DNA from: Thiorhodovibrio litoralis
GTDB lineage: Bacteria > Pseudomonadota > Gammaproteobacteria > Chromatiales > Chromatiaceae
Direction of reading: 5' to 3'
Assembly: GCF_033954455.1 (NCBI RefSeq)
Contig: NZ_CP121473.1
Span: 2,156,501 to 2,220,500 of the forward strand
DNA: 64,000 nucleotides
A program made the translations under genes and the position numbers. This document shows, piece after piece, positions 1 through 64,000 of the stretch. How positions within the stretch are numbered: position 1 is the first letter of the stretch; every line of letters starts with the position of its first letter. The notes below the pieces were generated by a model. It was not told where the DNA came from, did no database searches, and saw only the letters and a list, made by a program, of their open reading frames with translations.

Positions 1-1
1 T

Positions 2-1414
2 TATGATGAGAGCACTTCCACTCTTTATGTTGGAGCGAACGACGGCATGCTCCATGCGTTTGATGCCACAAAAGAAAATGGAGGCACGGAAAAATTCGCT
101 TATATTCCAGAGGCAGTGCTTGAGAATCTTAGCGGAATTAGCAGTACAAACTACAGCCACCAATACTCAGTCGATGGTTCTGCAACAGTCACGACTGTTG
201 ATGGTCGTCGCATTTTGATAGGCACGCTTGGTGCGGGTGGTCGCGGAATTTTTGCCCTGGATGTTACTGATCCTGACAATTTCGATGCCAGCGATGTGCT
301 TTGGGACCATACCGCGTCGGACACAGGTTTTAGCGAACTCGGCTACATGGTGGGGCAGATGAGTGCTGGCAGCATTATTGGGCAGTGGAATGGATCAACT
401 GTGGTCGTCTTTGGCAATGGTGTCGCAAGCGGTCAAGGGGCTTGGCTATTCGCCGTAAACGCCAAAACAGGCGCCTTGGAAGCGAAATTGAATCTTGGAA
501 GTGGCAGTGATAATGGGCTTGGCGGAGCGGCGCTGCTGCTTGATTCTGATCGCAATATCTATGCGGCCTATGCTGGAGACCAAAAAGGAAATCTTTGGAA
601 AGTTGATTTCACCGGTTCAACCTTGCAAACAACCGCAAATGGAGATCCGTTGTTTTCCGCGGAAGATAGCGATGGAGATGCGCAACCAATTACTGCGGCA
701 CCGAATGTGGGTCGCCATCCAGAGTCGGGGTACATTGTTGCTTTTGGTACCGGGCAATATATCTACTCAAGTGATATCGGGGATGAATCGGTGCAAACGA
801 TATATGGAATTTGGGATTCAGCCACTCTCACTACAAGCGAGGATAGCATGGTATGGACGGGCGGGGAGGCTGATCCTGCGGATCGTGAAGATCTACTGGC
901 TCAGTCGCTTCGCAATGAGGATGTCATTCATGGCGTAACATGGAGGACAGTTACTGAAAACGAGATGGACTGGTCTAGCAAGCGAGGATGGTATGTTGAC
1001 CTCATCTCCCCTGAATACGGAGAGATTGGTGAGCGGGTTGTTTATCGCCCTGCGGTCAACTCTAGCACTGGTGTCGTTCGCTTTACCAGTGTAGTACCCG
1101 AAGTTTCGGTTGACGCTTGCAAACCTGGCGGTGCGGATCGCTGGTTCACAGATGTCGATATTGCTTCCGGGGGAATCTCAAGCTGGACTCGCTTCGATGT
1201 GACCGGAGCTGATGGGGAAGGCCCTGATGGAGTTTTTGATAACTCTGATATGAAAGATGGTGTGAGATATACCAGCCAGAAGATGGAAATGGGTGGTGCA
1301 ACCGCGAGCGTGGGCGATGGAAACGACGAACTTGTGATCACGGGCGGCGCCGGTCAGCCAATTACCACTGGAATCGGAGGCCCACCTCGGCAAAGTTGGC
1401 GGCAACTTCGTTAA
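2..1414 (+). CDS. pilY1: PilY1-type type IV pilus tip/assembly protein, C-terminal part (5' end outside window)
   Basis: The gene runs in from the left edge, so only the last ~470 residues are visible. They form the C-terminal beta-propeller of PilY1: the opening YVGANDGMLHAFD is a propeller blade, and LDSDRNIYAAYAGDQKGN followed by LWKVD is the calcium-loop blade, although the Asp-rich loop is less acidic than in the Pseudomonas protein. The end GGPPRQSWRQLR is typical of the family. PilY1 is secreted, sits at the pilus tip, and controls extension/retraction and adhesion. The pilE-like gene downstream agrees with a minor pilin/PilY1/PilE cluster. Local GC is lower than in the mobile-element-rich remainder. 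Confidence 0.93.
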   Translation, partial: YDESTSTLYVGANDGMLHAFDATKENGGTEKFAYIPEAVLENLSGISSTNYSHQYSVDGSATVTTVDGRRILIGTLGAGGRGIFALDVTDPDNFDASDVLWDHTASDTGFSELGYMVGQMSAGSIIGQWNGSTVVVFGNGVASGQGAWLFAVNAKTGALEAKLNLGSGSDNGLGGAALLLDSDRNIYAAYAGDQKGNLWKVDFTGSTLQTTANGDPLFSAEDSDGDAQPITAAPNVGRHPESGYIVAFGTGQYIYSSDIGDESVQTIYGIWDSATLTTSEDSMVWTGGEADPADREDLLAQSLRNEDVIHGVTWRTVTENEMDWSSKRGWYVDLISPEYGEIGERVVYRPAVNSSTGVVRFTSVVPEVSVDACKPGGADRWFTDVDIASGGISSWTRFDVTGADGEGPDGVFDNSDMKDGVRYTSQKMEMGGATASVGDGNDELVITGGAGQPITTGIGGPPRQSWRQLR

Positions 1415-1469
1415 GCGAGACGTCAGTAGTATTGACTACTGAGGAAAAGGAGGAAAAGGGAGGAAAAGG

Positions 1470-1535
1470 GGCCTGGGTCGAATTGTTGTTCGCACTAATT
1501 CTAAACGAAACGCATCCTTCAATTTAACCCAGGCC
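1470..1535. repeat. Inverted repeat between pilY1 and pilE
   Basis: GGCCTGGGT at 1470-1478 is mirrored by ACCCAGGCC at 1527-1535, and the arms extend imperfectly (GAATTG against CAATTT). It lies in the 170-bp gap before pilE, just after a purine-rich run of GGAAAAG repeats (1441-1469). No T-tract follows, so it is not an obvious Rho-independent terminator. It could be a processing hairpin separating pilY1 from pilE or an operator. Confidence 0.55.
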
Positions 1536-1588
1536 TACTCAATTCTTGCAGGGCAACCAATAAACTGATACTCAAACAGGGTTTGTTC

Positions 1589-2047
1589 ATGGTTAAGATT
1601 TCCATTCATCGCGGCTTCACGCTGATTGAACTCATGATCACGGTCGCAATCGTCGGCATACTCGCCGCCATCGCTTATCCTTCTTACCAGGAGCATGTGT
1701 TGAAATCTTGGCGTGCCAATGCGGCAAGTTGTCTACTTGAAATGGCGAATCGCATGGAGCGGCGGTATACCGGGAGTTCCAGCTATGCTGCTCCGACGGA
1801 TGACGCCCTGACCACATCCGGCTGCGCCACTGAGGGCGATATGCCAGGTCGCTACGGTTTCGCTTATAACGGCACGCCGAACGCCACCACCTTTCAAATC
1901 GATGCTACTCCTGAAAGTGATGGGCCTCAAGTCAGCGACGACTGCGGAACTTTGACCATCAACCAATGGGGGCAAAAAGGAGCAGCGGGAGCCGATCCTA
2001 GTACAGATGAAGGAAAAGCCAAGATCGCGGAATGCTGGCGCCGCTAA
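1589..2047 (+). CDS. pilE: Type IV major/minor pilin of the PilE class
   Basis: A 152-residue prepilin. The short leader ends in Gly before [20 protein letters not shown], the class III signal with Glu at mature position 5 that PilD cleaves and N-methylates. A hydrophobic alpha-1 helix follows, then a globular head. Four cysteines are present (ASC, SGC, DDC, AEC); the last two could close the C-terminal D-loop ([15 protein letters not shown] to AECWRR). The length and the GTLTIN.WGQKG motif match PilE-type pilins found after pilY1. ATG 1589 is chosen over TTG 1583 because it leaves a normal short leader; the ribosome site (ACAGGG) is weak. Confidence 0.93.
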
Positions 2048-2358
2048 ATAATTGCGCAGTTTCGGGGAGTTTACGTAATGGCCTCTAGGTTCACTGGTCC
2101 CGATAAATCTCCACTGCGGCGATGGGTGAAACCAGCCAGGCAAGAAGCCATGTCCGCGCATCCCAAAAGATCTCGATCAAACCGCCGATTCGCCAGACGA
2201 TGAGCCGGCGGTAGGTGCTCCTCTGGGCGAACCCAATCCGCATGGTCGCTTGTTTCACGAGACTTCTACCCGGCGGGAGTTCTCGCTGGGGACTTTTTGC
2301 ATCATTACTGGTCGGTTCGGAGTGCCAGCGATAAGAATGACCAAGCCACCTGTGTCAC
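2048..2358. other. Intergenic stretch with no recognisable gene
   Basis: About 310 bp between pilE and the Rpn remnant. The open frames here are antisense shadows of pilE or lack any recognisable motif. I see no clear promoter, hairpin or repeat. Confidence 0.5.
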
Positions 2359-2994
2359 ATGACCGAACCGCAACCAAACCGCTGCGACCGGAGCCATGAC
2401 GGCAGCGACAAGTTGCTATACTCCCATCCGGCTATGGTGCGCGATCTGCTCCGTGGATTCATTCCTGGCGACTGGCTCGCGCAGTTGGATCTGGGCACCC
2501 TGGAGCAGCAAAGCAGCAGCGATGTCAGCGACCATCTGCGCGATCGGGCCGATGACATCATCTGGCGCGTGCGCGGGGCCGTGAGTGGCTGCACATCGAC
2601 GTGCTGCTCGAGTTCCAGTCGAGCATCGATCACTGGATGGCGGTGCGCATTCCGACCTACATCGGTCTGCTGTATCAGGATCTGATTCGCGCCGAGACGG
2701 TCAAAGTCGGTGATCAGCTGCCACCGGTCTTGCCGGTGGTGCTCTAAACGGCGCCTCACCCCACAAACCATCCTCAAGCTCTGGCGCATCGAAGAAGTCA
2801 TTGCCACCACCCGGAAACAGTCCACCCGGAGCTTGGTGCTGCCCCCCGAGTTCATCGAGCAACACCGTCGCGCCGATGAACCCCATGACGCCGCCGAGGC
2901 GCGAATCCGCTTTGACGTTCAAACCGGACGCTTGCCGCAGCCATCGCTATCGCCAGATTTAAACCACCAGAGCCCACGACATGAGGATCAATAG
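2359..2994 (+). pseudogene. Broken Rpn-family (PD-(D/E)XK, recombination-promoting nuclease/putative transposase) gene
   Basis: Residues 1-75 (HDGSDKLLYSHPAMVRDLL then GFIPGDWLAQLDLGTLE) are the N-terminus of the Rpn/transposase-like family. The frame is lost near 2570-2580, where one extra base follows GTGCG; the family sequence resumes in the next frame as EWLHIDVLLEFQSSIDHWM through LLYQDLIRAETVKVGD to PVLPVVL. It then hits TAA at 2746-2748, where relatives read VLYNG, consistent with loss of one base. The tail up to 2994 is open in another frame (ILKLWRIEEVIATTRKQ) but I cannot assign it. At least two frameshifts make the gene dead. The family is highly paralogous in these bacteria; two relatives follow. 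Confidence 0.8.
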
Positions 2995-3600
2995 ATGACC
3001 CAAGCCAACCCGACGCTAGATGATGTCTGGCGGTTATTCCAGGAAACCACCGAAAAATTTCAGGAAACCGACCGACAGTTTAAGGAAACCGACCGACAGT
3101 TTAAGGAGACCGACCGACAGTTTAAGGAAACCGACCGCAAGTTTCAGGAAACGGATCGCCGCATGAAGGAACTGCAAAACCTGTTCGAAAGCCAATGGGG
3201 AAAACTGATGGAATCCCTGGTCGATGGCGATCTGGTCAATCTGCTGCAAGCTCTTGGCATCGCCATTACCGACACCACAACCCGCCTGAAAGGACGTCTG
3301 CCCGACGGGCGCAACTACGAATTCGACATCTTGGCTCATAATGGTAACGAGGTGGTGGTGGTAGAGGTCAAAACCACTCTTAAACCCCATCATGTGCGCA
3401 AATTCATTGAGCGCATGAATGCCTTCAAAACCTGGCTGCCGCGCTACGCCAACAATCTCCTCTATGGTGCCATGGCCTGGTTAACGGCGGATGCCGGTGC
3501 CGAAAACATGCTGCTTAACCAGGGTCTGTTCAGCATTCGGGCTACCGGAGATTCGGCACAAATCGTCAATTCGACTGATTTTACACCGCGTGCTTGGTAA
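2995..3600 (+). CDS. Coiled-coil protein with a PD-(D/E)XK-like nuclease fold (DUF3782-like)
   Basis: 201 residues. Residues ~18-52 are a heptad-repeat coiled coil built of tandem ETDRQFK units, followed by a helical stretch (FESQWGKLMESLVDGDL). The C-terminal half has the nuclease-fold signature: Asp in YEFDILAHNG, then VVVVEVKTTL giving the E-x-K pair. This fits the DUF3782/PD-(D/E)XK group of cyanobacteria and purple bacteria, whose biological role is unknown. ATG 2995 directly follows the stop of the upstream remnant (TAG ATG); no strong ribosome site is visible. Fold assignment is solid from the motifs; activity is inference. Confidence 0.8.
   Translation: MTQANPTLDDVWRLFQETTEKFQETDRQFKETDRQFKETDRQFKETDRKFQETDRRMKELQNLFESQWGKLMESLVDGDLVNLLQALGIAITDTTTRLKGRLPDGRNYEFDILAHNGNEVVVVEVKTTLKPHHVRKFIERMNAFKTWLPRYANNLLYGAMAWLTADAGAENMLLNQGLFSIRATGDSAQIVNSTDFTPRAW
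3058..3162 (+). repeat. In-frame 21-bp tandem repeats encoding ETDRQFK heptads
   Basis: Four to five units of a 21-bp sequence (GAAACCGACCGACAGTTTAA plus one base) with occasional transitions. Unit length equals one coiled-coil heptad, so copy-number changes would keep the frame and lengthen or shorten the coil. Confidence 0.85.
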
Positions 3601-3652
3601 CATGAACCAGACGTTATGATTCCGTTAGCCGCAATTCATCAGGAGCTTGCCC

Positions 3653-3780
3653 ATGTCAGCACTCGCCGAACAATTGTCCTTCGATGCCGAAGCCTACCTT
3701 GCTTGGGAACAAGACCAAGCCGACAAGCATGAATAATGTCGCGGCGAGACCTTTGCCATGGTTGGCGCGGGGAGTTTCAG
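3653..3780 (+). pseudogene. Truncated Uma2-family (DUF820) endonuclease-like gene
   Basis: The start MSALAEQLSFDAEAYLAWE then QDQADKHE is the standard N-terminus of Uma2 proteins. A TAA at 3734-3736 replaces the usual HEY tyrosine codon. The same frame then continues in family register as CRGETFAMVGA until about 3770, after which similarity stops. The gene is therefore a nonsense-mutated, 3'-truncated remnant of what is normally a ~190-residue PD-(D/E)XK protein. Confidence 0.75.
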
Positions 3781-4105
3781 GGACATATATGGTCCGCCCC
3801 GCGATGCAAGAGGAAAATCGCTGATTTGGTAGAAGGAAACGTTGCGGCCATATATCCGGCATCGTTGAGAGGGATCATCATCGAAGTCGATCCCCGTGCC
3901 CTAATGGAATGCGCGTACCTCGCCGTCCTCAATCAGTATATCAGTCTCAGCTTACGCTGGCTGCTGTCCCCGTCAGGTTTTCGGCGAGGCGGTCGTACCT
4001 TTCATGCCATTACAGTGAATTTCAGTCTTCGCAACTCGTGGTGTGGAACTCTGTTAATGCCCAATCAGGGCGGGTTAATCGGAGTGGTTCATGGCCAATC
4101 GGGCG
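3781..4105. other. Gap between Uma2 remnant and IS110 remnant
   Basis: No gene recognised. Long open frames exist on the + strand but they show no family motif and partly shadow the transposase. The DNA may be flank or end sequence of the IS110 element. Confidence 0.4.
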
Positions 4106-4960
4106 TTACGCAGGAACGGCCGCAGGCTTCGCTAAGGCACCGCGCTCGGCATCGAAGGCCGTGCCGGTGGTCATCACCGCCCAAGCGATGCGCACGAGTT
4201 TGTTGGCCATCGCAACCACGGCGACATTGGCATGACGGCGCTGCTTGAGATCCCGCGCCCAATGACCGAGGGCGTCGTCCTTCTTCTCAACCCAGCGCCC
4301 ATTGTTCAGATCAGGGGCACGCGCCCCGTTGATGATAAGTTTTCGCATATACACATCACCTCGCCTACTGATCCCGAGCAAGCGCGGTTTCCCGCCAGTG
4401 GAGTGCTGTCGCGGCACCAGCCCCAGCCAGGCGGCCAGCGCGCGGCCATTGTTGAACAGCCCCCAATTGTCGCCTAACGTGGCGATTAAGGCGGTGGCCA
4501 CCAGCGGGCCGATGCCAGGGCGGCGGGCGGCTTCGCAGATCGCCTCGGCATCGACGGCATCGTTCTTGTTGGTTTTCACAAAGGGCTTCACATGCTGCGG
4601 TGCGATCAGCACCACCTCATGGCCGAACCCTTGGAAGGTGCGCGCCCAATGGTGGGCACCACTAAAGGCTTCCATCGCAATGCGACAGGTCGGCTGTTGG
4701 GCGATGAACGGACTCAAGGCCTTGCGGGCGAGCTTGCGGCTAAATACCACCTCGCCTTGGGCATCGACACCAAACACATGCACGCTATTCTTGGCCAGAT
4801 CAATGCCAATAGTGGCGACCGGTTCTTTGCTAAACGTCTCTACGGATTTTTTCTTCGCTTTTTTCAAGGCTCTTCTCTGAAGTTTTCGGTTGACAATTAG
4901 ATGGTTGTCGATAGCCCATTTTGCTCGATTCAGAGGGTTTTTAGGAGCGGGGCGGACCAT
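4106..4960 (-). pseudogene. IS110-family transposase with the central linker deleted in frame
   Basis: The N-terminal DEDD (RuvC-like) domain is present: IGIDLAKNSVHVFGVD, then KNDAVDAEAICEAARR. The C-terminal domain with the catalytic serine region also is: PGIGPLVATALIATLGD, then LVPRQHSTGGKPRLLGISRR. In intact IS110 proteins (~330-400 residues) a helical linker of roughly 100-130 residues joins them; here EAARR runs straight into PGIGP without losing frame. The ATG at 4960 is one possible start; upstream open sequence to 5056 does not resemble the family. Probably an inactive deletion derivative, though a compact active form cannot be excluded. Confidence 0.8.
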
Positions 4961-5109
4961 CCCATTAGTATACGCAATTTCCAACACTGATCCCCCCTGA
5001 GTGCTGGCCCCGCCAACCAGCGCTGAGGTTCGCGCCTCGGGGGGGAGGGCAGCCAACCAGATCGCGCCATTGCCTCCCCAAGCCCTGGCAGATCGACTAA
5101 ACTCCTGCC

Positions 5110-6030
5110 ATGCATCGCGACCAACGCATCCCCTGGCACAAACTTTTAGGACAAGCCCTGGCGGACGCCCTGAGCGGGTTACCCTACCAGGTCAGCACCG
5201 AGGAAGAACTCGCGCTGCGCAGTCAGCGCCTGGATGTGCTCATCATTGAGCAGGGGCAATCCTCGCAGGCAACCAGCAGACCTGCTGAAGACTGCCCGGA
5301 TGGACTGGAAGACCTGACCAAGCACAACCTGCTGAGCTTCAAAGCCGCCGACGAGCCCTTCAGCGCCTGGTCTGCCGAAGAATTGCTCAGTCATTCCGTT
5401 ACCTACCGCAAAGTCGCCTCCCTGCGCGCCCTGCGCGAGCGTCAGTCAGACCCTGACCAACCGCTCGAAGAGCCCAAGGAGCACTACCGGCTGTTACCGG
5501 TCAAAGACTTCCGCTGCTACGCCATTGCCACGCGCTTTCCGCGCCAATTGGTCAAACAACTGCGACCTGGCAGTTGTCAAAAGACCGAGAAAGCGGGAAT
5601 CTATCGCTTGCGCTTTGGCACCCGCGACATGCGCCTAGTCGTCATCAACCAGCTCGAGCCCCATCCGCGCAATGCGCCCTGGGGCCTGTTCGCCACCGAT
5701 GAAGCCCACTGGCGCGCGGCCTATGCCAGCTATCGCTCGCATAGCGACATCGGCATTCACCTGCACAGTCTCATTGGTTATTTTCGCCTGGGAGAAGGAC
5801 ACATGGCCTACACGCAAGACGACATGCACCGCGATGCCCGCGAATGGCTCAAGAGCGCGCTGAGCGAGCTTGACCCTGAAGAAGTCCTGCAATGTTACGC
5901 CCCCGAGGATCGGCTTAAGGGGCTTGATGCGGAGGAGGTGCTCAATCGCTACGATCCGGAGGATCGGCTCAAGGGACTTGATTCCGCCACCATCGAAGCC
6001 TGGTTGGCCAAGCAGCGCCGAGATCACTAA
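5110..6030 (+). CDS. Rpn-like family protein with C-terminal PEDRLKGL repeats
   Basis: 306 residues. The N-terminus (MHRDQRIPWHKLLGQALADA then LSGLPYQVSTEEELALRSQR then LDVLIIEQ) and the following DGLEDLTKHNLLSFKAADE look like a restriction-endonuclease-like core (LDVLI and NLLSFK strands). The C-terminus carries two copies of YxPEDRLKGLD, a repeat common in hypothetical proteins of purple sulfur bacteria. The start at 5110 puts the motif at a normal distance from the N-terminus. Function unknown; a self-mobility or defence role is only inference from family context. Confidence 0.7.
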   Translation: MHRDQRIPWHKLLGQALADALSGLPYQVSTEEELALRSQRLDVLIIEQGQSSQATSRPAEDCPDGLEDLTKHNLLSFKAADEPFSAWSAEELLSHSVTYRKVASLRALRERQSDPDQPLEEPKEHYRLLPVKDFRCYAIATRFPRQLVKQLRPGSCQKTEKAGIYRLRFGTRDMRLVVINQLEPHPRNAPWGLFATDEAHWRAAYASYRSHSDIGIHLHSLIGYFRLGEGHMAYTQDDMHRDAREWLKSALSELDPEEVLQCYAPEDRLKGLDAEEVLNRYDPEDRLKGLDSATIEAWLAKQRRDH

Positions 6031-6040
6031 GCGAATCTAC

Positions 6041-6414
6041 ATGCACTATGCGCCCGAGGAGAAGGTCGAGGTCTGCGCACGCTGGAACCCGACCGCGAAC
6101 GTCAGATCAAATATCTGGACTTTGTCGACATCTATGCCAACCTTGACGAGAATGAACGCCAGCGCTACCAGCAAGACTATGCCGAGGAGATCGAGACCAT
6201 GAGCGCGTTTGCCGATCGGTTTATTGAGCAGGGCATGCAGCAGGGCATGCAGCAGGGCGAAGCCAAGATTTTGATGATGCAGCTGGAAGAAAAATTCGGC
6301 TCGGAATACATCGCCGCCCACCGTGAGCGGATCGAGACCGCCGACCCTGAAAAACTGTTGCAGTGGTCAAGGCGGATCCTCACCGCCGAGACGCCCGAGA
6401 CCATCTTCCACTGA
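6041..6414 (+). pseudogene. 3' remnant of a second copy of the Rpn/DUF4351-type gene at 7556-8425
   Basis: This stretch matches 8042-8425 almost base for base. Relative to the intact copy it lacks 22 bp (the segment around GTCTACGCCCAAGCGGTGCG), bounded by the near-repeats GGTCTACGC and GGTCTGCGC, so slippage is a likely cause and the frame is broken. It also has one extra 12-bp unit encoding MQQG. The last 71 codons stay open (from 6199: SAFADRFIEQGMQQGMQQGE). The 5' two thirds of the gene are missing. Confidence 0.85.
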
Positions 6415-6433
6415 GGGAATTCCGAGGGGGAAG

Positions 6434-6595
6434 TTTGGCGCCCGGCTCGAATTCATTTCGCACGTCAACCCCCTCAAGCCACGGCAGGCGCCGATGCCGG
6501 TCAAACCCTATTGGATGCCCCCTGTCGAGGTGAATCGGTTAGACTCGCCTCATGAGCGGCAAGCCCCAGATGGCCAACACCGGCACGCGGATAGG
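6434..6595 (+). repeat. Direct repeat R1 flanking the PIN cassette (upstream copy)
   Basis: About 162 bp that recurs at 7383-7547 with roughly 90 percent identity by eye. In the downstream copy it is the leader of the intact Rpn-like gene. Both copies contain CGAGGTGAATCGGTTAGACT and end in GGCACGCGGATAGG. Confidence 0.85.
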
Positions 6596-6689
6596 TGTTT
6601 TTTAGGCCGGTTTGTTTCGTGGCATTCCATCATGAACGAGACAAATCGCTGCGTTACATTTCCATCAGGATTGGATTTATTATTGCCGG

Positions 6690-7130
6690 ATGAGAATTTA
6701 TCTGGATAGCTGTTCTCTCCAACGCCCATTAGATGACCAGACACAACCAAGGATTCGGATAGAAACCGAAGCAGTGCTGGCGATATTTGCCGCTGTTCAA
6801 TCCGGTGACTTGGTGTTGGTGAGCTCCGAGGCGCTTGAATATGAGCTAGCTCGCATTCCGGACGATCAACGGCGCAGCGAGGTTGCAGCAGTTTTGACTC
6901 TCGCAAAGGAACAGATCGAAGTCGACGCAGAGGGAGAGAGCCTCGCCGAATCTTTCGAAGCGATTGGAATCCGGCCCATGGATGCCGTCCATCTTGCGCT
7001 TGCATCAAACGCCGGCGTGGATTTTTTCGCAACCTGCGATGATCACTTGTTGCGCAAGGCGAAGGCGGTGAAAAAGTTCGGCTGCAAGCCTGTTTCGGTG
7101 CTTGCTTTGGTATTGGAGGTTTTCTCTTGA
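6690..7130 (+). CDS. PIN-domain ribonuclease (VapC-like toxin)
   Basis: 146 residues, full length for a single PIN domain. Acidic residues expected for the metal site are visible: Asp6 in MRIYLDSCSLQRPL, Glu in SSEALEYEL, Asp in RPMDAVHLALA and Asp-Asp in FFATCDDHLL. PIN domains cleave RNA; in toxin-antitoxin pairs the partner inhibits them. The next gene overlaps its stop codon by four bases. It lies between two copies of a 160-bp direct repeat, suggesting it arrived as a cassette. The upstream ~90 bp is AT-richer and could hold the promoter. Confidence 0.85.
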   Translation: MRIYLDSCSLQRPLDDQTQPRIRIETEAVLAIFAAVQSGDLVLVSSEALEYELARIPDDQRRSEVAAVLTLAKEQIEVDAEGESLAESFEAIGIRPMDAVHLALASNAGVDFFATCDDHLLRKAKAVKKFGCKPVSVLALVLEVFS

Positions 7131-7357
7131 CAACACAGTTTCAACCCATCGCTGAAGTGACCCAACGCGGAACGCGAATATTGATTCAGGAAATTGGTGT
7201 TGTTGACACCCTAAGGTTTCTCAATCAGTTTCGGGCAGGTTCTGGAAACTATACAGCGGATAGGCATGAGTTGTTTGAAGGTCTCACTGTGAAGGACATT
7301 GTCCGTGAGATCAAGGCTCAAAGAGAGCTCCGAGAGCTCCGGGGACAGTGTACTTAA
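7127..7357 (+). CDS. Small partner protein of the PIN toxin, probable antitoxin
   Basis: 76 residues, translated from TTG at 7127 within the stop of the PIN gene (TTGA overlap), with a good GGAGG ribosome site about 8 bases upstream (7115-7119). The sequence (EVTQRGTRILIQEIGVVDTL then RFLNQFRAGSGNYT) belongs to a small family repeatedly found next to PIN genes in cyanobacteria and purple bacteria. The antitoxin role is inferred from that linkage and from translational coupling; no DNA-binding motif is obvious. Confidence 0.7.
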   Translation: MTTQFQPIAEVTQRGTRILIQEIGVVDTLRFLNQFRAGSGNYTADRHELFEGLTVKDIVREIKAQRELRELRGQCT

Positions 7358-7382
7358 TTGCTTCCGGTCTGGAATTTAGACA

Positions 7383-7547
7383 TTTGGTGCCAAGCTCGAA
7401 TTTATTTCGCAAGTCAACCCACTCAAGCCACGGCACACGCCGATGCCGGTCAAACCCTATCGGGAGCCTCCCGCTGTCGAGGTGAATCGGTTAGACTCGC
7501 CTCATGAGCGGCAAGGCCCGGATGGCCAATAGCGGCACGCGGATAGG
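7383..7547 (+). repeat. Direct repeat R2 flanking the PIN cassette (downstream copy)
   Basis: Second copy of the ~160-bp repeat at 6434-6595. It leads directly into ATG 7556 of the intact Rpn-like gene, so it is the native leader of that gene. Confidence 0.85.
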
Positions 7548-7555
7548 GAACCCCG

Positions 7556-8425
7556 ATGAGCCACGACCAGAACTTCAAGAACCTCATCCTCGATTATCCA
7601 CGCCGGGCGATTGAGTTTGCCGCCGCGAGCGAAGCGGCACGCCTGGGCGATGACGTGCGCATCCTGCCGCTGCGCGAGGAACAGCTGAAGGAACGTCTTG
7701 GCGAGCGCTTTCGCGAACTCGACGTGCCGCTGCTGCTGGAATGGCCCGACGGGCTCCGCCAGGCGCTGTTATTTGTGTTCGAGGAAGAAACCGAGCCCGG
7801 GCGCTTCTCCATCCATCGTCTCGGCCACTACTGTCTGGACCTCGCCGAGCTCTACCACACCGAGCGCGTGGTGCCGGTGGTGATCTTCCTGCACCCCGGG
7901 CAGTTCCGCGAGACACTCAGCCTGGGCAGCGATACGCGGGTTTATCTGCACTTCAGCTATCTGGCCTGTCCGCTCTTTGGGCTCAATGCACGGGATTATT
8001 TCGACAGCCCCAACCTGGTCGCTCGGCTGAACCTGCCCAACATGCACTATGCGCCCGAGGAGAAGGTCGAGGTCTACGCCCAAGCGGTGCGCGGTCTGCG
8101 CACGCTGGAACCCGACCGCGAGCGCCAGATCAAATATCTGGACTTTGTCGACATCTATGCCAACCTTGACGAGAATGAACGCCAGCGCTACCAGCAAGAC
8201 TATGCCGAGGAGATCGAGACCATGAGCGCGTTTGCCGATCGGTTTATTGAGCAGGGCATGCAGCAGGGTGAAGCCACGATCTTGATGATGCTGCTAGAAG
8301 AAAAATTCGGCTCGGAATCCATCGCCGTCCACCGTAAGCGCATCGAGTCCGCCGAACCTGAAAAACTGTTGCAGTGGTCGAGGCGGATCCTCACCGCCGA
8401 GACGCCGGAGACCATTTTCCACTGA
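7556..8425 (+). CDS. Rpn/DUF4351-type PD-(D/E)XK family protein
   Basis: 289 residues. Begins MSHDQNFKNLILDYPRRAIE, the usual opening of this group; the core LLLEWPDGLRQALLFVFEEE holds the acidic/E-x-E nuclease-like strand pair; HRLGHYCLDLAELY follows. The C-terminal helical tail (DRFIEQGMQQGEATILMMLL, then EEKFGSESI and KLLQWSRRILTAETPETIF) is the DUF4351-like end. Family members are annotated as putative transposases or recombination-promoting nucleases; direct evidence of function is lacking for this subgroup. A frameshifted 3' copy lies 1.6 kb upstream. Confidence 0.8.
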   Translation: MSHDQNFKNLILDYPRRAIEFAAASEAARLGDDVRILPLREEQLKERLGERFRELDVPLLLEWPDGLRQALLFVFEEETEPGRFSIHRLGHYCLDLAELYHTERVVPVVIFLHPGQFRETLSLGSDTRVYLHFSYLACPLFGLNARDYFDSPNLVARLNLPNMHYAPEEKVEVYAQAVRGLRTLEPDRERQIKYLDFVDIYANLDENERQRYQQDYAEEIETMSAFADRFIEQGMQQGEATILMMLLEEKFGSESIAVHRKRIESAEPEKLLQWSRRILTAETPETIFH

Positions 8426-8798
8426 CGTTCTGACCTGCCTTTATCACTCACACCATCGCCGCTTAGCGGTGGGATGAGCTGTAGCTGCGGGTGCTAGAAA
8501 ACTCATGGTTCGCCGGCAGGCAGGTAACCGGCGAAACTCCCATGGCCACAACCGTTCTCGCGCCCATGCTAATCCCGGGGACATTTACTCAATTCCCTCC
8601 GGCCTGCGCCCCTCTCCCAACCAAAGCCGCCAAATCGGCTAAACTTCCCCCAGACAGGCGACACCCGAGCCACCAACACCGGAGCGAACAGCCCGGAGCC
8701 TTGATCAACCACAATGGCATCAAAGGGCAGCACAGGGTCAGTTTAGATTGATTATCTCAGCAGAACCTTCCAATCGTGCTGTAGCCCTAAAAGACTAG
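8426..8798. other. Intergenic region, no gene recognised
   Basis: 373 bp. An 86-codon open frame here (8491-8751) has low-complexity, unassignable sequence and I do not accept it. A weak CCGC-TTA-GCGG hairpin lies near 8459-8470. Confidence 0.5.
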
Positions 8799-9093
8799 AT
8801 GATTGATGTATTTCGTTATCAAACTGAAGACGGAAAAGAACCATTTACAGAGTGGCTCAATAGCCTTCGCGATAAACGTGCGCAGGCAAAATTGAGAGTC
8901 CGCCTCAAGCGGTTGGAAGTTGGCTTGTTTGGTGATTGTAGTCCGGTCGGAGAGGGGGTACTCGAACTGCGTGAGCATTCAGGATCTGGTCATCGGGTCT
9001 ATTTTGGGCGCCTGGGGGATAACGTGGTTCTTTTGTTGCTGGGGGGGCGATAAGGAATCACAAGCGCGCGGCATTGAGCGGTCTAAGAGGTAG
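8799..9093 (+). pseudogene. RelE/HigB-type toxin with a G-tract frameshift
   Basis: Residues 1-82 (VFRYQTEDGKEPFTEWLNSL then VGEGVLELREHSGSGHRVYF) match phage Gp49/HigB-like RelE/ParE toxins. The frame reaches TAA at 9051 as LLLLGGR-stop. Removing one G from the run of seven at 9041-9047 continues it as LGGDKESQARGIERSKR, the expected C-terminus, to TAG at 9091-9093 (97 residues). So there is either a +1 mutation in a homopolymer, a sequencing error or slippage-controlled expression. No antitoxin gene follows, favouring a remnant. Confidence 0.8.
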
Positions 9094-9199
9094 GCCCATC
9101 GCTGGCAGGTAACAGGCCCGCCGCTTATCCCCCAGGAAACCAGCAACCGCGCGGCCCGGCGCCTTGATACCTAACGCACCTTGCCTTGACCTGTTCGAT

Positions 9200-9218
9200 G
9201 TTACCTAGCGCGTTACCT
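9200..9218. repeat. Paired GTTACCT motifs, 12-bp spacing, left of the tRNA fragment
   Basis: GTTACCT at 9200-9206 and 9212-9218. The same core GTTACC with the same 12-bp spacing occurs at 27713 and 27725 just upstream of the second integrase. Candidate integrase arm-type sites. Confidence 0.4.
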
Positions 9219-9229
9219 AAACCGCCCGG

Positions 9230-9266
9230 AAAAGAAAAAAGCCTTGCGCCAAATGGCTGCAAGGCT
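9230..9266 (-). terminator. Rho-independent terminator downstream of the tRNA-Thr 3' fragment
   Basis: On the minus strand AGCCTTGC pairs with GCAAGGCT (9240-9266) and is followed by TTTTTTCTTTT. It lies about 10 bp beyond the CCA end of the tRNA fragment, where a tRNA terminator is expected. Confidence 0.7.
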
Positions 9267-9275
9267 CTGATTTTA

Positions 9276-9321
9276 ATGGAGCCGATGAGCGGATTTGAAC
9301 CGCTGACCTACTGATTACGAA
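9276..9321 (-). tRNA. 3' fragment of tRNA-Thr(CGT), att site (copy A)
   Basis: Read on the minus strand this is the anticodon-loop-to-CCA end of a tRNA: TTCGTAA anticodon loop (CGT), T-arm AGCGG-TTCAAAT-CCGCT, then CATCGGC-T-CCA. The other half of the gene (D-arm and 5' acceptor strand) is absent to the right, so this is not a functional tRNA. The identical 46 bp recurs at 27512-27557. Such 3' fragments are the crossover regions of tyrosine integrases. Confidence 0.88.
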
Positions 9322-9460
9322 TCATATATTGCCGCTTTCTTGCTGCTCTGTCCTGTTCAAATTTGTTTTCAGCACAGAAAGAAACCCCTTGAAAAATAAT
9401 GATAGAAGGCTATCATTAACTCGTACCTGTTCTGCTGTGCCTAAGTTTGTTCGGCGCCGA

Positions 9461-9479
9461 GTAGGTACAGAGTAGGTAC
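9461..9479. repeat. Paired AGGTAC motifs, 11-bp spacing, beside integrase 1
   Basis: GTAGGTACA occurs at 9461 and 9472. The counterpart pair CAGGTAC at 27436 and 27447, also 11 bp apart, lies inside the other end of the element. Candidate integrase arm-type sites. Confidence 0.5.
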
Positions 9480-9502
9480 AAAGACAGCCAGCAGGGGGCA
9501 GC

Positions 9503-10873
9503 ATGGCGACCAATGACAGTCTCAAAGACCGCATCCGCACACTAACAGATGGGCGGAAGACATCAGAGCAGTTCGGACGCGGGTTCGGTTCTCTGGTGTT
9601 CTGGAAGCGCGGGGGCAAGGTGCGGGTTTACTTCAGGTACACCAGCAGCACCGGGAGTCAGGAAGATTACCCGCTTGGGCTCTATGACGAAAAAGGGCAG
9701 GGCGGGATGCAAATCAGCGAGGCTAAGGCCCGCGCTTGGGAGTTGTCCAAGCTATATCAATCAGGCGTCAAGGACATCAAGACACACTTTGCCGAGCAGG
9801 ATGCAGCCAGGGAAGCCGAGAAGACAGCCGCCAAGGAAGCACTGGAAGCGGCCAGACGGGAGCGGGAAGCGCGAGGCAAGTTCACCCTGGGGGCATTGTG
9901 CGGCGCCTATGTCGCGCATCTGGAAGCCCTCGGCAAGCCCTCGGCAAAAGATGCGGCGAACGCCTTCAAGAACCACGTTTCAGGGGCAAGCCCTGAGCTG
10001 GCAGCAACGCCTGCAATGGAAGTGCAGCCAGAGCAAATCGCAAGCCTGATTCGCTCCATCAGGGACAAGGGCAAGGATCGCATGGCTGGCATCGTGCGCA
10101 GCTATCTGAACGCGGCTTATCAGATGGCCATCGGCGCCAAGTTCGATACCTCGGCACCTGCCAGTTTTAACGGGTTCGAGATCACGCAGAACCCTGTGGC
10201 GCCCATCAAGGCGATTGCCGTCAAGCGAGGCGAGCGCGTCTTGAGCCAAGCCGAGCTGCGCGAATATTTCGGACACATGGGGGAGGGCATTGTCGATCAG
10301 GCGTTGCTGTTGGCCCTGCTGGCTGGTGGCCAGCGGATTCGACAACTCTTGCGCGCCCGGGTGGCTGATTGGGACCCAGAGAATCGGGTTCTCAGGCTTT
10401 GGGACTCCAAGGGTAAGCGCACCGAAGCGCGCGAGCATCTGCTACCTCTTGGTGAGCAGGGGGCCAAGATTGTCGACGCGCTTGTCGAGCGTGCCATGGA
10501 GAAAGCCACCAAGGCGGCACAAGGGGGAGAACCCGAGCCGAATCCCTCACTGTGGCTGTCGACGGCTGGCGCTGTTGTCTTTCACGCCACCCCCGGCAAG
10601 CGAGTTGTCGAGATTGCCAAGAGGATGAAGGGCGAATCCTTCGACCTGCGGGACCTTCGTCGCACCTGTGAAACTCGCCTAGCGGGACTCGGAATCACCC
10701 GCGAAGTCCGGGCGCAACTCTTAAGCCATGGGCTGTCAGGCGTGCAGGTAGCCCATTACGACCGGCACTCCTACTCAGACGAAAAGCGCGCGGCGCTTGA
10801 CGCATGGGAAGCCTATTTGTTCAGCAAGACGGCTGACAACGTTATCCCAATGAAGCGAGCGGCAGCAGCATGA
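9503..10873 (+). CDS. Tyrosine recombinase (site-specific integrase) of element 1
   Basis: 456 residues. An Arm-DNA-binding N-terminus (FGRGFGSLVFWKRGGKVRVY) is followed by a long charged linker helix (EQDAAREAEKTAAKEALEAA), a core-binding domain and the catalytic domain. Catalytic residues: Arg in GGQRIRQLLRARV, the box II arginine region FDLRDLRRTCETRLAGLG, His in LLSHGLSGVQ and Tyr in AHYDRHSY. Integrases of this type act on tRNA 3' ends, and a tRNA-Thr fragment lies 180 bp upstream. ATG 9503 follows GCAGGGGGCAGC. It would excise the element with the xis-like gene downstream. Confidence 0.92.
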   Translation: MATNDSLKDRIRTLTDGRKTSEQFGRGFGSLVFWKRGGKVRVYFRYTSSTGSQEDYPLGLYDEKGQGGMQISEAKARAWELSKLYQSGVKDIKTHFAEQDAAREAEKTAAKEALEAARREREARGKFTLGALCGAYVAHLEALGKPSAKDAANAFKNHVSGASPELAATPAMEVQPEQIASLIRSIRDKGKDRMAGIVRSYLNAAYQMAIGAKFDTSAPASFNGFEITQNPVAPIKAIAVKRGERVLSQAELREYFGHMGEGIVDQALLLALLAGGQRIRQLLRARVADWDPENRVLRLWDSKGKRTEAREHLLPLGEQGAKIVDALVERAMEKATKAAQGGEPEPNPSLWLSTAGAVVFHATPGKRVVEIAKRMKGESFDLRDLRRTCETRLAGLGITREVRAQLLSHGLSGVQVAHYDRHSYSDEKRAALDAWEAYLFSKTADNVIPMKRAAAA

Positions 10874-10903
10874 TTGAAAGGTGCGGCCCTCGGTTTCTCC
10901 AGT

Positions 10904-10956
10904 TTTCTCCAGTTTTCTCCACATTGTTTCTCCACTTCCCGTCTCGCTAATCTGAG
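10904..10956 (+). repeat. 53-bp direct repeat upstream of the excisionase-like gene (copy 1)
   Basis: Pyrimidine-rich sequence (TTTCTCCAGTTTTCTCCACA, then TTGTTTCTCC) ending in CTCGCTAATCTGAG. It recurs at 14901-14953 with only scattered, mostly transition, differences, and both copies end 31-32 bp before a start codon followed by CAAG-CAATC. Likely a duplicated promoter or operator. Confidence 0.7.
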
Positions 10957-10987
10957 CGCGCTAGGACATTTTTGAACGGAGAAACCG

Positions 10988-11272
10988 ATGCAAGACAATC
11001 TCGAGACTCAGTCCATTGAAGCCGCGAAGCCAGGCAATCTAGGCAAGCAACGCATGCGCCGAATGCGTCGGATTCCATTGACTGAACAGCGGCTATTCAC
11101 GGTCACTGATTATGCCGACTTCGCGGGAGTCGGACGGACAACCATATACGAAGCCTGGAAGGCCGGGCGCGGCCCTGAGTGCATCCTGGTCAATCAAAGC
11201 AGACGAATCCCGAGGGATGCCCAATGGTGTTCAGATGGTACACCGATAAATCACGCACCAGAGTTGCAGTAA
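10988..11272 (+). CDS. Excisionase/AlpA-like helix-turn-helix protein
   Basis: 94 residues. The basic N-terminal part is followed by a MerR-type winged-helix motif, LFTVTDYADFAGVGRTTIYE then AWKAGRGPECILV, as in Xis/AlpA proteins that bend att DNA and control excision. It starts at ATG 10988 (GAACGGAGAAACCG upstream gives GGAG) and follows the integrase, the usual place for xis. The stop lies 54 bp before the IS4-type insertion, so the gene itself seems intact. Confidence 0.75.
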   Translation: MQDNLETQSIEAAKPGNLGKQRMRRMRRIPLTEQRLFTVTDYADFAGVGRTTIYEAWKAGRGPECILVNQSRRIPRDAQWCSDGTPINHAPELQ

Positions 11273-11332
11273 GGCAAAGCCGGCTGACTCCTTTCCCGAT
11301 CACACTCGGAGGGCACGGCCAAGGACATACCA

Positions 11333-12703
11333 TTACCCATAACTATCCCTGACGCTGCGGTAAGCCTCCAGCGCCATGACAAAATCGGGGATGCGCTGCA
11401 ACCCAATCCAGAGCGTCTTCGGTCCCGGGAACCCATCGGATTTGCGGTTGAGAAAGCCGCCCAGGGAGGCGACCATGCGCACCATGGTATCGAGCGAGGG
11501 CGGCTGCTCGGGTGGCGCTTGTTTCTGGGTGACCAGATAGACCGCCTTCCATTCCTCCTCGGCAAAGACCGCATCGCAAGGCAACTCCGGGCACTCGCGC
11601 CCGAGCATGGTCAGGTACAGCACCCGCCACGCGATGATCATGTACAAAGCGAGCGCCGGCTCCAGGCGCTCGCGCGTCTCGAGCTGCAGCTCCTCGATGC
11701 GGCAGCCACTTTTTAAGATCCGGAAAAAAATTTCCACTTGCCACCTGCAAAGATACCAGGAGAGCGTCTCGATGGCCTCTTGGGCGCTCTGCACCGCCAG
11801 ATTGGTCAGCAACAGCCAGTTGAGTGGCTCCTCGCCGGCGGGCGGATTGACCTCGGTGGCCAGCAAAGCCGTGACCGTGACATCGGGCAAGGTGCGATCC
11901 GGGCGCCAGGGTGCCTTCAGGGTCACGCGCACCACCTTGATCTCCTGCGTGACCTGGCGTGCTTTGGCCCCCTTGGTGGCGGGACGCTCGAAGGTGATCT
12001 CGGTGAGCACCGGGGCGGCGTCCAGGGCCTCATTGAGCTTTCTGCCATCGGCCAAGCAGCGGTCGCGATGCTGCACCCGTACCAGCCAATCGGCGCTGTT
12101 CTCGGGGATGGGCGCTTCAACAAACAGGTCGTAGATGTCGCCCTCGCGATCGGCAACATAGGTCAAGCGCGTGTCGCTCAGTTCCTCGGCCAGCGCATTG
12201 ACGCGCGCGTAGCCATCGACCCAGCGCACGCTTTCTTTCTCCTCCAGTGGGCGGCGCGAGTCTTTGTCCTGGCCCAGGCTACCGGGCTCGCGCACAAAAG
12301 TGTGCAAATCCAGCAGCCCCAGCGCGAGGCGCTCGGGCGTGACCGCCAAGGTGGGATGGATGTACATCCCATAGCGGCTCTCAAAGTTCAGTGGCCCAAG
12401 ACCGACAATGCCTTTTTTGGTTGTATAGTCCAGCTCGCTGGTATCTTGGATACACAGCACCCGCGGATGCTCGCGCAGACGTTCTTCGGTACAAGCAAAA
12501 TGGGGTGCGAGGATCTGCTCGGCGGTGACCGTGGGATGATCGAAAAAGCGATAGGCGGCCCGGGTCTCATACCAACCGTTGCAAGCCCCGGGAATACTTT
12601 GTGTCGGCTTGGCGCCGAGGGTTTCAAGCACCTGTTGGGCGCGATGATTCAGGCGCTTGTCGCCCAGAGAGATGTCCTGCAGTTCAGAGGCCAGCGCGAT
12701 CAT
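11333..12703 (-). CDS. IS4-family (Tn5/IS50 group) DDE transposase
   Basis: 456 residues from ATG 12703. The N-terminus SLGDKRLNHRAQQVLETLG then AAYRFFDHPTVTAEQIL is the Tn5-type DNA-binding domain. Catalytic residues: Asp87 (VLCIQDTSELDY), Asp185 (LTYVADREGDIYDLF) and Glu324 within YLCRWQVEIFFRILK, which fits the IS4 Y-(2)-R-(3)-E-(6)-K signature exactly (Y317, R320, E324, K331). The C-terminal dimerisation domain ends DFVMALEAYRSVRDSYG. Its start overlaps the stop of the upstream passenger gene (ATGA), so the two are translationally coupled. A longer upstream open frame is only a shadow of the passenger. Confidence 0.95.
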   Translation of the reverse strand: MIALASELQDISLGDKRLNHRAQQVLETLGAKPTQSIPGACNGWYETRAAYRFFDHPTVTAEQILAPHFACTEERLREHPRVLCIQDTSELDYTTKKGIVGLGPLNFESRYGMYIHPTLAVTPERLALGLLDLHTFVREPGSLGQDKDSRRPLEEKESVRWVDGYARVNALAEELSDTRLTYVADREGDIYDLFVEAPIPENSADWLVRVQHRDRCLADGRKLNEALDAAPVLTEITFERPATKGAKARQVTQEIKVVRVTLKAPWRPDRTLPDVTVTALLATEVNPPAGEEPLNWLLLTNLAVQSAQEAIETLSWYLCRWQVEIFFRILKSGCRIEELQLETRERLEPALALYMIIAWRVLYLTMLGRECPELPCDAVFAEEEWKAVYLVTQKQAPPEQPPSLDTMVRMVASLGGFLNRKSDGFPGPKTLWIGLQRIPDFVMALEAYRSVRDSYG

Positions 12704-13581
12704 GCCACCACCCCCAGGGCGGCGCGGAAGTCCGCCGCCAGCGGGTAGACATAGATCGCCTTGCGCGGCAGCGCGGCCCGATGGGTGCGGTCGCACTTGC
12801 CGCGCCCGGTGGTTTCGCCCAAGTCGTGCCAGTTGGCGGCACGGTAACAGGTCCCGGCAAAGCGTGGGGTCTCGACAAAGGTCTCCAGCAGCACCAGACG
12901 CTCGCCATAGCGGGCGGGAAAGTCGACACTGACTTGCCGCGCGGCCAAGGACAGCACCTTGGAGGCGAGGTGTTTGACCTGCACCCAGGGCAGGATGAGG
13001 AAGCGGGCGTTGTTGAGCACCCGTCCCAGGTGTGCTTGGCGCTGCGCGGGCGTCCAGCCAATCCAGCGGTCGCGGGCAGCGACTTTCCAGGCCGCCGCGC
13101 CAAAGCCGATGGCGCCGAGCAGACCGCCATCCCACTGGATCAGGTAGCGCAGCTGCGCACCAGGCAGGGGACTGTAGCCGAGGTAGTGGTAGCGCTCGAT
13201 CAGGCCGTTCCATAATTGCGAGGCCCTTCGATCATCAACGCGCGCCAGGCGCAAGCCGCTGAGCGCGCGCAGCGGGACGGACACTGGGATCGGTTCGGGC
13301 CGGGACTCGGGGCGCGGGACGAAGCGCCGCCCATTGCCATTGCCGCAGGTCGGTGGCGGCAGCACAATGAGCCCGGCACGATGCAACCGCAGCAGTCCCA
13401 CCCGGGCACTCATGAGCTTGGGGCGGCCTTGGATATCGGTCCACTCCAGCGCGCGGCACACCCGCCGAGCGATCTCCGCGCGCAGCGGCGGCTGCGCCAG
13501 CGCGATCTCCTGGCGAATGCGCGCTAAGTCGGTCTCGTTGAAAGGGCGCCCACATAAACGGCTTGGAATCGCTTGGTCCAT
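12700..13581 (-). CDS. DUF4338 protein, DruA-like, passenger of the IS4-type element
   Basis: 293 residues. The N-terminal part (FNETDLARIRQEIALAQPPL then ARRVCRALEWTDIQGRPKLM) is a helix-rich DNA-binding-like domain; the C-terminal DUF4338 core contains LWNGLIERYHYLGYSPLPGA, LRYLIQWDGGLLGAIGFGAA, LNNARFLILPWVQVKHLAS and the end YVYPLAADFRAALG. DUF4338 defines DruA of type I Druantia defence, but here no druBCDE is present and the gene is locked to a transposase by an ATGA overlap, so it is probably a transposition accessory or a self-serving passenger. A GGGAG ribosome site precedes ATG 13581. Confidence 0.88.
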   Translation of the reverse strand: MDQAIPSRLCGRPFNETDLARIRQEIALAQPPLRAEIARRVCRALEWTDIQGRPKLMSARVGLLRLHRAGLIVLPPPTCGNGNGRRFVPRPESRPEPIPVSVPLRALSGLRLARVDDRRASQLWNGLIERYHYLGYSPLPGAQLRYLIQWDGGLLGAIGFGAAAWKVAARDRWIGWTPAQRQAHLGRVLNNARFLILPWVQVKHLASKVLSLAARQVSVDFPARYGERLVLLETFVETPRFAGTCYRAANWHDLGETTGRGKCDRTHRAALPRKAIYVYPLAADFRAALGVVA

Positions 13582-13744
13582 GGTCTCCCGTCCCCTTGCT
13601 GAAGATGAAAGGGCATCTCAGCAGAACTCGGGAGCTGTGTCCAGCCCCGGACGACGCTGGGGCGGGGAGATATGGGTAATGGTATGGGCCAAGGACGGTC
13701 ACCAACCAACCAGAGGCGAAACCAACCAACCGGAGAAAGAGCCC

Positions 13745-14020
13745 TTGAACACTAACCTTCACTTTCACCTGAATGCAGCGCTGAAATCATCGCCAGCCCT
13801 CGACCAAACCAAGCTATCGGAGGGAGACATCGAAGCACTGAGAACCGACAACATCACCCTGACCCGAGGAATTGGTGTCATTGGGCGCCTATTGTCTGAT
13901 GTCGAAGAACAACTCGGCACGCATGACATCCACGATATTGGCTCTTTACTGTCGATGCTGACAGAGTTGTCGGACGTGGTTTCTCAAGCGGCTGCCAGAG
14001 AACTCAAGACAGCGAGCTAA
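13745..14020 (+). CDS. Small unknown protein of element 1
   Basis: 91 residues from TTG 13745, preceded by GGAGAAAG at a good distance. Mostly helical (LTRGIGVIGRLLSDVEEQLG then SLLSMLTELSDVVSQAAARE). I recognise no family. A longer open frame reaching into the IS is not plausible because it crosses the insertion boundary. Position after integrase/xis suggests a regulatory or accessory role. Confidence 0.6.
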   Translation: MNTNLHFHLNAALKSSPALDQTKLSEGDIEALRTDNITLTRGIGVIGRLLSDVEEQLGTHDIHDIGSLLSMLTELSDVVSQAAARELKTAS

Positions 14021-14135
14021 TCAGCCCACTCCACTGTCCGCGCCAAGTCTAGGGTAGCTCCCGAAAAGGCGGCTACACCTTCACCGCCCTGGCTTGGCCC
14101 CTCCCTCGAAGGTGCCCGCGTGAAGGTGCGTGACA

Positions 14136-14870
14136 ATGCTGAAATGGAACCCCAGGGGCTTAACGCCCTGTCATCCGCTCGAGCATCCGGCGCTTCGAGA
14201 TTACTCCGACCCTTGCCCTATCCTGGTTTGCGCGGCTTTGTGGTGCGACCTTCCTGTTCACGAAGTCCGGCTGGTTGTCGATTCTGCGACCGAGGTTGAA
14301 CCCGGTATCTACCAACACCCCGAGCACCCTAGCCTCGAGTCCAAGTGTCGCACGCTTCATGCGGCGATTGACGCTGATGAGCTGCCGGTCTATCGCCTAT
14401 GGGGGATGGTGCATAACTGCTGGGCAGAGAGAAATGATCCCGAAAATATTTCCAGGCTCGGCCGGCACCTGATGCTTGCAGACCTGAAAGCCTGGATTGA
14501 CAAGCATCATCCAAACGAACCTTTGCCTTCCTGGCTGTTTGATTCCGAGAGTGAGGCTAGATCACAAGAACCGTCATCAGAAGATGATGACTGGTTTGAT
14601 AACCCGGAAGTCCCTATAGCAGAGCAACGAAAACGGGCGATTCTTACTGGCATTGAGGCACTTAGGTTCAACCGGCTAGCCATTCCCTACGCAGGAAAGA
14701 GTAAAGTTAAAGACTGGCTGAGGGAGACCGAGTACAAGAAACTGTTTGAAGGGAGAACTACATTCGATGAATCATCAATTTTTGAGGAAGCATGGAAAAA
14801 AGGGTTAAAAACCAAGCCTGCGCTATGGAAAACGGAAAACCATGAGAAGCACAGCAGACACAACAAGTAA
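14136..14870 (+). CDS. Unknown protein of element 1
   Basis: 244 residues from ATG 14136 (AAGGTG seven bases upstream; GTG 14130 is the alternative). The N-terminal half is globular with several Cys and Trp (PILVCAALWCDLPVHEVRLV); a linker of acidic residues (SSEDDDWFDNPEVP) leads to a basic C-terminal helix region (EALRFNRLAIPYAGKSKVKD then TFDESSIFEEAWKKGLK). The C-terminal part resembles DNA-associated domains of phage/satellite proteins, but I cannot name a family. Confidence 0.6.
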   Translation: MLKWNPRGLTPCHPLEHPALRDYSDPCPILVCAALWCDLPVHEVRLVVDSATEVEPGIYQHPEHPSLESKCRTLHAAIDADELPVYRLWGMVHNCWAERNDPENISRLGRHLMLADLKAWIDKHHPNEPLPSWLFDSESEARSQEPSSEDDDWFDNPEVPIAEQRKRAILTGIEALRFNRLAIPYAGKSKVKDWLRETEYKKLFEGRTTFDESSIFEEAWKKGLKTKPALWKTENHEKHSRHNK

Positions 14871-14900
14871 TAGGCCGATCTGTCTCGATTGACCTCGGCA

Positions 14901-14953
14901 TTTCTCTAGTTTTCTTCACATTGTTTCTCTAGTTCCAGCCTCGTTAGTCTGAG
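14901..14953 (+). repeat. 53-bp direct repeat (copy 2), before the 92-residue gene
   Basis: Second copy of the 10904-10956 repeat (TTTCTCTAGTTTTCTTCACA, then TTGTTTCTCT, ending CTCGTTAGTCTGAG). It supports TTG 14986 as the start of the following gene, since the spacing and the first codons match those of the excisionase-like gene. Confidence 0.7.
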
Positions 14954-14985
14954 TCCTAATTCGTTCGTATCTGAGGACTCAGACA

Positions 14986-15264
14986 TTGCAAGCCAATCAA
15001 TCACCCACCCGTTACCTTGATGCACGCAGCATCAGCGGCACTCTATCTCGATACCTCCCCTCGAATAATTCAAGAAGAACGCACCCGTGCAAACACGGCG
15101 GGGGGTTGAACATGGGAGCCACCCCCGAAGCCTGGCGCGATCCTGCGCCCGATCTGATTCGCCCCCTCATCAAGACCGCCATTGTGGAGCTTGCCGTCAC
15201 CGGATTCATTCCTGCGGCATTCGCGACCTGGCTGATTCAGCGCGGAGGGTTGCTACATGCTTGA
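14986..15264 (+). CDS. Small unknown protein preceding the primase-helicase
   Basis: 92 residues from TTG 14986; GAGGA lies about nine bases upstream and the region before it is a copy of the promoter repeat at 10904-10956. An internal ATG at 15112 would give 50 residues (MGATPEAWRDPAPDLIRP then LIKTAIVELAVTGFIPAAFA), the better-conserved-looking part. The 3' end overlaps the primase start by eight bases, implying co-translation. No family recognised; a hydrophobic segment near the end (VTGFIPAAFATWLI) is too short to be confident of a membrane helix. Confidence 0.55.
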   Translation: MQANQSPTRYLDARSISGTLSRYLPSNNSRRTHPCKHGGGLNMGATPEAWRDPAPDLIRPLIKTAIVELAVTGFIPAAFATWLIQRGGLLHA

Positions 15265-16183
15265 GGATAACGAGCGCACCCGTGAAACCGCGCAACCGGC
15301 AGTTGCAACGCCGACCGAGTTGAAGGCAGCGATTGACCCGCGCGACTTCTATGCCAGGGAATTCCCTGGCGTGCATCTCAAAGCCAGCAGAGACGGATGG
15401 ACTCAGAATATTCGATGTCCGTTCCACGATGACAAGAACCCCAGTTTCGGCGTGAATCTCGATACTGGGGCTTATCATTGTTTCACTTGCAGAAAAAGCG
15501 GCGGCTCTGTCATTGATTACCGAATGGATGCCAACAGCATCGAAATGCAAGAAGCCTGTCGATTGTTGGCCAGTGAATTCGGCGTGCAACGGGGTTCGCC
15601 TTTGCTGACACAAAAGCCCCCCGTCAATGGCCACCAGAGGCCCGAGGCGGCGCCAGCGCCAGCAACCGAGCCGGTGCTCAAGGTGGAGCCGATCACGCTG
15701 GAAGCCCGGAAAACCCGCCCTGCAGCGCACCTGGAACTTGGCAAACCGAAAGCATCATGGGTTTATCACGACCAACAAGGCCGGCCGATCTGCATCATTC
15801 ACCGATTCGACCCGCCTGGAAAGGGCAAGGAATTTCGCCCTCAGATTTGGGATGGCAAGGATTGGCACTGGAAAGCGCCACCCGAGCCGCGCCCCCTGTA
15901 TCGACTGCATAAGCTGACAGCCCCACCCGAGGCGCCTGTCGTTGTCTGTGAAGGCGAGAAAGCCGCCGATGCAGCCGCCAAGCTGTTACCCCAGGCTGTC
16001 AGCACCACCCCGATGAACGGCGCCCAATCCCCCAGGAAAAGCGACTGGACACCAGTTCGCGGCCGGTGAGCGTAATCACGATAATTGCGGGACCCATTTC
16101 CAAGCCATTTGAAGGACATGGAATGCGTGTGGGATCACGGGGGCCGTTACTGGCCGACAGCGGGAAGCCGGAATCGTGAACCA

Positions 16184-16207
16184 CGCTCCCCCCCTGAGGG
16201 GGGAGAG
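16184..16207 (-). terminator. GC-rich hairpin after the transposon's last gene (copy 1)
   Basis: CTCCCCCC/GGGGGGAG stem with a TGA-centred loop, 12 bp past the stop of the primase-like gene. There is no T-tract, so this is a candidate end-of-operon hairpin rather than a textbook terminator. The copy at 58046-58069 is identical. Confidence 0.4.
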
Positions 16208-16218
16208 ACGCAGCGGGT

Positions 16219-17028
16219 TCAGTTGCCTCTAGCGCTCTGGCGAATGGCGCGAGCGAGGGTGTAGCGGGCATAGCGCTCGGCATCGGCTCCGCGACGCGGG
16301 GACGCGCGCTCGAGCAAGCGCTGGTAGACCGTGGTCGGTGCAAGGCCCGCCTCAAGAGCGCCGCAGACCCAGCCCCATTCGCGGGCGGATTCGGACGGAT
16401 CCCCGGTGGATAAGCGCGCCCGTGGAGCGCAGTTGACGACTGGCGGCGGAGCCGGAGCCATCGTTGGCAAGGCCGGAGTTGGATCCCAGACGCGCTCCTG
16501 CGGGCTTGGTCGCCGAAGGACATTGACCCACTCCCCGCCACGCTTGGCATTCTTCATCCCGGCGAGCCGACCGAGGTGCTCACCGGAGACCGAGCCCGGA
16601 TCGGCGCCAACGCGCGGGATCAGCCAACGCTGCACATCACAGCGCTGCGCCTCATCGAGCGCGCGGGTCAGCCGTAGCCACAGGTGGCAGCCCCCGAGCG
16701 TCGAAGTCTGCACCACCAGGGCCGCATAGTGCCGAGCGATGCGCTGCGCCATCGGCCGTGCGACATCATCGAGAAACACCATTGGCCAGGGATAGCCGCG
16801 GGCTGGACGGATATAAATATCGGCCTGTTGGACATTGCGCGCTCTGGCCAGCCCCAACGGAAGCTGATCCAAAGAGCGATCATGGAACCACAGCATCGTC
16901 GCCTTGGCGGTGCGCACCGCCAAATCGGCACGCACGATGCCAGCGTCGTGCCATGCCTCAAGCATCACGGCGGTGTGTCTTGCCGCTGTCATGGCCTGGT
17001 GCGGGCGCTCAGCGCTCAAGCGGCTCAT
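16219..17028 (-). CDS. RepB-family primase-like protein of the transposon (copy 1)
   Basis: 269 residues. Motifs of the archaeo-eukaryotic-type RepB primase group are visible: ADIYIRPARGYPWPMVFLDD with the acidic pair Asp87-Asp88, VVQTSTLGGCHLWLRL with the conserved His115 region, and the DPGSVSGEHLGRLAGMKNAK box near 144-163. The C-terminal ~90 residues are Pro-rich and then helical (LEAGLAPTTVYQRLLERASP). The start overlaps the ATPase stop (TGATG). Primase-like genes are not part of classical TniABQ or Tn7 cores, so the pairing is unusual. Priming activity is inference; all residues needed for it cannot be judged by eye. Confidence 0.75.
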   Translation of the reverse strand: MSRLSAERPHQAMTAARHTAVMLEAWHDAGIVRADLAVRTAKATMLWFHDRSLDQLPLGLARARNVQQADIYIRPARGYPWPMVFLDDVARPMAQRIARHYAALVVQTSTLGGCHLWLRLTRALDEAQRCDVQRWLIPRVGADPGSVSGEHLGRLAGMKNAKRGGEWVNVLRRPSPQERVWDPTPALPTMAPAPPPVVNCAPRARLSTGDPSESAREWGWVCGALEAGLAPTTVYQRLLERASPRRGADAERYARYTLARAIRQSARGN

Positions 17029-17879
17029 CAGGCGCCCGCCCTGGCACTCGGGCGTTGGCGGGCGTTGCCCGCCGCTGAACCAAACACCTCAAGGTAGAGT
17101 TGTTCATCGAGCTGCGCGCGTTCGAGCCGAGCAGCCTGCGCCAGCAATTCTGCCGCCATGGTCGTAAGCACGCGATAATTGCCCAACGCATGCTCAGCGA
17201 GCGTCTTCATCAGCCCTGCGCTCATCAGACTCGCATTGCCGGCACTGTGTTGTAAATGCTCCAGGCAGGCGACCAGCGCCTCGCGACTGGCATACTCCAT
17301 ACTCAGGCGCGTACGGATACGACTGCCCAGCGGCAGCAACTCCTCACGGCGCAGCTTGGTCGCCAGGCGGCCATCGCCGGCCAGGATCACGCTCAACAAC
17401 GTGCGCGAATCGAACTGCATGGAGGTCAGCAGACGCAGCTCATTGAGCACCGTCGGATGCATCTCCTGCGCCTCGTCGATGAGCAACACCGGGCGCAACA
17501 GCGTCGTCTCCAGATGCGCCAGCCAGCGCTCGCGCAGGATCTTGAAGCCACCCCAGCGGTTATGGGGCTTGAGGTCAACGGCGAACAGATCGCCCATCTC
17601 GCGGTAGAAGTCCGCCACCTTCGAGCTGGGATGCGTGAGCGCCCCAACGCTGATATCGGGCAGCTGGCGCAGACGCTCATCGAGCAGGCGCAGTACCGCA
17701 CTCTTGCCGGTACCCGGATCACCTTGAATGAGCGCAAAACCGCCTTCGCGGATCAGGCTCTGCTCGATGCGCCAGCAAAACTGCTCCACCGGCGCGCTGC
17801 GATGCAGTGCCGCCGTCGGCAGCTCCGGGGAGAACGGATTGAACTTCAGTCCATAGAGGGCCAGCAGGGTCTTGTTCAT
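17028..17879 (-). CDS. AAA+ ATPase, ExeA/TniB-like transposition regulator (copy 1)
   Basis: 283 residues. Opens LLALYGLKFNPFSPELPTAA as in ExeA-type ATPases; Walker A GDPGTGKS (53-60), Walker B LLIDEAQEMH (Asp135-Glu136), and a sensor region SVILAGDGRLATKLRREE. TniB/TnsC-type ATPases choose the target and activate the DDE transposase. It overlaps the transposase stop by four bases (ATGA) and the primase-like start by one. The assignment to the TniB/ExeA group rests on the YGL..NPF opening and the DEAQ box. Confidence 0.88.
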   Translation of the reverse strand: MNKTLLALYGLKFNPFSPELPTAALHRSAPVEQFCWRIEQSLIREGGFALIQGDPGTGKSAVLRLLDERLRQLPDISVGALTHPSSKVADFYREMGDLFAVDLKPHNRWGGFKILRERWLAHLETTLLRPVLLIDEAQEMHPTVLNELRLLTSMQFDSRTLLSVILAGDGRLATKLRREELLPLGSRIRTRLSMEYASREALVACLEHLQHSAGNASLMSAGLMKTLAEHALGNYRVLTTMAAELLAQAARLERAQLDEQLYLEVFGSAAGNARQRPSARAGA

Positions 17880-19333
17880 CGACTGGATTCCAGGTCATCG
17901 TGTTTTGGCAGATAGGCCGGCGGCAGACCGGTGGCGGCATACTCGGCGAGCAAGTCGCGCAGCAACGGTGGCAGCGTCGTGGCGCGTTGTGATGGCGGTG
18001 GCGGTGCGCCGGCGGGCTCAAGGCGCCGACGCTGCCCGGAGGCATTGGCGGCTTTATCGAGGGGATAGAGGCGGCAGAGGATGGCGCCCGAGTGGGGATC
18101 AACCACGTCCACAGCACTCAGATCCCAGCGGGCATAAGCGATATGCAGTTGCTCAAGGTGACGCAAGCGCGCCGGCACCTCGAAGCGCTTGCCCGCCAGG
18201 CTGAGCGTCCCATCGCTGCGGCGCTGACGGCGTTGGACGCGACAACGAAAAGCGGCGCGGACCTGCTCGCTGTCCGGACAGGGGCGCCCCACGTTGGGCG
18301 CATCGAGAAGACGCGCAAGCGGCGTGGCGGCGGTCTCACTGTGGACCTTGCGGTGGTACTCCTGCTCCACCCACGCCTGAGTGAGGGTGTTGAGCCGCTG
18401 CAGGCTCAGCTCCTCCAGCCCCTTAAGCATCGCCATCAGGCGGCCTTCCAGCGTGGCCCAGAAGCGCTCCTGCTTGGCGTTCTGATACGGGCTGTACGGC
18501 AGGGTCGGCTCATGGAGGATGCCCAGGGCGTGCAATCCGGCGGTGAACTCCTCGGCCTGCATTGCCGCGCCGTTATCGCTCATCAAGGCGCGCGGCAGCC
18601 CGCGCTTGTGCAACGCCTGCCCCAGGCCATGGACCAAGGTCTCGGTGGTCTCATCGAGGTACCACTGCAGATGGCAGATCAGGCGGGAGTGATCGTCAAT
18701 GACCGCCAGCAGCAGGGGCTTGACCCAGACGCCACCCCGGGTGAGGACTTTGCGCGAGCCATGATGAAAGTCCAGATGCCACAAGGCATGGACATACTGG
18801 GCTTCATAGCTGCGCACCTCGCAGGCCTCCAGGCGCCGCGCGGCCTGTTCAGCGCCCGGCGTCTTGCGCGCCGGGACACGCCGGCGGTGCAAGCCCGCGC
18901 GCTTCATGAAGCGGCGCACGGTGGCATAGGAGGGCAGCGGCCCCAGGGTCTGATCGCCCGCGCACAAGGCGGCGAGGTTGTCGTAATGCAGCTGCACCGT
19001 CCAACCGGGGTAGTCGCGGTACTGGGCTTGCACCGCATCCATCAGGCGCGGACTCAGCGCGCGCTGCTCCCCGGCATCGCTGCGCCGGCGCGGGCGCAGT
19101 GCCGCCACCGGGTCTTGGGCATCGCGTGCGAGGTAATACCAACGCTCCAAGGTGCCAAAGCTAAAACTGACCGCCCGCCCAGTCACCGGATGGCGCCATG
19201 ACTTGGCCGCTAGCGCCTTCAGCCGCGCGCCCAGCGCGTTCGCCGGCGCAGGATCAGCCAATAAAGGACCAATAATGGCAAAGCGCAACCGCGCCCAACC
19301 ATCGGGATCACCGAGGCCGTTGTCATCGGACAT
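17876..19333 (-). CDS. D-35-E (rve) transposase of the primase-carrying transposon (copy 1)
   Basis: 485 residues. An N-terminal HTH/zinc-free DNA-binding half (SFSFGTLERWYYLARDAQDP, then PSYATVRRFMKRAGLHRRRV) precedes the integrase core: Asp188 (ALWHLDFHHGSR), Asp253 (LMSDNGAAM) and Glu289 (YQNAKQERFWATLEGR), giving the D-35-E spacing of TniA, MuA-like and IS481/IS3-type enzymes. The C-terminal beta-barrel/tail region (LSLAGKRFEVPARLRHLEQL) resembles the Mu-transposase C-terminal domain. Coupling to an AAA+ ATPase by ATGA overlap places it with TniA/TnsB-like systems. Confidence 0.92.
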   Translation of the reverse strand: MSDDNGLGDPDGWARLRFAIIGPLLADPAPANALGARLKALAAKSWRHPVTGRAVSFSFGTLERWYYLARDAQDPVAALRPRRRSDAGEQRALSPRLMDAVQAQYRDYPGWTVQLHYDNLAALCAGDQTLGPLPSYATVRRFMKRAGLHRRRVPARKTPGAEQAARRLEACEVRSYEAQYVHALWHLDFHHGSRKVLTRGGVWVKPLLLAVIDDHSRLICHLQWYLDETTETLVHGLGQALHKRGLPRALMSDNGAAMQAEEFTAGLHALGILHEPTLPYSPYQNAKQERFWATLEGRLMAMLKGLEELSLQRLNTLTQAWVEQEYHRKVHSETAATPLARLLDAPNVGRPCPDSEQVRAAFRCRVQRRQRRSDGTLSLAGKRFEVPARLRHLEQLHIAYARWDLSAVDVVDPHSGAILCRLYPLDKAANASGQRRRLEPAGAPPPPSQRATTLPPLLRDLLAEYAATGLPPAYLPKHDDLESSR

Positions 19334-19426
19334 TCGTCTTCACCTCCCAGTTGTTTCACACATCACCGGGAGTCTAGAAGGCGCCGCCCAGCGGCGCGAT
19401 GAGGTCTTCTGCGGGTTGGCGTTGCC

Positions 19427-19996
19427 CTACAGCGAGCCTGTCGCTGTCGTGCTCGGGGCGATCAATATCAGCAGTTGCACGACGCGCTCGGACAACGCTT
19501 TTGCGCTCAATTTTTCCAGCAGGGATCCTGGCAGGTGCTCGGTGGCGATCGGCGGCATCAACAGACCAGCCAAGGATCGAAAGCAGCGGGTTTGCACAAA
19601 CTGCTCACGCCACCAGTGCTGCCACCGCCGCAGGGTTTGGACGGTGACACCGAGCGTCTTGATCAAGCGCTGGCGACGCGATGCGCTCAGCCCGCAATGC
19701 AGGGCGGAAATCAGCACGACGATGACCCCGAGATAGACCTTGCGGCCCAGAAACCGAACGGAAGGCGGGGTGCTGCGCCGCCGGCACCCGTCCGCGGCAC
19801 AGCAGAAACTCAGACGGCTCTGGTAGCTCTCATCCAAGACGCCACGCACAACACCTCGGGGCTTACGCGGATAACGGGCGCTGTGCAACGCACCACCGCA
19901 GTCACAGCCGCCCGCGCGGACTTCCTCGGCAATCGACTCGTCGATCCGGGTGAGCAGGTGGTAAAAGTTCGTGTCGGCAAGAAAGGCGTGACACAC
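19427..19996 (-). CDS. Zinc-ribbon plus helix-turn-helix protein, first gene of the transposon (copy 1)
   Basis: 189 residues from GTG 19996; AGGAGA lies about ten bases upstream. Cys-x-Cys at 31-33 (GGCDCGGALHS) and Cys-Cys-x4-Cys at 65-71 (SFCCAADGCRRR) make a zinc ribbon, followed by a hydrophobic segment (YLGVIVVLISALHCGLS) and an HTH-like stretch (TLGVTVQTLRRWQHWWREQF). Such proteins precede transposase genes in some elements and may bind the ends or regulate; here that is inference. About 90 bp separates it from the transposase gene. Confidence 0.75.
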   Translation of the reverse strand: MCHAFLADTNFYHLLTRIDESIAEEVRAGGCDCGGALHSARYPRKPRGVVRGVLDESYQSRLSFCCAADGCRRRSTPPSVRFLGRKVYLGVIVVLISALHCGLSASRRQRLIKTLGVTVQTLRRWQHWWREQFVQTRCFRSLAGLLMPPIATEHLPGSLLEKLSAKALSERVVQLLILIAPSTTATGSL

Positions 19997-20035
19997 TGGG
20001 ACTGTCTCCTGGTTTTTGGCGAAATTCGGAGACAG

Positions 20036-20078
20036 CCCTCTCGGGCAACTTGCGTCAAGTTGTTTGAGGGGGTTTTTT
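20036..20078 (+). terminator. Rho-independent terminator in the right end of the transposon (copy 1)
   Basis: CCCTC...GAGGG closes an inner AACTTG-CGT-CAAGTT stem, followed by GGTTTTTTGTTTT. It points outward toward the right end, i.e. it acts on transcripts running against the transposon genes. Confidence 0.65.
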
Positions 20079-20869
20079 GTTTTCCCTCACTGAATTTGCT
20101 CAGAATCGCGGCCGATTCCCGCAAATAGTCTGCTCAGGCTCACCGGCGTGTCCTGATCTGGCCAGACAATGACAAAGCCGGCGCACAATTCGCCCGCACG
20201 GTTGCCGAACTCGCGACCGAGGCCGGCGCGCTGTCCGTGGCTATTCTCGACCTGACATCACTGGCACCCGAGCTGCCCAAAAAATGGGATGCGGCGGACG
20301 CACTTGCCGATGGATGGACCCCTGAGAAATTCGCGGAAGCGGCGCGCTGGTCCGATTTTGCATGCCCCCCTCAAAAGTCAGAGGGAACCGAGGGAACCGA
20401 GGGAACCGGATTGAATAATAAGGACTGTTCCGGTTCCCCCTCGGAAAATGCAGAGGGAACCGAGGGTGTAGATGGCGCTCAAAAAGCGCTTATAGCCGGT
20501 GAATAGCGCAGTCAACCGCCAACGAGGCTGGTGACAAACCCCAGTCTCAGGTTGGTGTGGAAAGGCAGATCCAGGGGCCGAGGAGCGCACACCGGGAAGG
20601 AGCCCGGAGGGCGACTGGACGGTGTGCGCTCCTCGGCGCAGCGCCCGCGCGCGCGGCTTGGTGTTGCGGGAGGGTCGCGTCATCGCCCTCGTCGGGGGTG
20701 ACAACCGCGGAAAAAGCAGGTAGAGGCTTGGGGCCGTTGAGACAGGCGCGACCGCGGCTTCGACCACCACAGTCTCTCCGCGACCGCGCCCCAACCGTGC
20801 ATGGCACGGCCCGCCGGCAGTATCGGCCTGGCGGGAGAATACATCCACCCTCATCGGCGGGAGCCGCCG

Positions 20870-21340
20870 ATGTGCGCCCATTGCGCCCCATGCCTCAGTG
20901 CCCGTCTGTTCCTCTGTGCCCGTTGCCGTCAGCAGGTCGTACTCTGCAGTCGCTGTGATCGCGGCAACCGCTATTGCGGCCCCACCTGCGCACAACGTGC
21001 CCGGCACGACGCCCAGCGTGCCGCCGCCCGACGCTACCAATCCAGCCGTCGCGGGCGCCATACCCATGCCGCCCGCCAAGCGCGCTACCGCCGTCGCCAG
21101 CGCGAAAAAGTGACGCATCAGGGTTCACCCCCGCGCCCATCCGATCAATGCTCCTGTGAGAACACCCCCACGCCGATTGCCGTGGCAGAGCCGGTCGCCG
21201 TTCTCAATCCCGCGGCGGTTGCCGATGATGCCCAGGTCCCCGAGGTGCCCTGTCATCGCTGCGGGTGTGAGTGCTCGCCTCTTCTGCGCCAAGGTTTTCT
21301 CCGCCGCCCGCAGTCAGGCGTTGCTGGCCGCGACCCCTGA
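20870..21340 (+). CDS. Cysteine-rich zinc-finger-like protein of the IS21 element
   Basis: 156 residues from ATG 20870. The first ~45 residues hold repeated Cys pairs ([33 protein letters not shown]), then a strongly basic arginine-rich stretch ([20 protein letters not shown]), and a final Cys cluster ([12 protein letters not shown]). It ends 17 bp before istA. A minority of IS21 elements carry such a leader gene; its role is unknown, nucleic-acid binding being the natural guess. The stretch 20511-20869 between the IS end and this ORF holds no gene I can support. Confidence 0.6.
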
Positions 21341-21357
21341 AGCCAACAGGAGCCATC

Positions 21358-22857
21358 ATGACCATCCCTTCCGAGCTCGAAGCCAAGATCCTGCGCTACT
21401 TCCTTGCTGAGCACTGGCGCGTCGGCACCATCGCCCAGCAGCTCGGCGTGCATCACGCCACCGTCGATCGGGTGCTGTCCCAGTCCGGACTGCCCAAAGT
21501 CGAGCGCGCCGCGCGTCCCTCGCTCATCGACCCCTATCTGCCCTTTGTCGTGGAGACGCTCAAGACCTATCCGCGTCTCACCGCCAGCCGGCTCTATGCC
21601 ATGGTGCGCGAGCGCGGCTATCGCGGCGGGCCGGATCATTTCCGCCATTTGATTGCCCATGTGCGCCCACGCCCGCAGCCCGAGGCCTTTCTGCGCTTAA
21701 AGACCCTGCCCGGTGAGCAGGCCCAAGTCGACTGGGGCCACTTTGGCAAGCTCACCATTGGCCGGGCCACCCGCACCCTGATGGCCTTTGTGATGGTGCT
21801 GAGCTTCTCGCGGGCGGTGTTTCTGCGCTTCTTTCTCGATGCCCAGATGGCCAACTTCCTGCGCGGGCATGTCGGCGCCTTCGCGGCCTGGGGCGGCGTG
21901 CCGCGGGTGCTGCTGTATGACAACCTCAAAAGCGCGGTGCTTGAGCGCCAGGGCGAGGCAATACGCTTTCATCCAACGCTGTTGGAACTGGCCGGTCATT
22001 ATCGCTTCGAGCCACGTCCGGTCGCGGTGGCGCGAGGGAATGAAAAAGGCCGCGTGGAGCGGGCGATTCGCTACATTCGCGACAGTTTCTTTGCTGCGCG
22101 CACCTTCAGTGATCTGGCGGATTTGAATGCCCAGGCTGATACCTGGTGTCAGGGCCAGGCGGCGGATCGGCCGTGCCCGGAGGACCGCGCGCAGTCAGTG
22201 CGCGCGGTTTTTGAACAAGAACGCCCGCATCTGCTGGCCTTGCCGCCGGTTCCCTTTCCTACCGAAGAGCAGGTGGCGGTGTCGGTCGGGAAGACGCCCT
22301 ATGTGCGCTTTGACCGCAACGACTATTCCATTCCCCACACTCATGTGCGCCGCACGCTCACGGTGGTGGCGTCGCTCGGGCAGGTGCGGGTGCTCGATGG
22401 GGCCGCGGTGATCGCCACTCATGCGCGCTCCTTCGATGCCGGGGCGCAGGTGGAGGACCCGGCGCATGTGGCCGAGCTGGTGGCGCGCAAGCGCGCCGCG
22501 CGTCAGCACCGGGGGCAGGATCGGTTGATCCAGGCGGTACCGATCAGTCAGACCCTGCTGACCCAGGCCGCTGAACGCGGGGAGCCCTTGGGCAGCATGA
22601 CGGCGGCTTTGCTGCGCCTGCTCGATTCCTATGGGGCGGCGGAGCTGACAGCGGCAATCGAGGAGGCGCTGGCGCGCGAGGTGCCGCATCCCAATGCGGT
22701 GCGCCTGGCGCTGGAGCGCCGCCGCGAGGCGCGCGGACAGCCGCCGCCGATTCCGGTCACCCTGCCGGCGGATGCGCGGGTGCGCGAGGTGGTGGTGCGC
22801 ACCCCGGCGCTGGGGGATTACGACCAGTTGCATGATGAACCGCCACGGGAGGACTGA
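21358..22857 (+). CDS. istA: IS21 transposase IstA
   Basis: 499 residues from ATG 21358 (CAACAGGAGCC upstream). HTH at the N-terminus ([20 protein letters not shown] then VDRVLSQSG), integrase core with Asp125 (QVDWGHFG), Asp188 ([10 protein letters not shown]) and Glu234 in [18 protein letters not shown], and the Mu-C-like domain ([20 protein letters not shown]). Length is normal. It works with the AAA+ protein IstB encoded 2 bp downstream. Confidence 0.95.
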
Positions 22858-22859
22858 GC

Positions 22860-23684
22860 ATGAGTGAACAGGATCCGCAGATGCTGAAACAACGCGCCCA
22901 GGCGCTGAAGCTCTATGGGGTGCTGGCGCATTGGGCGGAGGTGGTGGACGCGCCTTGGCTGGTGAGCGTGTTGCAGTGGGAGGAAGAGGCCCGGGCGCAG
23001 CGCTCGCTGGAGCGACGCATGAAGCAGGCGCACTTGGGGCGGTTCACACCACTGGCGGATTTCGATTGGAATTGGCCCAAGCGCTGTGATCGCGCGGCGA
23101 TTGAGGAGTTGATGGGCCTTGGCTTTGTCGCCGAGGCGCTGAATGTGGTGCTGATCGGCCCCAACGGGGTGGGCAAGACGACGATTGCGCGCAATCTGGC
23201 GCGGCAGGCGGTGCTGGCCGGGCGCACGGTGCTGTGCACGTCGGCGGCGGCGATGCTCAATGCGCTGCTGGAAGCCGACGGGGAGCGGGCGCTGCGCGCG
23301 CGCCTGAATGCCTATGCCCGCGTGCAGCTGTTGCTGATCGATGAGATCGGGTATCTGTCGTATTCCAACCGCCACGCGGATTTGCTCTTTGAGGTGGTGT
23401 CACGCCGCTATGAGAGGCATCCGACCCTGGTGACAACGAACCGCCCCTTTGCCGAGTGGGGGGAGGTGTTTCCCAATGCCGCCTGTGTGGTGTCGCTGAT
23501 CGATCGCTTGGTCCATCACGCGGAGATCATTCAGATCGATGGGGAGTCCTATCGGCTCAAGGAGGCGAAGGAGTCCGCGACGCGGCGGCGTGAGCAGCGC
23601 GCGGCACGGACCAAGCCGGCGTCAAAGACGCCTCCAGCACAGCCAGGAGAGGAGCATGTATCCACCCCCGATGATTCCCTATGA
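22860..23684 (+). CDS. istB: IS21 helper ATPase IstB
   Basis: 274 residues, start 2 bp after the istA stop. DnaC-like AAA+ fold: Walker A GPNGVGKTT, Walker B LLLIDEIGYLSYSNRHADLL, arginine-finger region YERHPTLVTTNRPFAEWGEV. IstB oligomerises on target DNA and recruits IstA. The C-terminal basic/Ala-Pro tail (RREQRAARTKPASKTPPAQP) extends past the usual end. Confidence 0.95.
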   Translation: MSEQDPQMLKQRAQALKLYGVLAHWAEVVDAPWLVSVLQWEEEARAQRSLERRMKQAHLGRFTPLADFDWNWPKRCDRAAIEELMGLGFVAEALNVVLIGPNGVGKTTIARNLARQAVLAGRTVLCTSAAAMLNALLEADGERALRARLNAYARVQLLLIDEIGYLSYSNRHADLLFEVVSRRYERHPTLVTTNRPFAEWGEVFPNAACVVSLIDRLVHHAEIIQIDGESYRLKEAKESATRRREQRAARTKPASKTPPAQPGEEHVSTPDDSL

Positions 23685-23865
23685 TTGGTCGCCCGAGCAG
23701 GCGCTGGCGGTCGTTGACTGGTTGGAGATGCTCTGCGAGGGAATTTATGAGATCCATGGCCTCGCTATCGCCGAGGCCCGCGAACAGGCCTATCAGGAGC
23801 AACTGCGCGATGAACGTCAGCTGCCCTTGCCGTTGTTTCCTTCCTACAACGATGATCCGTTCTGA
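23656..23865 (+). CDS. 69-residue protein at the 3' end of the IS21 element
   Basis: Starts at ATG 23656 inside istB's 3' end with a strong GGAGAGGAG ribosome site. Sequence (YDWSPEQALAVVDWLEMLCE, then LPLPLFPSYNDDPF) is acidic and helical. Similar short ORFs follow istB in some IS21 elements; function unknown. Confidence 0.6.
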   Translation: MYPPPMIPYDWSPEQALAVVDWLEMLCEGIYEIHGLAIAEAREQAYQEQLRDERQLPLPLFPSYNDDPF

Positions 23866-25701
23866 GTGACCTTCACCGGCCACCGGGCGCGGCTCGCTGT
23901 TCGGTGGCTCACCCTTCGCCTTCAGCGAGGGCGTCGCTTTGTCGGGCGGCTGGACTTCACCGTTTATCCGCAGGTTTGTTCAGCCGCTAACAGAGGGAAC
24001 CGAACCGCAAGACCCACCCGTCAAACGCCCCGGATATGCAGTGCATGACAGTGCAACCGGCTTTGGCCCGTCCGGTCTGTACTGGCATGACATCAAGGGC
24101 GAGGGAGAGAAGATCGAAGAGATCGACACCTGGATCTGTTCTCCAATTCATGCGGACGCGATGACCGCGAGCGACAAAGACACGGATCATGGTCTGTTGC
24201 TGCGGTTCCAGAATGCGGCCGGAAGATGGCGCGAATGGTCGATGCCGATGGAGTTGCTCAAAGGAAGCGGCGAGGAACTGCGCGGCGAACTGTTGGATCT
24301 TGGCGTGCGAATCAACCCGCGACAACATCGCTTGCTGAACGACTATCTGATGCGTCAAACCCCGGAGCGTCGCGTTCTTGCCGCAACGCAAACCGGATGG
24401 CACAGCGCCGGCAAGGTGTTCGTGCTCCCGCATCGCATCATCGGCGCTAGTGACGTGCGATTCCAGTCCGGGCATGCCCAGCATGATGAGTTTGTCACTG
24501 CTGGGACGCTGGAAGGCTGGCGCGCGGAAATCTCGGCCCGCTGCATCGGGAACCCGATGCTAAACCTGGCTGTTTCTGGGGCGCTGGCTGGCCCACTGTT
24601 GGACAAGGTGAACCGAATCAGCGGCGGCATTCATTTGGTTGGAGACTCAAGCACCGGCAAAAGCACGGCGCTTTCTGTTGCGGCTTCAGTATGGGGAGGC
24701 CCGGATTTTATACGCACCTGGCGTGCGACCAGTAACGGCCTGGAGGGAGTTGCTGCGGCGCTCAATGACACGGCCCTGATCCTCGATGAAATCAGCGAAG
24801 CGGACCCGGCAGAGGTTGGCGCGATTATCTACTCCATTGGCAACGGCACCGGCAAGAGTCGCGCGGACCGCACCGGCGCGTCCAGACCTCCCAAGCGATG
24901 GCGCGTCATGCTGTTATCGAGCGGCGAGCGCACCATTACCGCGACCATGGCGGAAGGCGGAAGGCGGAGAAAAGCCGGACAACTTGTCCGCCTGTTGGAC
25001 ATCCCTTGTCGGCGAAGTTTTGGCCTGTTCGATGTTCTGCATGAACAACCGAACGGGCGCGCGTTGTCCGACAAGTTGCGCACCGAATCAGCGCATCATT
25101 TTGGTCATGCTGGCCCGGCGTTTGTGCAAGCCCTGATAGAAGATGATTCCGGCGACCTTGGCGAGCTGCTGGCGAACATTCAAAGCCGAGAGGAATTCGC
25201 GTCGGAGTCCGAGCTTGAGGGACGTGCGGCCAGCGCGCTCGCATTGGTGGCGGCGGCTGGAGAGCTGGCGACATACTTCGGAATCACCGGCTGGCAAGAA
25301 GGTGCAGCCATCAAAGCTGTGGCCACCGCCTACCAGGCATGGAAAGGCTACCAAGGCCAGGGGCAGACCGAATCCCTGCAGATTCTTGAAGCGGTTGGGA
25401 GCTTCATAGACAGGCACGGCGATTCCAGGTTCACCGATTTTTCGCACAACGAGAGTGTCAAGGTTTCTGCTGGACGCGCTGGATGGTTTCGCACTAAAGG
25501 TGATGCACGCATTTACATGTTCACACCGGACGGACTGAAAGAGGCTGGTGGCGGTTTCGACATTAACCGCATCCTGGACGCTCTGGATGAGGCCGGATGG
25601 ATTGTTGAACGCGACAACACCGGAGGCAAGCGAAGCAAGAAAACCAAGGTGAATGGCGAGACAAAAAGTCTGTATTACATCGTTCCCCAAGAGGTGGAGG
25701 A

Positions 25702-26205
25702 ATGAGTATCGCGGCACTTGCGCAACGCCTAAAGCGCGCCAAGGTTCCCCCGGTTCCCTCGCCAACCAACCCGGAGGGAACCAAAAAAACCGAACCCAAT
25801 CAACGCGGTTCCCTTGGTTCCCTTGGTTCCCTCACCAAAAAGGATAAGGCGAACAAACCGCCCGGACAAACCGCACGGCTGTGGCTGGTGACCAGCGCGA
25901 GCGACGATGTCATCACTGTGAGCTACACGCCACCGGCAACGCTGGTCAAGGTGCGAGCAGACAACCCCGGCGCCAGCATTCGACCAGAGCAAGTACCCAA
26001 ACAGGGTAGGGGGCTTGATCCGACCGACACGGCCACCGTCACCGCCTGGCTGGACGCGATAGGGGAGACCGACACCGAGGCTCGAGCGCAGTACCTTGCC
26101 ATCTGTGCAAACGATCCGCACGCGCTGGAATGGACCCTTGTCGAGCTGGCCAGCATGACCAGCACCTCATCATTATCGCGCGGAGATGTCCTAACAAACC
26201 CTTGA
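25702..26205 (+). CDS. Unknown protein co-translated with the primase-helicase
   Basis: 167 residues; ATGA overlap with the stop of the primase-helicase. The N-terminal region contains the low-complexity GSLGSLGSLTKKD run encoded by GGTTCCCTT repeats, which are the complement of the GGGAACC repeats in the primase linker. The middle (LWLVTSASDDVITVSYTPPA) is a compact beta-like domain and the end (EARAQYLAICANDPHALEWT) is helical. No family recognised; a replication accessory role is inferred from coupling. Confidence 0.65.
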   Translation: MSIAALAQRLKRAKVPPVPSPTNPEGTKKTEPNQRGSLGSLGSLTKKDKANKPPGQTARLWLVTSASDDVITVSYTPPATLVKVRADNPGASIRPEQVPKQGRGLDPTDTATVTAWLDAIGETDTEARAQYLAICANDPHALEWTLVELASMTSTSSLSRGDVLTNP

Positions 26206-26302
26206 ACTACAAGGAGACTCCCTTGTTAAGGATCAACTCTAGAACTGTTTTGGTGCATGCCTGCGCGGTACGGGAGGAAATTCGCTGATTAAGATCGGTC
26301 CT

Positions 26303-26941
26303 TCAAAGCCTAAAAGCGCTAATAGTAGACTCCAAGTCCCGAATTTCCGGACTCGTTTTGAAGCAAGCACGTTCAGAATTTTCCCGAGCTGTCTTGTTCG
26401 CATCAACTTGGTATGGCTCCTTGACAGTCACGTACTGATAGGAGACGCACCTCATGTTTACCTGACCATTTTGATCAACATCACCGCTCCACCTATCACA
26501 AGGTCCTTTTTCCCGTTTGTCCTTATACCTAGTCTCCATCAAAGGCGGATAACGCTGGAAGGAAAGGCTTTTGCATCTATATTTTTCCGACTCAATCGTA
26601 CTAGCCAACAAGTCGCGATCAGGCACGCCGGAGCATAATGCTTTGATCTCGAATGGATTCTTTCCTGTCCGTCGCGCAGCTTCAGCCGTAAACTTGTCGA
26701 GAGCTAGCTTGTCAGTGTTTCCTGGCTTCCAGAGTGAATTGAGAAAAGAGCATATCTTTCCATCACTGCTTTCTGTAAGGAACTGTTGACTATGTTTCTC
26801 GCCAACGGCCTTGAACCATTGGTCGCTTCCTGTGGTACCACAACCATGCAAGAACAGCGCTATTGAACAAGCCAAAAATGCGATTCGAGTTCCAAGCACG
26901 GTAGACAATTTTGACCTCCTGCGCGAGCCATAAATGGGCAA
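26303..26941 (-). CDS. Putative lipoprotein, accessory gene at the right end of element 1
   Basis: 212 residues. After a basic start, IAFLACSIALFLHGCGTTG is a lipoprotein signal peptide with lipobox L-H-G-C. The mature part has several Cys (GKICSFL, ALCSGVP, YRCKSL, GPCDRWSG, MRCVSY, ACFKT), consistent with an oxidised envelope protein. GC is clearly lower than in surrounding genes, pointing to a separate origin; the terminal position inside a satellite-like element is where accessory genes usually sit. Start could also be a TTG/GTG about 10 codons downstream. Role unknown (superinfection exclusion is one speculative option). Confidence 0.65.
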   Translation of the reverse strand: MPIYGSRRRSKLSTVLGTRIAFLACSIALFLHGCGTTGSDQWFKAVGEKHSQQFLTESSDGKICSFLNSLWKPGNTDKLALDKFTAEAARRTGKNPFEIKALCSGVPDRDLLASTIESEKYRCKSLSFQRYPPLMETRYKDKREKGPCDRWSGDVDQNGQVNMRCVSYQYVTVKEPYQVDANKTARENSERACFKTSPEIRDLESTISAFRL

Positions 26942-27208
26942 GGTGGGGGGATTGGCTATGAAGAATTTTTGTGAGGTGTCAGAGAGGAATCGATTTCAGC
27001 GAGGGACCCACGGCGGCTCGAGCCATCCCCCCCCCACCTGCTGGCATTACCTGCCAAGCCCTGAGTCGATCATCAAGGGGAATCCTCGAACAACCTCCCT
27101 CGATTGTCCTACCGAGCCACCCGGCAACCCCTCGAACCTGTCCAGTCAGTCAGGACCCCAGGCTAACCTCCCTGACATTCGAAGCCCTCTGGAATCTGAC
27201 GTGTAGGA

Positions 27209-27403
27209 TCAAATGACCTCGGGTTCTTGCTGTGGATCGAGCCTCATCAGTGCGTCCAGAGCTGCGGTGACACCATCAGCCCATGAGTCAGCTTCCAGGG
27301 TGCCCCACTGATGCGGACAGACAGGCTTAGGCGTGCGGTCGAACCGAGACGCACAGGTTGCCAGGAATCCGCGCTCATACTCAATGGCCAGCTGATTCTC
27401 CAT
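27209..27403 (-). CDS. Small unknown protein near the right end of element 1
   Basis: 64 residues from ATG 27403 (ENQLAIEYERGFLATCASRF, then PVCPHQWGTLEADSWADG). It lies just inside the right att repeat. No family recognised and the ribosome site is weak; kept because composition and length look protein-like and nothing overlaps it. Confidence 0.4.
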   Translation of the reverse strand: MENQLAIEYERGFLATCASRFDRTPKPVCPHQWGTLEADSWADGVTAALDALMRLDPQQEPEVI

Positions 27404-27435
27404 GATCTTGTAGGAATCTTGGTTTTCGCGCCGAA

Positions 27436-27453
27436 CAGGTACCGAGCAGGTAC
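27436..27453. repeat. Paired CAGGTAC motifs, 11-bp spacing, right end of element 1
   Basis: CAGGTAC at 27436 and 27447; matches the pair at 9461/9472 beside integrase 1 in core sequence and spacing. Candidate arm-type integrase sites at the opposite end of the same element. Confidence 0.5.
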
Positions 27454-27511
27454 AAGCGGAACTAGGCACGGATCAGTATCGAGCAAAAAAACTTCTAAGT
27501 AACTGTTAATT

Positions 27512-27557
27512 ATGGAGCCGATGAGCGGATTTGAACCGCTGACCTACTGATTACGAA
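27512..27557 (-). tRNA. 3' fragment of tRNA-Thr(CGT), att site (copy B)
   Basis: Identical over 46 bp to the fragment at 9276-9321, again without the 5' half of the tRNA. It separates element 1 from the second integrase. No terminator hairpin follows it, unlike copy A. Confidence 0.88.
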
Positions 27558-27712
27558 ACACGTGCTACCCCCTTTCTAGCCCCTTCTCGGTCAATCTTAT
27601 CAGTTGCGATACTAGGAATTATAGTTCTGGTTTTATTGACTTTTCAACTGATTTTGTTAACCTGTTAGTCAGTCTGGGTAACGCAGCAAATCGTCATATA
27701 TCGCGCAAAAAT

Positions 27713-27730
27713 GTTACCCCGAGCGTTACC
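27713..27730. repeat. Paired GTTACC motifs, 12-bp spacing, beside integrase 2
   Basis: GTTACC at 27713 and 27725, plus a GGGTAA/TTACCC inverted set (CCCAGGATTCCTGGG at 27729-27743). Same core and spacing as 9200/9212. Candidate arm-type sites for integrase 2. Confidence 0.4.
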
Positions 27731-27790
27731 CAGGATTCCTGGGTAAATGAGCAACTGACAAGCCAACGAGAGCAACTGACGGGGGTAACG

Positions 27791-29107
27791 ATGCCGACGC
27801 TCCGCCTGACGGATGCCGCCCTGAAACGACTGAAGCCGCCGGACGCTGGACGGATTGAGTACTGGGATTCTCATACCCGAGGCTTCGGGTTGAGAGTGTC
27901 TGTTTCGGGCGTCAAGAATTGGGTTTTAATCACGCGCGTGCTTCAAGGCGGCGAATGGAAGCAAAAGCGTGTGACCTTGGGTGCTTATCCGGCTCTGTCA
28001 TTATCGGATGCGCGCGAAAAGGCGGCGGAAGCCAAGGCGAAGGCGAAAGCGGGCGAAGATCCGAGTGATCGGGTAAAAACAGAACGTCAGGCGCTCGTCG
28101 ACAACAGTCGCAATACCTTCCTGCTTGTACGGACGGAATTTCTTGAAAAGTACCGGGGCCGTGGCAATAAACGGCCGGCTCCAAGCACCTTGGCTGAAAT
28201 GACACGGGTGCTTGGATCAAGGGATTTTCAGGATTGGAATGAACGTCCGTTCGCGAGTATCACTCGTCGCGACATTCTTGATGCACTGGATCTCATTGTC
28301 GCGCGTGGTGCCGAAACATTGGCCAATCGCGCACTGGCGTATTTGAAACTGCTCTTTGCTTGGGCGGTTCAGCGCGAAATCATTGACGCCGATCCTTGTT
28401 CCACAATCAAAAAGCCAGGGGCGGAAGTCAGTCGTGATCGGGTATTGACCGCCAGCGAACTACGTCTGATCTGGAAAGCGACAGAAGCTTCGGACAGTCA
28501 ATTTGGACAAATTATTCGCCTGCTGATGTTAACTGGTTGTCGCTTGCGCGAAGTTTCAGCGTTGCCATGGTCGGAAATCGATACCAAAAAAAGTATCTGG
28601 AATCTTCCAGGCAAGCGCACCAAGAACGGTCGCGACCATGTTGTCCCACTGACTCAGCCCATGCTGGAGATCCTGGACGCGCGCAAGGGCGCGCAAAAGG
28701 CGCTGGTCAGCAACGGTCAGCCGATGCCGAAACTGGTCTTTACGACCACTGGAATAACCCCGTTCAGCGGGTTTTCGCGGGGCAAGTCGCTCTTGGATAC
28801 GCGTATCAAGCGTCTGTTGGCGGCCGAATCTGCGGACGACGGCGAAGCAGCGGAAGTACCGCCCTGGCGTCCGCATGACTTACGCCGATCCGTCGCCACC
28901 CACATGGCCGAAGAGCTTCGCATCCCGCCGCATGTCATCGAGGCCTGTCTGAACCACGTCAGCGGCACCAAAGCCGGGGTAGCGGGCGTCTACAACCGCG
29001 CCTTGCATCTGGATGAGCGCCGCGAGGCACTGCAACGCTGGTCCGATCATGTGCTCGAACTGACCGGCGCAAACGCCGAGGATGTCGCGCAAGCGGCCAT
29101 GGATTGA
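27791..29107 (+). CDS. P4-type tyrosine integrase of element 2
   Basis: 438 residues. DUF4102 arm-binding domain (LTDAALKRLKPPDAGRIEYW, then RGFGLRVSVSGVKNWVL and LGAYPALSLSDAREKAAEAK), core-binding domain, catalytic domain with Arg in LTGCRLREVSALPWSEID, Lys in PGKRTKNGRDHVVPL, HxxR in RPHDLRRSVATHMAEEL, His/Asn region LNHVSGTK and Tyr in VAGVYNRALHLDER. Lies 230 bp from the tRNA-Thr fragment B, the standard layout for tRNA-specific integrases. The paired GTTACC motifs upstream may be its arm sites. Confidence 0.93.
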   Translation: MPTLRLTDAALKRLKPPDAGRIEYWDSHTRGFGLRVSVSGVKNWVLITRVLQGGEWKQKRVTLGAYPALSLSDAREKAAEAKAKAKAGEDPSDRVKTERQALVDNSRNTFLLVRTEFLEKYRGRGNKRPAPSTLAEMTRVLGSRDFQDWNERPFASITRRDILDALDLIVARGAETLANRALAYLKLLFAWAVQREIIDADPCSTIKKPGAEVSRDRVLTASELRLIWKATEASDSQFGQIIRLLMLTGCRLREVSALPWSEIDTKKSIWNLPGKRTKNGRDHVVPLTQPMLEILDARKGAQKALVSNGQPMPKLVFTTTGITPFSGFSRGKSLLDTRIKRLLAAESADDGEAAEVPPWRPHDLRRSVATHMAEELRIPPHVIEACLNHVSGTKAGVAGVYNRALHLDERREALQRWSDHVLELTGANAEDVAQAAMD

Positions 29108-29150
29108 TCGGTGGTGCAAGGCAAGAGTGCCTGTGCGACCAGACGGCGCG

Positions 29151-30323
29151 CTAGTCCAAATCCCGCAGCTCCGCCATCAGCTCCCGCAGACTGATAGCTT
29201 CCAGCTGTTCGGAGAGCGGATAGCGGTCATCCCCGGCATGCACCAGGAAAGCGCGTTCGGGTCGGAGATCCTCGCAGGCCTGATGAAAGCCGCGTTCCAC
29301 CCTGGCCGCGAGACCACGCTTGATCTCAATGGCCCAGCGCGTCCCATCATTGTGCTCCAACACCAGATCGATCTCTGCGCCGGCGCTGGTGCGGTAGAAG
29401 AACGCGGAGGTTCGCCAGGGCAGCACGCCGAGCAGATTCTCCATCACAAAACCTTCCCAGCTGCTGCCAACGACCGGATGCCCCGGGAGTTGTTCGAGGT
29501 TTTCGAGCCCGAGCAATGCATGAACGATCCCGCTGTCGCGCACATAGACCTTGGGGGATTTCACCAAGCGCTTGCCGAAATTGGCATGCAAGGGCGGCAG
29601 ACGTCGCACCAGCAACAGATCGCACAATAAATCGATGTAGCGCGTGACTGACTGGGTGCTGACCTCCAGGGCGCGGGCCAACTCCGAGGCATTCAGTAAG
29701 GACCCTTGGCGATGGGCCAACATGGTCCACAAGCGTTCCAGGGTGGTCGCCGGGATGCGCGGCCCGAACATCGGCACATCGCGTTCCAGATAGGTGCGGA
29801 TAAAGTCCTTGCGCCAGGCCAGACTCTCGCGGTCGTCCTCGGCCAGGTAGCTGTCGGGAAAGCCGCCGCGCAGCCAGAGTCGCTCACGCGCAGACCGCGC
29901 GTCTTCTATCTCCAGCGGCGAGAACGGCCCGAGCGGGAGATAGGCAATGCGCCCGGCCAGGGTCTCCCCCGACTGACGCAGCAGATCCAGCGAAGCTGAG
30001 CCCAAGATCAGAAAGCGCCCTTTGCCCTTGCCAACGCGTCGCCCTTTGTCGATGATCCCGCGCAGATCCTGAAACAGCGCCGGTATGCGGTGAATTTCAT
30101 CAAGGATCACCAACCGATCATCGACGTTCTCAAGAAACAGCACCGGGTTCGCCAAGCGTTGGCGATCATCCGAGTTCTCAAGATCGAGATAGAGCGCTTG
30201 GCGAGCGTTGCCGATCTCCAGTGCCAGTGTGGTCTTGCCGACCTGCCGGGGGCCGATCAGAGCGACGGCGGCCTGACGTGCCAAGGCAGCGCCCACTTGG
30301 CCGGTGATCAGTCGTGGTAGCAT
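29151..30323 (-). CDS. AAA ATPase with DUF4143 domain
   Basis: 390 residues. N-terminal AAA domain: Walker A GPRQVGKTTLALEI, Walker B RLVILDEIHRIPALFQDLRG, sensor-like RFLILGSASLDLLRQSGETL. A winged-helix linker follows (SELARALEVSTQSVTRYIDL) and then the DUF4143 domain with a nuclease-like strand pair AEIDLVLEHNDGTRWAIEIK. These proteins are common in genomic islands and have no settled function. A nested inverted repeat covers the start codon region, suggesting autoregulation. Confidence 0.85.
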   Translation of the reverse strand: MLPRLITGQVGAALARQAAVALIGPRQVGKTTLALEIGNARQALYLDLENSDDRQRLANPVLFLENVDDRLVILDEIHRIPALFQDLRGIIDKGRRVGKGKGRFLILGSASLDLLRQSGETLAGRIAYLPLGPFSPLEIEDARSARERLWLRGGFPDSYLAEDDRESLAWRKDFIRTYLERDVPMFGPRIPATTLERLWTMLAHRQGSLLNASELARALEVSTQSVTRYIDLLCDLLLVRRLPPLHANFGKRLVKSPKVYVRDSGIVHALLGLENLEQLPGHPVVGSSWEGFVMENLLGVLPWRTSAFFYRTSAGAEIDLVLEHNDGTRWAIEIKRGLAARVERGFHQACEDLRPERAFLVHAGDDRYPLSEQLEAISLRELMAELRDLD

Positions 30324-30362
30324 CCTTGCAAATTATCCAACGATTGGAAAAAATGCAAGGAT
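30322..30362. promoter_or_regulatory. Nested palindromic operator upstream of the DUF4143 ATPase
   Basis: ATCCTTGCA (30322-30330) and TGCAAGGAT (30354-30362) are perfect complements, enclosing a smaller CCAA-CGA-TTGG palindrome (30337-30347). Located at the start codon of the minus-strand gene; AT-rich centre. Likely a repressor site. Confidence 0.5.
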
Positions 30363-30575
30363 TTACGACAGCCGAGCAGTGAGCGTCGATGGACGCATGT
30401 GCGATCGCCGAGGGTCTCGTGCCAGCAGGAGGATCTTGTCCCAAAGCCAGGGCGCAGCCACCAACCGCTCAAGGGTTCCAGGCGCGAAAGAGCGCCAAAA
30501 TCGGCACGTTTCACGGTCTCTTCCGAAGCTGTTCACGCGCTAGGGTAGTGGCTCCATGATCCAACGGAGGCTACC

Positions 30576-30875
30576 ATGCAAGCACTTGAGAACCCAGTTC
30601 CCGCACCCTGCCCAATTTCGCCACGCCACCAGATTGAAAGCCAAGCCCAAGACCAGGCCGAAGACCGACTGATCACCGCCGAGGAGGTGCGTCGCATTGC
30701 CGGCGGCATCAGCGACATGACCCTATGGCGTTGGCTCAAGCGCGGAATCCTGCCGTCACCGCTGGTCATCGAGCGGCGCCGGTATTGGTGGAAAGAGGCG
30801 ATTTTGGATGCACTGCAACGCGCCGGACGCAGCGATGCCCGGCCGGAATCCAGCGCGCCGCGGGTGTCGGGATGA
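30576..30875 (+). CDS. AlpA/MerR-like helix-turn-helix regulator
   Basis: 99 residues. Motif LITAEEVRRIAGGISDMTLW then RWLKRGILPSPLVIERRRYW is the winged-helix AlpA/excisionase type that binds att or promoter DNA. AACGGAGG about eight bases before ATG 30576 is a good ribosome site. Together with the P4-type integrase it forms the control part of element 2. Basic, Pro-rich N-terminus of about 30 residues precedes the domain. Confidence 0.75.
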   Translation: MQALENPVPAPCPISPRHQIESQAQDQAEDRLITAEEVRRIAGGISDMTLWRWLKRGILPSPLVIERRRYWWKEAILDALQRAGRSDARPESSAPRVSG

Positions 30876-30949
30876 GAGCGCTGTCCGGGGAAGGGAAGCC
30901 CCAGTCGGTCAGCCGATGACACCTCACGTAAGCTGCGGCGGAACAGAGC

Positions 30950-31552
30950 ATGCCAAAGACCATCCATGACAAACTCGCGGCGATTGTCGCCGGTATCGAG
31001 CAAACCGGATCCGCTGAAACCACGCGCCTGACGGTGCTCAAGAAATGGTTCGAGCACGAAGGCCGGCTCACCGCCTTCGCGTTTTGGATGCTCGCGCGAA
31101 TCATCAAGGAGGCGAAGGTCTCCTCCCCAGAGGCGCAAGACTTGCTGGAGGAAACCAAAACCCTCCAGGGTGACGCCGGCGAGAAAGGCCACCTTGATCG
31201 GACCGCGGCCGGGTCATTGCACAAGCGACTGTACGACTTTCAGTCGCAGATTCGCTATGTCCATTCCACTGCGGTGCGCATTGTGCGCGAGGCCTCGCTG
31301 ATGCGGCTGGAAGAGGCGCTCGATATCCTGCTTGGATACGGGGGCGCGGACTGCCCGGCCGGCGGCTATCAACTCGCCGCCCGCTACTGTGAGCACTATG
31401 ATTCCCGCCATGGCACGAACCTGAACGGGCCGGCCTTAGCGCGCGTGCAAGCCATCGCCGCGTTTGTCGCTCAACAGGAAGCACTGGAAACCGCTTCGCA
31501 AGAAGGCAACCAGCGATCACAGTCGGGGCCTTGGCTCCGTCCGCCTCGGTGA
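30950..31552 (+). CDS. Unknown helical protein of element 2
   Basis: 200 residues, mostly alpha-helical (HDKLAAIVAGIEQTGSAETT, then FAFWMLARIIKEAKVSSPEA and RLYDFQSQIRYVHSTAVRIV). No family recognised. It is the last gene that clearly reads with the integrase/AlpA group; the broken lyase gene on the opposite strand begins 40 bp downstream. ATG 30950 chosen because the upstream open sequence is short and has no better start. Confidence 0.6.
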   Translation: MPKTIHDKLAAIVAGIEQTGSAETTRLTVLKKWFEHEGRLTAFAFWMLARIIKEAKVSSPEAQDLLEETKTLQGDAGEKGHLDRTAAGSLHKRLYDFQSQIRYVHSTAVRIVREASLMRLEEALDILLGYGGADCPAGGYQLAARYCEHYDSRHGTNLNGPALARVQAIAAFVAQQEALETASQEGNQRSQSGPWLRPPR

Positions 31553-31594
31553 ATCTTCGCGGCGCGCGCTGAGTGAAGTGACAACGCGTGCGGA

Positions 31595-32490
31595 TCAGCG
31601 TGGCGATGCACCGCCAGTCTCGGATTCGAGCCGAGCTTGTCGCTCCCGAATCTCCTCCAGCCCGATGAACCGGTTGTATGCGTCAAACCCGAGCATCCGC
31701 TCGCGTACCGCAGTTGTCGTGCCCTGATGCAACAGCGCCCCGGCCCAGTCCTGCATCGCCTTGACCGCGCTGAACAATGAACCGCACGGATAGGCGACCA
31801 GACATTACCAATGTCCTGCAGCTCGGCCGCCGATAGGAAGGGACTGCGTCCGCCCTCGATCATGTTGGCCATGCTTGGCACCCCCATTGATCGCAGCGCC
31901 TGATTGACGGTGCGCATCGCATCAGGATCATCCACGGCTTCGACAAAGAGCATGTCGGCACCTGCCTGGGCATAGAGCCGCGCACGACGCAGGGCTTCCT
32001 CCAGCCCCAGAACCGAATAGGCATCGGTGCGGGCCATGATGACGAAATCCGGATCGCGGCGCGCCCACAGGGCGGCCTTCAGCTTCGGCAGATACTCCTC
32101 GACCGGCACGACCTGCTTACCCTGCATGTGACCGCAGCGCTTGGGGTAGGTCTGATCCTCAATGAACAGGCCGGCCGCGCCCGTGGCTTCGACCTCGCGC
32201 ACCGTGCGGATGACATTGTTCAGATCGCCAAAGCCAGTATCGATATCGACAAAGACCGGGATGCTGAGCGCGGCGCAGATGTTGCGGTACTGATCGATCA
32301 TCTCGCGCCCGGACAGCAGCCCAATATCCGGCATCCCGAGCAGGCTGCCGGAGAGTCCAAATCCAGCGGCGGCGATCGCCTGAAAACCGGCCTGCTCGAG
32401 CACCCGCGCCGAAAGCCCGTCATGGCAGGCGGGCAGTTGCAGAATCTTGGGATCAGCCACCAGGGCGCGAAAGCGTTGGGCGGGTGTCAT
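31595..32490 (-). pseudogene. PEP mutase/isocitrate lyase family gene with a frameshift
   Basis: The first ~230 residues are excellent family sequence: LQLPACHDGLSARVLEQAGF, SIPVFVDIDTGFGDLNNVIR, EDQTYPKRCGHMQGKQ (the K-R-C-G-H active-site loop) and DFVIMARTDAYSVLGLEEAL. Near 31795-31803 one base is missing: the frame turns to arginine-rich nonsense while the next frame carries the expected end, LVAYPCGSLFSAVKAMQDWA through RERQARLESETGGASPR to 31595. Relatives are carboxyvinyl-carboxyphosphonate mutase or oxaloacetate decarboxylase-like lyases. A sequencing error is possible. Confidence 0.85.
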
Positions 32491-32680
32491 CTGAGCGAGC
32501 CTTCCTAATGCGTAATGACGTTGGACATCGGTGGGGCGGACAGCCGCAGCATCCGGTTGCCGCCGAGTTGGAACTGATAATCCACCGTCAGGATCTCCAT
32601 TATCCGGTCGCTGGCTTCAGCTTGGTCGATCCGGCAGATCCGATTGCCTTGTGTCATGCTCATCGCATCAGGGCCAAAGG

Positions 32681-33325
32681 ATGAAACGGAAACACATCAT
32701 GCGCAACAAGATTCTCTATCGCGTGCTGCTGGGCGCCGTCTTACTGCTGGTGCTCGCGGCTTGCAGCGATCAACCGACGCTCAGTCCCTTGTCGCCAGAC
32801 GCGGTGATTCTCTCCTTCGGCGACAGCTTGACCGAAGGCGTGGGCGCCAACAAAGAACAAAGTTACCCGGCGGTGTTGGCGACCTTGACCGGGCGGCGGG
32901 TGATCAACGCCGGCATCTCTGGCGAGGAGAGCGATGCCGGCTTGGCGCGCTTACCGGAGCTGCTCGCCACCAGGCAGCCCGATCTGGTGATTCTCGGCCA
33001 TGGCGGCAATGATTTTCTGCGCCAACGCGATACGGATCAAACCCAAGCCAATCTGGCCCAGATGATCGCACGCGCGCGCGAGCAGGGCAGCGAAGTGGTT
33101 CTGTTAGGCATCCCGCGCCCGGGCTTGCTGGTGCGTACCCATTCGCTCTATGACGAACTGGCTGATGAACTGGACGTCCCGCTCCAAGCCAATGCGATCG
33201 CGGAAATCCTCGCCGACAAGACGCTGAAGTCCGATCAGATACACCCCAACGCCCAAGGGTATCGCCAATTGGCCGAGGCGATCGAACGCCTGCTGCGGCA
33301 AGCTGGCGCCCTGCCGCCGGGCTGA
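32681..33325 (+). CDS. GDSL-type esterase/lipase lipoprotein (TesA-like)
   Basis: 214 residues. LYRVLLGAVLLLVLAACSDQ is a lipoprotein signal with lipobox L-A-A-C. SGNH-hydrolase blocks: ILSFGDSLTEGVGANK (Ser), Gly in INAGISGEESD, Asn in LGHGGNDFLRQRD, and DQIHPNAQGYRQLAEA with catalytic Asp and His. Similar to periplasmic thioesterase/arylesterase TesA. ATG 32681 has AAAGG directly against it, so ATG 32699 is an alternative. It hydrolyses acyl or aryl esters in the envelope; true substrate unknown. Confidence 0.9.
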   Translation: MKRKHIMRNKILYRVLLGAVLLLVLAACSDQPTLSPLSPDAVILSFGDSLTEGVGANKEQSYPAVLATLTGRRVINAGISGEESDAGLARLPELLATRQPDLVILGHGGNDFLRQRDTDQTQANLAQMIARAREQGSEVVLLGIPRPGLLVRTHSLYDELADELDVPLQANAIAEILADKTLKSDQIHPNAQGYRQLAEAIERLLRQAGALPPG

Positions 33326-33456
33326 TTGGCGTCGTCGAGCTGGCGTGCGGCAACGGCGGACTGACGGCGCTGATTGGCTCAGGCAAAACCAAGACGCCGC
33401 AGTCGCCTGGCGCTCTTTAGCCGCGTTTGTTAATCCGCGTTCAATGGATATCCGTG

Positions 33457-33945
33457 ATGGCGACCACGATAACCACCGAGCACAGCGCGATGGCAGGCCC
33501 GGGGACCTATGTGGTGTTGCTCAGAGCGCATGGCTCGGGCAGGGTGCTAATCGGCCGTCTCGGCACCTTGCCCCTCGATGGCGGGCTATTCGCCTATGTC
33601 GGCAGTGCCTTCGGACCCGGCGGCCTTGCCGCGCGTTGCCGCCATCACCAGCGGATCGCCGCCCGTGCGCATTGGCACTTGGACTACCTGCGCCCGCATT
33701 GCCGCCTGCTTGGCTTCTGGGTTGCCAATGGTCCGGAACGTCTCGAACATCCTTGGGCGCAAGCGCTTGGCCGGCTTCCCGGAGCCGCCTGGCCGCTCGA
33801 GCGCTTTGGTTCGAGCGACTGCCGCTGCCGCGCTCATCTGATCGGATTGCCGCGGATGCCGAGCGCTTCGCTGCTGCAAGAAACCCTCGGCCAAGGTTGG
33901 TGGGTGGATCCCGAGGAACTGGACGATGCGTCTGAATCGCCCTAG
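33457..33945 (+). CDS. GIY-YIG-related DUF123 nuclease-like protein
   Basis: 162 residues from ATG 33457. GTYVVLLRAHGSGRVLIGRL then GLFAYVGSAFGPGGLAARCR gives the YVGSA version of the GIY-YIG core, and RAHWHLDYLRPHCRLLGFW is the conserved DUF123 histidine segment; SDCRCRAHLIG ends the family region. Members resemble the DUF123 domain fused to endonuclease III in some thermophiles; function in bacteria is not established. Confidence 0.85.
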   Translation: MATTITTEHSAMAGPGTYVVLLRAHGSGRVLIGRLGTLPLDGGLFAYVGSAFGPGGLAARCRHHQRIAARAHWHLDYLRPHCRLLGFWVANGPERLEHPWAQALGRLPGAAWPLERFGSSDCRCRAHLIGLPRMPSASLLQETLGQGWWVDPEELDDASESP

Positions 33946-34034
33946 TCGCGGGCATGACCTTTGTGGGCGGTGCGAGAAACAGCCGCATCCGGCTTGAACC
34001 ATCGCGTCCGCGACTTTGTATCCCGATGAGAGAT

Positions 34035-34478
34035 TCAGCTCAGGCCCAGACTGCTCAGCACCGCCGCGATCAGAATGACCAAGACGATGACACCCAGGGC
34101 AAGCGCCAGAAACTGAAAGCCAATCGCTCCCACACCCAGCAACACCGCGCTGGCAGTGGCCCGCCTGTCCTCCCGGCGTATGAAGGCGATCACGCCACAG
34201 GCAATGGCCACAAAGCCGAAGCTGACCGTCAGCACATCGATCCACGCATCAAGCGATCGCGTGCGAGGTTCAGGCTTCTCTTGAAGCGCCTCGCCGGTCA
34301 ATTTGGCCACCACGCGCGCCTTAATCTTAACCGCTTGCTCGGCAACAACTTCGTCTAGCGGCGGTGTCGGTTCCAGCGGGCCGAGCCAGAAATGCAACAG
34401 CGCCGAGCCCAGGGCAAGCAAACCGAAGACCACGCCGATCAGACTGATGGTGCGCGTCTTGATGGTTGGATGCGTCAT
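34035..34478 (-). CDS. Small integral membrane protein
   Basis: 147 residues with about four hydrophobic segments: ISLIGVVFGLLALGSALLHF near the start, VLTVSFGFVAIACGVIAFIR, and ASAVLLGVGAIGFQFLALAL followed by GVIVLVILIAAVLSSLGL. A 40-residue charged stretch after the first segment probably faces the periplasm. No family name. It is divergent from the DUF123 gene and precedes the PAP2 phosphatase in the opposite order on the same strand, so the two may be cotranscribed. Confidence 0.7.
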   Translation of the reverse strand: MTHPTIKTRTISLIGVVFGLLALGSALLHFWLGPLEPTPPLDEVVAEQAVKIKARVVAKLTGEALQEKPEPRTRSLDAWIDVLTVSFGFVAIACGVIAFIRREDRRATASAVLLGVGAIGFQFLALALGVIVLVILIAAVLSSLGLS

Positions 34479-34534
34479 TCTCGTGCGGCCTCCCAGGCCA
34501 AATCACCCGTGCGTTCCAAGCGACCCCAAAGCGC

Positions 34535-35251
34535 CTAAGGCAGCCGAGGCGGCGGTGACCATTCGGCCTCGCGCAGCGCCGCCAACGCCTTGCGAAAGGC
34601 TTCATTCTGCAACAGTTCCGCGAACACCATCTCGGCCAGCGCCCGCGAGAGCACCACATCGGTCAGATAATGCATGCCGCCGATCACCCGGGATTGACCA
34701 ACAGCGGCAGCCAAGCGAAAGAATGCGTGACGCGACGCCGGCGCCAATTCCGCCAGGACCAGTGCAAACAGCCAGGAGCGCGTGGCATGCCCACTGGGAT
34801 GAGAAAAGCCCGCCTCGGCCGGGACCAGCCGCTTGACCTGATCCGGATGGGCCAGATAGGGCCGCACGCGCTTGAAGTGGTCCTTCAGCGCATTCTTGAC
34901 CGGATCGACCGTTTCCTCGAGTCGCTGGAAAAAGTCCGCGCTGCGCGGGTACGCCTCGGCAGTGAATTTGGGTCCCAACACCTCGGCGAAGGTGAAGACA
35001 TCGAACCCCGCGCGGCGATTGATCGCGGCAAGCGTCTCGGGCGTGACCATGTCCTGCACAGCCAGGGTGTAGAGCAGATCACTGTGATCGAGCGGATCTC
35101 CAGCCTCGGGCGGCGACGGGTAGCGCTCGAGGAAGAAGCTCGGTTCAGGCAACGGCCAAGGCGTTGCCGCTGAGAGGTCGCTCGACATGAGCAACAGGCC
35201 GAGAACCAACAAAATCAGCGGCGACCGGTTCGAAATCGAGGTATTTCGCAT
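34535..35251 (-). CDS. Secreted PAP2-family (class A acid) phosphatase
   Basis: 238 residues from ATG 35251 (GGGAGAG upstream; TTG 35266 also possible). Signal peptide SPLILLVLGLLLMSSDLSAA. All three phosphatase motifs are intact: KDHFKRVRP (K-x6-RP), FSHPSGHATRSW (PSGH) and SRVIGGMHYLTD (SR-x5-H-x3-D). This is the PhoN-like class A non-specific acid phosphatase arrangement; it would dephosphorylate organic phosphates in the periplasm. Confidence 0.92.
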   Translation of the reverse strand: MRNTSISNRSPLILLVLGLLLMSSDLSAATPWPLPEPSFFLERYPSPPEAGDPLDHSDLLYTLAVQDMVTPETLAAINRRAGFDVFTFAEVLGPKFTAEAYPRSADFFQRLEETVDPVKNALKDHFKRVRPYLAHPDQVKRLVPAEAGFSHPSGHATRSWLFALVLAELAPASRHAFFRLAAAVGQSRVIGGMHYLTDVVLSRALAEMVFAELLQNEAFRKALAALREAEWSPPPRLP

Positions 35252-35459
35252 CTCTGTCTCTCCCAAGCGCCACGCGAAGCGACGGGCACTGTAGCGGATT
35301 CTTCGCTATTTTGCCGGCTGTCGCGAAAGAGGGCCAAATCCCCCTAGCTTTCATGCGCGCTTTCAGCGATCCGAGTCCCTATCCTTTTCCCCATCGTCGC
35401 AGGCAGTGACGGCGTCTAGCCTCGCTGCGGCTTTTCGGAGAAATCGACCCGGGATTGTG

Positions 35460-36701
35460 ATGGCAATTCAAGAACGTGACTGTAACGGGAAGGCCAAAGG
35501 GGTGACCCCCGCGCAACGGTTGCTGTTGTCCGCCATTCAGGCCAACCGCGATCCCGATAGCGGACTTGCTGAAGTATCGTTGTCCGCCTTGCAGGGGATG
35601 ACGGACCTGAGCCGACGCGGGATTACGAAGGCGCTGTCGGGGTTGGACGGGCACGCTATCGAGCGGATTTCTGGCGGTCCTGGTCGCCAAAATCAGTATC
35701 GGATTCTCGATGAGGGTGCGGCGTGCCTGGCGCAGCCGGTCGCGATCAATGGCAGCGCGAGTCAAGCGTTCAACCCGGCAAGCCTGCCACCAACACCAAC
35801 AATGTGGCCACCTGCGGCGCAGTCGACCGCCGTATCGCCGCAGCTTCAGCGCCAACCTGAGGGGTTTTCCGTGAACCCGTTGGCGAGTCAGCCCCTGGAT
35901 GATCGCCGTCCTTTTGACCAGTCTCACGCGGTTGCTAAGCCGGCTTCCACGCAGCCAACGGCGCGTCAGCCCGAGCCGACACCCTTTGGTCAGTCAGTCG
36001 GTCTGCCCATCACCCCGGACAGCATATCGGCCTTGCTGACTCAGCCGGTCGTGTGGCAGCAAATCAAGCAACTGGCCGAGACCATTTTGGCCATTCAGCC
36101 GGATATGGATCGGGGTAGCCCGGCAACCCCTATCAACCCGTCACCGACGGTCTCGGAGATGGTCTCCGGATCGCCGCCGAATCAGCGACAGCTGGCATCC
36201 GTGCCAGTCGCGCAGTCCGCTGGCCAAGCTGAGAGTCCAGCGAATACGGTCTCGATGTCTGCGTCGCCGACGCAGCCGGCCAGCGAATCGCTGCCGACTC
36301 ATCGTCAGGCGGCGTCTGCGTCAGTCGTGCCATCGGCAAACCCAGCCGGGAGTCCCGCTAGTCCGGTTACGGGGAATGCTTCGGCGGGGCAAAAGGTCGT
36401 TGCAAAGCAAGCAAGCCCGCATCAGGCAGAGCCCGACTCGCGTCGGCCACAGGCCACCCCGGCGATGAGCCCAACGAATCCAAGTGTGCGTCCTGCATCG
36501 CCACCCACGCCGGCCAGTACGGCGGACAGGATGAACAACTCACCCTCAAGGTCAGAGCCGACCGCACGACCCACGAGCCAGCGACCTCCGCAACCCGCGC
36601 CCGTCGGGCAAGGTGTCTCGGCAACCATCAACCCTAACCCTGGCGTTCCGGAATCCGCTTCCGCCAACCGCCCGACTGCGTCCACCTCTCCGCCTTTCTG
36701 A
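35460..36701 (+). CDS. Winged-helix protein with long low-complexity tail, replication module
   Basis: 413 residues from ATG 35460. Residues ~10-80 form a winged helix: GVTPAQRLLLSAIQANRDPD, LSALQGMTDLSRRGITKALS, LDGHAIERISGGPGRQNQYR. The remaining ~320 residues are Pro/Ser/Ala/Gln-rich and probably disordered. It is followed by a DnaC-like ATPase whose frame overlaps the stop as CTGA. Winged-helix plus DnaC-like pairs act as DnaT/DnaC-type helicase loaders in phages and plasmids; by analogy this protein may recognise the origin. Original start could be TTG/GTG upstream. Confidence 0.65.
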   Translation: MAIQERDCNGKAKGVTPAQRLLLSAIQANRDPDSGLAEVSLSALQGMTDLSRRGITKALSGLDGHAIERISGGPGRQNQYRILDEGAACLAQPVAINGSASQAFNPASLPPTPTMWPPAAQSTAVSPQLQRQPEGFSVNPLASQPLDDRRPFDQSHAVAKPASTQPTARQPEPTPFGQSVGLPITPDSISALLTQPVVWQQIKQLAETILAIQPDMDRGSPATPINPSPTVSEMVSGSPPNQRQLASVPVAQSAGQAESPANTVSMSASPTQPASESLPTHRQAASASVVPSANPAGSPASPVTGNASAGQKVVAKQASPHQAEPDSRRPQATPAMSPTNPSVRPASPPTPASTADRMNNSPSRSEPTARPTSQRPPQPAPVGQGVSATINPNPGVPESASANRPTASTSPPF

Positions 36702-37351
36702 GCTGGAAAGCCAGCGACGTCGGTACCGGGCCAGCCACATCCAAGCGCCAGGGCGAGCACTTCGAGGCCAGCACGCCTGCGCAGCAGCATGTTCTGCGCA
36801 CCTGCCGGGCGTTTGCCAGCCGCCTTGCGGATTCGGCCAGTCACGGTGACAGCTTGCTGCTGATCGGCGGCCCGGGGACCGGCAAAACCCATCTCGCCAG
36901 CGCGATTCTGGCGAAAGCCATCCGCGCCGGTCGCACGGGATGCTTTTTCTCGGTCGCGGCCGCCCTGCGGCTGGTGCGCGACACCTATTCCCCAAACGCG
37001 ATGCGCTCGGAAATCGACTCGCTGGCACTGCTCACGGAGCCGGATTTGCTGGTGCTGGATGAGGTCGGTGTGGCGATCGGCCATGACGACAAGCGCCAAG
37101 CCATCCTGTTCGATATCCTTGGTACCCGCTATGCCGGCATGAAATCAACCGTTCTGATTGCCAACCTGACCATCACGGAGATCAGGGCCTATCTCGGCGA
37201 ACGGCTGATGGATCGCTTATCCGACGCCGGCTCGGCTGTCCTGTCCTTTGACTGGTCGAGTTACCGGCAACGGCGCAAAGAAGCCGCTGATCCGGGGGCT
37301 CCCAATCTTTCGCTCCCCACATTTCTGACAGGAGCCAATGCTGGCCGATGA
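36698..37351 (+). CDS. DnaC-like AAA+ helicase loader
   Basis: 217 residues if started at CTG 36698, which overlaps the upstream stop as CTGA; the first conventional start in frame is TTG 36854, which would begin immediately before the Walker A motif and leave out EASTPAQQHVLRTCRAFASR, which looks like the family's N-terminal helix. Walker A LLLIGGPGTGKTHLASAIL, Walker B DLLVLDEVGVAIG, sensor VLIANLT, and the C-terminal RLMDRLSDAGSAVLSFDWSS match DnaC/IstB-type loaders. The missing ATG suggests a non-canonical start, a frameshift fusion to the winged-helix gene, or decay. Confidence 0.8.
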   Translation: MSWKASDVGTGPATSKRQGEHFEASTPAQQHVLRTCRAFASRLADSASHGDSLLLIGGPGTGKTHLASAILAKAIRAGRTGCFFSVAAALRLVRDTYSPNAMRSEIDSLALLTEPDLLVLDEVGVAIGHDDKRQAILFDILGTRYAGMKSTVLIANLTITEIRAYLGERLMDRLSDAGSAVLSFDWSSYRQRRKEAADPGAPNLSLPTFLTGANAGR

Positions 37352-38064
37352 AAACATGGTTACTGATCCACGGTGGATCCCACGGGGCCTGGTGCTGGGA
37401 GGCTGTCATCCAGGAACTGGAGCGTCTCGGGGAGCATGCGCATGCTATCGATCTGCCCGGCGCCGGGGCGGATCACACCCCAAGGACCGAGGTCACCTTC
37501 GATGCCTGCGTCGGTGCCGTGAATGCCGCCATTGAGACCGCCGACTGGCGCAATCTGGTGCTGGTTGGTCACTCACTTGCGGGTATCCTGATGCCGAGCA
37601 TTGCCGCCGCGCAACCGCAAAGAATCAGCAAGCTGGTCTTTATCGCCGCATTCGTTCTCGACCAGAGCGAGTGCGCATTCGACTTGATCGCGCTTGAACG
37701 CCAGCCCGAGTACCGACGCATGGCCGATGCCTCGCCCGATCAGTCCTTGTCTGTTCCCTATGCCCTCGCGCGCGAGCGCTTCTTCAGCGATCTCGACGAG
37801 GTCGCCGCCAAGCAAGCGTTCGCGCGACTGACACCGCAGCCATTCAAGCCCTACCTCCATCCGGCACTCGTTGGCGCCCGCGCCTTTGGCAGTCAGTCGC
37901 GCTATGTCCTGTGCACGCAGGACCGCAATCTCTCTCATGAACAATGCCTGGGATTCGCGAGCAAACTCGGTTGTCCGGTCGAAGAGATCGTGGCTGGGCA
38001 TGATGTCATGCTGTCGCGGCCGGCCGAGTTGGCGCGTCTGCTGGTTGCCGGAGGCCAGCCTTGA
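37348..38064 (+). CDS. Alpha/beta hydrolase (EstC/hydroxynitrile-lyase-like esterase)
   Basis: 238 residues. TWLLIHGGSHGAWCWEAVIQ (oxyanion-hole HGG), nucleophile elbow LVLVGHSLAGILMPSIAAA with Ser, Asp in VLCTQDRNLS, and His in VAGHDVMLSRPAELARLL: a complete catalytic triad. Length fits plant HNL-type and bacterial EstC esterases. The ATG overlaps the stop of the DnaC-like gene (ATGA), an odd coupling for a metabolic enzyme. Confidence 0.9.
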   Translation: MKTWLLIHGGSHGAWCWEAVIQELERLGEHAHAIDLPGAGADHTPRTEVTFDACVGAVNAAIETADWRNLVLVGHSLAGILMPSIAAAQPQRISKLVFIAAFVLDQSECAFDLIALERQPEYRRMADASPDQSLSVPYALARERFFSDLDEVAAKQAFARLTPQPFKPYLHPALVGARAFGSQSRYVLCTQDRNLSHEQCLGFASKLGCPVEEIVAGHDVMLSRPAELARLLVAGGQP

Positions 38065-38239
38065 TGAATCTCGGGCCAGAATTTCGGGGATGACTTCGCT
38101 TTGATCAATCATCTTCCGGGACTGGACATTTAACAGTAAGGCTGCCAAAACCGCGCGCCTCCGCCATCGAGCCGATCCGTCAACGGCTATAATCCGCCAT
38201 CAGGATTCGTGACTCCCTAACCACTGCAGAGGCCAACCC

Positions 38240-39097
38240 ATGCCCTCCAGACTCACCATCCGCGCCATGACCCGTCCCGAACTGGACACCCTGGTGGACT
38301 GGGCCACCGCCGAGGGTTGGAACCCGGGGCTGCATGACGCTCAGATCTTCTGGGATACCGACCCCGAGGGCTTCGTCGCCGCAGAGCTCGATGGTGAGCT
38401 CATTGGCGGAGGTTCCATTATCGCCTATGCTCGACGTTTCGGTTTCATGGGCTTTTTCATCATTCGGTCGGATTACCGCTCGCAGGGTCTCGGACGGCAA
38501 CTCTGGCAGGCTCGTCGCGATAGCCTAATCGCCCGGCTCGACCCACCCGCCGTGATCGGCATGGATGGTGTTTTCACCATGCAGGACTTCTACGCGCGTG
38601 GGGGCTTTGTCTTCAGTCACCGCGATCTGCGCTTTGAAGGAGTGGGCGTGGCGGCGAGCCCAGACCCGCGTCTGGTCGATTTGAGCGCGGTGAATTTCGC
38701 CGAGCTGCTGCGTTACGACGCCGCCCATTTCCCCGCGCCACGCGAAACCTTTCTACGGGCCTGGATCGCGCAGCCCGGCAGTCGCGCGCTCGGGGTTCTT
38801 GAGAACAACGCATTGCAGGGCTATGGCGTCATCCGTCCCTGTCGGCGGGGTTTTAAGATCGGTCCCTTGTTCGCCGCTGATGCCGAACGGGCCGAAGCCC
38901 TGTTTCTCGGTCTGAGCGACCATGCGCGCGGTGAGCCGCTCTTCCTGGATGTTCCCGAGAACAATGCCGAGGCGCTGGCACTTGCCGCGCGGCATGAGCT
39001 GCGCGAGGTCTTCGGTTGTGCCCGGATGTATTTGGGACCGGCGCCGCGGTTGCCCGGGGGCGAGGTGTTCGGCGTCACCACCTTCGAGTTGGGGTGA
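38240..39097 (+). CDS. GNAT-family N-acetyltransferase (two-domain)
   Basis: 285 residues. The N-terminal GNAT domain shows GFMGFFIIRSDYRSQGLGRQ then LWQARRD (acetyl-CoA loop R/Q-x-x-G-x-G/A). The C-terminal ~140 residues form a second, degenerate GNAT-like half (ALQGYGVIRPCRRGFKIGPL, then PLFLDVPENNAEALALAARH). Two-domain acetyltransferases of this type occur widely in bacteria with unknown substrate. Its stop is directly followed by the next ATG (TGAATG), so it is translated with the deacetylase gene. Confidence 0.88.
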   Translation: MPSRLTIRAMTRPELDTLVDWATAEGWNPGLHDAQIFWDTDPEGFVAAELDGELIGGGSIIAYARRFGFMGFFIIRSDYRSQGLGRQLWQARRDSLIARLDPPAVIGMDGVFTMQDFYARGGFVFSHRDLRFEGVGVAASPDPRLVDLSAVNFAELLRYDAAHFPAPRETFLRAWIAQPGSRALGVLENNALQGYGVIRPCRRGFKIGPLFAADAERAEALFLGLSDHARGEPLFLDVPENNAEALALAARHELREVFGCARMYLGPAPRLPGGEVFGVTTFELG

Positions 39098-40069
39098 ATG
39101 GACGCTTGGCATCCACGTGATCTGCGCGGCTATGGCCGGCATCGGCCACATCCCCAGTGGCCGGGTGGAGCCCGACTGGCGCTCCAATGCGTGCTGAATA
39201 TCGAGGAAGGCGCCGAGCGCACCCTGCTCAACGGTGATGACGGCTCGGAGGATTATCTTACCGAGCTTCCTGGCGTTCAACGACGGTTGGGGCGTCGGCA
39301 TTTCAGTGCCGAAAGTCTGTTCGACTATGGAGCGCGGGTGGGTGTCTGGCGGCTATTGCGACTGTTTCAAGACCGAGGTCTGCCGTTGACAGCCTTTGCC
39401 GCTGGTCGTGCCCTCGAACTCAACCCCGAGGTTGGCCGTGCGCTGGCGGACCAGGGCCATGAGGTCGCCGGTCATGGCTACCGTTGGATCGATTACGCGC
39501 AGATCGACCCGGATACCGAGCGCCATCACATCCAGCAGACGTGCCGGATTATCACATCCCTCACGGGACAGCCACCAGTGGGCTGGTATACCGGACGGGT
39601 CAGTCCCAACACCCGCCGGTTATTGGTCGAGCAGGGTGGCTTTCTGTACGACGCCGACGCCTATGATGACGAGCGCCCCTATTGGTTGAGTGAACACCGT
39701 CAAACGCTGTTGGTGATCCCCTACAACCTGCTGACCAATGACATCCGCTACCTGCTCTCACCCGGCTGCGCCACGGCCATGGATTTTTTTACCCTCCTGC
39801 GCGAGACCTTCGACCTGCTCTGGAACGAAGGCGAGGAATTCCCCGGCATGATGAGTCTGGGGCTGCATCCTCGCATCAGTGGTCATCCGGCGCGAGCATC
39901 CGCCGTCGCGCGGTTTCTGGATTATGCCGCCAGCCATGCCGGCGTCTGGATCTGTCGCCGCCGGGATATCGCCCAGCATTGGATCGAGCGGTTTGGTCAG
40001 TCTGAGGATGTCAGGCAAGTCGCATCAGTGCAAGGGGAGGTCGAGGCCCGCGAGCAGGAAGGTTCCTGA
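39098..40069 (+). CDS. puuE: Polysaccharide-deacetylase-family allantoinase-like protein (PuuE)
   Basis: 323 residues. N-terminal YGRHRPHPQWPGGARLALQC then VLNIEEGAERTLLNGDDGSE is the PuuE signature; AESLFDYGARVGVWRLLRLF, EVAGHGYRWIDYAQIDPDTE and QPPVGWYTGRVSPNTRRLLV follow in family order; MMSLGLHPRISGHPARASA is near the end. PuuE hydrolyses allantoin to allantoate in purine catabolism; close relatives act on related amides, so the substrate is inference. No other purine genes are nearby. Confidence 0.85.
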   Translation: MDAWHPRDLRGYGRHRPHPQWPGGARLALQCVLNIEEGAERTLLNGDDGSEDYLTELPGVQRRLGRRHFSAESLFDYGARVGVWRLLRLFQDRGLPLTAFAAGRALELNPEVGRALADQGHEVAGHGYRWIDYAQIDPDTERHHIQQTCRIITSLTGQPPVGWYTGRVSPNTRRLLVEQGGFLYDADAYDDERPYWLSEHRQTLLVIPYNLLTNDIRYLLSPGCATAMDFFTLLRETFDLLWNEGEEFPGMMSLGLHPRISGHPARASAVARFLDYAASHAGVWICRRRDIAQHWIERFGQSEDVRQVASVQGEVEAREQEGS

Positions 40070-40233
40070 TGACCCGCCGCTTCCCTGTCTGCATCCAGGC
40101 AAGCAAAACGTATCGCCCTGCGTCCCTGATGCCCTTCTCATGCCAATGCGTATTCTGAGTGCCAGTCGGTGCACCGATGTTCCTGCCTTTTATGGCCCCT
40201 GGTCAATATCGTCCAACTGAGTGGCTCGTTATG

Positions 40234-40632
40234 TCAGTCAGGATCCAGCACCCCATCGACATACCGCCAGGCGCCAGCTTCCCGCACAAAGCGGCTGCGC
40301 TCATGCAGTCGAAAGGCGCGGCCCTGGAGCTTATAGCGTGCGATAAATGCCACCCGGCCCTCGGCGTCCTGTGGACCACCGCCTTCGGTGGCGAGAATCT
40401 CCAGTCCAACCCATTTTGGCGCGGTGTCTGAGGCGATCTCGGCCGGTTGCGTCGTGGAATGCCAGGTGCTGCGCAGATAGTCAAACTCGCCCAGCGCATA
40501 GGCCGTGTAGCGCGAGCGCATCAGTGCCTCGGCTGTCGGCGCCTGGGCCGTCCCAGCCAGGTATGGGCCGCAGCACTCAGCATGGGTGCGGCCAGAACCA
40601 CAGGGACACGGCAGGGGCTTCTTGCGGGCCAT
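40234..40632 (-). CDS. ychJ: YchJ-family SEC-C zinc protein (UPF0225)
   Basis: 132 residues from ATG 40632. CPCGSGRTHAECCGPYL near the N-terminus is the SEC-C zinc motif; LMRSRYTAYALGEFDYLRST then GRVAFIARYKLQGRAFRLHE is the NTF2-like YchJ core, ending FVREAGAWRYVDGVLDPD. Length is normal. Begins 4 bp after the SDR gene on the same strand, so they share a transcript. Function unknown. Confidence 0.93.
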   Translation of the reverse strand: MARKKPLPCPCGSGRTHAECCGPYLAGTAQAPTAEALMRSRYTAYALGEFDYLRSTWHSTTQPAEIASDTAPKWVGLEILATEGGGPQDAEGRVAFIARYKLQGRAFRLHERSRFVREAGAWRYVDGVLDPD

Positions 40633-40636
40633 CGGA

Positions 40637-41377
40637 TCAGCGCCTCGCGCCATAGAGCTTGGCATGGGTGTCTGGATCGAGGATCTCCCGGATATCGACG
40701 AAGGCACCGCTTGGGTGCTGTTTCAGTTGCGGCAACACCTCGATCACCCGCTCGGCCGCTTCTCGCGGCGAGGGCATGGCCTCGGTACCCCGCGCGGCGC
40801 GCAGGCGTTGCAGCGCGGGGAATGCCTCCGCGTCCGCCTCCTCGCACAGGTGATCCATCATCCGCGTATCGATAATTCCCGGTGCCAGGGCGCACAGGTG
40901 GGTATCGGGAAATTCATGCGCGGAGAGCTTCATCAGCATGTTCAACGCCGCCTTCGACAGCGCATAACCACCCCAGCCTTTGTTGCCGAGCACAGCCGCG
41001 CCCGAGGAGATTGCCACGATCTGCCCGATCGGCCGGCCCCAGTTTTGCAGCCAATCCAAAACCGTCTTGTTGGCCCATAGGTTGATTTCCATGATCTGCT
41101 TGAGATCCGCCAGGGGCGTGTCGCTCAGCGCGCGAATGTGCCCCAGCATCCCGGCGTTCAAGACCACCAGATCCAGTCGGTCGACAGCACCGAGCAGTGC
41201 TTCCAAGGCCACGGAGACCTGATCGGCCTGGGTAAGATCGCATCGCTTGTGGTTGAGTCCGGGCAGGTCGCAGGCTCGCCGGCTGCATCCAGAGACAGAC
41301 CAGCCCTGATCGCACAGCGCCTCGGCCAAGCCTTGGCCAAGGCCAGAACTGGTTCCAGTGATGAGCGCGTGTTTCAT
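40637..41377 (-). CDS. Short-chain dehydrogenase/reductase
   Basis: 246 residues from ATG 41377 (GAGG nine bases upstream). Rossmann motif ALITGTSSGLGQGLAEAL, LDLVVLNAGMLG (NAG), catalytic Ser in IVAISSGAAVLGNKGWGG, and Tyr-x3-Lys in YALSKAALNM; PGIIDTRM follows. Classical NAD(P)-dependent oxidoreductase, substrate unknown. First gene of a pair with ychJ. Confidence 0.9.
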   Translation of the reverse strand: MKHALITGTSSGLGQGLAEALCDQGWSVSGCSRRACDLPGLNHKRCDLTQADQVSVALEALLGAVDRLDLVVLNAGMLGHIRALSDTPLADLKQIMEINLWANKTVLDWLQNWGRPIGQIVAISSGAAVLGNKGWGGYALSKAALNMLMKLSAHEFPDTHLCALAPGIIDTRMMDHLCEEADAEAFPALQRLRAARGTEAMPSPREAAERVIEVLPQLKQHPSGAFVDIREILDPDTHAKLYGARR

Positions 41378-41489
41378 GGCGGTGTCCTCACGCGACGATT
41401 GGAAAGGTTTGGTCATTTTACCCAGGATGGTTTCACTGATCCCGGGCTAACCCGCAAACAGCGGGAGCTTAGAAAGCGAAGGCCCTCGC

Positions 41490-41511
41490 TGGCGCTTCCT
41501 TGCGCCAGTCG
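41490..41511 (-). terminator. Hairpin between the recombination module and the SDR gene
   Basis: CTGGCGC and GCGCCAG form a perfect 7-bp stem with a 6-base loop, just after the stop of the last gene of the module (41528). No T-tract; candidate transcript-end hairpin. Confidence 0.4.
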
Positions 41512-41527
41512 AGTGAATTGCTCGGGT

Positions 41528-41731
41528 TTACCCCTCAGTCTTGAACAGCAGCGCCCCGGAGCCGAGTTGCCACTGGTGATCGTCCTCCAGTTCCTGGTCG
41601 ATCAGCACCGCCCGGCAGGCGATCTCGTCAACCGAGAGCACCGAGACCGCGCTGTCATTGATCCAGTTGACCCCTTCGAGAAAACCGGCCAGTCGCGCCG
41701 GACAGTCCGCAGTGACTTCGATCATAGCCAT
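41528..41731 (-). CDS. Small acidic protein at the end of the recombination module
   Basis: 67 residues; its start overlaps the last base of radC. Sequence IEVTADCPARLAGFLEGVNW, then DEIACRAVLIDQELEDDHQW, ends GALLFKTEG. No family recognised. Acidic character and coupling to radC suggest an accessory of that protein. Confidence 0.65.
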   Translation of the reverse strand: MAMIEVTADCPARLAGFLEGVNWINDSAVSVLSVDEIACRAVLIDQELEDDHQWQLGSGALLFKTEG

Positions 41732-42264
41732 TACAGCTGTCCCTCCTGGGCCAGCGACAAGGCCCCTTCACCGCCGACGATGATGTGATCGAGCAGAGTG
41801 ATCTCGAACAAATCGAGGGCCTGACGGATACGCTGGGTTACGCGCAAATCCGCTGCGCTCGGGGTTGGGTCACCGCTTGGGTGATTATGAATCAGCAGGC
41901 ACGCGGCGCAATTCAACGCCAAGCCACGCTGCGCAATCACCCGGGGATGCACGCTACAGCCATCAATGGTGCCTTGGAAAACCTCCTCCAGCGCGATCAA
42001 GCGATGCTTGTTGTCAAGAAAGGCCACGGCGAAGACTTCGTTCGGTTTCCCGGCGAAGCGCAGTCGCATGAAGTCCATCGTGGTGGCGACATCGGTGAAG
42101 GTGTCGTAGGTCACCTTTGGCTCCAGCACCTGCAACGCCAAGGCGACCAGACTGCTCTGCTCATCGGGCGTCAAATCGGCCGCCAGCATCGCAGTGAAGC
42201 GATTGGCTTGTCGGCGTTGTTGCGTCAACCGCGATCGGGATAGTGAGTGATGGGATTGAGACAT
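41731..42264 (-). CDS. radC: RadC-family JAB/MPN metallo-domain protein
   Basis: 177 residues. The JAMM motif is intact in CLLIHNHPSGDPTPSAADLR (H-x-H-P-S-G-x7-D) after an upstream Glu in LIALEEVFQGTIDGCSVHPR. RadC homologues of this short form are typical of integrative elements and plasmids, often encoded near SSB and recombination genes; the chromosomal repair function once assigned to RadC is disputed. A structured leader (42287-42326) precedes the gene, with TGGAGGAA as ribosome site. Confidence 0.92.
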   Translation of the reverse strand: MSQSHHSLSRSRLTQQRRQANRFTAMLAADLTPDEQSSLVALALQVLEPKVTYDTFTDVATTMDFMRLRFAGKPNEVFAVAFLDNKHRLIALEEVFQGTIDGCSVHPRVIAQRGLALNCAACLLIHNHPSGDPTPSAADLRVTQRIRQALDLFEITLLDHIIVGGEGALSLAQEGQL

Positions 42265-42286
42265 GGCTGTTCCTCCAGCGAAACAC

Positions 42287-42326
42287 GGGGAAACAGCGCC
42301 CTTGAGGGACGCAGTCCCCCCAAGGG
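42287..42326 (-). promoter_or_regulatory. Repeated structured leader, copy before radC
   Basis: Minus strand: CCCTTG pairs with CAAGGG around an inner GGGAC-TGC-GTCCC helix; downstream CGC..TTTCCCC can pair back with the GGGGGA..GCG part. Same layout as the copies before the 77-residue gene, vwa, moxR, yqaJ and recT. The ribosome site lies about 14 bases after the last C-run. Confidence 0.65.
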
Positions 42327-42375
42327 ATGTGAAAATGGACTGTCGGCTGACAGTCCGGTGAATAATGGAGTGGCG

Positions 42376-43470
42376 CTAAGCCGCCAGACGCGATTGCGGC
42401 AGTGACTGTTGCCAGACATCCGCCCAATCAACACCGCGGGCATGCGGCGGAATCGGGACAAGCGGCAAGCGAATGCGCACCTCGACCGACGGACTCAACC
42501 GTCGCTGAAGCGCCCGTGCCGCCTGTTCGCCGACACCCGAGCGATCCTTGTCCGCCCAGACCACCAGCCGGCGAAGGCCAGACGGAGGCTGGAAGCGCTC
42601 CAGCAGGGTGGCCGACAGAGCGGCCCAGACCGGCATGCCTGTCATGGCGCGCACCGCCAGTGCGGTCTCGATGCCCTCGGCCAAGCCAAGTGTCGAGCCC
42701 TTTTCCCAGTCGACCGGGCACAACCGAACCGCCGAACCAACGAGCGAGCGGTTCTGTCCGGACGCCATCAGCTTCTTGGGCGCTGGCACCGGTGCTTTGG
42801 CCAAACCGTCAGGTCGCAGGTAAGTCCGATGCAGCGTCATGGCCGATCCATCCGCAGCGGACACCAAGGCCAGCATGGCCGGGAATCGTCCCAAACAGAC
42901 AGGGCGGCCATTCTCAGCGGCGCTCCAATAAGGCAGTTCCGGATGGAAACGGATCACCCGTGGATCAAAGTCAGCATCGCCAAGTCCGCGCAGGACCAGG
43001 TAACGCTGCATGACCTCTGATCCAGGATGGCCGGGCGGCAGGCTTTCATTCCACAAACGACGCAGCCGCGCCCGTGCTTGGTCGGGATGCTGCTCGCAAG
43101 CGCTCACGCGCACCCGTGGCCGAGCGATCAGGGTCGGCCTCCATGGCGACAATGTTTCGCCCGTCAGCCCCAAGACCCCAGCCACCCGGCTCAGTACCTC
43201 GGGAAAGGACCACCCAAACAGCCAGCGCAACAGCGCAAAGCCATCCGGATAAGGACCGCAGGTCGCGCAGATACCGCCGCCGGAGCGATCGACATCCGGA
43301 AACAACCGAAAGCCATCCCCCTGGCGTCCGCCATGAACAGGGCAGGGCACATGTCGCCCCGGTCGCTGCAAGGCCGCATCCAGCACAGGTCCAGCCAATT
43401 CGTTCAGAATCGTCTGCCACCCGACGCCTTGCACTGCCTGGCGAACAGTCGCCGATTCAATCGAACGCAT
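42376..43470 (-). CDS. Toprim primase-like protein with zinc-binding N-terminus
   Basis: 364 residues from ATG 43470. Zinc-binding start: RHVPCPVHGGRQGDGFRLF then GGGICATCGPYPDGFALLRW. Toprim core: STLGLAEGIETALAVRAMTG (Glu) and LRRLVVWADKDRSGVGEQAA (DxD type). This is the mobile-element primase/Toprim type rather than DnaG. Ends in PQSRLAA. Preceded by a strong hairpin (43491-43521). In the module it could prime or process DNA during element replication; activity is inference. Confidence 0.85.
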   Translation of the reverse strand: MRSIESATVRQAVQGVGWQTILNELAGPVLDAALQRPGRHVPCPVHGGRQGDGFRLFPDVDRSGGGICATCGPYPDGFALLRWLFGWSFPEVLSRVAGVLGLTGETLSPWRPTLIARPRVRVSACEQHPDQARARLRRLWNESLPPGHPGSEVMQRYLVLRGLGDADFDPRVIRFHPELPYWSAAENGRPVCLGRFPAMLALVSAADGSAMTLHRTYLRPDGLAKAPVPAPKKLMASGQNRSLVGSAVRLCPVDWEKGSTLGLAEGIETALAVRAMTGMPVWAALSATLLERFQPPSGLRRLVVWADKDRSGVGEQAARALQRRLSPSVEVRIRLPLVPIPPHARGVDWADVWQQSLPQSRLAA

Positions 43471-43490
43471 CGAAGTTCTCCAGTAACACA

Positions 43491-43521
43491 CGCCGGTGCT
43501 GGAAGATTCCAGACACCGGCG
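43491..43521 (-). promoter_or_regulatory. Long hairpin in the leader of the Toprim primase gene
   Basis: CGCCGGTG-CTGGAA then TTCCAG-CACCGGCG form a 14-bp stem with a single bulge and tiny loop, 20 bp before the start codon on the minus strand. It differs in sequence from the CCCC/GGGG leaders of neighbouring genes. Confidence 0.65.
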
Positions 43522-43564
43522 CAAGAGGCAGAAAGGACACCGCACGGCGAGCCATCAGGCTCGC

Positions 43565-43876
43565 TCAATGCACAACCGTCTCGGCATCCACCAACAGCTT
43601 GCAGATCGGGATCGCGCGTTCGCCGACCTCGACAAAGCGCAGCGGCTTGGAAATCACCCAGGCCGCGCGCAGCGCATCGAGCGCCCCGGCACTGGGACCG
43701 AAGTCCTTGATGGCGATCTCATTGGCATCCAGATCGACGCCGGGCAGTTCCACGCTCGCCACAGCGATCAAATCACCAGGCGAGCGGGCATTGACCAGCA
43801 ACAGCGCCGGTCGGCGGGATTGGGCATAGCGCGACCACAGCAACCGGCAGTCGTAGGTATTGAAGCGAAGCTTCAT
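43565..43876 (-). CDS. Small unknown protein of the recombination module
   Basis: 103 residues from ATG 43876 (CCGAGGAGCC upstream). Sequence LRFNTYDCRLLWSRYAQSRR, then LIAVASVELPGVDLDANEIA and WVISKPLRFVEVGERAIPIC, looks like a compact alpha/beta domain. Similar small proteins recur in this type of mobile-element module; function unknown. A hairpin (GCTGGC/GCCAGC with inner GGGC/GCCC, near 43907-43942) lies in its leader. Confidence 0.7.
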   Translation of the reverse strand: MKLRFNTYDCRLLWSRYAQSRRPALLLVNARSPGDLIAVASVELPGVDLDANEIAIKDFGPSAGALDALRAAWVISKPLRFVEVGERAIPICKLLVDAETVVH

Positions 43877-43960
43877 GCAGGGCTCCTCGGAATTGGAAAG
43901 AAACAGCAACGGCAGCTGGCCGGGCAAGAAGCCCAAGCCAGCCGAGGCGGGAACAAGCAA

Positions 43961-44194
43961 TCAGGCCAGAACAGCCTGATGCGTCATCGGGCTAGCGCGC
44001 CGCGCCAGCATCGCGCGGGTGCGCATCTCATCGAGCACCAAGCGGTACACCGCCTTGATGTCGCGATGGGTTGCGCGGTCGGCGGGTTCAGCGAGCAATG
44101 CAAACACCGACTGCTGGGCAGCCGTCAGTTGGCGCTCGCTCGCGGTATCGAGAAACTTCTCAACGTCATTCCAGAAATCACGGTTCATACTCAT
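43961..44194 (-). CDS. Small helical protein of the recombination module
   Basis: 77 residues from ATG 44194; TTGGGAGAT gives the ribosome site. Sequence NRDFWNDVEKFLDTASERQL, then LAEPADRATHRDIKAVYRLV, is helical. Preceded by the repeated structured leader (44215-44260). Ends THQAVLA. No family recognised. Confidence 0.65.
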   Translation of the reverse strand: MSMNRDFWNDVEKFLDTASERQLTAAQQSVFALLAEPADRATHRDIKAVYRLVLDEMRTRAMLARRASPMTHQAVLA

Positions 44195-44214
44195 GGCGGT
44201 ATCTCCCAAGGTGA

Positions 44215-44260
44215 GGGGGAGACACATCGCCCCTGTGGGGAGAGCATCTCCCCAAGGGGT
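44215..44260 (-). promoter_or_regulatory. Repeated structured leader, copy before the 77-residue gene
   Basis: Minus strand: outer CCCCT/AGGGG, inner GGGGAG-ATGCT-CTCCCC; a second, competing or pseudoknot pairing joins GGGGAGA to the downstream TCTCCCC. The ribosome site follows within 15 bases. Confidence 0.7.
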
Positions 44261-44261
44261 T

Positions 44262-44611
44262 GAACAAAGGTCCGCACCAAGGCGGTGTCATCGGACGCGG
44301 TTGAAAAGCCCAATCGGGCTGGCGACGCATCGCGTCTTCGGTCGCCGTCACAGCAAGTCCTGGCATCAGGACTCACCGCAAAACCGCCTTTTCCACTGCC
44401 GTTGGTGACCATGGCCAACGACACCGGAAAAGGCCCGGCCGCCGCGAGGCGGCCGGATCGGTTGAAGTGGATAGGATTGAACCAAGCCACTCGGATGCAC
44501 CGCAGCGCATCCGCACAGCCTGAACGAACGGGTGCCTTGAAGACACCACGAAAGGTCGCCCGCAACAGCGCCTTTTCAGACGCCGTCGCGGACAAGGGCA
44601 GGGCAGCGCGA
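44262..44611. other. 350-bp hairpin-dense non-coding stretch between the vwa gene and the 77-residue gene
   Basis: No supportable ORF, but many perfect stems in series: AGCCC-AATC-GGGCT, AGTCCTG-GCAT-CAGGACT, GTTGG..CCAAC, CCGGCCGCC-GCGA-GGCGGCCGG. The density suggests a structured transcript or processed spacer. Direction unknown. Confidence 0.5.
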
Positions 44612-46501
44612 TCAGGCCGCCAGCAACAACCGCTCGGCCGCACCAAAGAGCGCCGTTCTCAGCGCCGTCACCTCATCGACGCGCAACGCCACCGGGAACA
44701 ACCCCGAGACATCCACGCCGATGCCAAGCCCGACGGTTTCCAAACCGGCGGCGGAACAAAGCCGCAGAATCTCCCGCGTCTCATCCATGCGATTCGGCTT
44801 GCCGTCGGTCAGCAACAGCACAATGCGCCGCGTCTCAGGTCGGCCGAGCAAATCCGCCGCCGCGAACCACAACGCACCCGCCATCGGCGTGCTGCCCCGA
44901 GTCCCTTGCAAAAAGGCCCCGGCACAGGCACGCGGACGCTGCCCATGTCGAACCAGCACGCTGATGCGATCCTCCACGCCGGACAGGCCCGGAAAGGCGC
45001 TCACCGCGACCGACACCCCATGGATGCCGTCCAGTGCCAGGGCCAAGGCCAAAGCGGCGGACTGGGCGATCTGCCCACGCCGTTCAACCAACCCGTCGCG
45101 ACGACGCACTGGCGAGTTCATCGACCCAGACAGGTCGATGAGCAGGTGAATCGCGGTATCGACCGCCACCCGCTCGCGTTTCCGTGCGAACAGCCGAGGA
45201 TCGCCCACCGCCGCGCGATAGAGGCGCTTGGGCAGCAAGCGCGGCCCATGGCGAAACGCCTGCGGCCGATCCAGCCGTGAGGCCTGCACCAGTCCCTGTA
45301 AGCGTGCCCGCAACCGGCGCGACTCTTCCTGCACGACACCCAGCAACCGCAAACCACGCGCCGGATCGCCACCAAAAGGCTCCGCACGGGGCAGCAGACA
45401 AGGGCTGTCACCCTGGCCGGCGGCGTCCAGGAGCTCACGCACCTGCTGGAACAAATCGCCTGGCAGATCGTCATCGTTGGCGTTCAGCGCCTGGGAGACG
45501 GCTTGGGTCTTTCCGACGTCAGCCGGTGCGTCCGAGTTGAGCATTGGAAGATGCGTCGAGTCCGGCTTGGTTGAAGAAGCCGCACCGCCAGGACCAACCG
45601 ATGTCGTCCCGTCAGTCCCCTGTTTCTGTCCTTGTCCCTGTCCCTGTCCAGAGGGATGATCCCCAGCCGCGTTTCCTGGGCTTGATTGGCCAGCTGTCGG
45701 GTTTGTTGAACCCTGAGCATCTGGTGCGTTGGCGTCCGGATGTGTTCCGGTTGAACCACCATCCGATGTCGGGATATTCGTCCCCGCAGTGCCAGGCGCG
45801 TTTTGGCCAGCATGGCCCGGCTGATCAGGCTGATCGGCCCCGAACCCGGATGACGGCGCCCGCGCCGACAGCTTCTCCTCCTCCAGCAAGGCGCGAATGC
45901 GTTGCGCCAAATCGACCGCATCCGCCGTGCTGGCCAGCTGACCGACCTCGGCCAACAAGCCCTGCAACCGATGCACGGTGCGCGCAGGAAATACCTGACG
46001 CAGCACCCGCTCCGCCTCACGTGCCGGAGCAGCCAGCGACTCGGTGGCCAGCATCCGATGCCGCAGATGTAACAGCAGATAGCTGGTCAAGACATGGGCT
46101 GGATGCGCATCTGGCATCGGCGGCGACAAAGCACCGCGTCCGCTCAGATGGTCGCACACCGCCTGCAAGGTCTCGCGCGTGCCCGGATAAGGCGCGGCGA
46201 TGGCCCGCTCGATGCGGATATCCTCAAGAATGTTTAGCAGGCTGCGGGTCAAGGGATCTGAACCCGAACCCTGGCGATAGGCGTCAAAATCGGTAAAGCG
46301 CAGATGCGCCGCCTCGTGGGCCAGATAGCCCCAGGCAACGGGAATCAGCTCAGATTGCGGCGGCAAGGCCGGCACCTGAATGCTGTTGCCATCAGTGCAG
46401 GCCTCATCTCCGCCGACCGCGACCGGGACGCCAAACTTGCGTCCTAGGGCGGCGGCGACAATCGGCATGGCCTGATGCAAGGTCCGAAAGGCATGGCTCA
46501 T
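44612..46501 (-). CDS. VWA-domain protein with N-terminal metallopeptidase-like motif
   Basis: 629 residues. The N-terminal part has WGYLAHEAAHLRFTDFDAYR with an HEAAH zinc-protease-type motif (62-66), as in VWA-like putative metallopeptidases. A Gly/Gln/Asn-rich linker spans roughly 220-320. The C-terminal von Willebrand A domain has the MIDAS residues DLSGS (456-460), a Thr in RGSTPMAGAL and Asp566 in LLLTDGKPNRMDE. VWA proteins of this size pair with MoxR AAA+ ATPases as chaperones (CobT/CobS, NorD/NorQ); a moxR-type gene is encoded three genes upstream. Preceded by the repeated leader (46523-46560). Ends ERLLLAA. Confidence 0.88.
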   Translation of the reverse strand: MSHAFRTLHQAMPIVAAALGRKFGVPVAVGGDEACTDGNSIQVPALPPQSELIPVAWGYLAHEAAHLRFTDFDAYRQGSGSDPLTRSLLNILEDIRIERAIAAPYPGTRETLQAVCDHLSGRGALSPPMPDAHPAHVLTSYLLLHLRHRMLATESLAAPAREAERVLRQVFPARTVHRLQGLLAEVGQLASTADAVDLAQRIRALLEEEKLSARAPSSGFGADQPDQPGHAGQNAPGTAGTNIPTSDGGSTGTHPDANAPDAQGSTNPTAGQSSPGNAAGDHPSGQGQGQGQKQGTDGTTSVGPGGAASSTKPDSTHLPMLNSDAPADVGKTQAVSQALNANDDDLPGDLFQQVRELLDAAGQGDSPCLLPRAEPFGGDPARGLRLLGVVQEESRRLRARLQGLVQASRLDRPQAFRHGPRLLPKRLYRAAVGDPRLFARKRERVAVDTAIHLLIDLSGSMNSPVRRRDGLVERRGQIAQSAALALALALDGIHGVSVAVSAFPGLSGVEDRISVLVRHGQRPRACAGAFLQGTRGSTPMAGALWFAAADLLGRPETRRIVLLLTDGKPNRMDETREILRLCSAAGLETVGLGIGVDVSGLFPVALRVDEVTALRTALFGAAERLLLAA

Positions 46502-46522
46502 GGTGATGCTCCAATAGGTGAT

Positions 46523-46560
46523 GGGGCATCACGCCCCTGGGGGCGCAATGCCCCGAGGGG
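46523..46560 (-). promoter_or_regulatory. Repeated structured leader, copy before the VWA gene
   Basis: Minus strand: CCCCT-C-GGGG, loop CATTGCG, CCCC-C-AGGGG; the loop pairs with downstream CGTGATG (two wobble pairs), extending through GGGGCAT/ATGCCCC. TTGGAG ribosome site follows. Confidence 0.75.
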
Positions 46561-46633
46561 TGAAAAAAAGAAATCCGCCAATCAGCGTCGTCGATCCAGA
46601 TTGAAGTGACGCTAAGACCGAATCAGAACCAAA

Positions 46634-47719
46634 TCAGAACCAGAAGTCTTGGGCCGGTGCCGCCGGAACCGGCGGCTGTGGTGTCTCGATCGGACCCGGC
46701 ACTTCCTGCTCCTCGAACAGGTCATCGAAGTCCATTGGGTCGTCGGGCAAAGCTTCCGCGTCCGTTGACGCTGAGTTCGCGTCATCTTCTTGCTGGACGG
46801 CATCGCCAACGTCCGCGTCTGACCGGGGCTCTGGCAGTTCCGCCATCAACGCATCCAGCGCCAACAGCCCTTCGCCATGGCGGGCCATCGCTTCGGCCTC
46901 GCCAACCAGACGCATCAGCGCCCAGCCCTCCAGGAACAATCCGCCCCGGATCGGCCCCGAGCCGGGCAGTCGCTTCAGCCACTGCCCGATAGAGCGCACG
47001 ACCGGATCAATCCGTCCATCGACAAAGCTCAACGCATCGAGTTTGTCGTGAATGCGCCGGAAGGTGCCGAGAGCCCGTTGCGAGAGTTCCGGCTTGCCCA
47101 GAAAGGATTGCTCCAGCCCGCGCGCCATCTGTTCGACCTCGGCGAAAATGGTGTCACCGATCTCGGCGACATCCTCGTGCAAGGTATCGGTGGCGATCAG
47201 CGGCGCTGTTTCAATCCGCAGCGCCTGCACCCGAAAGCGGAACTGCCCGCGCACCACCTCCACCGGATCAACCGCCTGGCGGATGGCCGGCTCCCAGCCG
47301 GGATAAGCCGCGCACCAGGCATCGATATGGCGGTCGTAGTCGGCGAGGAAGGTCTCGGCTTCGGCGCGCGTCTCCAGGGTGATAGCCTCGGCCATCGCCT
47401 GCGCCTCGACCGCCAGCGCATTGGGCACCAGAAAGCCGCCCAGAAAGCGCGTGCCGACCGCCAACAGATTGCGCTCAATGCGCTTCTTGTTGCGGTGAAA
47501 CACCCGCAAGGCATCCGGGTTGCAAATCTTCTTGCTGCCCAATGAAATCAGTTCATCGGGCGGCAAGTCGGTGCCCAAGCGCAGATCCTCGGCACGCAGT
47601 TTCTTGCGCCCGGACCAGATGTGAAAATCGACCAGAAAGAGCGTGGTCTGATCGGTCAGATGAAGGGTATCCTCCAGGGACCGGTTGTCGTTTTGGGTCT
47701 CGGTCATGTCAGTTGTCAT
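46634..47719 (-). CDS. DUF3150-family protein
   Basis: 361 residues from ATG 47719. The N-terminal two thirds match DUF3150: TTLFLVDFHIWSGRKKLRAE, GSKKICNPDALRVFHRNKKR, AEAETFLADYDRHIDAWCAA, with long helices. The C-terminus is acidic and Pro-rich and ends AAPAQDFWF. DUF3150 genes recur in mobile elements next to MoxR/VWA and recombination genes; molecular function is unknown. The 47-bp gap before it holds a GC-rich hairpin (CGCGGA/TCCGCG with inner CGGCC/GGCCG). Confidence 0.85.
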   Translation of the reverse strand: MTTDMTETQNDNRSLEDTLHLTDQTTLFLVDFHIWSGRKKLRAEDLRLGTDLPPDELISLGSKKICNPDALRVFHRNKKRIERNLLAVGTRFLGGFLVPNALAVEAQAMAEAITLETRAEAETFLADYDRHIDAWCAAYPGWEPAIRQAVDPVEVVRGQFRFRVQALRIETAPLIATDTLHEDVAEIGDTIFAEVEQMARGLEQSFLGKPELSQRALGTFRRIHDKLDALSFVDGRIDPVVRSIGQWLKRLPGSGPIRGGLFLEGWALMRLVGEAEAMARHGEGLLALDALMAELPEPRSDADVGDAVQQEDDANSASTDAEALPDDPMDFDDLFEEQEVPGPIETPQPPVPAAPAQDFWF

Positions 47720-47766
47720 GCAAGTCTCCCCGCGGACCGGCCAGGCCGATCCGCGTCGTGGATGGT

Positions 47767-48129
47767 TCAGAACCAGAGGTTCTCCTGCCCCGGCGCGATC
47801 CACGACAGATCGATGCGGGGTTGGTGGCTTGGCTCGGGAACGGGCTGGTGGTGCAACGCGGCGCGCTGGGTCGAGACGATCTCAAAGACGCGCCCACGCA
47901 GGACGGCCTGACCCAAAGGGACATAGCCTTTGCGTTCCTTCTCCCGTGCACGTTGCTCAATCAGCGCGCGTTGGTCCGCGCGATAGTGCTGCTGTTGGCC
48001 AATGTGGCCCGAACGCCCCCAGGCAATCTCCATCGCGCCATCGGCCAGGCGGCGATAGGCCCAGTCTTTGCTCGCCCCATCGCCGTGGTGATAGCGAAAG
48101 AGTTGCCAGGGCGAATCCGTCATCGTCAT
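47767..48129 (-). CDS. WGR-domain-like protein
   Basis: 120 residues from ATG 48129, which overlaps the moxR stop (ATGA). The first ~65 residues (QLFRYHHGDGASKDWAYRRL, then MEIAWGRSGHIGQQQHY) carry the W-G-R core of a WGR nucleic-acid-binding domain. The rest is basic and helical, ending APGQENLWF. Coupled translation with the AAA+ gene suggests direct partnership. Confidence 0.75.
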   Translation of the reverse strand: MTMTDSPWQLFRYHHGDGASKDWAYRRLADGAMEIAWGRSGHIGQQQHYRADQRALIEQRAREKERKGYVPLGQAVLRGRVFEIVSTQRAALHHQPVPEPSHQPRIDLSWIAPGQENLWF

Positions 48130-49088
48130 GCCTGCCCGCTCCACAGCGGCCCCAGCACATCGGCGGCGATGCGATGAATCGCCGTGCGTTCTTCCGCCGC
48201 CGCTCGCGCGGTCAGCGCCTGATCCAAGGCATAGGCCAGCGGATTCGGCGCCCCCTTGAAGGTCACCGTTAGCCGTGCCCAACGCACCAGAGTGCGAGTG
48301 GACAGCGTCAGGGTTAGCTCACCGCCTTGGGGATTAGCGCCGTCGCTCTCGCCGAGAAACAGCCGCCGCACCTCATTGGCCACCACGACCAGCTTGTGGG
48401 CGATCTCGGTGGGGAGGTCGGGCACCTCGCCATCCAAAACGGCGTGCTCAGTTTCCGGGTCCGGGTAGTTCACCTGCAGCACCCGGAAGCGATCCAGGAA
48501 CGCCAGGTTCTGCCGCAGCACACCCTGATAGAGTCCGGTCTGATCCCCGCCGCCGGCACTGTTGCCGGTGGCGATCACCCGGAACTTCGGATGCGGGCGA
48601 ATCACCTCACCGCCGTTCTGGGCAATCACCAGGGGCGCGCCCTCGACGATGTCGTTCAGCCCGGCCAGCTCGGCCGGGTCCATCAGATCGATTTCGTTCA
48701 GGATCAGCAGATGCCCCTCGCGCGCGGCGAGGGCCAAAGGACCATAGACGAAACGCGTCTCGCCCTGGAGCAACTGAAAGCCGCCGAGCAGATCGGCGAA
48801 TTCCATGCGGCCATGGCAGGTCAACTCCTGCACTGGCCAATACAGCCGCGCAGCGACTTGGCGGATCAGCGAAGTCTTGCCCGCGCCGGTCGGGCCGGTC
48901 AGCAACAAGGCATCGCCGCCGGCATCGCGCAGAAACGCCAGCACGGCATTGAGCCCCTGGCGAAAGATGTAGGGCTGCCTGAGCGGAACCTTGGGATGGT
49001 CCGCTTCCGCGAAGCCTTCGATCTCCAGGCCTTTCGGGGCCTTGACGTTAAAGGTGGTCGCGACATCGAAGCGTTGGGGTGTGGGCAT
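48126..49088 (-). CDS. MoxR-type AAA+ ATPase (CbbQ/NorQ/CobS-like)
   Basis: 320 residues from ATG 49088. Walker A LLTGPTGAGKTSLIRQVAAR, Walker B GHLLILNEIDLMDPAELAGL, sensor FRVIATGNSAGGGDQTGLYQ, and the C-terminal lid LSTRTLVRWARLTVTFKGA. MoxR enzymes with VWA partners remodel metalloproteins or protein complexes; a VWA gene is in the same operon. The repeated leader at 49108-49152 precedes it, with CAGGAGAG as ribosome site. Confidence 0.92.
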   Translation of the reverse strand: MPTPQRFDVATTFNVKAPKGLEIEGFAEADHPKVPLRQPYIFRQGLNAVLAFLRDAGGDALLLTGPTGAGKTSLIRQVAARLYWPVQELTCHGRMEFADLLGGFQLLQGETRFVYGPLALAAREGHLLILNEIDLMDPAELAGLNDIVEGAPLVIAQNGGEVIRPHPKFRVIATGNSAGGGDQTGLYQGVLRQNLAFLDRFRVLQVNYPDPETEHAVLDGEVPDLPTEIAHKLVVVANEVRRLFLGESDGANPQGGELTLTLSTRTLVRWARLTVTFKGAPNPLAYALDQALTARAAAEERTAIHRIAADVLGPLWSGQA

Positions 49089-49107
49089 GGGTCTCTCCTG
49101 TGTGATC

Positions 49108-49152
49108 GGGGAGAGACGCGAATCCCCAAGAGGGAGCGATCTCCCCCTGGGG
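49108..49152 (-). promoter_or_regulatory. Repeated structured leader, copy before the MoxR gene
   Basis: Minus strand: CCCCA/TGGGG outer stem, GGGA/TCCC inner stem, and a second pairing of GGGGAGA..CGC with downstream GCG..TCTCCCC. Same topology as the other five copies. Confidence 0.75.
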
Positions 49153-49153
49153 T

Positions 49154-49326
49154 GAGTGAACAGGCCAACGGGCCAGCAATAACGAAAGGTCGGGTCTTGT
49201 GAGGCGCTCCGACAGGCGCACAGGGAAAACCGATGCGGTCGTCCGAAACCGCGCACGCGGGGCTTTGGACGACCGCCTGCCCGAAGGCAGGACGGTCTGG
49301 AGGTTAAGTGAGAAACAACACGGGCA
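49154..49326. other. Structured non-coding stretch between moxR leader and yqaJ
   Basis: Contains a 10-bp perfect stem GCGGTCGTCC/GGACGACCGC (with inner CCGCG/GCGG), a CCTGCC-CGAA-GGCAGG hairpin with a tetraloop, and GGCC..GGCC pairs. No ORF I would accept. Comparable with the hairpin-rich gap at 44262-44611. Confidence 0.5.
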
Positions 49327-50361
49327 TCAGAACCAGAAGCTGGTGGCCACGGCAAAACCGTGGTCATCGGTGGCCTGATGCGCAGGTTCGCGATTAGCCT
49401 TGGGCTTCAGCGGGATCACAGTGGTTGCGGGCGGTTCCTGCACCGTGACCCGCACGCGCTCGGACGGCTGACGGCGAAACGCCTCGATGGCGTCGCGACC
49501 CAACTCCGGCAGGCGCGCCTGCAACAGCGCCGGATAATCGACTGAGCCCTTGGCGCAGAAGCGCGTGACGCGCAACCCGGCGGACTCGGCAATCAGCGTC
49601 TGGCCCATCATGGCGACCAGGGTGGTCTGGATGTCATCCAGCGCTGCTTTTTTGCGCTTTAACTCAGCTTCGACCGTTTTGGCTTCCTGCTGGAGCGCGC
49701 GATAACGTCCCGCCAGCACCGCCCAGTCATCAGCCTGCGGCCCCTTGGGGATGAACAAATCCCGCTGCGGGTCTTTCTCCGGCTCGCGCTCCTCGACCAA
49801 CGCCCGCCAGAAGGCTTTTCCCTGGGTGACGATGGATGTAATCAACGCCGGATCGCGAGTGATCTCGAAAACGATAGGGTCATTGTCCTCTTGGTAAAAC
49901 ACCAGGTACCCCTTGTCCGCTCCAGCGACATAGAGCTGATGCTGGACCTGGGGTTCATAGAGCCGAAAGGCGCTGGCCGCGCGGCCATGTTCCGCTACAT
50001 CGCGCAAGGTGCGTTCCGAGGGCACCTTCAACTCCACCGGTTCGCCGGCGTCGGTGATGCCATCAAAGGAGGCGCGCAACAGCGGTTCCTCCTCGGATTC
50101 ACCACAGACCGGCAAGACCAGCGTGTCGTAACGCTGCTCGAACCACTGCCGGGCGGCATCTTCCAGTCGGTTGCCCCGCTGCACCAGCGGGTTCTTGCTC
50201 AAGTCCGCAGTCTTGGCCAACCCCGTGCGTTCGGCCCACAGACGCCAGGGCGTCTTGTAGGGCGAGCGACCCAAAATAATGGCCGATTCCGAGGCGGTGA
50301 TGCCCTGGGCGCGCCACTGGTGCCATTCCGGGGTGCGTTGGGCCAGATCAATCGTTTTCAT
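49327..50361 (-). CDS. YqaJ-family viral-type recombinase/exonuclease
   Basis: 344 residues from ATG 50361 (GACGGAGC upstream). Core: QRTPEWHQWRAQGITASESA, VQRGNRLEDAARQWFEQRY, ASFDGITDAGEPVELKVPSE with the D...E-x-K triad, and YEPQVQHQLYVAGADKGYLV (Q-x-Q-x-Q-like). This is a lambda-exonuclease-fold 5'-3' exonuclease that pairs with a RecT-type annealase, encoded immediately upstream. C-terminal coiled helix (YRALQQEAKTVEAELKRKKA) and the end FAVATSFWF. Confidence 0.92.
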   Translation of the reverse strand: MKTIDLAQRTPEWHQWRAQGITASESAIILGRSPYKTPWRLWAERTGLAKTADLSKNPLVQRGNRLEDAARQWFEQRYDTLVLPVCGESEEEPLLRASFDGITDAGEPVELKVPSERTLRDVAEHGRAASAFRLYEPQVQHQLYVAGADKGYLVFYQEDNDPIVFEITRDPALITSIVTQGKAFWRALVEEREPEKDPQRDLFIPKGPQADDWAVLAGRYRALQQEAKTVEAELKRKKAALDDIQTTLVAMMGQTLIAESAGLRVTRFCAKGSVDYPALLQARLPELGRDAIEAFRRQPSERVRVTVQEPPATTVIPLKPKANREPAHQATDDHGFAVATSFWF

Positions 50362-50382
50362 GGAAAGCTCCGTCAAAAAGAC

Positions 50383-50420
50383 CGAGGCATCCTGCCCCTC
50401 GGGGCAGACGCCCCGTGGGG
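50383..50420 (-). promoter_or_regulatory. Repeated structured leader, copy before yqaJ
   Basis: Minus strand: CCCC-A-CGGGGC, loop GTCT, GCCCCG-A-GGGG; downstream GGCAG and GATGCCTC can pair with the loop side (GGGGCGTC/GATGCCTC with wobbles). A run of T follows before the GGAG ribosome site. Confidence 0.75.
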
Positions 50421-50448
50421 TGAAGAAAATTGGCTGTACTCGCTAAAC

Positions 50449-51447
50449 TCAGGCCGCCAGGCGTTGCTCGGCGGCATGTTTCGCCTGATCGAGAGCCTTG
50501 AGGGCCTGTGCCAAGTCAGACGCCTTGCAGCGCGCCCGCAAATACTGTTCGGCCTGCTTCCAGGCAGACTTCTCCGCCGCGCGGGCGACCACCTTGTCGA
50601 TCCGGGCTTGCAGGCTGGGATCGAGGGTGAGGGGATCAGCGGTTGGTTCTGCGTCCGACGGTGATTCCGATCCGCTCGCTGACGCCTGTTCCGCGCATTC
50701 CGCAGCAACAACGGACAGCGCAGTCTCCGCTTTGTCGGGGACAGCCTTTGTCGTATCCAGCGACGCGGCGACCGGAATGGAGGTATCCGCCTCGATCACC
50801 TTGCCTTCCATCTCCTCGGCGGTATAAGAGGCTTCCTCGGGAAAAGCTGCGCGCAGAGAAGCCGCCTTGGCGCACTTCATCAACTGCCCGCGCGGGCGTT
50901 TGACCCACATCTCGGTCGGCAACTCTGAATAGGCCCCGCCCTGACGGGCATAGGCTTCCAGCCAGAACACCGGCTCGGTGAAGGGACAGCGCTGGCCGCC
51001 GACAAGCCGATAGACGGTCACCTCGCACCACTCGGGAAAGCTGACCGCATAGTCCAAGTCCTGCCAAGCGCCATTGCGTTTGACCTTCCCCGAGAAGGTG
51101 CGCTCGATCACCGGGCCGAAGCGCGGCGGATCTATCCCAGCCCACTGGCCGGTGCGCGCGGCCGTGGTCTGCACCTCGGCAATACCCGGCCAGACGGTCT
51201 CGATCTCTTGACCAAGTGCCTTCGACCACATCGGCACCACATGCACCGGACGCTTGATCACGTCCAGATTGCGCGCGGCGCAGTAATGGACCGCCAGCAG
51301 AATGCCCTCGGCGGTCTTGGCTGCCGGGAAAATGGAATCGGTCAGCACCTTCCAAGTGCTGGGAGTCAGATTCAGCGCCGGATCGACCGCCGGCATCGGG
51401 ATGCGCGGCGCGTCGGCTTTTGGCACAGCGTGCATCGAACGGGTCAT
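50449..51447 (-). CDS. RecT/Bet-family single-strand annealing protein
   Basis: 332 residues from ATG 51447 (GAGGAGGG ribosome site). Bet/RecT core: LAVHYCAARNLDVIKRPVHV, WPGIAEVQTTAARTGQWAGI, CPFTEPVFWLEAYARQGG, and RGQLMKCAKAASLRAAFPEE. It anneals complementary single strands in concert with the exonuclease encoded downstream. An acidic/Ala-rich tail of ~100 residues ends HAAEQRLAA. The strongest copy of the repeated leader precedes it (51467-51505). Confidence 0.92.
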   Translation of the reverse strand: MTRSMHAVPKADAPRIPMPAVDPALNLTPSTWKVLTDSIFPAAKTAEGILLAVHYCAARNLDVIKRPVHVVPMWSKALGQEIETVWPGIAEVQTTAARTGQWAGIDPPRFGPVIERTFSGKVKRNGAWQDLDYAVSFPEWCEVTVYRLVGGQRCPFTEPVFWLEAYARQGGAYSELPTEMWVKRPRGQLMKCAKAASLRAAFPEEASYTAEEMEGKVIEADTSIPVAASLDTTKAVPDKAETALSVVAAECAEQASASGSESPSDAEPTADPLTLDPSLQARIDKVVARAAEKSAWKQAEQYLRARCKASDLAQALKALDQAKHAAEQRLAA

Positions 51448-51466
51448 GATGCCCTCCTCAATGAAT

Positions 51467-51505
51467 GGGGCACCAGGCCCCACGGGGTTACTGGTACCCC
51501 GTGGG
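51467..51505 (-). promoter_or_regulatory. Repeated structured leader, copy before recT
   Basis: Perfect 10-bp stem CCCACGGGGT/ACCCCGTGGG with a 7-base loop containing ACCAG; downstream CTGGT is complementary to the loop, and the whole CTGGTGCCCC can instead pair with GGGGTACCAG. GAGGAGG follows 8 bases later. Confidence 0.8.
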
Positions 51506-51526
51506 TGGAAAGAGAAAGCACTCGGC

Positions 51527-51715
51527 TCAGCGCGCGAGCTGCTCGAGTTGTTGCGCCAGTCGCGTCAACCGCTCGGGCTGACCGGCCGGTGTTGACCCTA
51601 GCTCGGCGCGTTGGCGCAGCCGTTGGGCCATCAGCGATAGCTCGCGGCACGCCCAGCGTCGGGTGGCGCCGACGCGGATTGGTCTCGGATTCTCCGGCTC
51701 AAAACGGCAGGTCAT
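51527..51715 (-). CDS. Small basic protein overlapping the ssb 3' end
   Basis: 62 residues from ATG 51715, inside the last codons of ssb in another frame. Sequence [20 protein letters not shown], then [15 protein letters not shown], is basic and helical. No family recognised; kept because it fills the gap before recT and the overlap is typical of this operon. Confidence 0.5.
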
Positions 51716-52097
51716 CGTCGAAATCCGCCTTGGATGTCGGTGCTTTCTGACGACTGCCAGCGGAACCATTCTTGCCGCCAAGCATTTTCATCTTGTCAGC
51801 GACGATCTCGGTGGTGTAGCGGTCCTGGCCGGATTCATCCTGCCATTGACGGGTCTGCAAGCGGCCTTCGACATAGACCAGCGCACCCTTGTTCAGGTAC
51901 TCGCCGGCCACTTCCGCCGTGCGCCCGAACAGCACCACGCGGTGCCACTCGGTGCGTTCCTGCGCTTCACCGGCCTTGTCTTTCCAGCGCTCGCTGGTGG
52001 CGAGGGTCAGATTGGCGACGGCACCCTGGCCGTTCTTGGCTTGACGGACCTCGGGATCGCGCCCGAGATGGCCGATCAGTTGGGCTTTGTTCAGCAT
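51699..52097 (-). CDS. ssb: Single-stranded DNA-binding protein
   Basis: 132 residues from ATG 52097. OB fold: [80 protein letters not shown]. The short linker ends in DFDDDLPF, the conserved acidic tip that recruits repair proteins. Mobile-element SSBs of this size usually travel with RecT/exonuclease pairs, as here. Confidence 0.96.
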
Positions 52098-52099
52098 GA

Positions 52100-52270
52100 T
52101 CACTCTCCAGGTTGGGATGACAACGAACGCCGACGCTGATAGGTCGGCGACTCCAAGGGATGCGGTTCCGGCGGCGGCAGTGGCGCGACACGCGCGCCGA
52201 GTAGCCTGTCGCTCAGCTGCCAGAACAGCACCTTCCAGCGGCGGGGAATCCGCCACGGACGTGAGAACAT
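52100..52270 (-). CDS. 56-residue basic protein upstream of ssb
   Basis: From ATG 52270 with AGGAG six bases upstream, ending 2 bp before the ssb start. Sequence [20 protein letters not shown], then [19 protein letters not shown], is basic with a Pro-rich tail. First gene of the module; no family recognised. Confidence 0.55.
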
Positions 52271-52712
52271 GGGAAACTCCTGGCCGGTGACGGTCTGCAA
52301 GGCAGTCGCCTCAGCCGAATGGATGGGAAGAGGGAAACCCTGGGAAGGGGGATGGAACGGACGCGGTTGGTAACCCTCAAACGAGGGCCAGACTCATGGC
52401 GTCTTCGGTCTGAAACGCTGGCGGCGACAAGGGCCGACCGGCGAGAAAGTCATGCTGGGCAAAGCGTGCAAGCGATCTTGCAATCCTTTTGCGCCGTCAC
52501 CTCTGAGTATTGCCGCATTGACGGCCGTGCGCAGCCGCGAAAGCTTGGGCAAAAGGCCGCTCTTTCTCACTGGTGTGCTTTCGGTGAAGAGCACAAAGCC
52601 CCTGACCTCAGCGCGGTGTCATCCGCGATCATGGCTTGCCGGAAGCCAACACGGTCCCCAATCACCAGGGAAGGGACGAGAATTCAAGGTGTCGGCTATG
52701 AGGAGGGCGCGA
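52271..52712. other. Divergent intergenic region between the recombination module and the SOUL gene
   Basis: About 440 bp expected to hold promoters in both directions. Open frames here lack family features. I cannot point to a convincing -35/-10 pair. Confidence 0.4.
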
Positions 52713-53375
52713 ATGCGAACAGGAAACCGCTTACTGGTCTGGTTGGTGTTGTTACTGCCAGGTCTATTGATAGGAGGACAGGTCATGGCCACCGAGGAAC
52801 CGGCTTATACCCTGGTGCGGGAGGGCTCTGGATTCGAGGTCCGTCGCTACGCGCCCCAATTGCTGGCCGAGACCGAGGTCAGTGGCGACTTCGACGAGGT
52901 CGGCGGCGAGGCCTTTCGGCGTCTAGCCGACTTTATCTTCGGCAACAATCAAGCCGCCGAGAAAATCGCCATGACCGCGCCCGTGAGTCAGACGCCCGTC
53001 GCGCCAGCGGGCGAGGGCGGCGGGACCCGCATCCCGATGACCGCGCCGGTCAAACAACAGGCCGATCAGAGCTCGACCGGCACCTACCGGATCAGCTTCG
53101 TGATGCCGAGTCGCTTCACCCTCGAAACCATTCCGCGCCCCACGGACCCGCGCATTGAACTGCGCCAAGAGCCGGAACGACTGATGGCCGTGCTCCGTTA
53201 TTCGGGCGGCTGGGGTGAAAGCAGATATCGCGAGCATGAACGCAAGTTGCTTGAGGCCGTTCGCGCGGACGGTCTGACACCCACGGGCGCGCCCATCTAT
53301 GCCCGTTACAACTCGCCATTCTCCTTGCCCTTTCTGCGGCGCAACGAGGTGATGGTCGAAATCAAGGAACCCTGA
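52713..53375 (+). CDS. SOUL-family haem-binding protein, exported
   Basis: 220 residues from ATG 52713; AGGAGG at 52701-52706 decides this start over ATG 52698. Signal peptide LLVWLVLLLPGLLIGGQVMA. SOUL/HBP core: TLVREGSGFEVRRYAPQLLA, AFRRLADFIFGNNQAAEKIA, the doubled MTAPV motif (IAMTAPVSQ and IPMTAPVKQ), FVMPSRFTLETIPRPTDPRI, and a C-terminal YARYNSPFSLPFLRRNEVMV. Bacterial SOUL proteins bind haem or tetrapyrroles; the physiological role is unclear. Confidence 0.92.
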   Translation: MRTGNRLLVWLVLLLPGLLIGGQVMATEEPAYTLVREGSGFEVRRYAPQLLAETEVSGDFDEVGGEAFRRLADFIFGNNQAAEKIAMTAPVSQTPVAPAGEGGGTRIPMTAPVKQQADQSSTGTYRISFVMPSRFTLETIPRPTDPRIELRQEPERLMAVLRYSGGWGESRYREHERKLLEAVRADGLTPTGAPIYARYNSPFSLPFLRRNEVMVEIKEP

Positions 53376-53466
53376 ACGCGCCTCGGGGCGTTCAAAGGCC
53401 GCAGCCAGGCGATTGAGGGAGCTGGTCGGTCGCGCGATCGCGCAATGGACGGTCATCGGGACTATA

Positions 53467-53482
53467 CTGGTTTTATCAACAG
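53467..53482 (+). promoter_or_regulatory. LexA (SOS) box upstream of umuD
   Basis: CTGGTTTTATCAACAG fits CTG-N10-CAG and overlaps a TATACT -10-like hexamer (53463-53468). It lies 23 bp before ATG 53505 of umuD, the expected place for SOS control. Confidence 0.75.
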
Positions 53483-53504
53483 TCCTCCCGCTGCGCTGAC
53501 CTGC

Positions 53505-54035
53505 ATGTCACTGACCATACTTCCACCTGCTGCCGAGCGCGTTGAGCCCGGTCCCGCCGCTTGCCCGTGTACCCACTGGTGTCGGTTGCTGCCCAGCGGT
53601 TCAGCGGGCGCTTTGGTGGCGCCCATCGGCCGCCCCGCGGTCGGTTCGCCGCTGTCCCTGCGGCGATTCCGCTGGCCAGTGCAAGCGGGCTTTCCCTCGC
53701 CAGCCGAGGACGATCAGGACTCGGCGATTGATCTCAATACGCTGCTGGCCCCGCATCCCGAGGCCTGTTTCCTGTTGCGCGTGCGCGGTTGTTCAATGAC
53801 CGATGCCGGTGTCGAGGATGGCGATCTGGTGCTGGTCGATCGATCACTTGAGCCCCGCCACGGGCGCATGGTCATTGCAGTGGTCGATGGTGAGTTCACG
53901 CTCAAGCGTCTGTATCGGCAAGACGGCCTGGTGCGCCTGGAAGCGGCCCATGTGCAATATCCCGCCATCGAACTCAAGGACGGTCAGGAACTGCAGGTCT
54001 GGGGCGTGGTCACGCGCGTGATCAAGACGGTCTGA
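53505..54035 (+). CDS. umuD: UmuD-type mutagenesis protein (S24 peptidase fold)
   Basis: 176 residues from ATG 53505. Self-cleavage site Ala-Gly in WPVQAGFPSPAEDD; catalytic Ser in VRGCSMTDAGVEDGDLVLVD and Lys in GEFTLKRLYRQDG. The N-terminal extension before the cleavage site is longer (~70 residues) and Pro/Arg-rich compared with E. coli UmuD. With LexA box upstream and umuC 15 bp downstream it forms an SOS mutagenesis operon, but umuC is disrupted. Confidence 0.92.
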   Translation: MSLTILPPAAERVEPGPAACPCTHWCRLLPSGSAGALVAPIGRPAVGSPLSLRRFRWPVQAGFPSPAEDDQDSAIDLNTLLAPHPEACFLLRVRGCSMTDAGVEDGDLVLVDRSLEPRHGRMVIAVVDGEFTLKRLYRQDGLVRLEAAHVQYPAIELKDGQELQVWGVVTRVIKTV

Positions 54036-54174
54036 GCATCAGGCGCTGGCATGTCCATCGCACTGGTCGACTGCAATAGCTTCTACGCCTCCTGCGAGCA
54101 GGTGTTCCAGTGAGCCTGAGCAGACTATTTGCGGGAATCGGCCGCGATTCTGAGCAAATTCAGTGAGGGAAAAC

Positions 54175-54217
54175 AAAAAACCCCCTCAAACAACTTGACG
54201 CAAGTTGCCCGAGAGGG
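54175..54217 (-). terminator. Rho-independent terminator in the transposon end (copy 2)
   Basis: Mirror image of the terminator at 20036-20078: CCCTC/GAGGG closing AACTTG/CAAGTT, with the T-tract on the minus strand. Confidence 0.6.
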
Positions 54218-54256
54218 CTGTCTCCGAATTTCGCCAAAAACCAGGAGACAGTCCCA

Positions 54257-54826
54257 GTGTGTCACGCCTTTCTTGCCGACACGAACTTTTACCACCTGCT
54301 CACCCGGATCGACGAGTCGATTGCCGAGGAAGTCCGCGCGGGCGGCTGTGACTGCGGTGGTGCGTTGCACAGCGCCCGTTATCCGCGTAAGCCCCGAGGT
54401 GTTGTGCGTGGCGTCTTGGATGAGAGCTACCAGAGCCGTCTGAGTTTCTGCTGTGCCGCGGACGGGTGCCGGCGGCGCAGCACCCCGCCTTCCGTTCGGT
54501 TTCTGGGCCGCAAGGTCTATCTCGGGGTCATCGTCGTGCTGATTTCCGCCCTGCATTGCGGGCTGAGCGCATCGCGTCGCCAGCGCTTGATCAAGACGCT
54601 CGGTGTCACCGTCCAAACCCTGCGGCGGTGGCAGCACTGGTGGCGTGAGCAGTTTGTGCAAACCCGCTGCTTTCGATCCTTGGCTGGTCTGTTGATGCCG
54701 CCGATCGCCACCGAGCACCTGCCAGGATCCCTGCTGGAAAAATTGAGCGCAAAAGCGTTGTCCGAGCGCGTCGTGCAACTGCTGATATTGATCGCCCCGA
54801 GCACGACAGCGACAGGCTCGCTGTAG
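54257..54826 (+). CDS. Zinc-ribbon plus HTH protein of the transposon (copy 2)
   Basis: 189 residues, identical to the product of 19427-19996. GTG start with AGGAGA upstream. Cys31/33 and Cys65/66/71 ribbon and C-terminal HTH-like helix as described for copy 1. In this copy an inverted repeat TGTCTCC/GGAGACA spans the leader (about 54221-54254) and could be an operator controlling the operon. Confidence 0.75.
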   Translation: MCHAFLADTNFYHLLTRIDESIAEEVRAGGCDCGGALHSARYPRKPRGVVRGVLDESYQSRLSFCCAADGCRRRSTPPSVRFLGRKVYLGVIVVLISALHCGLSASRRQRLIKTLGVTVQTLRRWQHWWREQFVQTRCFRSLAGLLMPPIATEHLPGSLLEKLSAKALSERVVQLLILIAPSTTATGSL

Positions 54827-54919
54827 GGCAACGCCAACCCGCAGAAGACCTCATCGCGCCGCTGGGCGGCGCCTTCTAGACTCCCGGTGATGTGTGAAAC
54901 AACTGGGAGGTGAAGACGA

Positions 54920-56377
54920 ATGTCCGATGACAACGGCCTCGGTGATCCCGATGGTTGGGCGCGGTTGCGCTTTGCCATTATTGGTCCTTTATTGGCTGAT
55001 CCTGCGCCGGCGAACGCGCTGGGCGCGCGGCTGAAGGCGCTAGCGGCCAAGTCATGGCGCCATCCGGTGACTGGGCGGGCGGTCAGTTTTAGCTTTGGCA
55101 CCTTGGAGCGTTGGTATTACCTCGCACGCGATGCCCAAGACCCGGTGGCGGCACTGCGCCCGCGCCGGCGCAGCGATGCCGGGGAGCAGCGCGCGCTGAG
55201 TCCGCGCCTGATGGATGCGGTGCAAGCCCAGTACCGCGACTACCCCGGTTGGACGGTGCAGCTGCATTACGACAACCTCGCCGCCTTGTGCGCGGGCGAT
55301 CAGACCCTGGGGCCGCTGCCCTCCTATGCCACCGTGCGCCGCTTCATGAAGCGCGCGGGCTTGCACCGCCGGCGTGTCCCGGCGCGCAAGACGCCGGGCG
55401 CTGAACAGGCCGCGCGGCGCCTGGAGGCCTGCGAGGTGCGCAGCTATGAAGCCCAGTATGTCCATGCCTTGTGGCATCTGGACTTTCATCATGGCTCGCG
55501 CAAAGTCCTCACCCGGGGTGGCGTCTGGGTCAAGCCCCTGCTGCTGGCGGTCATTGACGATCACTCCCGCCTGATCTGCCATCTGCAGTGGTACCTCGAT
55601 GAGACCACCGAGACCTTGGTCCATGGCCTGGGGCAGGCGTTGCACAAGCGCGGGCTGCCGCGCGCCTTGATGAGCGATAACGGCGCGGCAATGCAGGCCG
55701 AGGAGTTCACCGCCGGATTGCACGCCCTGGGCATCCTCCATGAGCCGACCCTGCCGTACAGCCCGTATCAGAACGCCAAGCAGGAGCGCTTCTGGGCCAC
55801 GCTGGAAGGCCGCCTGATGGCGATGCTTAAGGGGCTGGAGGAGCTGAGCCTGCAGCGGCTCAACACCCTCACTCAGGCGTGGGTGGAGCAGGAGTACCAC
55901 CGCAAGGTCCACAGTGAGACCGCCGCCACGCCGCTTGCGCGTCTTCTCGATGCGCCCAACGTGGGGCGCCCCTGTCCGGACAGCGAGCAGGTCCGCGCCG
56001 CTTTTCGTTGTCGCGTCCAACGCCGTCAGCGCCGCAGCGATGGGACGCTCAGCCTGGCGGGCAAGCGCTTCGAGGTGCCGGCGCGCTTGCGTCACCTTGA
56101 GCAACTGCATATCGCTTATGCCCGCTGGGATCTGAGTGCTGTGGACGTGGTTGATCCCCACTCGGGCGCCATCCTCTGCCGCCTCTATCCCCTCGATAAA
56201 GCCGCCAATGCCTCCGGGCAGCGTCGGCGCCTTGAGCCCGCCGGCGCACCGCCACCGCCATCACAACGCGCCACGACGCTGCCACCGTTGCTGCGCGACT
56301 TGCTCGCCGAGTATGCCGCCACCGGTCTGCCGCCGGCCTATCTGCCAAAACACGATGACCTGGAATCCAGTCGATGA
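54920..56377 (+). CDS. D-35-E transposase of the transposon (copy 2)
   Basis: 485 residues, identical to copy 1 (Asp188, Asp253, Glu289). Starts 93 bp after the zinc-ribbon gene, with GGGAGGTGAAG just before ATG as ribosome site. Identity of both copies implies very recent transposition or gene conversion. Confidence 0.92.
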   Translation: MSDDNGLGDPDGWARLRFAIIGPLLADPAPANALGARLKALAAKSWRHPVTGRAVSFSFGTLERWYYLARDAQDPVAALRPRRRSDAGEQRALSPRLMDAVQAQYRDYPGWTVQLHYDNLAALCAGDQTLGPLPSYATVRRFMKRAGLHRRRVPARKTPGAEQAARRLEACEVRSYEAQYVHALWHLDFHHGSRKVLTRGGVWVKPLLLAVIDDHSRLICHLQWYLDETTETLVHGLGQALHKRGLPRALMSDNGAAMQAEEFTAGLHALGILHEPTLPYSPYQNAKQERFWATLEGRLMAMLKGLEELSLQRLNTLTQAWVEQEYHRKVHSETAATPLARLLDAPNVGRPCPDSEQVRAAFRCRVQRRQRRSDGTLSLAGKRFEVPARLRHLEQLHIAYARWDLSAVDVVDPHSGAILCRLYPLDKAANASGQRRRLEPAGAPPPPSQRATTLPPLLRDLLAEYAATGLPPAYLPKHDDLESSR

Positions 56378-57225
56378 ACAAGACCCTGCTGGCCCTCTAT
56401 GGACTGAAGTTCAATCCGTTCTCCCCGGAGCTGCCGACGGCGGCACTGCATCGCAGCGCGCCGGTGGAGCAGTTTTGCTGGCGCATCGAGCAGAGCCTGA
56501 TCCGCGAAGGCGGTTTTGCGCTCATTCAAGGTGATCCGGGTACCGGCAAGAGTGCGGTACTGCGCCTGCTCGATGAGCGTCTGCGCCAGCTGCCCGATAT
56601 CAGCGTTGGGGCGCTCACGCATCCCAGCTCGAAGGTGGCGGACTTCTACCGCGAGATGGGCGATCTGTTCGCCGTTGACCTCAAGCCCCATAACCGCTGG
56701 GGTGGCTTCAAGATCCTGCGCGAGCGCTGGCTGGCGCATCTGGAGACGACGCTGTTGCGCCCGGTGTTGCTCATCGACGAGGCGCAGGAGATGCATCCGA
56801 CGGTGCTCAATGAGCTGCGTCTGCTGACCTCCATGCAGTTCGATTCGCGCACGTTGTTGAGCGTGATCCTGGCCGGCGATGGCCGCCTGGCGACCAAGCT
56901 GCGCCGTGAGGAGTTGCTGCCGCTGGGCAGTCGTATCCGTACGCGCCTGAGTATGGAGTATGCCAGTCGCGAGGCGCTGGTCGCCTGCCTGGAGCATTTA
57001 CAACACAGTGCCGGCAATGCGAGTCTGATGAGCGCAGGGCTGATGAAGACGCTCGCTGAGCATGCGTTGGGCAATTATCGCGTGCTTACGACCATGGCGG
57101 CAGAATTGCTGGCGCAGGCTGCTCGGCTCGAACGCGCGCAGCTCGATGAACAACTCTACCTTGAGGTGTTTGGTTCAGCGGCGGGCAACGCCCGCCAACG
57201 CCCGAGTGCCAGGGCGGGCGCCTGA
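56374..57225 (+). CDS. ExeA/TniB-like AAA+ ATPase of the transposon (copy 2)
   Basis: 283 residues, identical to copy 1. ATGA overlap with the transposase stop. Walker A GDPGTGKS and Walker B LLIDEAQ intact, so target-selection ATPase activity is expected to be retained. Confidence 0.88.
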   Translation: MNKTLLALYGLKFNPFSPELPTAALHRSAPVEQFCWRIEQSLIREGGFALIQGDPGTGKSAVLRLLDERLRQLPDISVGALTHPSSKVADFYREMGDLFAVDLKPHNRWGGFKILRERWLAHLETTLLRPVLLIDEAQEMHPTVLNELRLLTSMQFDSRTLLSVILAGDGRLATKLRREELLPLGSRIRTRLSMEYASREALVACLEHLQHSAGNASLMSAGLMKTLAEHALGNYRVLTTMAAELLAQAARLERAQLDEQLYLEVFGSAAGNARQRPSARAGA

Positions 57226-58034
57226 TGAGCCGCTTGAGCGCTGAGCGCCCGCACCAGGCCATGACAGCGGCAAGACACACCGCCGTGATGCTTGAGGCAT
57301 GGCACGACGCTGGCATCGTGCGTGCCGATTTGGCGGTGCGCACCGCCAAGGCGACGATGCTGTGGTTCCATGATCGCTCTTTGGATCAGCTTCCGTTGGG
57401 GCTGGCCAGAGCGCGCAATGTCCAACAGGCCGATATTTATATCCGTCCAGCCCGCGGCTATCCCTGGCCAATGGTGTTTCTCGATGATGTCGCACGGCCG
57501 ATGGCGCAGCGCATCGCTCGGCACTATGCGGCCCTGGTGGTGCAGACTTCGACGCTCGGGGGCTGCCACCTGTGGCTACGGCTGACCCGCGCGCTCGATG
57601 AGGCGCAGCGCTGTGATGTGCAGCGTTGGCTGATCCCGCGCGTTGGCGCCGATCCGGGCTCGGTCTCCGGTGAGCACCTCGGTCGGCTCGCCGGGATGAA
57701 GAATGCCAAGCGTGGCGGGGAGTGGGTCAATGTCCTTCGGCGACCAAGCCCGCAGGAGCGCGTCTGGGATCCAACTCCGGCCTTGCCAACGATGGCTCCG
57801 GCTCCGCCGCCAGTCGTCAACTGCGCTCCACGGGCGCGCTTATCCACCGGGGATCCGTCCGAATCCGCCCGCGAATGGGGCTGGGTCTGCGGCGCTCTTG
57901 AGGCGGGCCTTGCACCGACCACGGTCTACCAGCGCTTGCTCGAGCGCGCGTCCCCGCGTCGCGGAGCCGATGCCGAGCGCTATGCCCGCTACACCCTCGC
58001 TCGCGCCATTCGCCAGAGCGCTAGAGGCAACTGA
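57225..58034 (+). CDS. RepB-family primase-like protein of the transposon (copy 2)
   Basis: 269 residues, identical to copy 1; starts within the ATPase stop (TGATG). Preservation of an uninterrupted frame in both copies argues that the gene is a working part of the element rather than a captured fragment. Primase motifs as listed for copy 1. Confidence 0.75.
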   Translation: MSRLSAERPHQAMTAARHTAVMLEAWHDAGIVRADLAVRTAKATMLWFHDRSLDQLPLGLARARNVQQADIYIRPARGYPWPMVFLDDVARPMAQRIARHYAALVVQTSTLGGCHLWLRLTRALDEAQRCDVQRWLIPRVGADPGSVSGEHLGRLAGMKNAKRGGEWVNVLRRPSPQERVWDPTPALPTMAPAPPPVVNCAPRARLSTGDPSESAREWGWVCGALEAGLAPTTVYQRLLERASPRRGADAERYARYTLARAIRQSARGN

Positions 58035-58045
58035 ACCCGCTGCGT

Positions 58046-58069
58046 CTCTCCCCCCTCAGGGGGGAAGCG
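58046..58069 (+). terminator. GC-rich hairpin after the transposon's last gene (copy 2)
   Basis: Identical to 16184-16207: CTCCCCCC/GGGGGGAG stem shortly after the primase-like stop, without a T-tract. Confidence 0.4.
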
Positions 58070-59493
58070 TGGTTCACGATTCCGGCTTCCCGCTGTCGGC
58101 CAGTAACGGCCCCCGTGATCCCACACGCATTCCATGTCCTTCAAATGGCTTGGAAATGGGTCCCGCAATTATCGTGATTACGCTCATTCCAGCCGCGGCT
58201 GCGGGATCGCGCTGTCGTGGTGCTCTCCAACAACGATGGCTGCGTGGTGGCGCGCTCCAAAGCGGCCAAGGCGCTTGGCATTCGCATGGGCGAACCCTGG
58301 TTCCAGGCCCAGCGCCGGCTAAAGGCCGAGGGAAAGCTGGCTGCGGTGACGGCCTTGTCGAGTAACTATGCGCTCTATGCCGATATGAGCAATCGGGTCA
58401 TGCGCATCCTCGCCCGCTTTGCGCCGCGCCAGGAGGTCTACTCGATCGATGAATGCTTCCTTGATCTGGGCGGACAAGCGCAGCCTCCAGCAGTGATTGG
58501 GCAGAGAATTTGCGCCACTGTGCTGGGCTGGACTGGGCTGCCGGTCTGCGTTGGTATCGGACCGACCAAGACCCTGGCCAAGCTGGCCAATCATCTGGCC
58601 AAGCACGACCCCGTTTGGTGTGGTGTCTGCGATTTGGACGTGCTGCCAGGTTCAGAGGTCGACCGGCTCCTCGCGGCGATTCCGGTGGCCGAGGTCTGGG
58701 GCGTGGGGGCACGCCTGTCCAAGCGCCTGGTTGCGCTTGGCATCACAACAGCCCTCGACCTGCGCCGGGCGCCAACCCGACGGGTTCGCCAGCAGTTCTC
58801 TGTGGTGCTTGAGCGCACCGCGCTGGAACTGGGCGGCGTGGCCTGTCTGGAACTGGAGGAGGTCATGCCGGACAAGCAGCAGATTCGCTGTTCGCGCACC
58901 TTCGGCGCGACGGTCACCTCGCTTGCGGAATTGACCCAGGCCATCACCACCTTCAACAGTCGCGCGGCGGAGAAGCTGCGGGCGCAGCAGGGTGTGGCAG
59001 CCGCGGTAGGGGTGGAGATCCGCACCAGTGTCTTTCGAACAGAAACGACACCTTTTGTCGGCAGCCTTGTCGTGCCCCTGGTTGCACCGAGCGCGGATAC
59101 CCGCGTGTTGGTGGCTGCGGCGCGCCGCGGACTTCAGCGCATCTATCAACCCGGCCTGGTCTATACCAAAGCCGGGGTGGTGCTGCTTGGGCTTGGCTGC
59201 GCCGGGCAGGGCCAGGTGGATTTGTTCTCGGATGGGGCGGCCGACCAGCGCAGTGAGGCGCTCATGGCGACGCTGGATGCAATTAACAGCCGCTTTGGCC
59301 GCGGCAGCCTGGTGTTGGCCAACGCCCATCCGGCTCCACGCTGGCGAAGGCGCGAGCAATATCGCTCACCGCGCTATACCACGCGGTTGGAGGAGTTGCC
59401 GGTGGCGTATTGTTGATGAGAGGGGGTGTCCGTTGGCAGTCGAGGAAGCTTCGCGCCAACGGGAGTTCGAGCGAGTTTGTGGCTTCTGCTTCC

Positions 59494-59531
59494 GACCCCT
59501 ATGTGAAGATGCGAACTATGTGAAGTTCTGG
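59494..59531 (+). repeat. Left inverted repeat of the RIT element
   Basis: Contains two CTATGTGAAG 10-mers about 17 bp apart; a third, inverted, copy lies at 59589-59598 before ritA. Only a few mismatches to the right repeat. Confidence 0.85.
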
Positions 59532-59644
59532 TTCTTCTTCTCGCAAGACTTTGCAACAGCAAAGATAGCGCAGGGCGATTGACGAGGGAACTTCACATAG
59601 TTTTCGGTTTTTCTGAAGATTGCCCGTCACTTCAGGAGACCGAA

Positions 59645-60898
59645 ATGAACTCTTCACGCCCACTTCGCGACCGAGCTATTCGTCAGCTGGTTCTCGGCCC
59701 ATTGGCACCTTACGTCGATACCTTCGAGCGGCATCTGGTTGAGCGCAACTATGCTGCAAAAACCACTGCGACCTATCTTGGTTGCCTAGAACATTTTGGA
59801 CGATGGATGGAGCATCGCTGCTTCCAGGCCAAGCATCTTGATGAAGACACGGTCGCGGCGTTTCTTGATGGTCATCTGCCCCACTGCGATTGCACTTGTC
59901 CGGTCGTTCGCGCGCGTGAAGATCTCAGGGCCGCCCTCGGACATCTGTTGGTCATGCTACGCGCTGCTGCAGCGATACCTGAGCGGGTCGTGCGAAAGAC
60001 TCCGGTGGACGAGGAGCTATGTCGTTTCGATGAACGGATGGAACGTGCGCAAGGGCTTGCTGCAAAGACGCGTACCCAGTATCTGCGCACAGTCCGACGT
60101 CTGCTTGTTGGGCAATTTGGGGTAGAGACGGTTGACTTCACTGCAATCACCCCTGAGCACGTACGACAGTTCATTGACGAGCAGAGCACGCTGTATAGCA
60201 CTCCGAGCAGTGGTGCCACATTGATTTCGGCGTTGCGCAGCTATTTCCGTTTCCGCGCAAGCGGTGGTGATCGGGTCCATGCGCTGACCGGGGTACTGTG
60301 CTATCCGGCCAACTGGGGATTAGCGTCGTTGCCGAAGGGCTTGAGCGATGCCGAGGTTCGGCGCCTCGTCGACTCGCTTGTTTGGGAGGGTCCGTCGGCG
60401 CGTCGCGCCGCCGCCATGGTGCGTTGTGCTCTGGATCTCGGCCTGCGCAGCGGGGAGGTCGCCACGCTCGGCTTGGACGATATCGATTGGAAGACCGGCA
60501 CGATCACCTTGCGCCGGACCAAGAGTCGCCGCGAAGACACCTTGCCGTTACCTCAGACCACTGGATGCGCCATCGTTGATTACCTCCTCCATGAGCGCCC
60601 GCCAAGCGCCAGTCGGGCGGTCTTCGTTCGCCGCGTCGCGCCTTGCGACCGTCCACTCGGTGCCGACTGCGTGCGCAAGACCATTCGTCAAGCTTATGCC
60701 CGAGCCGGCTTGCCCTATACCCGCGCGCACCTGCTGCGCCACACCATGGCCAGTCGTCTGCTAGCGAGCGGCAGTTCGCTCAAGGAGGTCGCCGATGTCC
60801 TGCGTCATCGCTCGCTCAACACCACGTTGATCTACGCCAAGCTCGATAGTCGGAATCTAACCGAAGTCGCTTTGCCATGGCCAGGAGGTGTGGCATGA
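59645..60898 (+). CDS. ritA: RitA tyrosine recombinase
   Basis: 417 residues from ATG 59645 (TTCAGGAGACC upstream). SAM-like core-binding domain (TFERHLVERNYAAKTTATYL then LGCLEHFGRWMEHR) with a Cys/His insertion (HLPHCDCTCPVVR), then catalytic domain: Arg in LGLRSGEVATLGLDDIDW, Lys in RRTKSRREDTLPL, HLLRHTMASRLLASG (HxxR) and HRSLNTTLIYAKLD (His/Tyr). First of three genes; stop overlaps ritB by ATGA. Confidence 0.92.
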   Translation: MNSSRPLRDRAIRQLVLGPLAPYVDTFERHLVERNYAAKTTATYLGCLEHFGRWMEHRCFQAKHLDEDTVAAFLDGHLPHCDCTCPVVRAREDLRAALGHLLVMLRAAAAIPERVVRKTPVDEELCRFDERMERAQGLAAKTRTQYLRTVRRLLVGQFGVETVDFTAITPEHVRQFIDEQSTLYSTPSSGATLISALRSYFRFRASGGDRVHALTGVLCYPANWGLASLPKGLSDAEVRRLVDSLVWEGPSARRAAAMVRCALDLGLRSGEVATLGLDDIDWKTGTITLRRTKSRREDTLPLPQTTGCAIVDYLLHERPPSASRAVFVRRVAPCDRPLGADCVRKTIRQAYARAGLPYTRAHLLRHTMASRLLASGSSLKEVADVLRHRSLNTTLIYAKLDSRNLTEVALPWPGGVA

Positions 60899-61863
60899 AG
60901 ACCGCGACCGCTATGCAAACGTACGTCACGCAATTTCTTGCCGAACGTCGTCGGCTTGGGTTTGCCTCGCGTTCGATGGGATATGCCCTGGGAAACTTTG
61001 CCCGCTACATTGATGGTCTAGAAACAGCCGGGCCGCTCACCGTCGAGGTCATGAGTGCGTGGGCGCAATGCCCGAAGAATGGCAGTAACAACCCGCTGAC
61101 ATGGGCGCGACGCTTAAAGATTTTGCGCCCCTTTGCCCGATGGATGCAGCAGTTCCAGCCGAATACCGAGGTACCAGACAACAGCATCTTCGGCAGCGTC
61201 GACCGGCGGTTGACGCCTCATATCTACACCGAGCAAGAGATTGCCGACCTGCTGGTCGCCGCAGGGCGTCTGCAACCGTCGTTGCGCGGTGCTACATACG
61301 AGACGCTGTTCGGCTTGCTGGCTGTAACTGGGCTGCGTGTGTCCGAGGCACTGCATCTGCTTGAGGCAGATGTCGACCTGCGCTCTGGCGTTCTGACAGT
61401 CCGCCAGACCAAATTTGCCAAGTCCCGCCAGGTGCCGTTGCATCCGAGTACGGTGGATGCGCTCAGAGCCTACCATCAGCTGCGCGACCGACAGGTCGCG
61501 AGCACCAAGGAGACGCCGTTCTTTGTCGGCACGCACGGCCGGCACCAAGGGTGCGAGTTGAGCCTGCGCCAAGTCAATCGCGTGTTCCGCAGGTTATGCG
61601 ACCAATTAAAGTGGGCCAACCGTGGCAACCATCACGCACCCCGCATCCACGATCTTCGGCACACGTTTGTCGTGCACCGTATACTGCTCTGGCAGGCACA
61701 AGGAATTGATGTCGAACAGCGGATGCTGGCCTTATCGACCTATGTCGGCCATGCAATGATCACCAACACCTATTGGTACATCACGGCGGTGCCTGCGCTC
61801 ATGGCGCGAGCCGCCGAGCAGTTCGAGCCGCTGCGACCAAGCGCGGAGGCCCGCCATGTCTAA
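60895..61863 (+). CDS. ritB: RitB tyrosine recombinase
   Basis: 322 residues. Core-binding domain (YVTQFLAERRRLGFASRSMG) and catalytic domain: Arg in TGLRVSEALHLLEADVDL, Lys in RQTKFAKSRQVPLHPST, RIHDLRHTFVVHRILLWQ, VGHAMITNTYWYITAV with Tyr. ATG overlaps the ritA stop and its own end overlaps ritC by eight bases, so all three are made together. Confidence 0.92.
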   Translation: MKTATAMQTYVTQFLAERRRLGFASRSMGYALGNFARYIDGLETAGPLTVEVMSAWAQCPKNGSNNPLTWARRLKILRPFARWMQQFQPNTEVPDNSIFGSVDRRLTPHIYTEQEIADLLVAAGRLQPSLRGATYETLFGLLAVTGLRVSEALHLLEADVDLRSGVLTVRQTKFAKSRQVPLHPSTVDALRAYHQLRDRQVASTKETPFFVGTHGRHQGCELSLRQVNRVFRRLCDQLKWANRGNHHAPRIHDLRHTFVVHRILLWQAQGIDVEQRMLALSTYVGHAMITNTYWYITAVPALMARAAEQFEPLRPSAEARHV

Positions 61864-62869
61864 CATCAACGCGCCACTCGCACCTTCCTTTTCGGCGCTG
61901 GTCCAACACTTCTTCGCCGACTATCTGCTCGCCCAACGCGCGATGAGTTCCAATACTGTCGCTTCCTACCGGGATGCGATGCTGCTGTTTCTGGACTTCG
62001 CGCACGAACGCCTGGGTAAGATGCCAACTGAGTTGTGCCTGGCAGACCTCGACCCGGACTTGATTTTGGCCTTCCTCGACCACTTGGAGCAAAAGCGCAG
62101 CAACTCGGTCCGCAGCCGTAATCTGCGTCTGACTGCTCTGCGCGCGTTCCTGAAGTTCGCCGGACGGCGCGATGTTGCCTCTTTGTTGACTGTTGAACGG
62201 GCGCTCGGCGTGCCGATGAAACGGTTTGATCGTCCGATGTTGGGATTTCTTTCACGCGAGGAGATGCTCGCGGTGATTGGCCAGCCAGGGCCAACCTGGA
62301 CGTCCCAACGTGACTATCTCTTGCTAACGATGCTTTACAACACCGGGGCACGCGTCTCGGAGATCGTTGCGGTGCAGATCTCTGATGTTGTACTGAACAC
62401 GTCTACATGTGTTCACCTGCACGGAAAAGGCCGAAAGCAGCGTAGCGTACCCTTGTGGAAATCAACGGTCCAGGATATCCGCACTTGGCAGCGACGCAAT
62501 CCGCAACTCTTAGCGAATTCGCCGTTGTTACCGAACCGAGATGGCCGAGCCATGACACGCAACAACGTCAACCAACGACTCGCTATCGCCGTGGCCAGTG
62601 CCGCTCAAACTTATCCCTCGCTCGCGAAACGGTCTGTTTCGCCGCATACGATACGCCACTCAACAGCGATGCACATGTTGCAATCCGGCGTCACCTTCAG
62701 CGTGATTGCACTTTGGATGGGCCACGAGAGCACCACAACAACACATCGATATGTCGAAGCAGACCTGACCATGAAAGAAAAGGAACTCGCGCGGTTGGAT
62801 GAGCCCGAAGCGGGGGTCCCGCACTATCGCCCGCCCGATAAGCTCAGAGCCTTCCTTGAAGCCCTCTAA
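61856..62869 (+). CDS. ritC: RitC tyrosine recombinase
   Basis: 337 residues. LVQHFFADYLLAQRAMSSNT then VASYRDAMLLFLDFA is the core-binding domain; catalytic residues in NTGARVSEIVAVQISDVVL (Arg), HGKGRKQRSVPLWKST (Lys), HTIRHSTAMHMLQSG (HxxR), MGHESTTTTHRYVEAD (His, Tyr). Closest in style to XerC/D-like RitC proteins. Last gene of the trio. Confidence 0.92.
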   Translation: MSNINAPLAPSFSALVQHFFADYLLAQRAMSSNTVASYRDAMLLFLDFAHERLGKMPTELCLADLDPDLILAFLDHLEQKRSNSVRSRNLRLTALRAFLKFAGRRDVASLLTVERALGVPMKRFDRPMLGFLSREEMLAVIGQPGPTWTSQRDYLLLTMLYNTGARVSEIVAVQISDVVLNTSTCVHLHGKGRKQRSVPLWKSTVQDIRTWQRRNPQLLANSPLLPNRDGRAMTRNNVNQRLAIAVASAAQTYPSLAKRSVSPHTIRHSTAMHMLQSGVTFSVIALWMGHESTTTTHRYVEADLTMKEKELARLDEPEAGVPHYRPPDKLRAFLEAL

Positions 62870-62921
62870 ACTATGTTAAGACGGCGCTGGCTCCAGCACC
62901 TTTTGGTGGCGGAGCCAGACC

Positions 62922-62986
62922 AACAAACTTCACATAGTTCGCATGTTCACATAGGGGTCGCTATGTGAAGCTTCACATAGCGACCC
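62922..62986. repeat. Right inverted repeat and 32-bp perfect palindrome of the RIT element
   Basis: 62922-62959 mirrors the left end. Immediately overlapping, GGGTCGCTATGTGAAG at 62955-62970 is followed by its exact complement CTTCACATAGCGACCC at 62971-62986 with no spacer. Confidence 0.9.
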
Positions 62987-63549
62987 ACAGCTGCCATCGG
63001 GCCTTCGAGCAACGACGACGGCAATGCCACCCAGAGCGGACATTGCGAGAAGCCTCATTTTCATCAGTGACGCCGCCGATTTCGCCCGCCCGCGGACCGC
63101 CTGCCTGGCATTCTGCGCGGGAGCCGATTCCGGACTGGGACCTCCTCCAGCAGCCCGAGCCCGACTTCGAGTTCGATCAGCGCATCTCCTGGTAGCCGCC
63201 GTCTCTGTCACGCAGGAAACGGTGCGGCCCCGCTCGTCTCCCGCCGGCGCGTTGCGGCGCAGGTGCTCACTCCAGCACCCGGAAACGCACGTGCCCGCAC
63301 GGAGCGCGACGTCCGTCAGCACCGCAGTCGGGCGTTGACGGCGCATCCCACCCCCGCTACGGTTCGTCGTCCGGCCAACCTGGATGCTCAGGGTGGCTTG
63401 GATCTCCTATCCGTAACACCGAGCTATGATTCAGATTCGTCTGTCGTGGTATCACCGAGCCTTGAGAGGGTTCTTAGTGCGACTGTGACACAGCCTAACC
63501 TGAGCATGAAAAATTGCCTTCAATTAAATCGTTTACTAGAGATGAGGCT
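62987..63549. other. Non-coding flank right of the RIT element, with a possible truncated signal-peptide gene
   Basis: No intact gene. On the minus strand ATG 63064 begins KMRLLAMSALGGIAVVVARR, which looks like a signal peptide, and runs into the RIT end about 26 codons later; it may be the 5' remnant of a gene cut by the insertion. The rest (63070-63549) shows no family features. Confidence 0.35.
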
Positions 63550-63987
63550 ATGATAAAAAAAACCGCTGTTATCGCAATGTCTGTAGCCGTCTTATCAGCG
63601 ACTGCTCTGATGCCTGGCAACGTCGTTGCGTCTATGGAGCCCAAGGGCTGCGCCCGCAATAAGACCAAGCTGCGCCACGCCTTCAATACCGACAGCAAAA
63701 GGGAGGGCGGCGGTGTTTGGGTCTATATCGCGCTGCCCGAGGCGGAGTCTGGGGAAACCATCAGAATTGCGTCCGGGTGTAAAGCGCACAGTCACGGAGA
63801 TGGTTGGCTCGATGCAAAACTCGAGTGTAATCGGGTCTGTTGGAGTGACTTCGTCTATATGTGTCAGAACGGTACCTGGAAAAGGGTTGGAGAAGGGAAT
63901 ATCTTCTCCAACGACATGCTGTGCCACAGCACAGGCAATCACTCCCAGAGATACCTGTATGTCGGCGAAGGTAATGCGCCTTGGTGA
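63550..63987 (+). CDS. Small secreted cysteine-containing protein
   Basis: 145 residues from ATG 63550. TAVIAMSVAVLSATALMPGN then VVASME is a Sec signal peptide. The mature part has six Cys (KGCARNK, ASGCKAH, LECNRVCWS, YMCQNG, MLCHST), suggesting disulfides. AGGC/GAGG just before ATG is a tight ribosome site; TTG 63514 is a less likely alternative. No family recognised. Confidence 0.7.
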   Translation: MIKKTAVIAMSVAVLSATALMPGNVVASMEPKGCARNKTKLRHAFNTDSKREGGGVWVYIALPEAESGETIRIASGCKAHSHGDGWLDAKLECNRVCWSDFVYMCQNGTWKRVGEGNIFSNDMLCHSTGNHSQRYLYVGEGNAPW

Positions 63988-64000
63988 GTTGCTCGCCGAC

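Follow-up and report, generated by a model that had tools for sequence, protein, structure and literature searches.

Each of the six leaders of about 66 nt that stand on the minus strand before recT, yqaJ, moxR, the VWA gene, a 77-aa gene and radC, in one mobile-element operon, is most probably a cis-acting translational attenuator made of three competing segments tailored to the gene that follows. The best reading is that they are of an already known kind, translational attenuators, one of which has been reported before bet in SXT; the leaders are found here before many genes and with a three-segment organization adjusted gene by gene. The analysis covered a stretch of 64,000 nt of Thiorhodovibrio litoralis (hereafter, the window), the rest of its genome, and other genomes, plasmids and integrative conjugative elements (ICEs).

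Structure of the leaders

The same order of segments is found in each leader: a first hairpin (hp1) carrying the segment X (GGG plus the loop of hp1), a downstream segment X', and Z, which comprises the Shine-Dalgarno sequence and the spacer. X' has complementarity to both X and Z (the latter being the Shine-Dalgarno region), so that the helices X:X' and X':Z are mutually exclusive; as far as can be read from the sequence, X':Z pairing would hide the ribosome site and X:X' pairing would free it. A preliminary description of this DNA had placed the six minus-strand leaders at these genes, with a fixed order of C runs, G runs and loops and with three loop complementarities. All of them are present: the order is CCC-GGG-X-CCC-GGG-X'-CCC, and the complementarities are ACCAG/CTGGT (recT), CATTGCG/CGTGATG (VWA, with two G-U pairs) and GGGGAGA/TCTCCCC (moxR). 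The link with translation proposed there also holds, and the pairing of X' with the Shine-Dalgarno region, a point missing from that first reading, supplies the mechanism. The leaders (with their scores under the covariance model R1) and the genes behind them are the following:

51445-51509 (-), recT leader, with its 3' end at the recT ATG: hp1 51479-51505, hp1 loop 51488-51496, X 51491-51500, X' 51467-51476, Z 51448-51454; 45.1 bits; X' paired with Z in the MFE structure
50449-51447 (-), recT/bet gene (RecT family; PF03837, E 8e-17), behind the recT leader
50359-50424 (-), yqaJ leader: hp1 50395-50420, X 50406-50414, X' 50384-50392; 37.3 bits
50368-50386 (-), Shine-Dalgarno hairpin of the yqaJ leader, CTCGGTC/GACGGAG, one mismatch
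49327-50361 (-), yqaJ gene (lambda-exonuclease-like; PF09588, E 7e-26), behind the yqaJ leader
49086-49156 (-), moxR leader: hp1 49124-49152, X 49140-49146, X' 49108-49117, Z 49091-49098; X':Z of 8 bp; 48.1 bits; based also on MFE
48126-49088 (-), moxR-like AAA+ ATPase gene (PF07728/PF08406), behind the moxR leader
46499-46564 (-), VWA (CobT-like) leader: hp1 46534-46560, X 46544-46554, X' 46523-46533, Z 46503-46512; 50.5 bits; based also on MFE
44612-46501 (-), CobT-like VWA protein gene (PF06213, E 5e-11), behind the VWA leader
44192-44263 (-), leader of the 77-aa gene: hp1 44230-44259, X 44244-44253, X' 44216-44225, Z 44199-44207; 53.1 bits; based also on MFE
43961-44194 (-), 77-aa gene (no Pfam family), behind its leader
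42262-42330 (-), radC leader: hp1 42299-42326, X 42311-42321, X' 42287-42297, Z 42266-42276; 42.9 bits; based also on MFE
41731-42264 (-), radC gene (JAB domain; PF04002, E 6e-40), behind the radC leader

The yqaJ leader is the weakest of the six, a degenerate copy whose MFE structure lacks a plain X':Z hairpin. By sequence, descriptor and covariance model, no convincing leader was found at ssb, the 119-aa gene, DUF3150, the 103-aa gene, toprim and the last gene of the operon. Two further descriptor matches, at 55435 (+) and 18817 (-), lie in the same coding sequence of two insertion-sequence copies; being devoid of the CCC/GGG frame and not reported by the covariance model, they were taken as chance. 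An Rfam scan of the whole window (cmscan, E up to 1) returned int-alpA only and left the leaders unrecognised.

The outer CCC/GGG of hp1, a hairpin already described as conserved, is almost invariant among 150 leaders (C in 141-150 of them, G in 128-149). As to the earlier suggestion of a pseudoknot or a two-state switch, the two states are retained, with X' pairing either with X or with Z, and the canonical pseudoknot fares less well. It is known that an H-type pseudoknot needs connecting loops long enough to span its stems; here the stems are about 9 bp, and in 78 of 88 leaders X' starts no more than 5 nt past hp1 or overlaps its end. Because X' is so near, a canonical pseudoknot with the whole of hp1 intact is sterically doubtful and would be possible only with hp1 partly melted; an alternative hairpin or a partly melted hp1 is likelier.

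Specificity of pairing and covariation

X, X' and Z fit one another far better within their own leader than across the leaders of one element. When X' was reassigned among the six window leaders in 720 ways, one other assignment reached the true X:X' total and none reached the true X'/SD-region total. In a set of 117 hairpins picked on hp1 only (123, then 120 after removal of duplicates, then 117 after removal of those with a short D), and therefore diluted, since its ten picks in the window comprise five true leaders (yqaJ being missed) and five other hairpins, the mean X:X' helix score was 15.95, versus 11.44 (sd 0.17, maximum of 200 equal to 11.90) with X' swapped within the element. The within-element permutation z was 26.6 for X:X' and 17.0 for X':Z, and identical X' nucleotides were used by both helices in 71 of the 117 (24.6, sd 2.9, when swapped), the remaining 46 failing the joint X:X'/X':Z criterion. 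By these sequence permutations, the leaders have the mutually exclusive helices expected of a two-state attenuator, one of which lies over the Shine-Dalgarno sequence.

A similar picture was obtained by ranking each X' against those of the same element (150 leaders, reduced to 145 by duplicate segments, to 143 by short segments, and to 141 having at least two same-element partners). The own X' was the best, or tied, for X in 70/141 leaders and for Z in 72/141, with 19 expected, the figure for Z coming from an alignment fitted to X':Z.

The gene-specific covariation of loop and X' noticed at the outset persists in the larger alignment: the score for X:X', to which the alignment was not fitted, was 0.278, versus 0.192 when shuffled and at most 0.166 when slid, with 43.5% of the X:X' cells unpaired in the fixed-register count. 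For hp1 plus X'Z, the corresponding values were 0.223, 0.143 and at most 0.090. RNAalifold run on the MAFFT alignment A1 gave six pairs only; since a sequence alignment cannot register the leader element, the analysis relied on permutations of the descriptor and on a covariance model whose structure was written by hand. The structure line of this model (R1) leans to hp1 and X':Z, and X:X' beyond the GGG is not part of it.

Folding energies and proposed mechanism

The Shine-Dalgarno core is less accessible in genes with a leader (mean 0.209, n = 148) than in control genes (0.333, n = 171). Energies were computed, ignoring pseudoknots and kinetics, for 88 of the 141 descriptor matches, picked for complementarity: state A (hp1 plus X'Z) was the more stable in 67/88 leaders, and X:X' was at least as stable in 66/88 when the Shine-Dalgarno sequence was still untranscribed. 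The 77-aa leader differs from most, state B being computed as more stable.

In the mechanism that we propose, Z would be the Shine-Dalgarno sequence with its spacer and X a decoy that copies it, and X' would act as an anti-Shine-Dalgarno, extended in a manner specific to each gene. At rest, hp1 would be closed on itself and X' paired with Z, leaving the ribosome site shut, and this OFF state is presumably the default. If hp1 were opened, or Z had not yet emerged from transcription, X' would pair with X and the site would stay open; timing, or the melting of hp1, might thus represent the switch. The six leaders are presumably carried by one polycistronic mRNA, and the re-tailoring of X, X' and Z in each gene might act against cross-pairing of neighbouring leaders.

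An alternative explanation is that X':Z is a plain hairpin sequestering the Shine-Dalgarno sequence and hp1 a separate protein-binding site, X resembling Z merely via GGRG, without any switch. The X':Z helix alone would account for the low accessibility, and the near-invariance of the outer CCC/GGG is what a protein site would show; however, beyond the GGG, X fits the X' of its own leader (p 2e-16 by rank) and the two covary, which makes this explanation rather unlikely. Transcription attenuation, with X:X' as the stem of an intrinsic terminator before a U-run and hp1 as the antiterminator, appears improbable: a TTTT run does lie between X' and the Shine-Dalgarno sequence in 43/150 leaders, and in most of those of some elements (8/10 in L051, 8/11 in L049, 5/7 in L054), but it is missing from 107/150, occurs in only one of the six window leaders, and the fit between Z and X' would be left unexplained.

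Distribution in genomes, plasmids and ICEs

A covariance-model search of genomes, as envisaged in the preliminary description, recovered the six leaders in the 5.47-Mb genome of the organism itself (next match E 2.5), 107 copies in eight plasmid/ICE records (1 to 26 per record), and, in the class, matches in 26 of 369 genomes (this one among them); as first-look candidates were scored only in part (150 of 455 in the own genome and about 12-13 per genome in the searches of many genomes), these genome counts are lower bounds and absence is not proven. One IncC plasmid harbors 26 copies, 23 of which end exactly at listed start codons, and Rfam did not recognise the element in a 21.8-kb stretch of this plasmid. 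Some homologous operons lack convincing leaders: the descriptor found a single one in L042, and none in L044 or L048. A search of genome contigs with one VWA query gave two distant loci only.

In related conjugative elements (IncC and SXT types), many genes are preceded by a copy, so that the leader looks like a gene-by-gene on/off control. The copies might also be DNA-level elements, e.g., single-stranded hairpin promoters in conjugative entry or the REP-like repeats named earlier as an alternative, and the location near ssb and recombination genes of conjugative elements would suit this. Nevertheless, within a gene block the copies mostly share one strand, keep a set distance from start codons and the complementarity to the Shine-Dalgarno region, and have differing loops; such an origin is very improbable.

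In 145/150 leaders, the 260 nt examined contain the end of an upstream ORF of at least 60 codons, at 0 to 246 nt, and a stop codon directly precedes hp1 in 8/77 plasmid/ICE leaders; coupling to the stop codon of the upstream gene was discarded, as no common distance exists among the 150 leaders. A phage origin was likewise rejected, the pattern scan of viral contigs giving eight stretches, below the approximately 20 estimated by hand for chance.

If the translational attenuator proposed here is true, translation of the recombination/establishment gene block would be gated gene by gene, and transcription studies of that block (SetCD, AcaCD) would miss the gating. IncC plasmids and SXT/R391 elements have been studied intensively as carriers of drug resistance, and yet one IncC plasmid contains the 26 copies mentioned above. 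More than 100 tailored, apparently orthogonal switches would also be a natural set for the study of folding competition. A bolder and only tentative idea is that IncC, SXT/R391 and related elements possess a gene-by-gene RNA operating system, in which a long accessory operon has an individual orthogonal switch for most of its genes; the switches would respond to a common cue, proteins being made only in a burst (e.g., when the operon is first transcribed), and the radC RNA being in a subset a sensor module before the switch. The common cue might act through the near-invariant parts of hp1, or the switch might be a co-transcriptional timer.

Comparison with known RNA elements

For SXT, a translational attenuator located before bet is reported, from work of 2013, in a review (PMC4542580), according to which IncA/C plasmids carry it too and it represses at the level of translation. 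R1 matches bet leaders from an SXT-type element (L052, 12244-12310, E 8.5e-4, ending at the bet ATG at 12308) and from an IncC plasmid (L050, 6287-6367, E 1.8e-5). The likeness consists in the same operon position (the window copy precedes recT/bet), in the model match and in repression at the level of translation, and the sequence tested in SXT may have this structure; pR997 is here taken to be an SXT-type element. The passage of the review names bet only (PMC4542580), whereas the present leaders precede many genes in many elements and have the X/X'/Z architecture.

The STAXI motif, as described in PMC2864571, is also a reiterated structure that resembles a pseudoknot and lies close to ssb, antirestriction and integrase genes, but it is arranged in tandem at one place, often with UUCG loops. 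No match to STAXI (RF01728) was found in the window (E up to 1), in L050 (E up to 5) or in L049, L051, L052 and L055 (gathering cut-off). In erm/cat-type attenuators and in the IncI repZ pseudoknot, competing helices hide or free the Shine-Dalgarno sequence, and in repZ the pairing of a loop with a downstream segment activates translation; unlike these, the leaders occur as numerous tailored copies within a single gene block, a leader peptide or antisense RNA was not noticed beside them in an unsystematic look, and the stop codon upstream lies at variable distances within the 260 nt inspected. Among the papers listed in literature searches, which reached few subscription papers, none was recognised as a description of leaders reiterated in this way.

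The radC RNA generally precedes radC and similar genes. That the leaders are divergent members of it (RF01754; Weinberg et al. 2010, PMC2864571), as had been considered initially, can practically be discarded: the gene types are the same (in the genomes where the radC RNA was found here, it precedes mobile-element genes) and one match to the radC RNA model in G346 overlaps with hp1, but sequence and structure (149 positions) are different, the leaders do not reach the gathering cut-off in the window, own genome or eight plasmid/ICE records, and the CCCAGGC core with its hairpins is absent upstream (in a cmscan that covered the entire window with E up to 1). The own genome gave no match, and the eight records gave two sub-threshold scores only (13 and 12.3 bits, cut-off 40), while the positive control matched radC RNA in six genomes. 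In other elements, the two are adjacent: the genuine radC RNA (15 copies) is a separate module of about 149 nt, with a leader downstream of 11 copies (at 7-25 nt in 10, at 128 nt in one) and overlapping the 3' end of another one, so that it is followed or overlapped in 12/15, and the leader might be the expression platform of this orphan RNA.

Structure of the leaders and organization of the operon

Six leaders of 65-72 nt were found on the minus strand, with 3' ends at the starts of recT, yqaJ, moxR, the VWA gene, the gene for a 77-aa protein and radC; the preliminary description of six leaders in one operon is confirmed, and it can be extended. The order is the same in all six, i.e., A/T-CCC-stem-GGG-X-CCC-stem-GGG-X'-CCC-spacer-SD-ATG (yqaJ has CTC for the last CCC), where X is enclosed by the first hairpin (hp1), X' lies close behind hp1, and the Shine-Dalgarno (SD) sequence and spacer form Z. 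X' is complementary to Z as well as to X, a point absent from the first reading, and since X:X' and X':Z draw on the same X' nucleotides, the two helices are mutually exclusive. In the minimum-energy folds, X' sits on the SD region in the recT, moxR, VWA, 77-aa and radC leaders; yqaJ has a weaker X':Z version with a mismatch, not visible in the computed fold.

The operon proteins were assigned by Pfam to SSB, RecT, YqaJ, MoxR-like AAA, DUF3150, CobT-like VWA, Toprim primase-like and RadC, while those of 77, 103, 67 and 119 aa had no Pfam family match. Other strong hairpins are located just 5' of the starts of genes devoid of a canonical leader (DUF3150, toprim and the 103-aa gene):

47720-47830, minus strand: strong hairpin
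43471-43560, minus strand: strong hairpin
43877-43960, minus strand: strong hairpin

In some other elements, a canonical leader is present before the DUF3150 and toprim homologues.

Specificity and covariation of the pairings

Among the 720 assignments possible for the six copies (X segments placed by hand), one other reaches the true X:X' total and none of the others reaches that of X':Z. The same was observed with a set of 117 hairpins that were selected by hp1 only, in the window and at related loci, and thus include some non-leaders: over 200 permutations within elements, the X:X' score was 15.95 vs. 11.44 (sd 0.17) and the X':Z score 17.21 vs. 13.23 (sd 0.23), with X' common to both helices in 71/117 hairpins against a mean of 24.6 after swapping. 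In the model-found leaders, the own X' was best or tied for X (loop only) in 70/141 cases and for Z (in an alignment fitted to X':Z) in 72/141, with 19 expected in each case. A descriptor (pattern scan) of the element gave 141 matches in 559,815 bases from 24 sources and 12 in one dinucleotide-shuffled copy. The loop/downstream complementarity previously noticed is copy-specific.

The covariation suggested earlier also holds in a larger alignment (148 distinct rows). The score of hp1 plus X'Z was 0.223 vs. 0.143 (sd 0.006) in shuffled and at most 0.090 in slid controls; that of X:X' outside GGG, in the better register, was 0.278 vs. 0.192 (sd 0.014) and at most 0.166, even though 43.5% of its cells are unpaired, which is its weak point. 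In the second register it was 0.212 vs. 0.167 (sd 0.013), with slid controls up to 0.213. Because the alignment rows are related, the shuffles overstate significance; slid controls and within-element swaps are less affected by this kinship. Another weak point is that individual pairs frequently fail in the fitted X'Z helix: 53.6% and 58.2% of cells are paired in helices 3 and 4.

A putative translational attenuator

Energies were computed for 88 leaders pre-selected for complementarity. In the full-length RNA, hp1 plus X':Z is favoured in 67 of them (mean 4.4 kcal/mol across the 88); as long as Z has not been transcribed, X:X' equals or exceeds hp1 in stability in 66. The SD core is less accessible in leaders (0.209) than in control genes of the same loci (0.333). 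On the basis of these energies and of the low accessibility, it is proposed that the leader most likely acts as a translational attenuator that is OFF by default and carries its own anti-sequestering segment, and that this attenuator could open during transcription or on hp1 melting; we infer that OFF would be the default state and that a trigger may exist.

Of the pseudoknot or two-state switch envisaged in the preliminary description, the switch is consistent with two exclusive helices on X'. The pseudoknot with a full hp1 is unlikely on general pseudoknot geometry, since hp1 has a stem of about 9 bp and X' starts no more than 5 nt after it in 78/88 leaders, 29 of which overlap the hp1 end. 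X:X' would require either the outer CCC/GGG to be melted or a longer GGG-X:X'-CCC hairpin in place of hp1.

Distribution of the leaders

In the 5.47-Mb genome, a covariance model (R1; 68 positions, built from 38 leaders) scored 150 of 455 candidate places and recovered precisely these six leaders, followed at E 2.5 by the next match; in eight plasmid/ICE records it gave 107 matches at E <=0.01. The IncC plasmid pR148 (166 kb) harbors 26 leaders on one strand within 27 kb; 23 end exactly at listed starts and two more in frame within 24 nt, in a block of 36 listed plus-strand genes whose table is possibly incomplete. At 3114-3180 of the pR148 locus (start codon 3178), a leader precedes a small ORF (30 aa) missing from that table.

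Leaders found by R1 in plasmid/ICE records
pR997 (which we take to be an SXT-related element): 8
Alcaligenes plasmid: 16
Aeromonas pAhD4-1: 22
Edwardsiella: 14
Methylomonas: 12 and 8
Allochromatium pALVIN02: 1, marginal

Matches at E <=0.001 occur in at least 26 of 369 sampled genomes of the same class (probably Gammaproteobacteria, given the named plasmids with matches) and, in a phylum-wide sample, R1 matches occur in at least 14 of 398 (12 of them in the same class), the own genome being counted in both; these are lower bounds, the scoring having covered about 12-13 candidates in each genome. Elsewhere, leaders head genes for a DUF6094 methyltransferase, SNF2-type helicase, DUF4942, MoxR and CobT-like VWA, among others (7/10 proteins with a Pfam match). 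Some homologous operons are devoid of the leader: the descriptor detected none in L044 and L048, and one in L042. Taken together, the leaders are most likely a reiterated, gene-tailored family of translational attenuators of conjugative and related mobile elements. The family also occupies the place, before bet, of the SXT bet translational attenuator reported in the review PMC4542580.

In one locus (L099, G308:C1:1-12000), eight consecutive leaders share an identical X/X' core, whereas X is tailored in other elements, which suggests a set recently amplified or without orthogonality. Three R1 matches of genome G332 (C2, 1502750, 3136388 and 3491156) have the same score (42.9 bits) and perhaps represent a multi-copy element.

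Relation to radC RNA

The idea that the leaders might be divergent radC RNAs (RF01754) has to be abandoned: no match over the cut-off exists in the window, in the own genome or in the eight leader-bearing records. Six genomes of the two samples (369 and 398 genomes) carry true radC RNAs, 15 in total; on the same strand, an R1 leader starts 7-25 nt downstream of ten of them and 128 nt downstream of one, and in another the last part of the radC model match overlaps hp1. Thus, 12/15 have an adjoining or overlapping leader (two weak: L117, E 0.019; L130, E 0.056); of the remaining three, one is followed by what resembles, on visual inspection, a degenerate leader, and the other two lack a leader. 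Hence radC RNA is a module of its own that precedes the leader, and not the family to which the leader belongs. Rfam 15 did not recognize the leader in the sequences scanned, save for one radC model match overlapping a copy. The 16-kb stretch that holds the radC RNAs and leaders of genome G346 also contains, at 3403-3473 (minus strand) of locus L102, a match to group II intron D1-D4-3 (38.8 bits).

Other features of the window

6067-8425: repeats of 179, 176 and 78 nt in direct orientation, spaced about 1-2 kb
14042-14112, plus strand: int-alpA RNA (RF02996), 57.2 bits, above the gathering score
16219-19333, minus strand: three-ORF set (485, 283 and 269 aa)
54920-58034, plus strand: inverted three-ORF set of equal sizes

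The 485-aa proteins of the two sets have identical Pfam rve scores and the 115-base stretch compared is identical; judging from these sequences, the sets are probably two copies of one insertion sequence, placed on either side of the operon region in opposite orientations.
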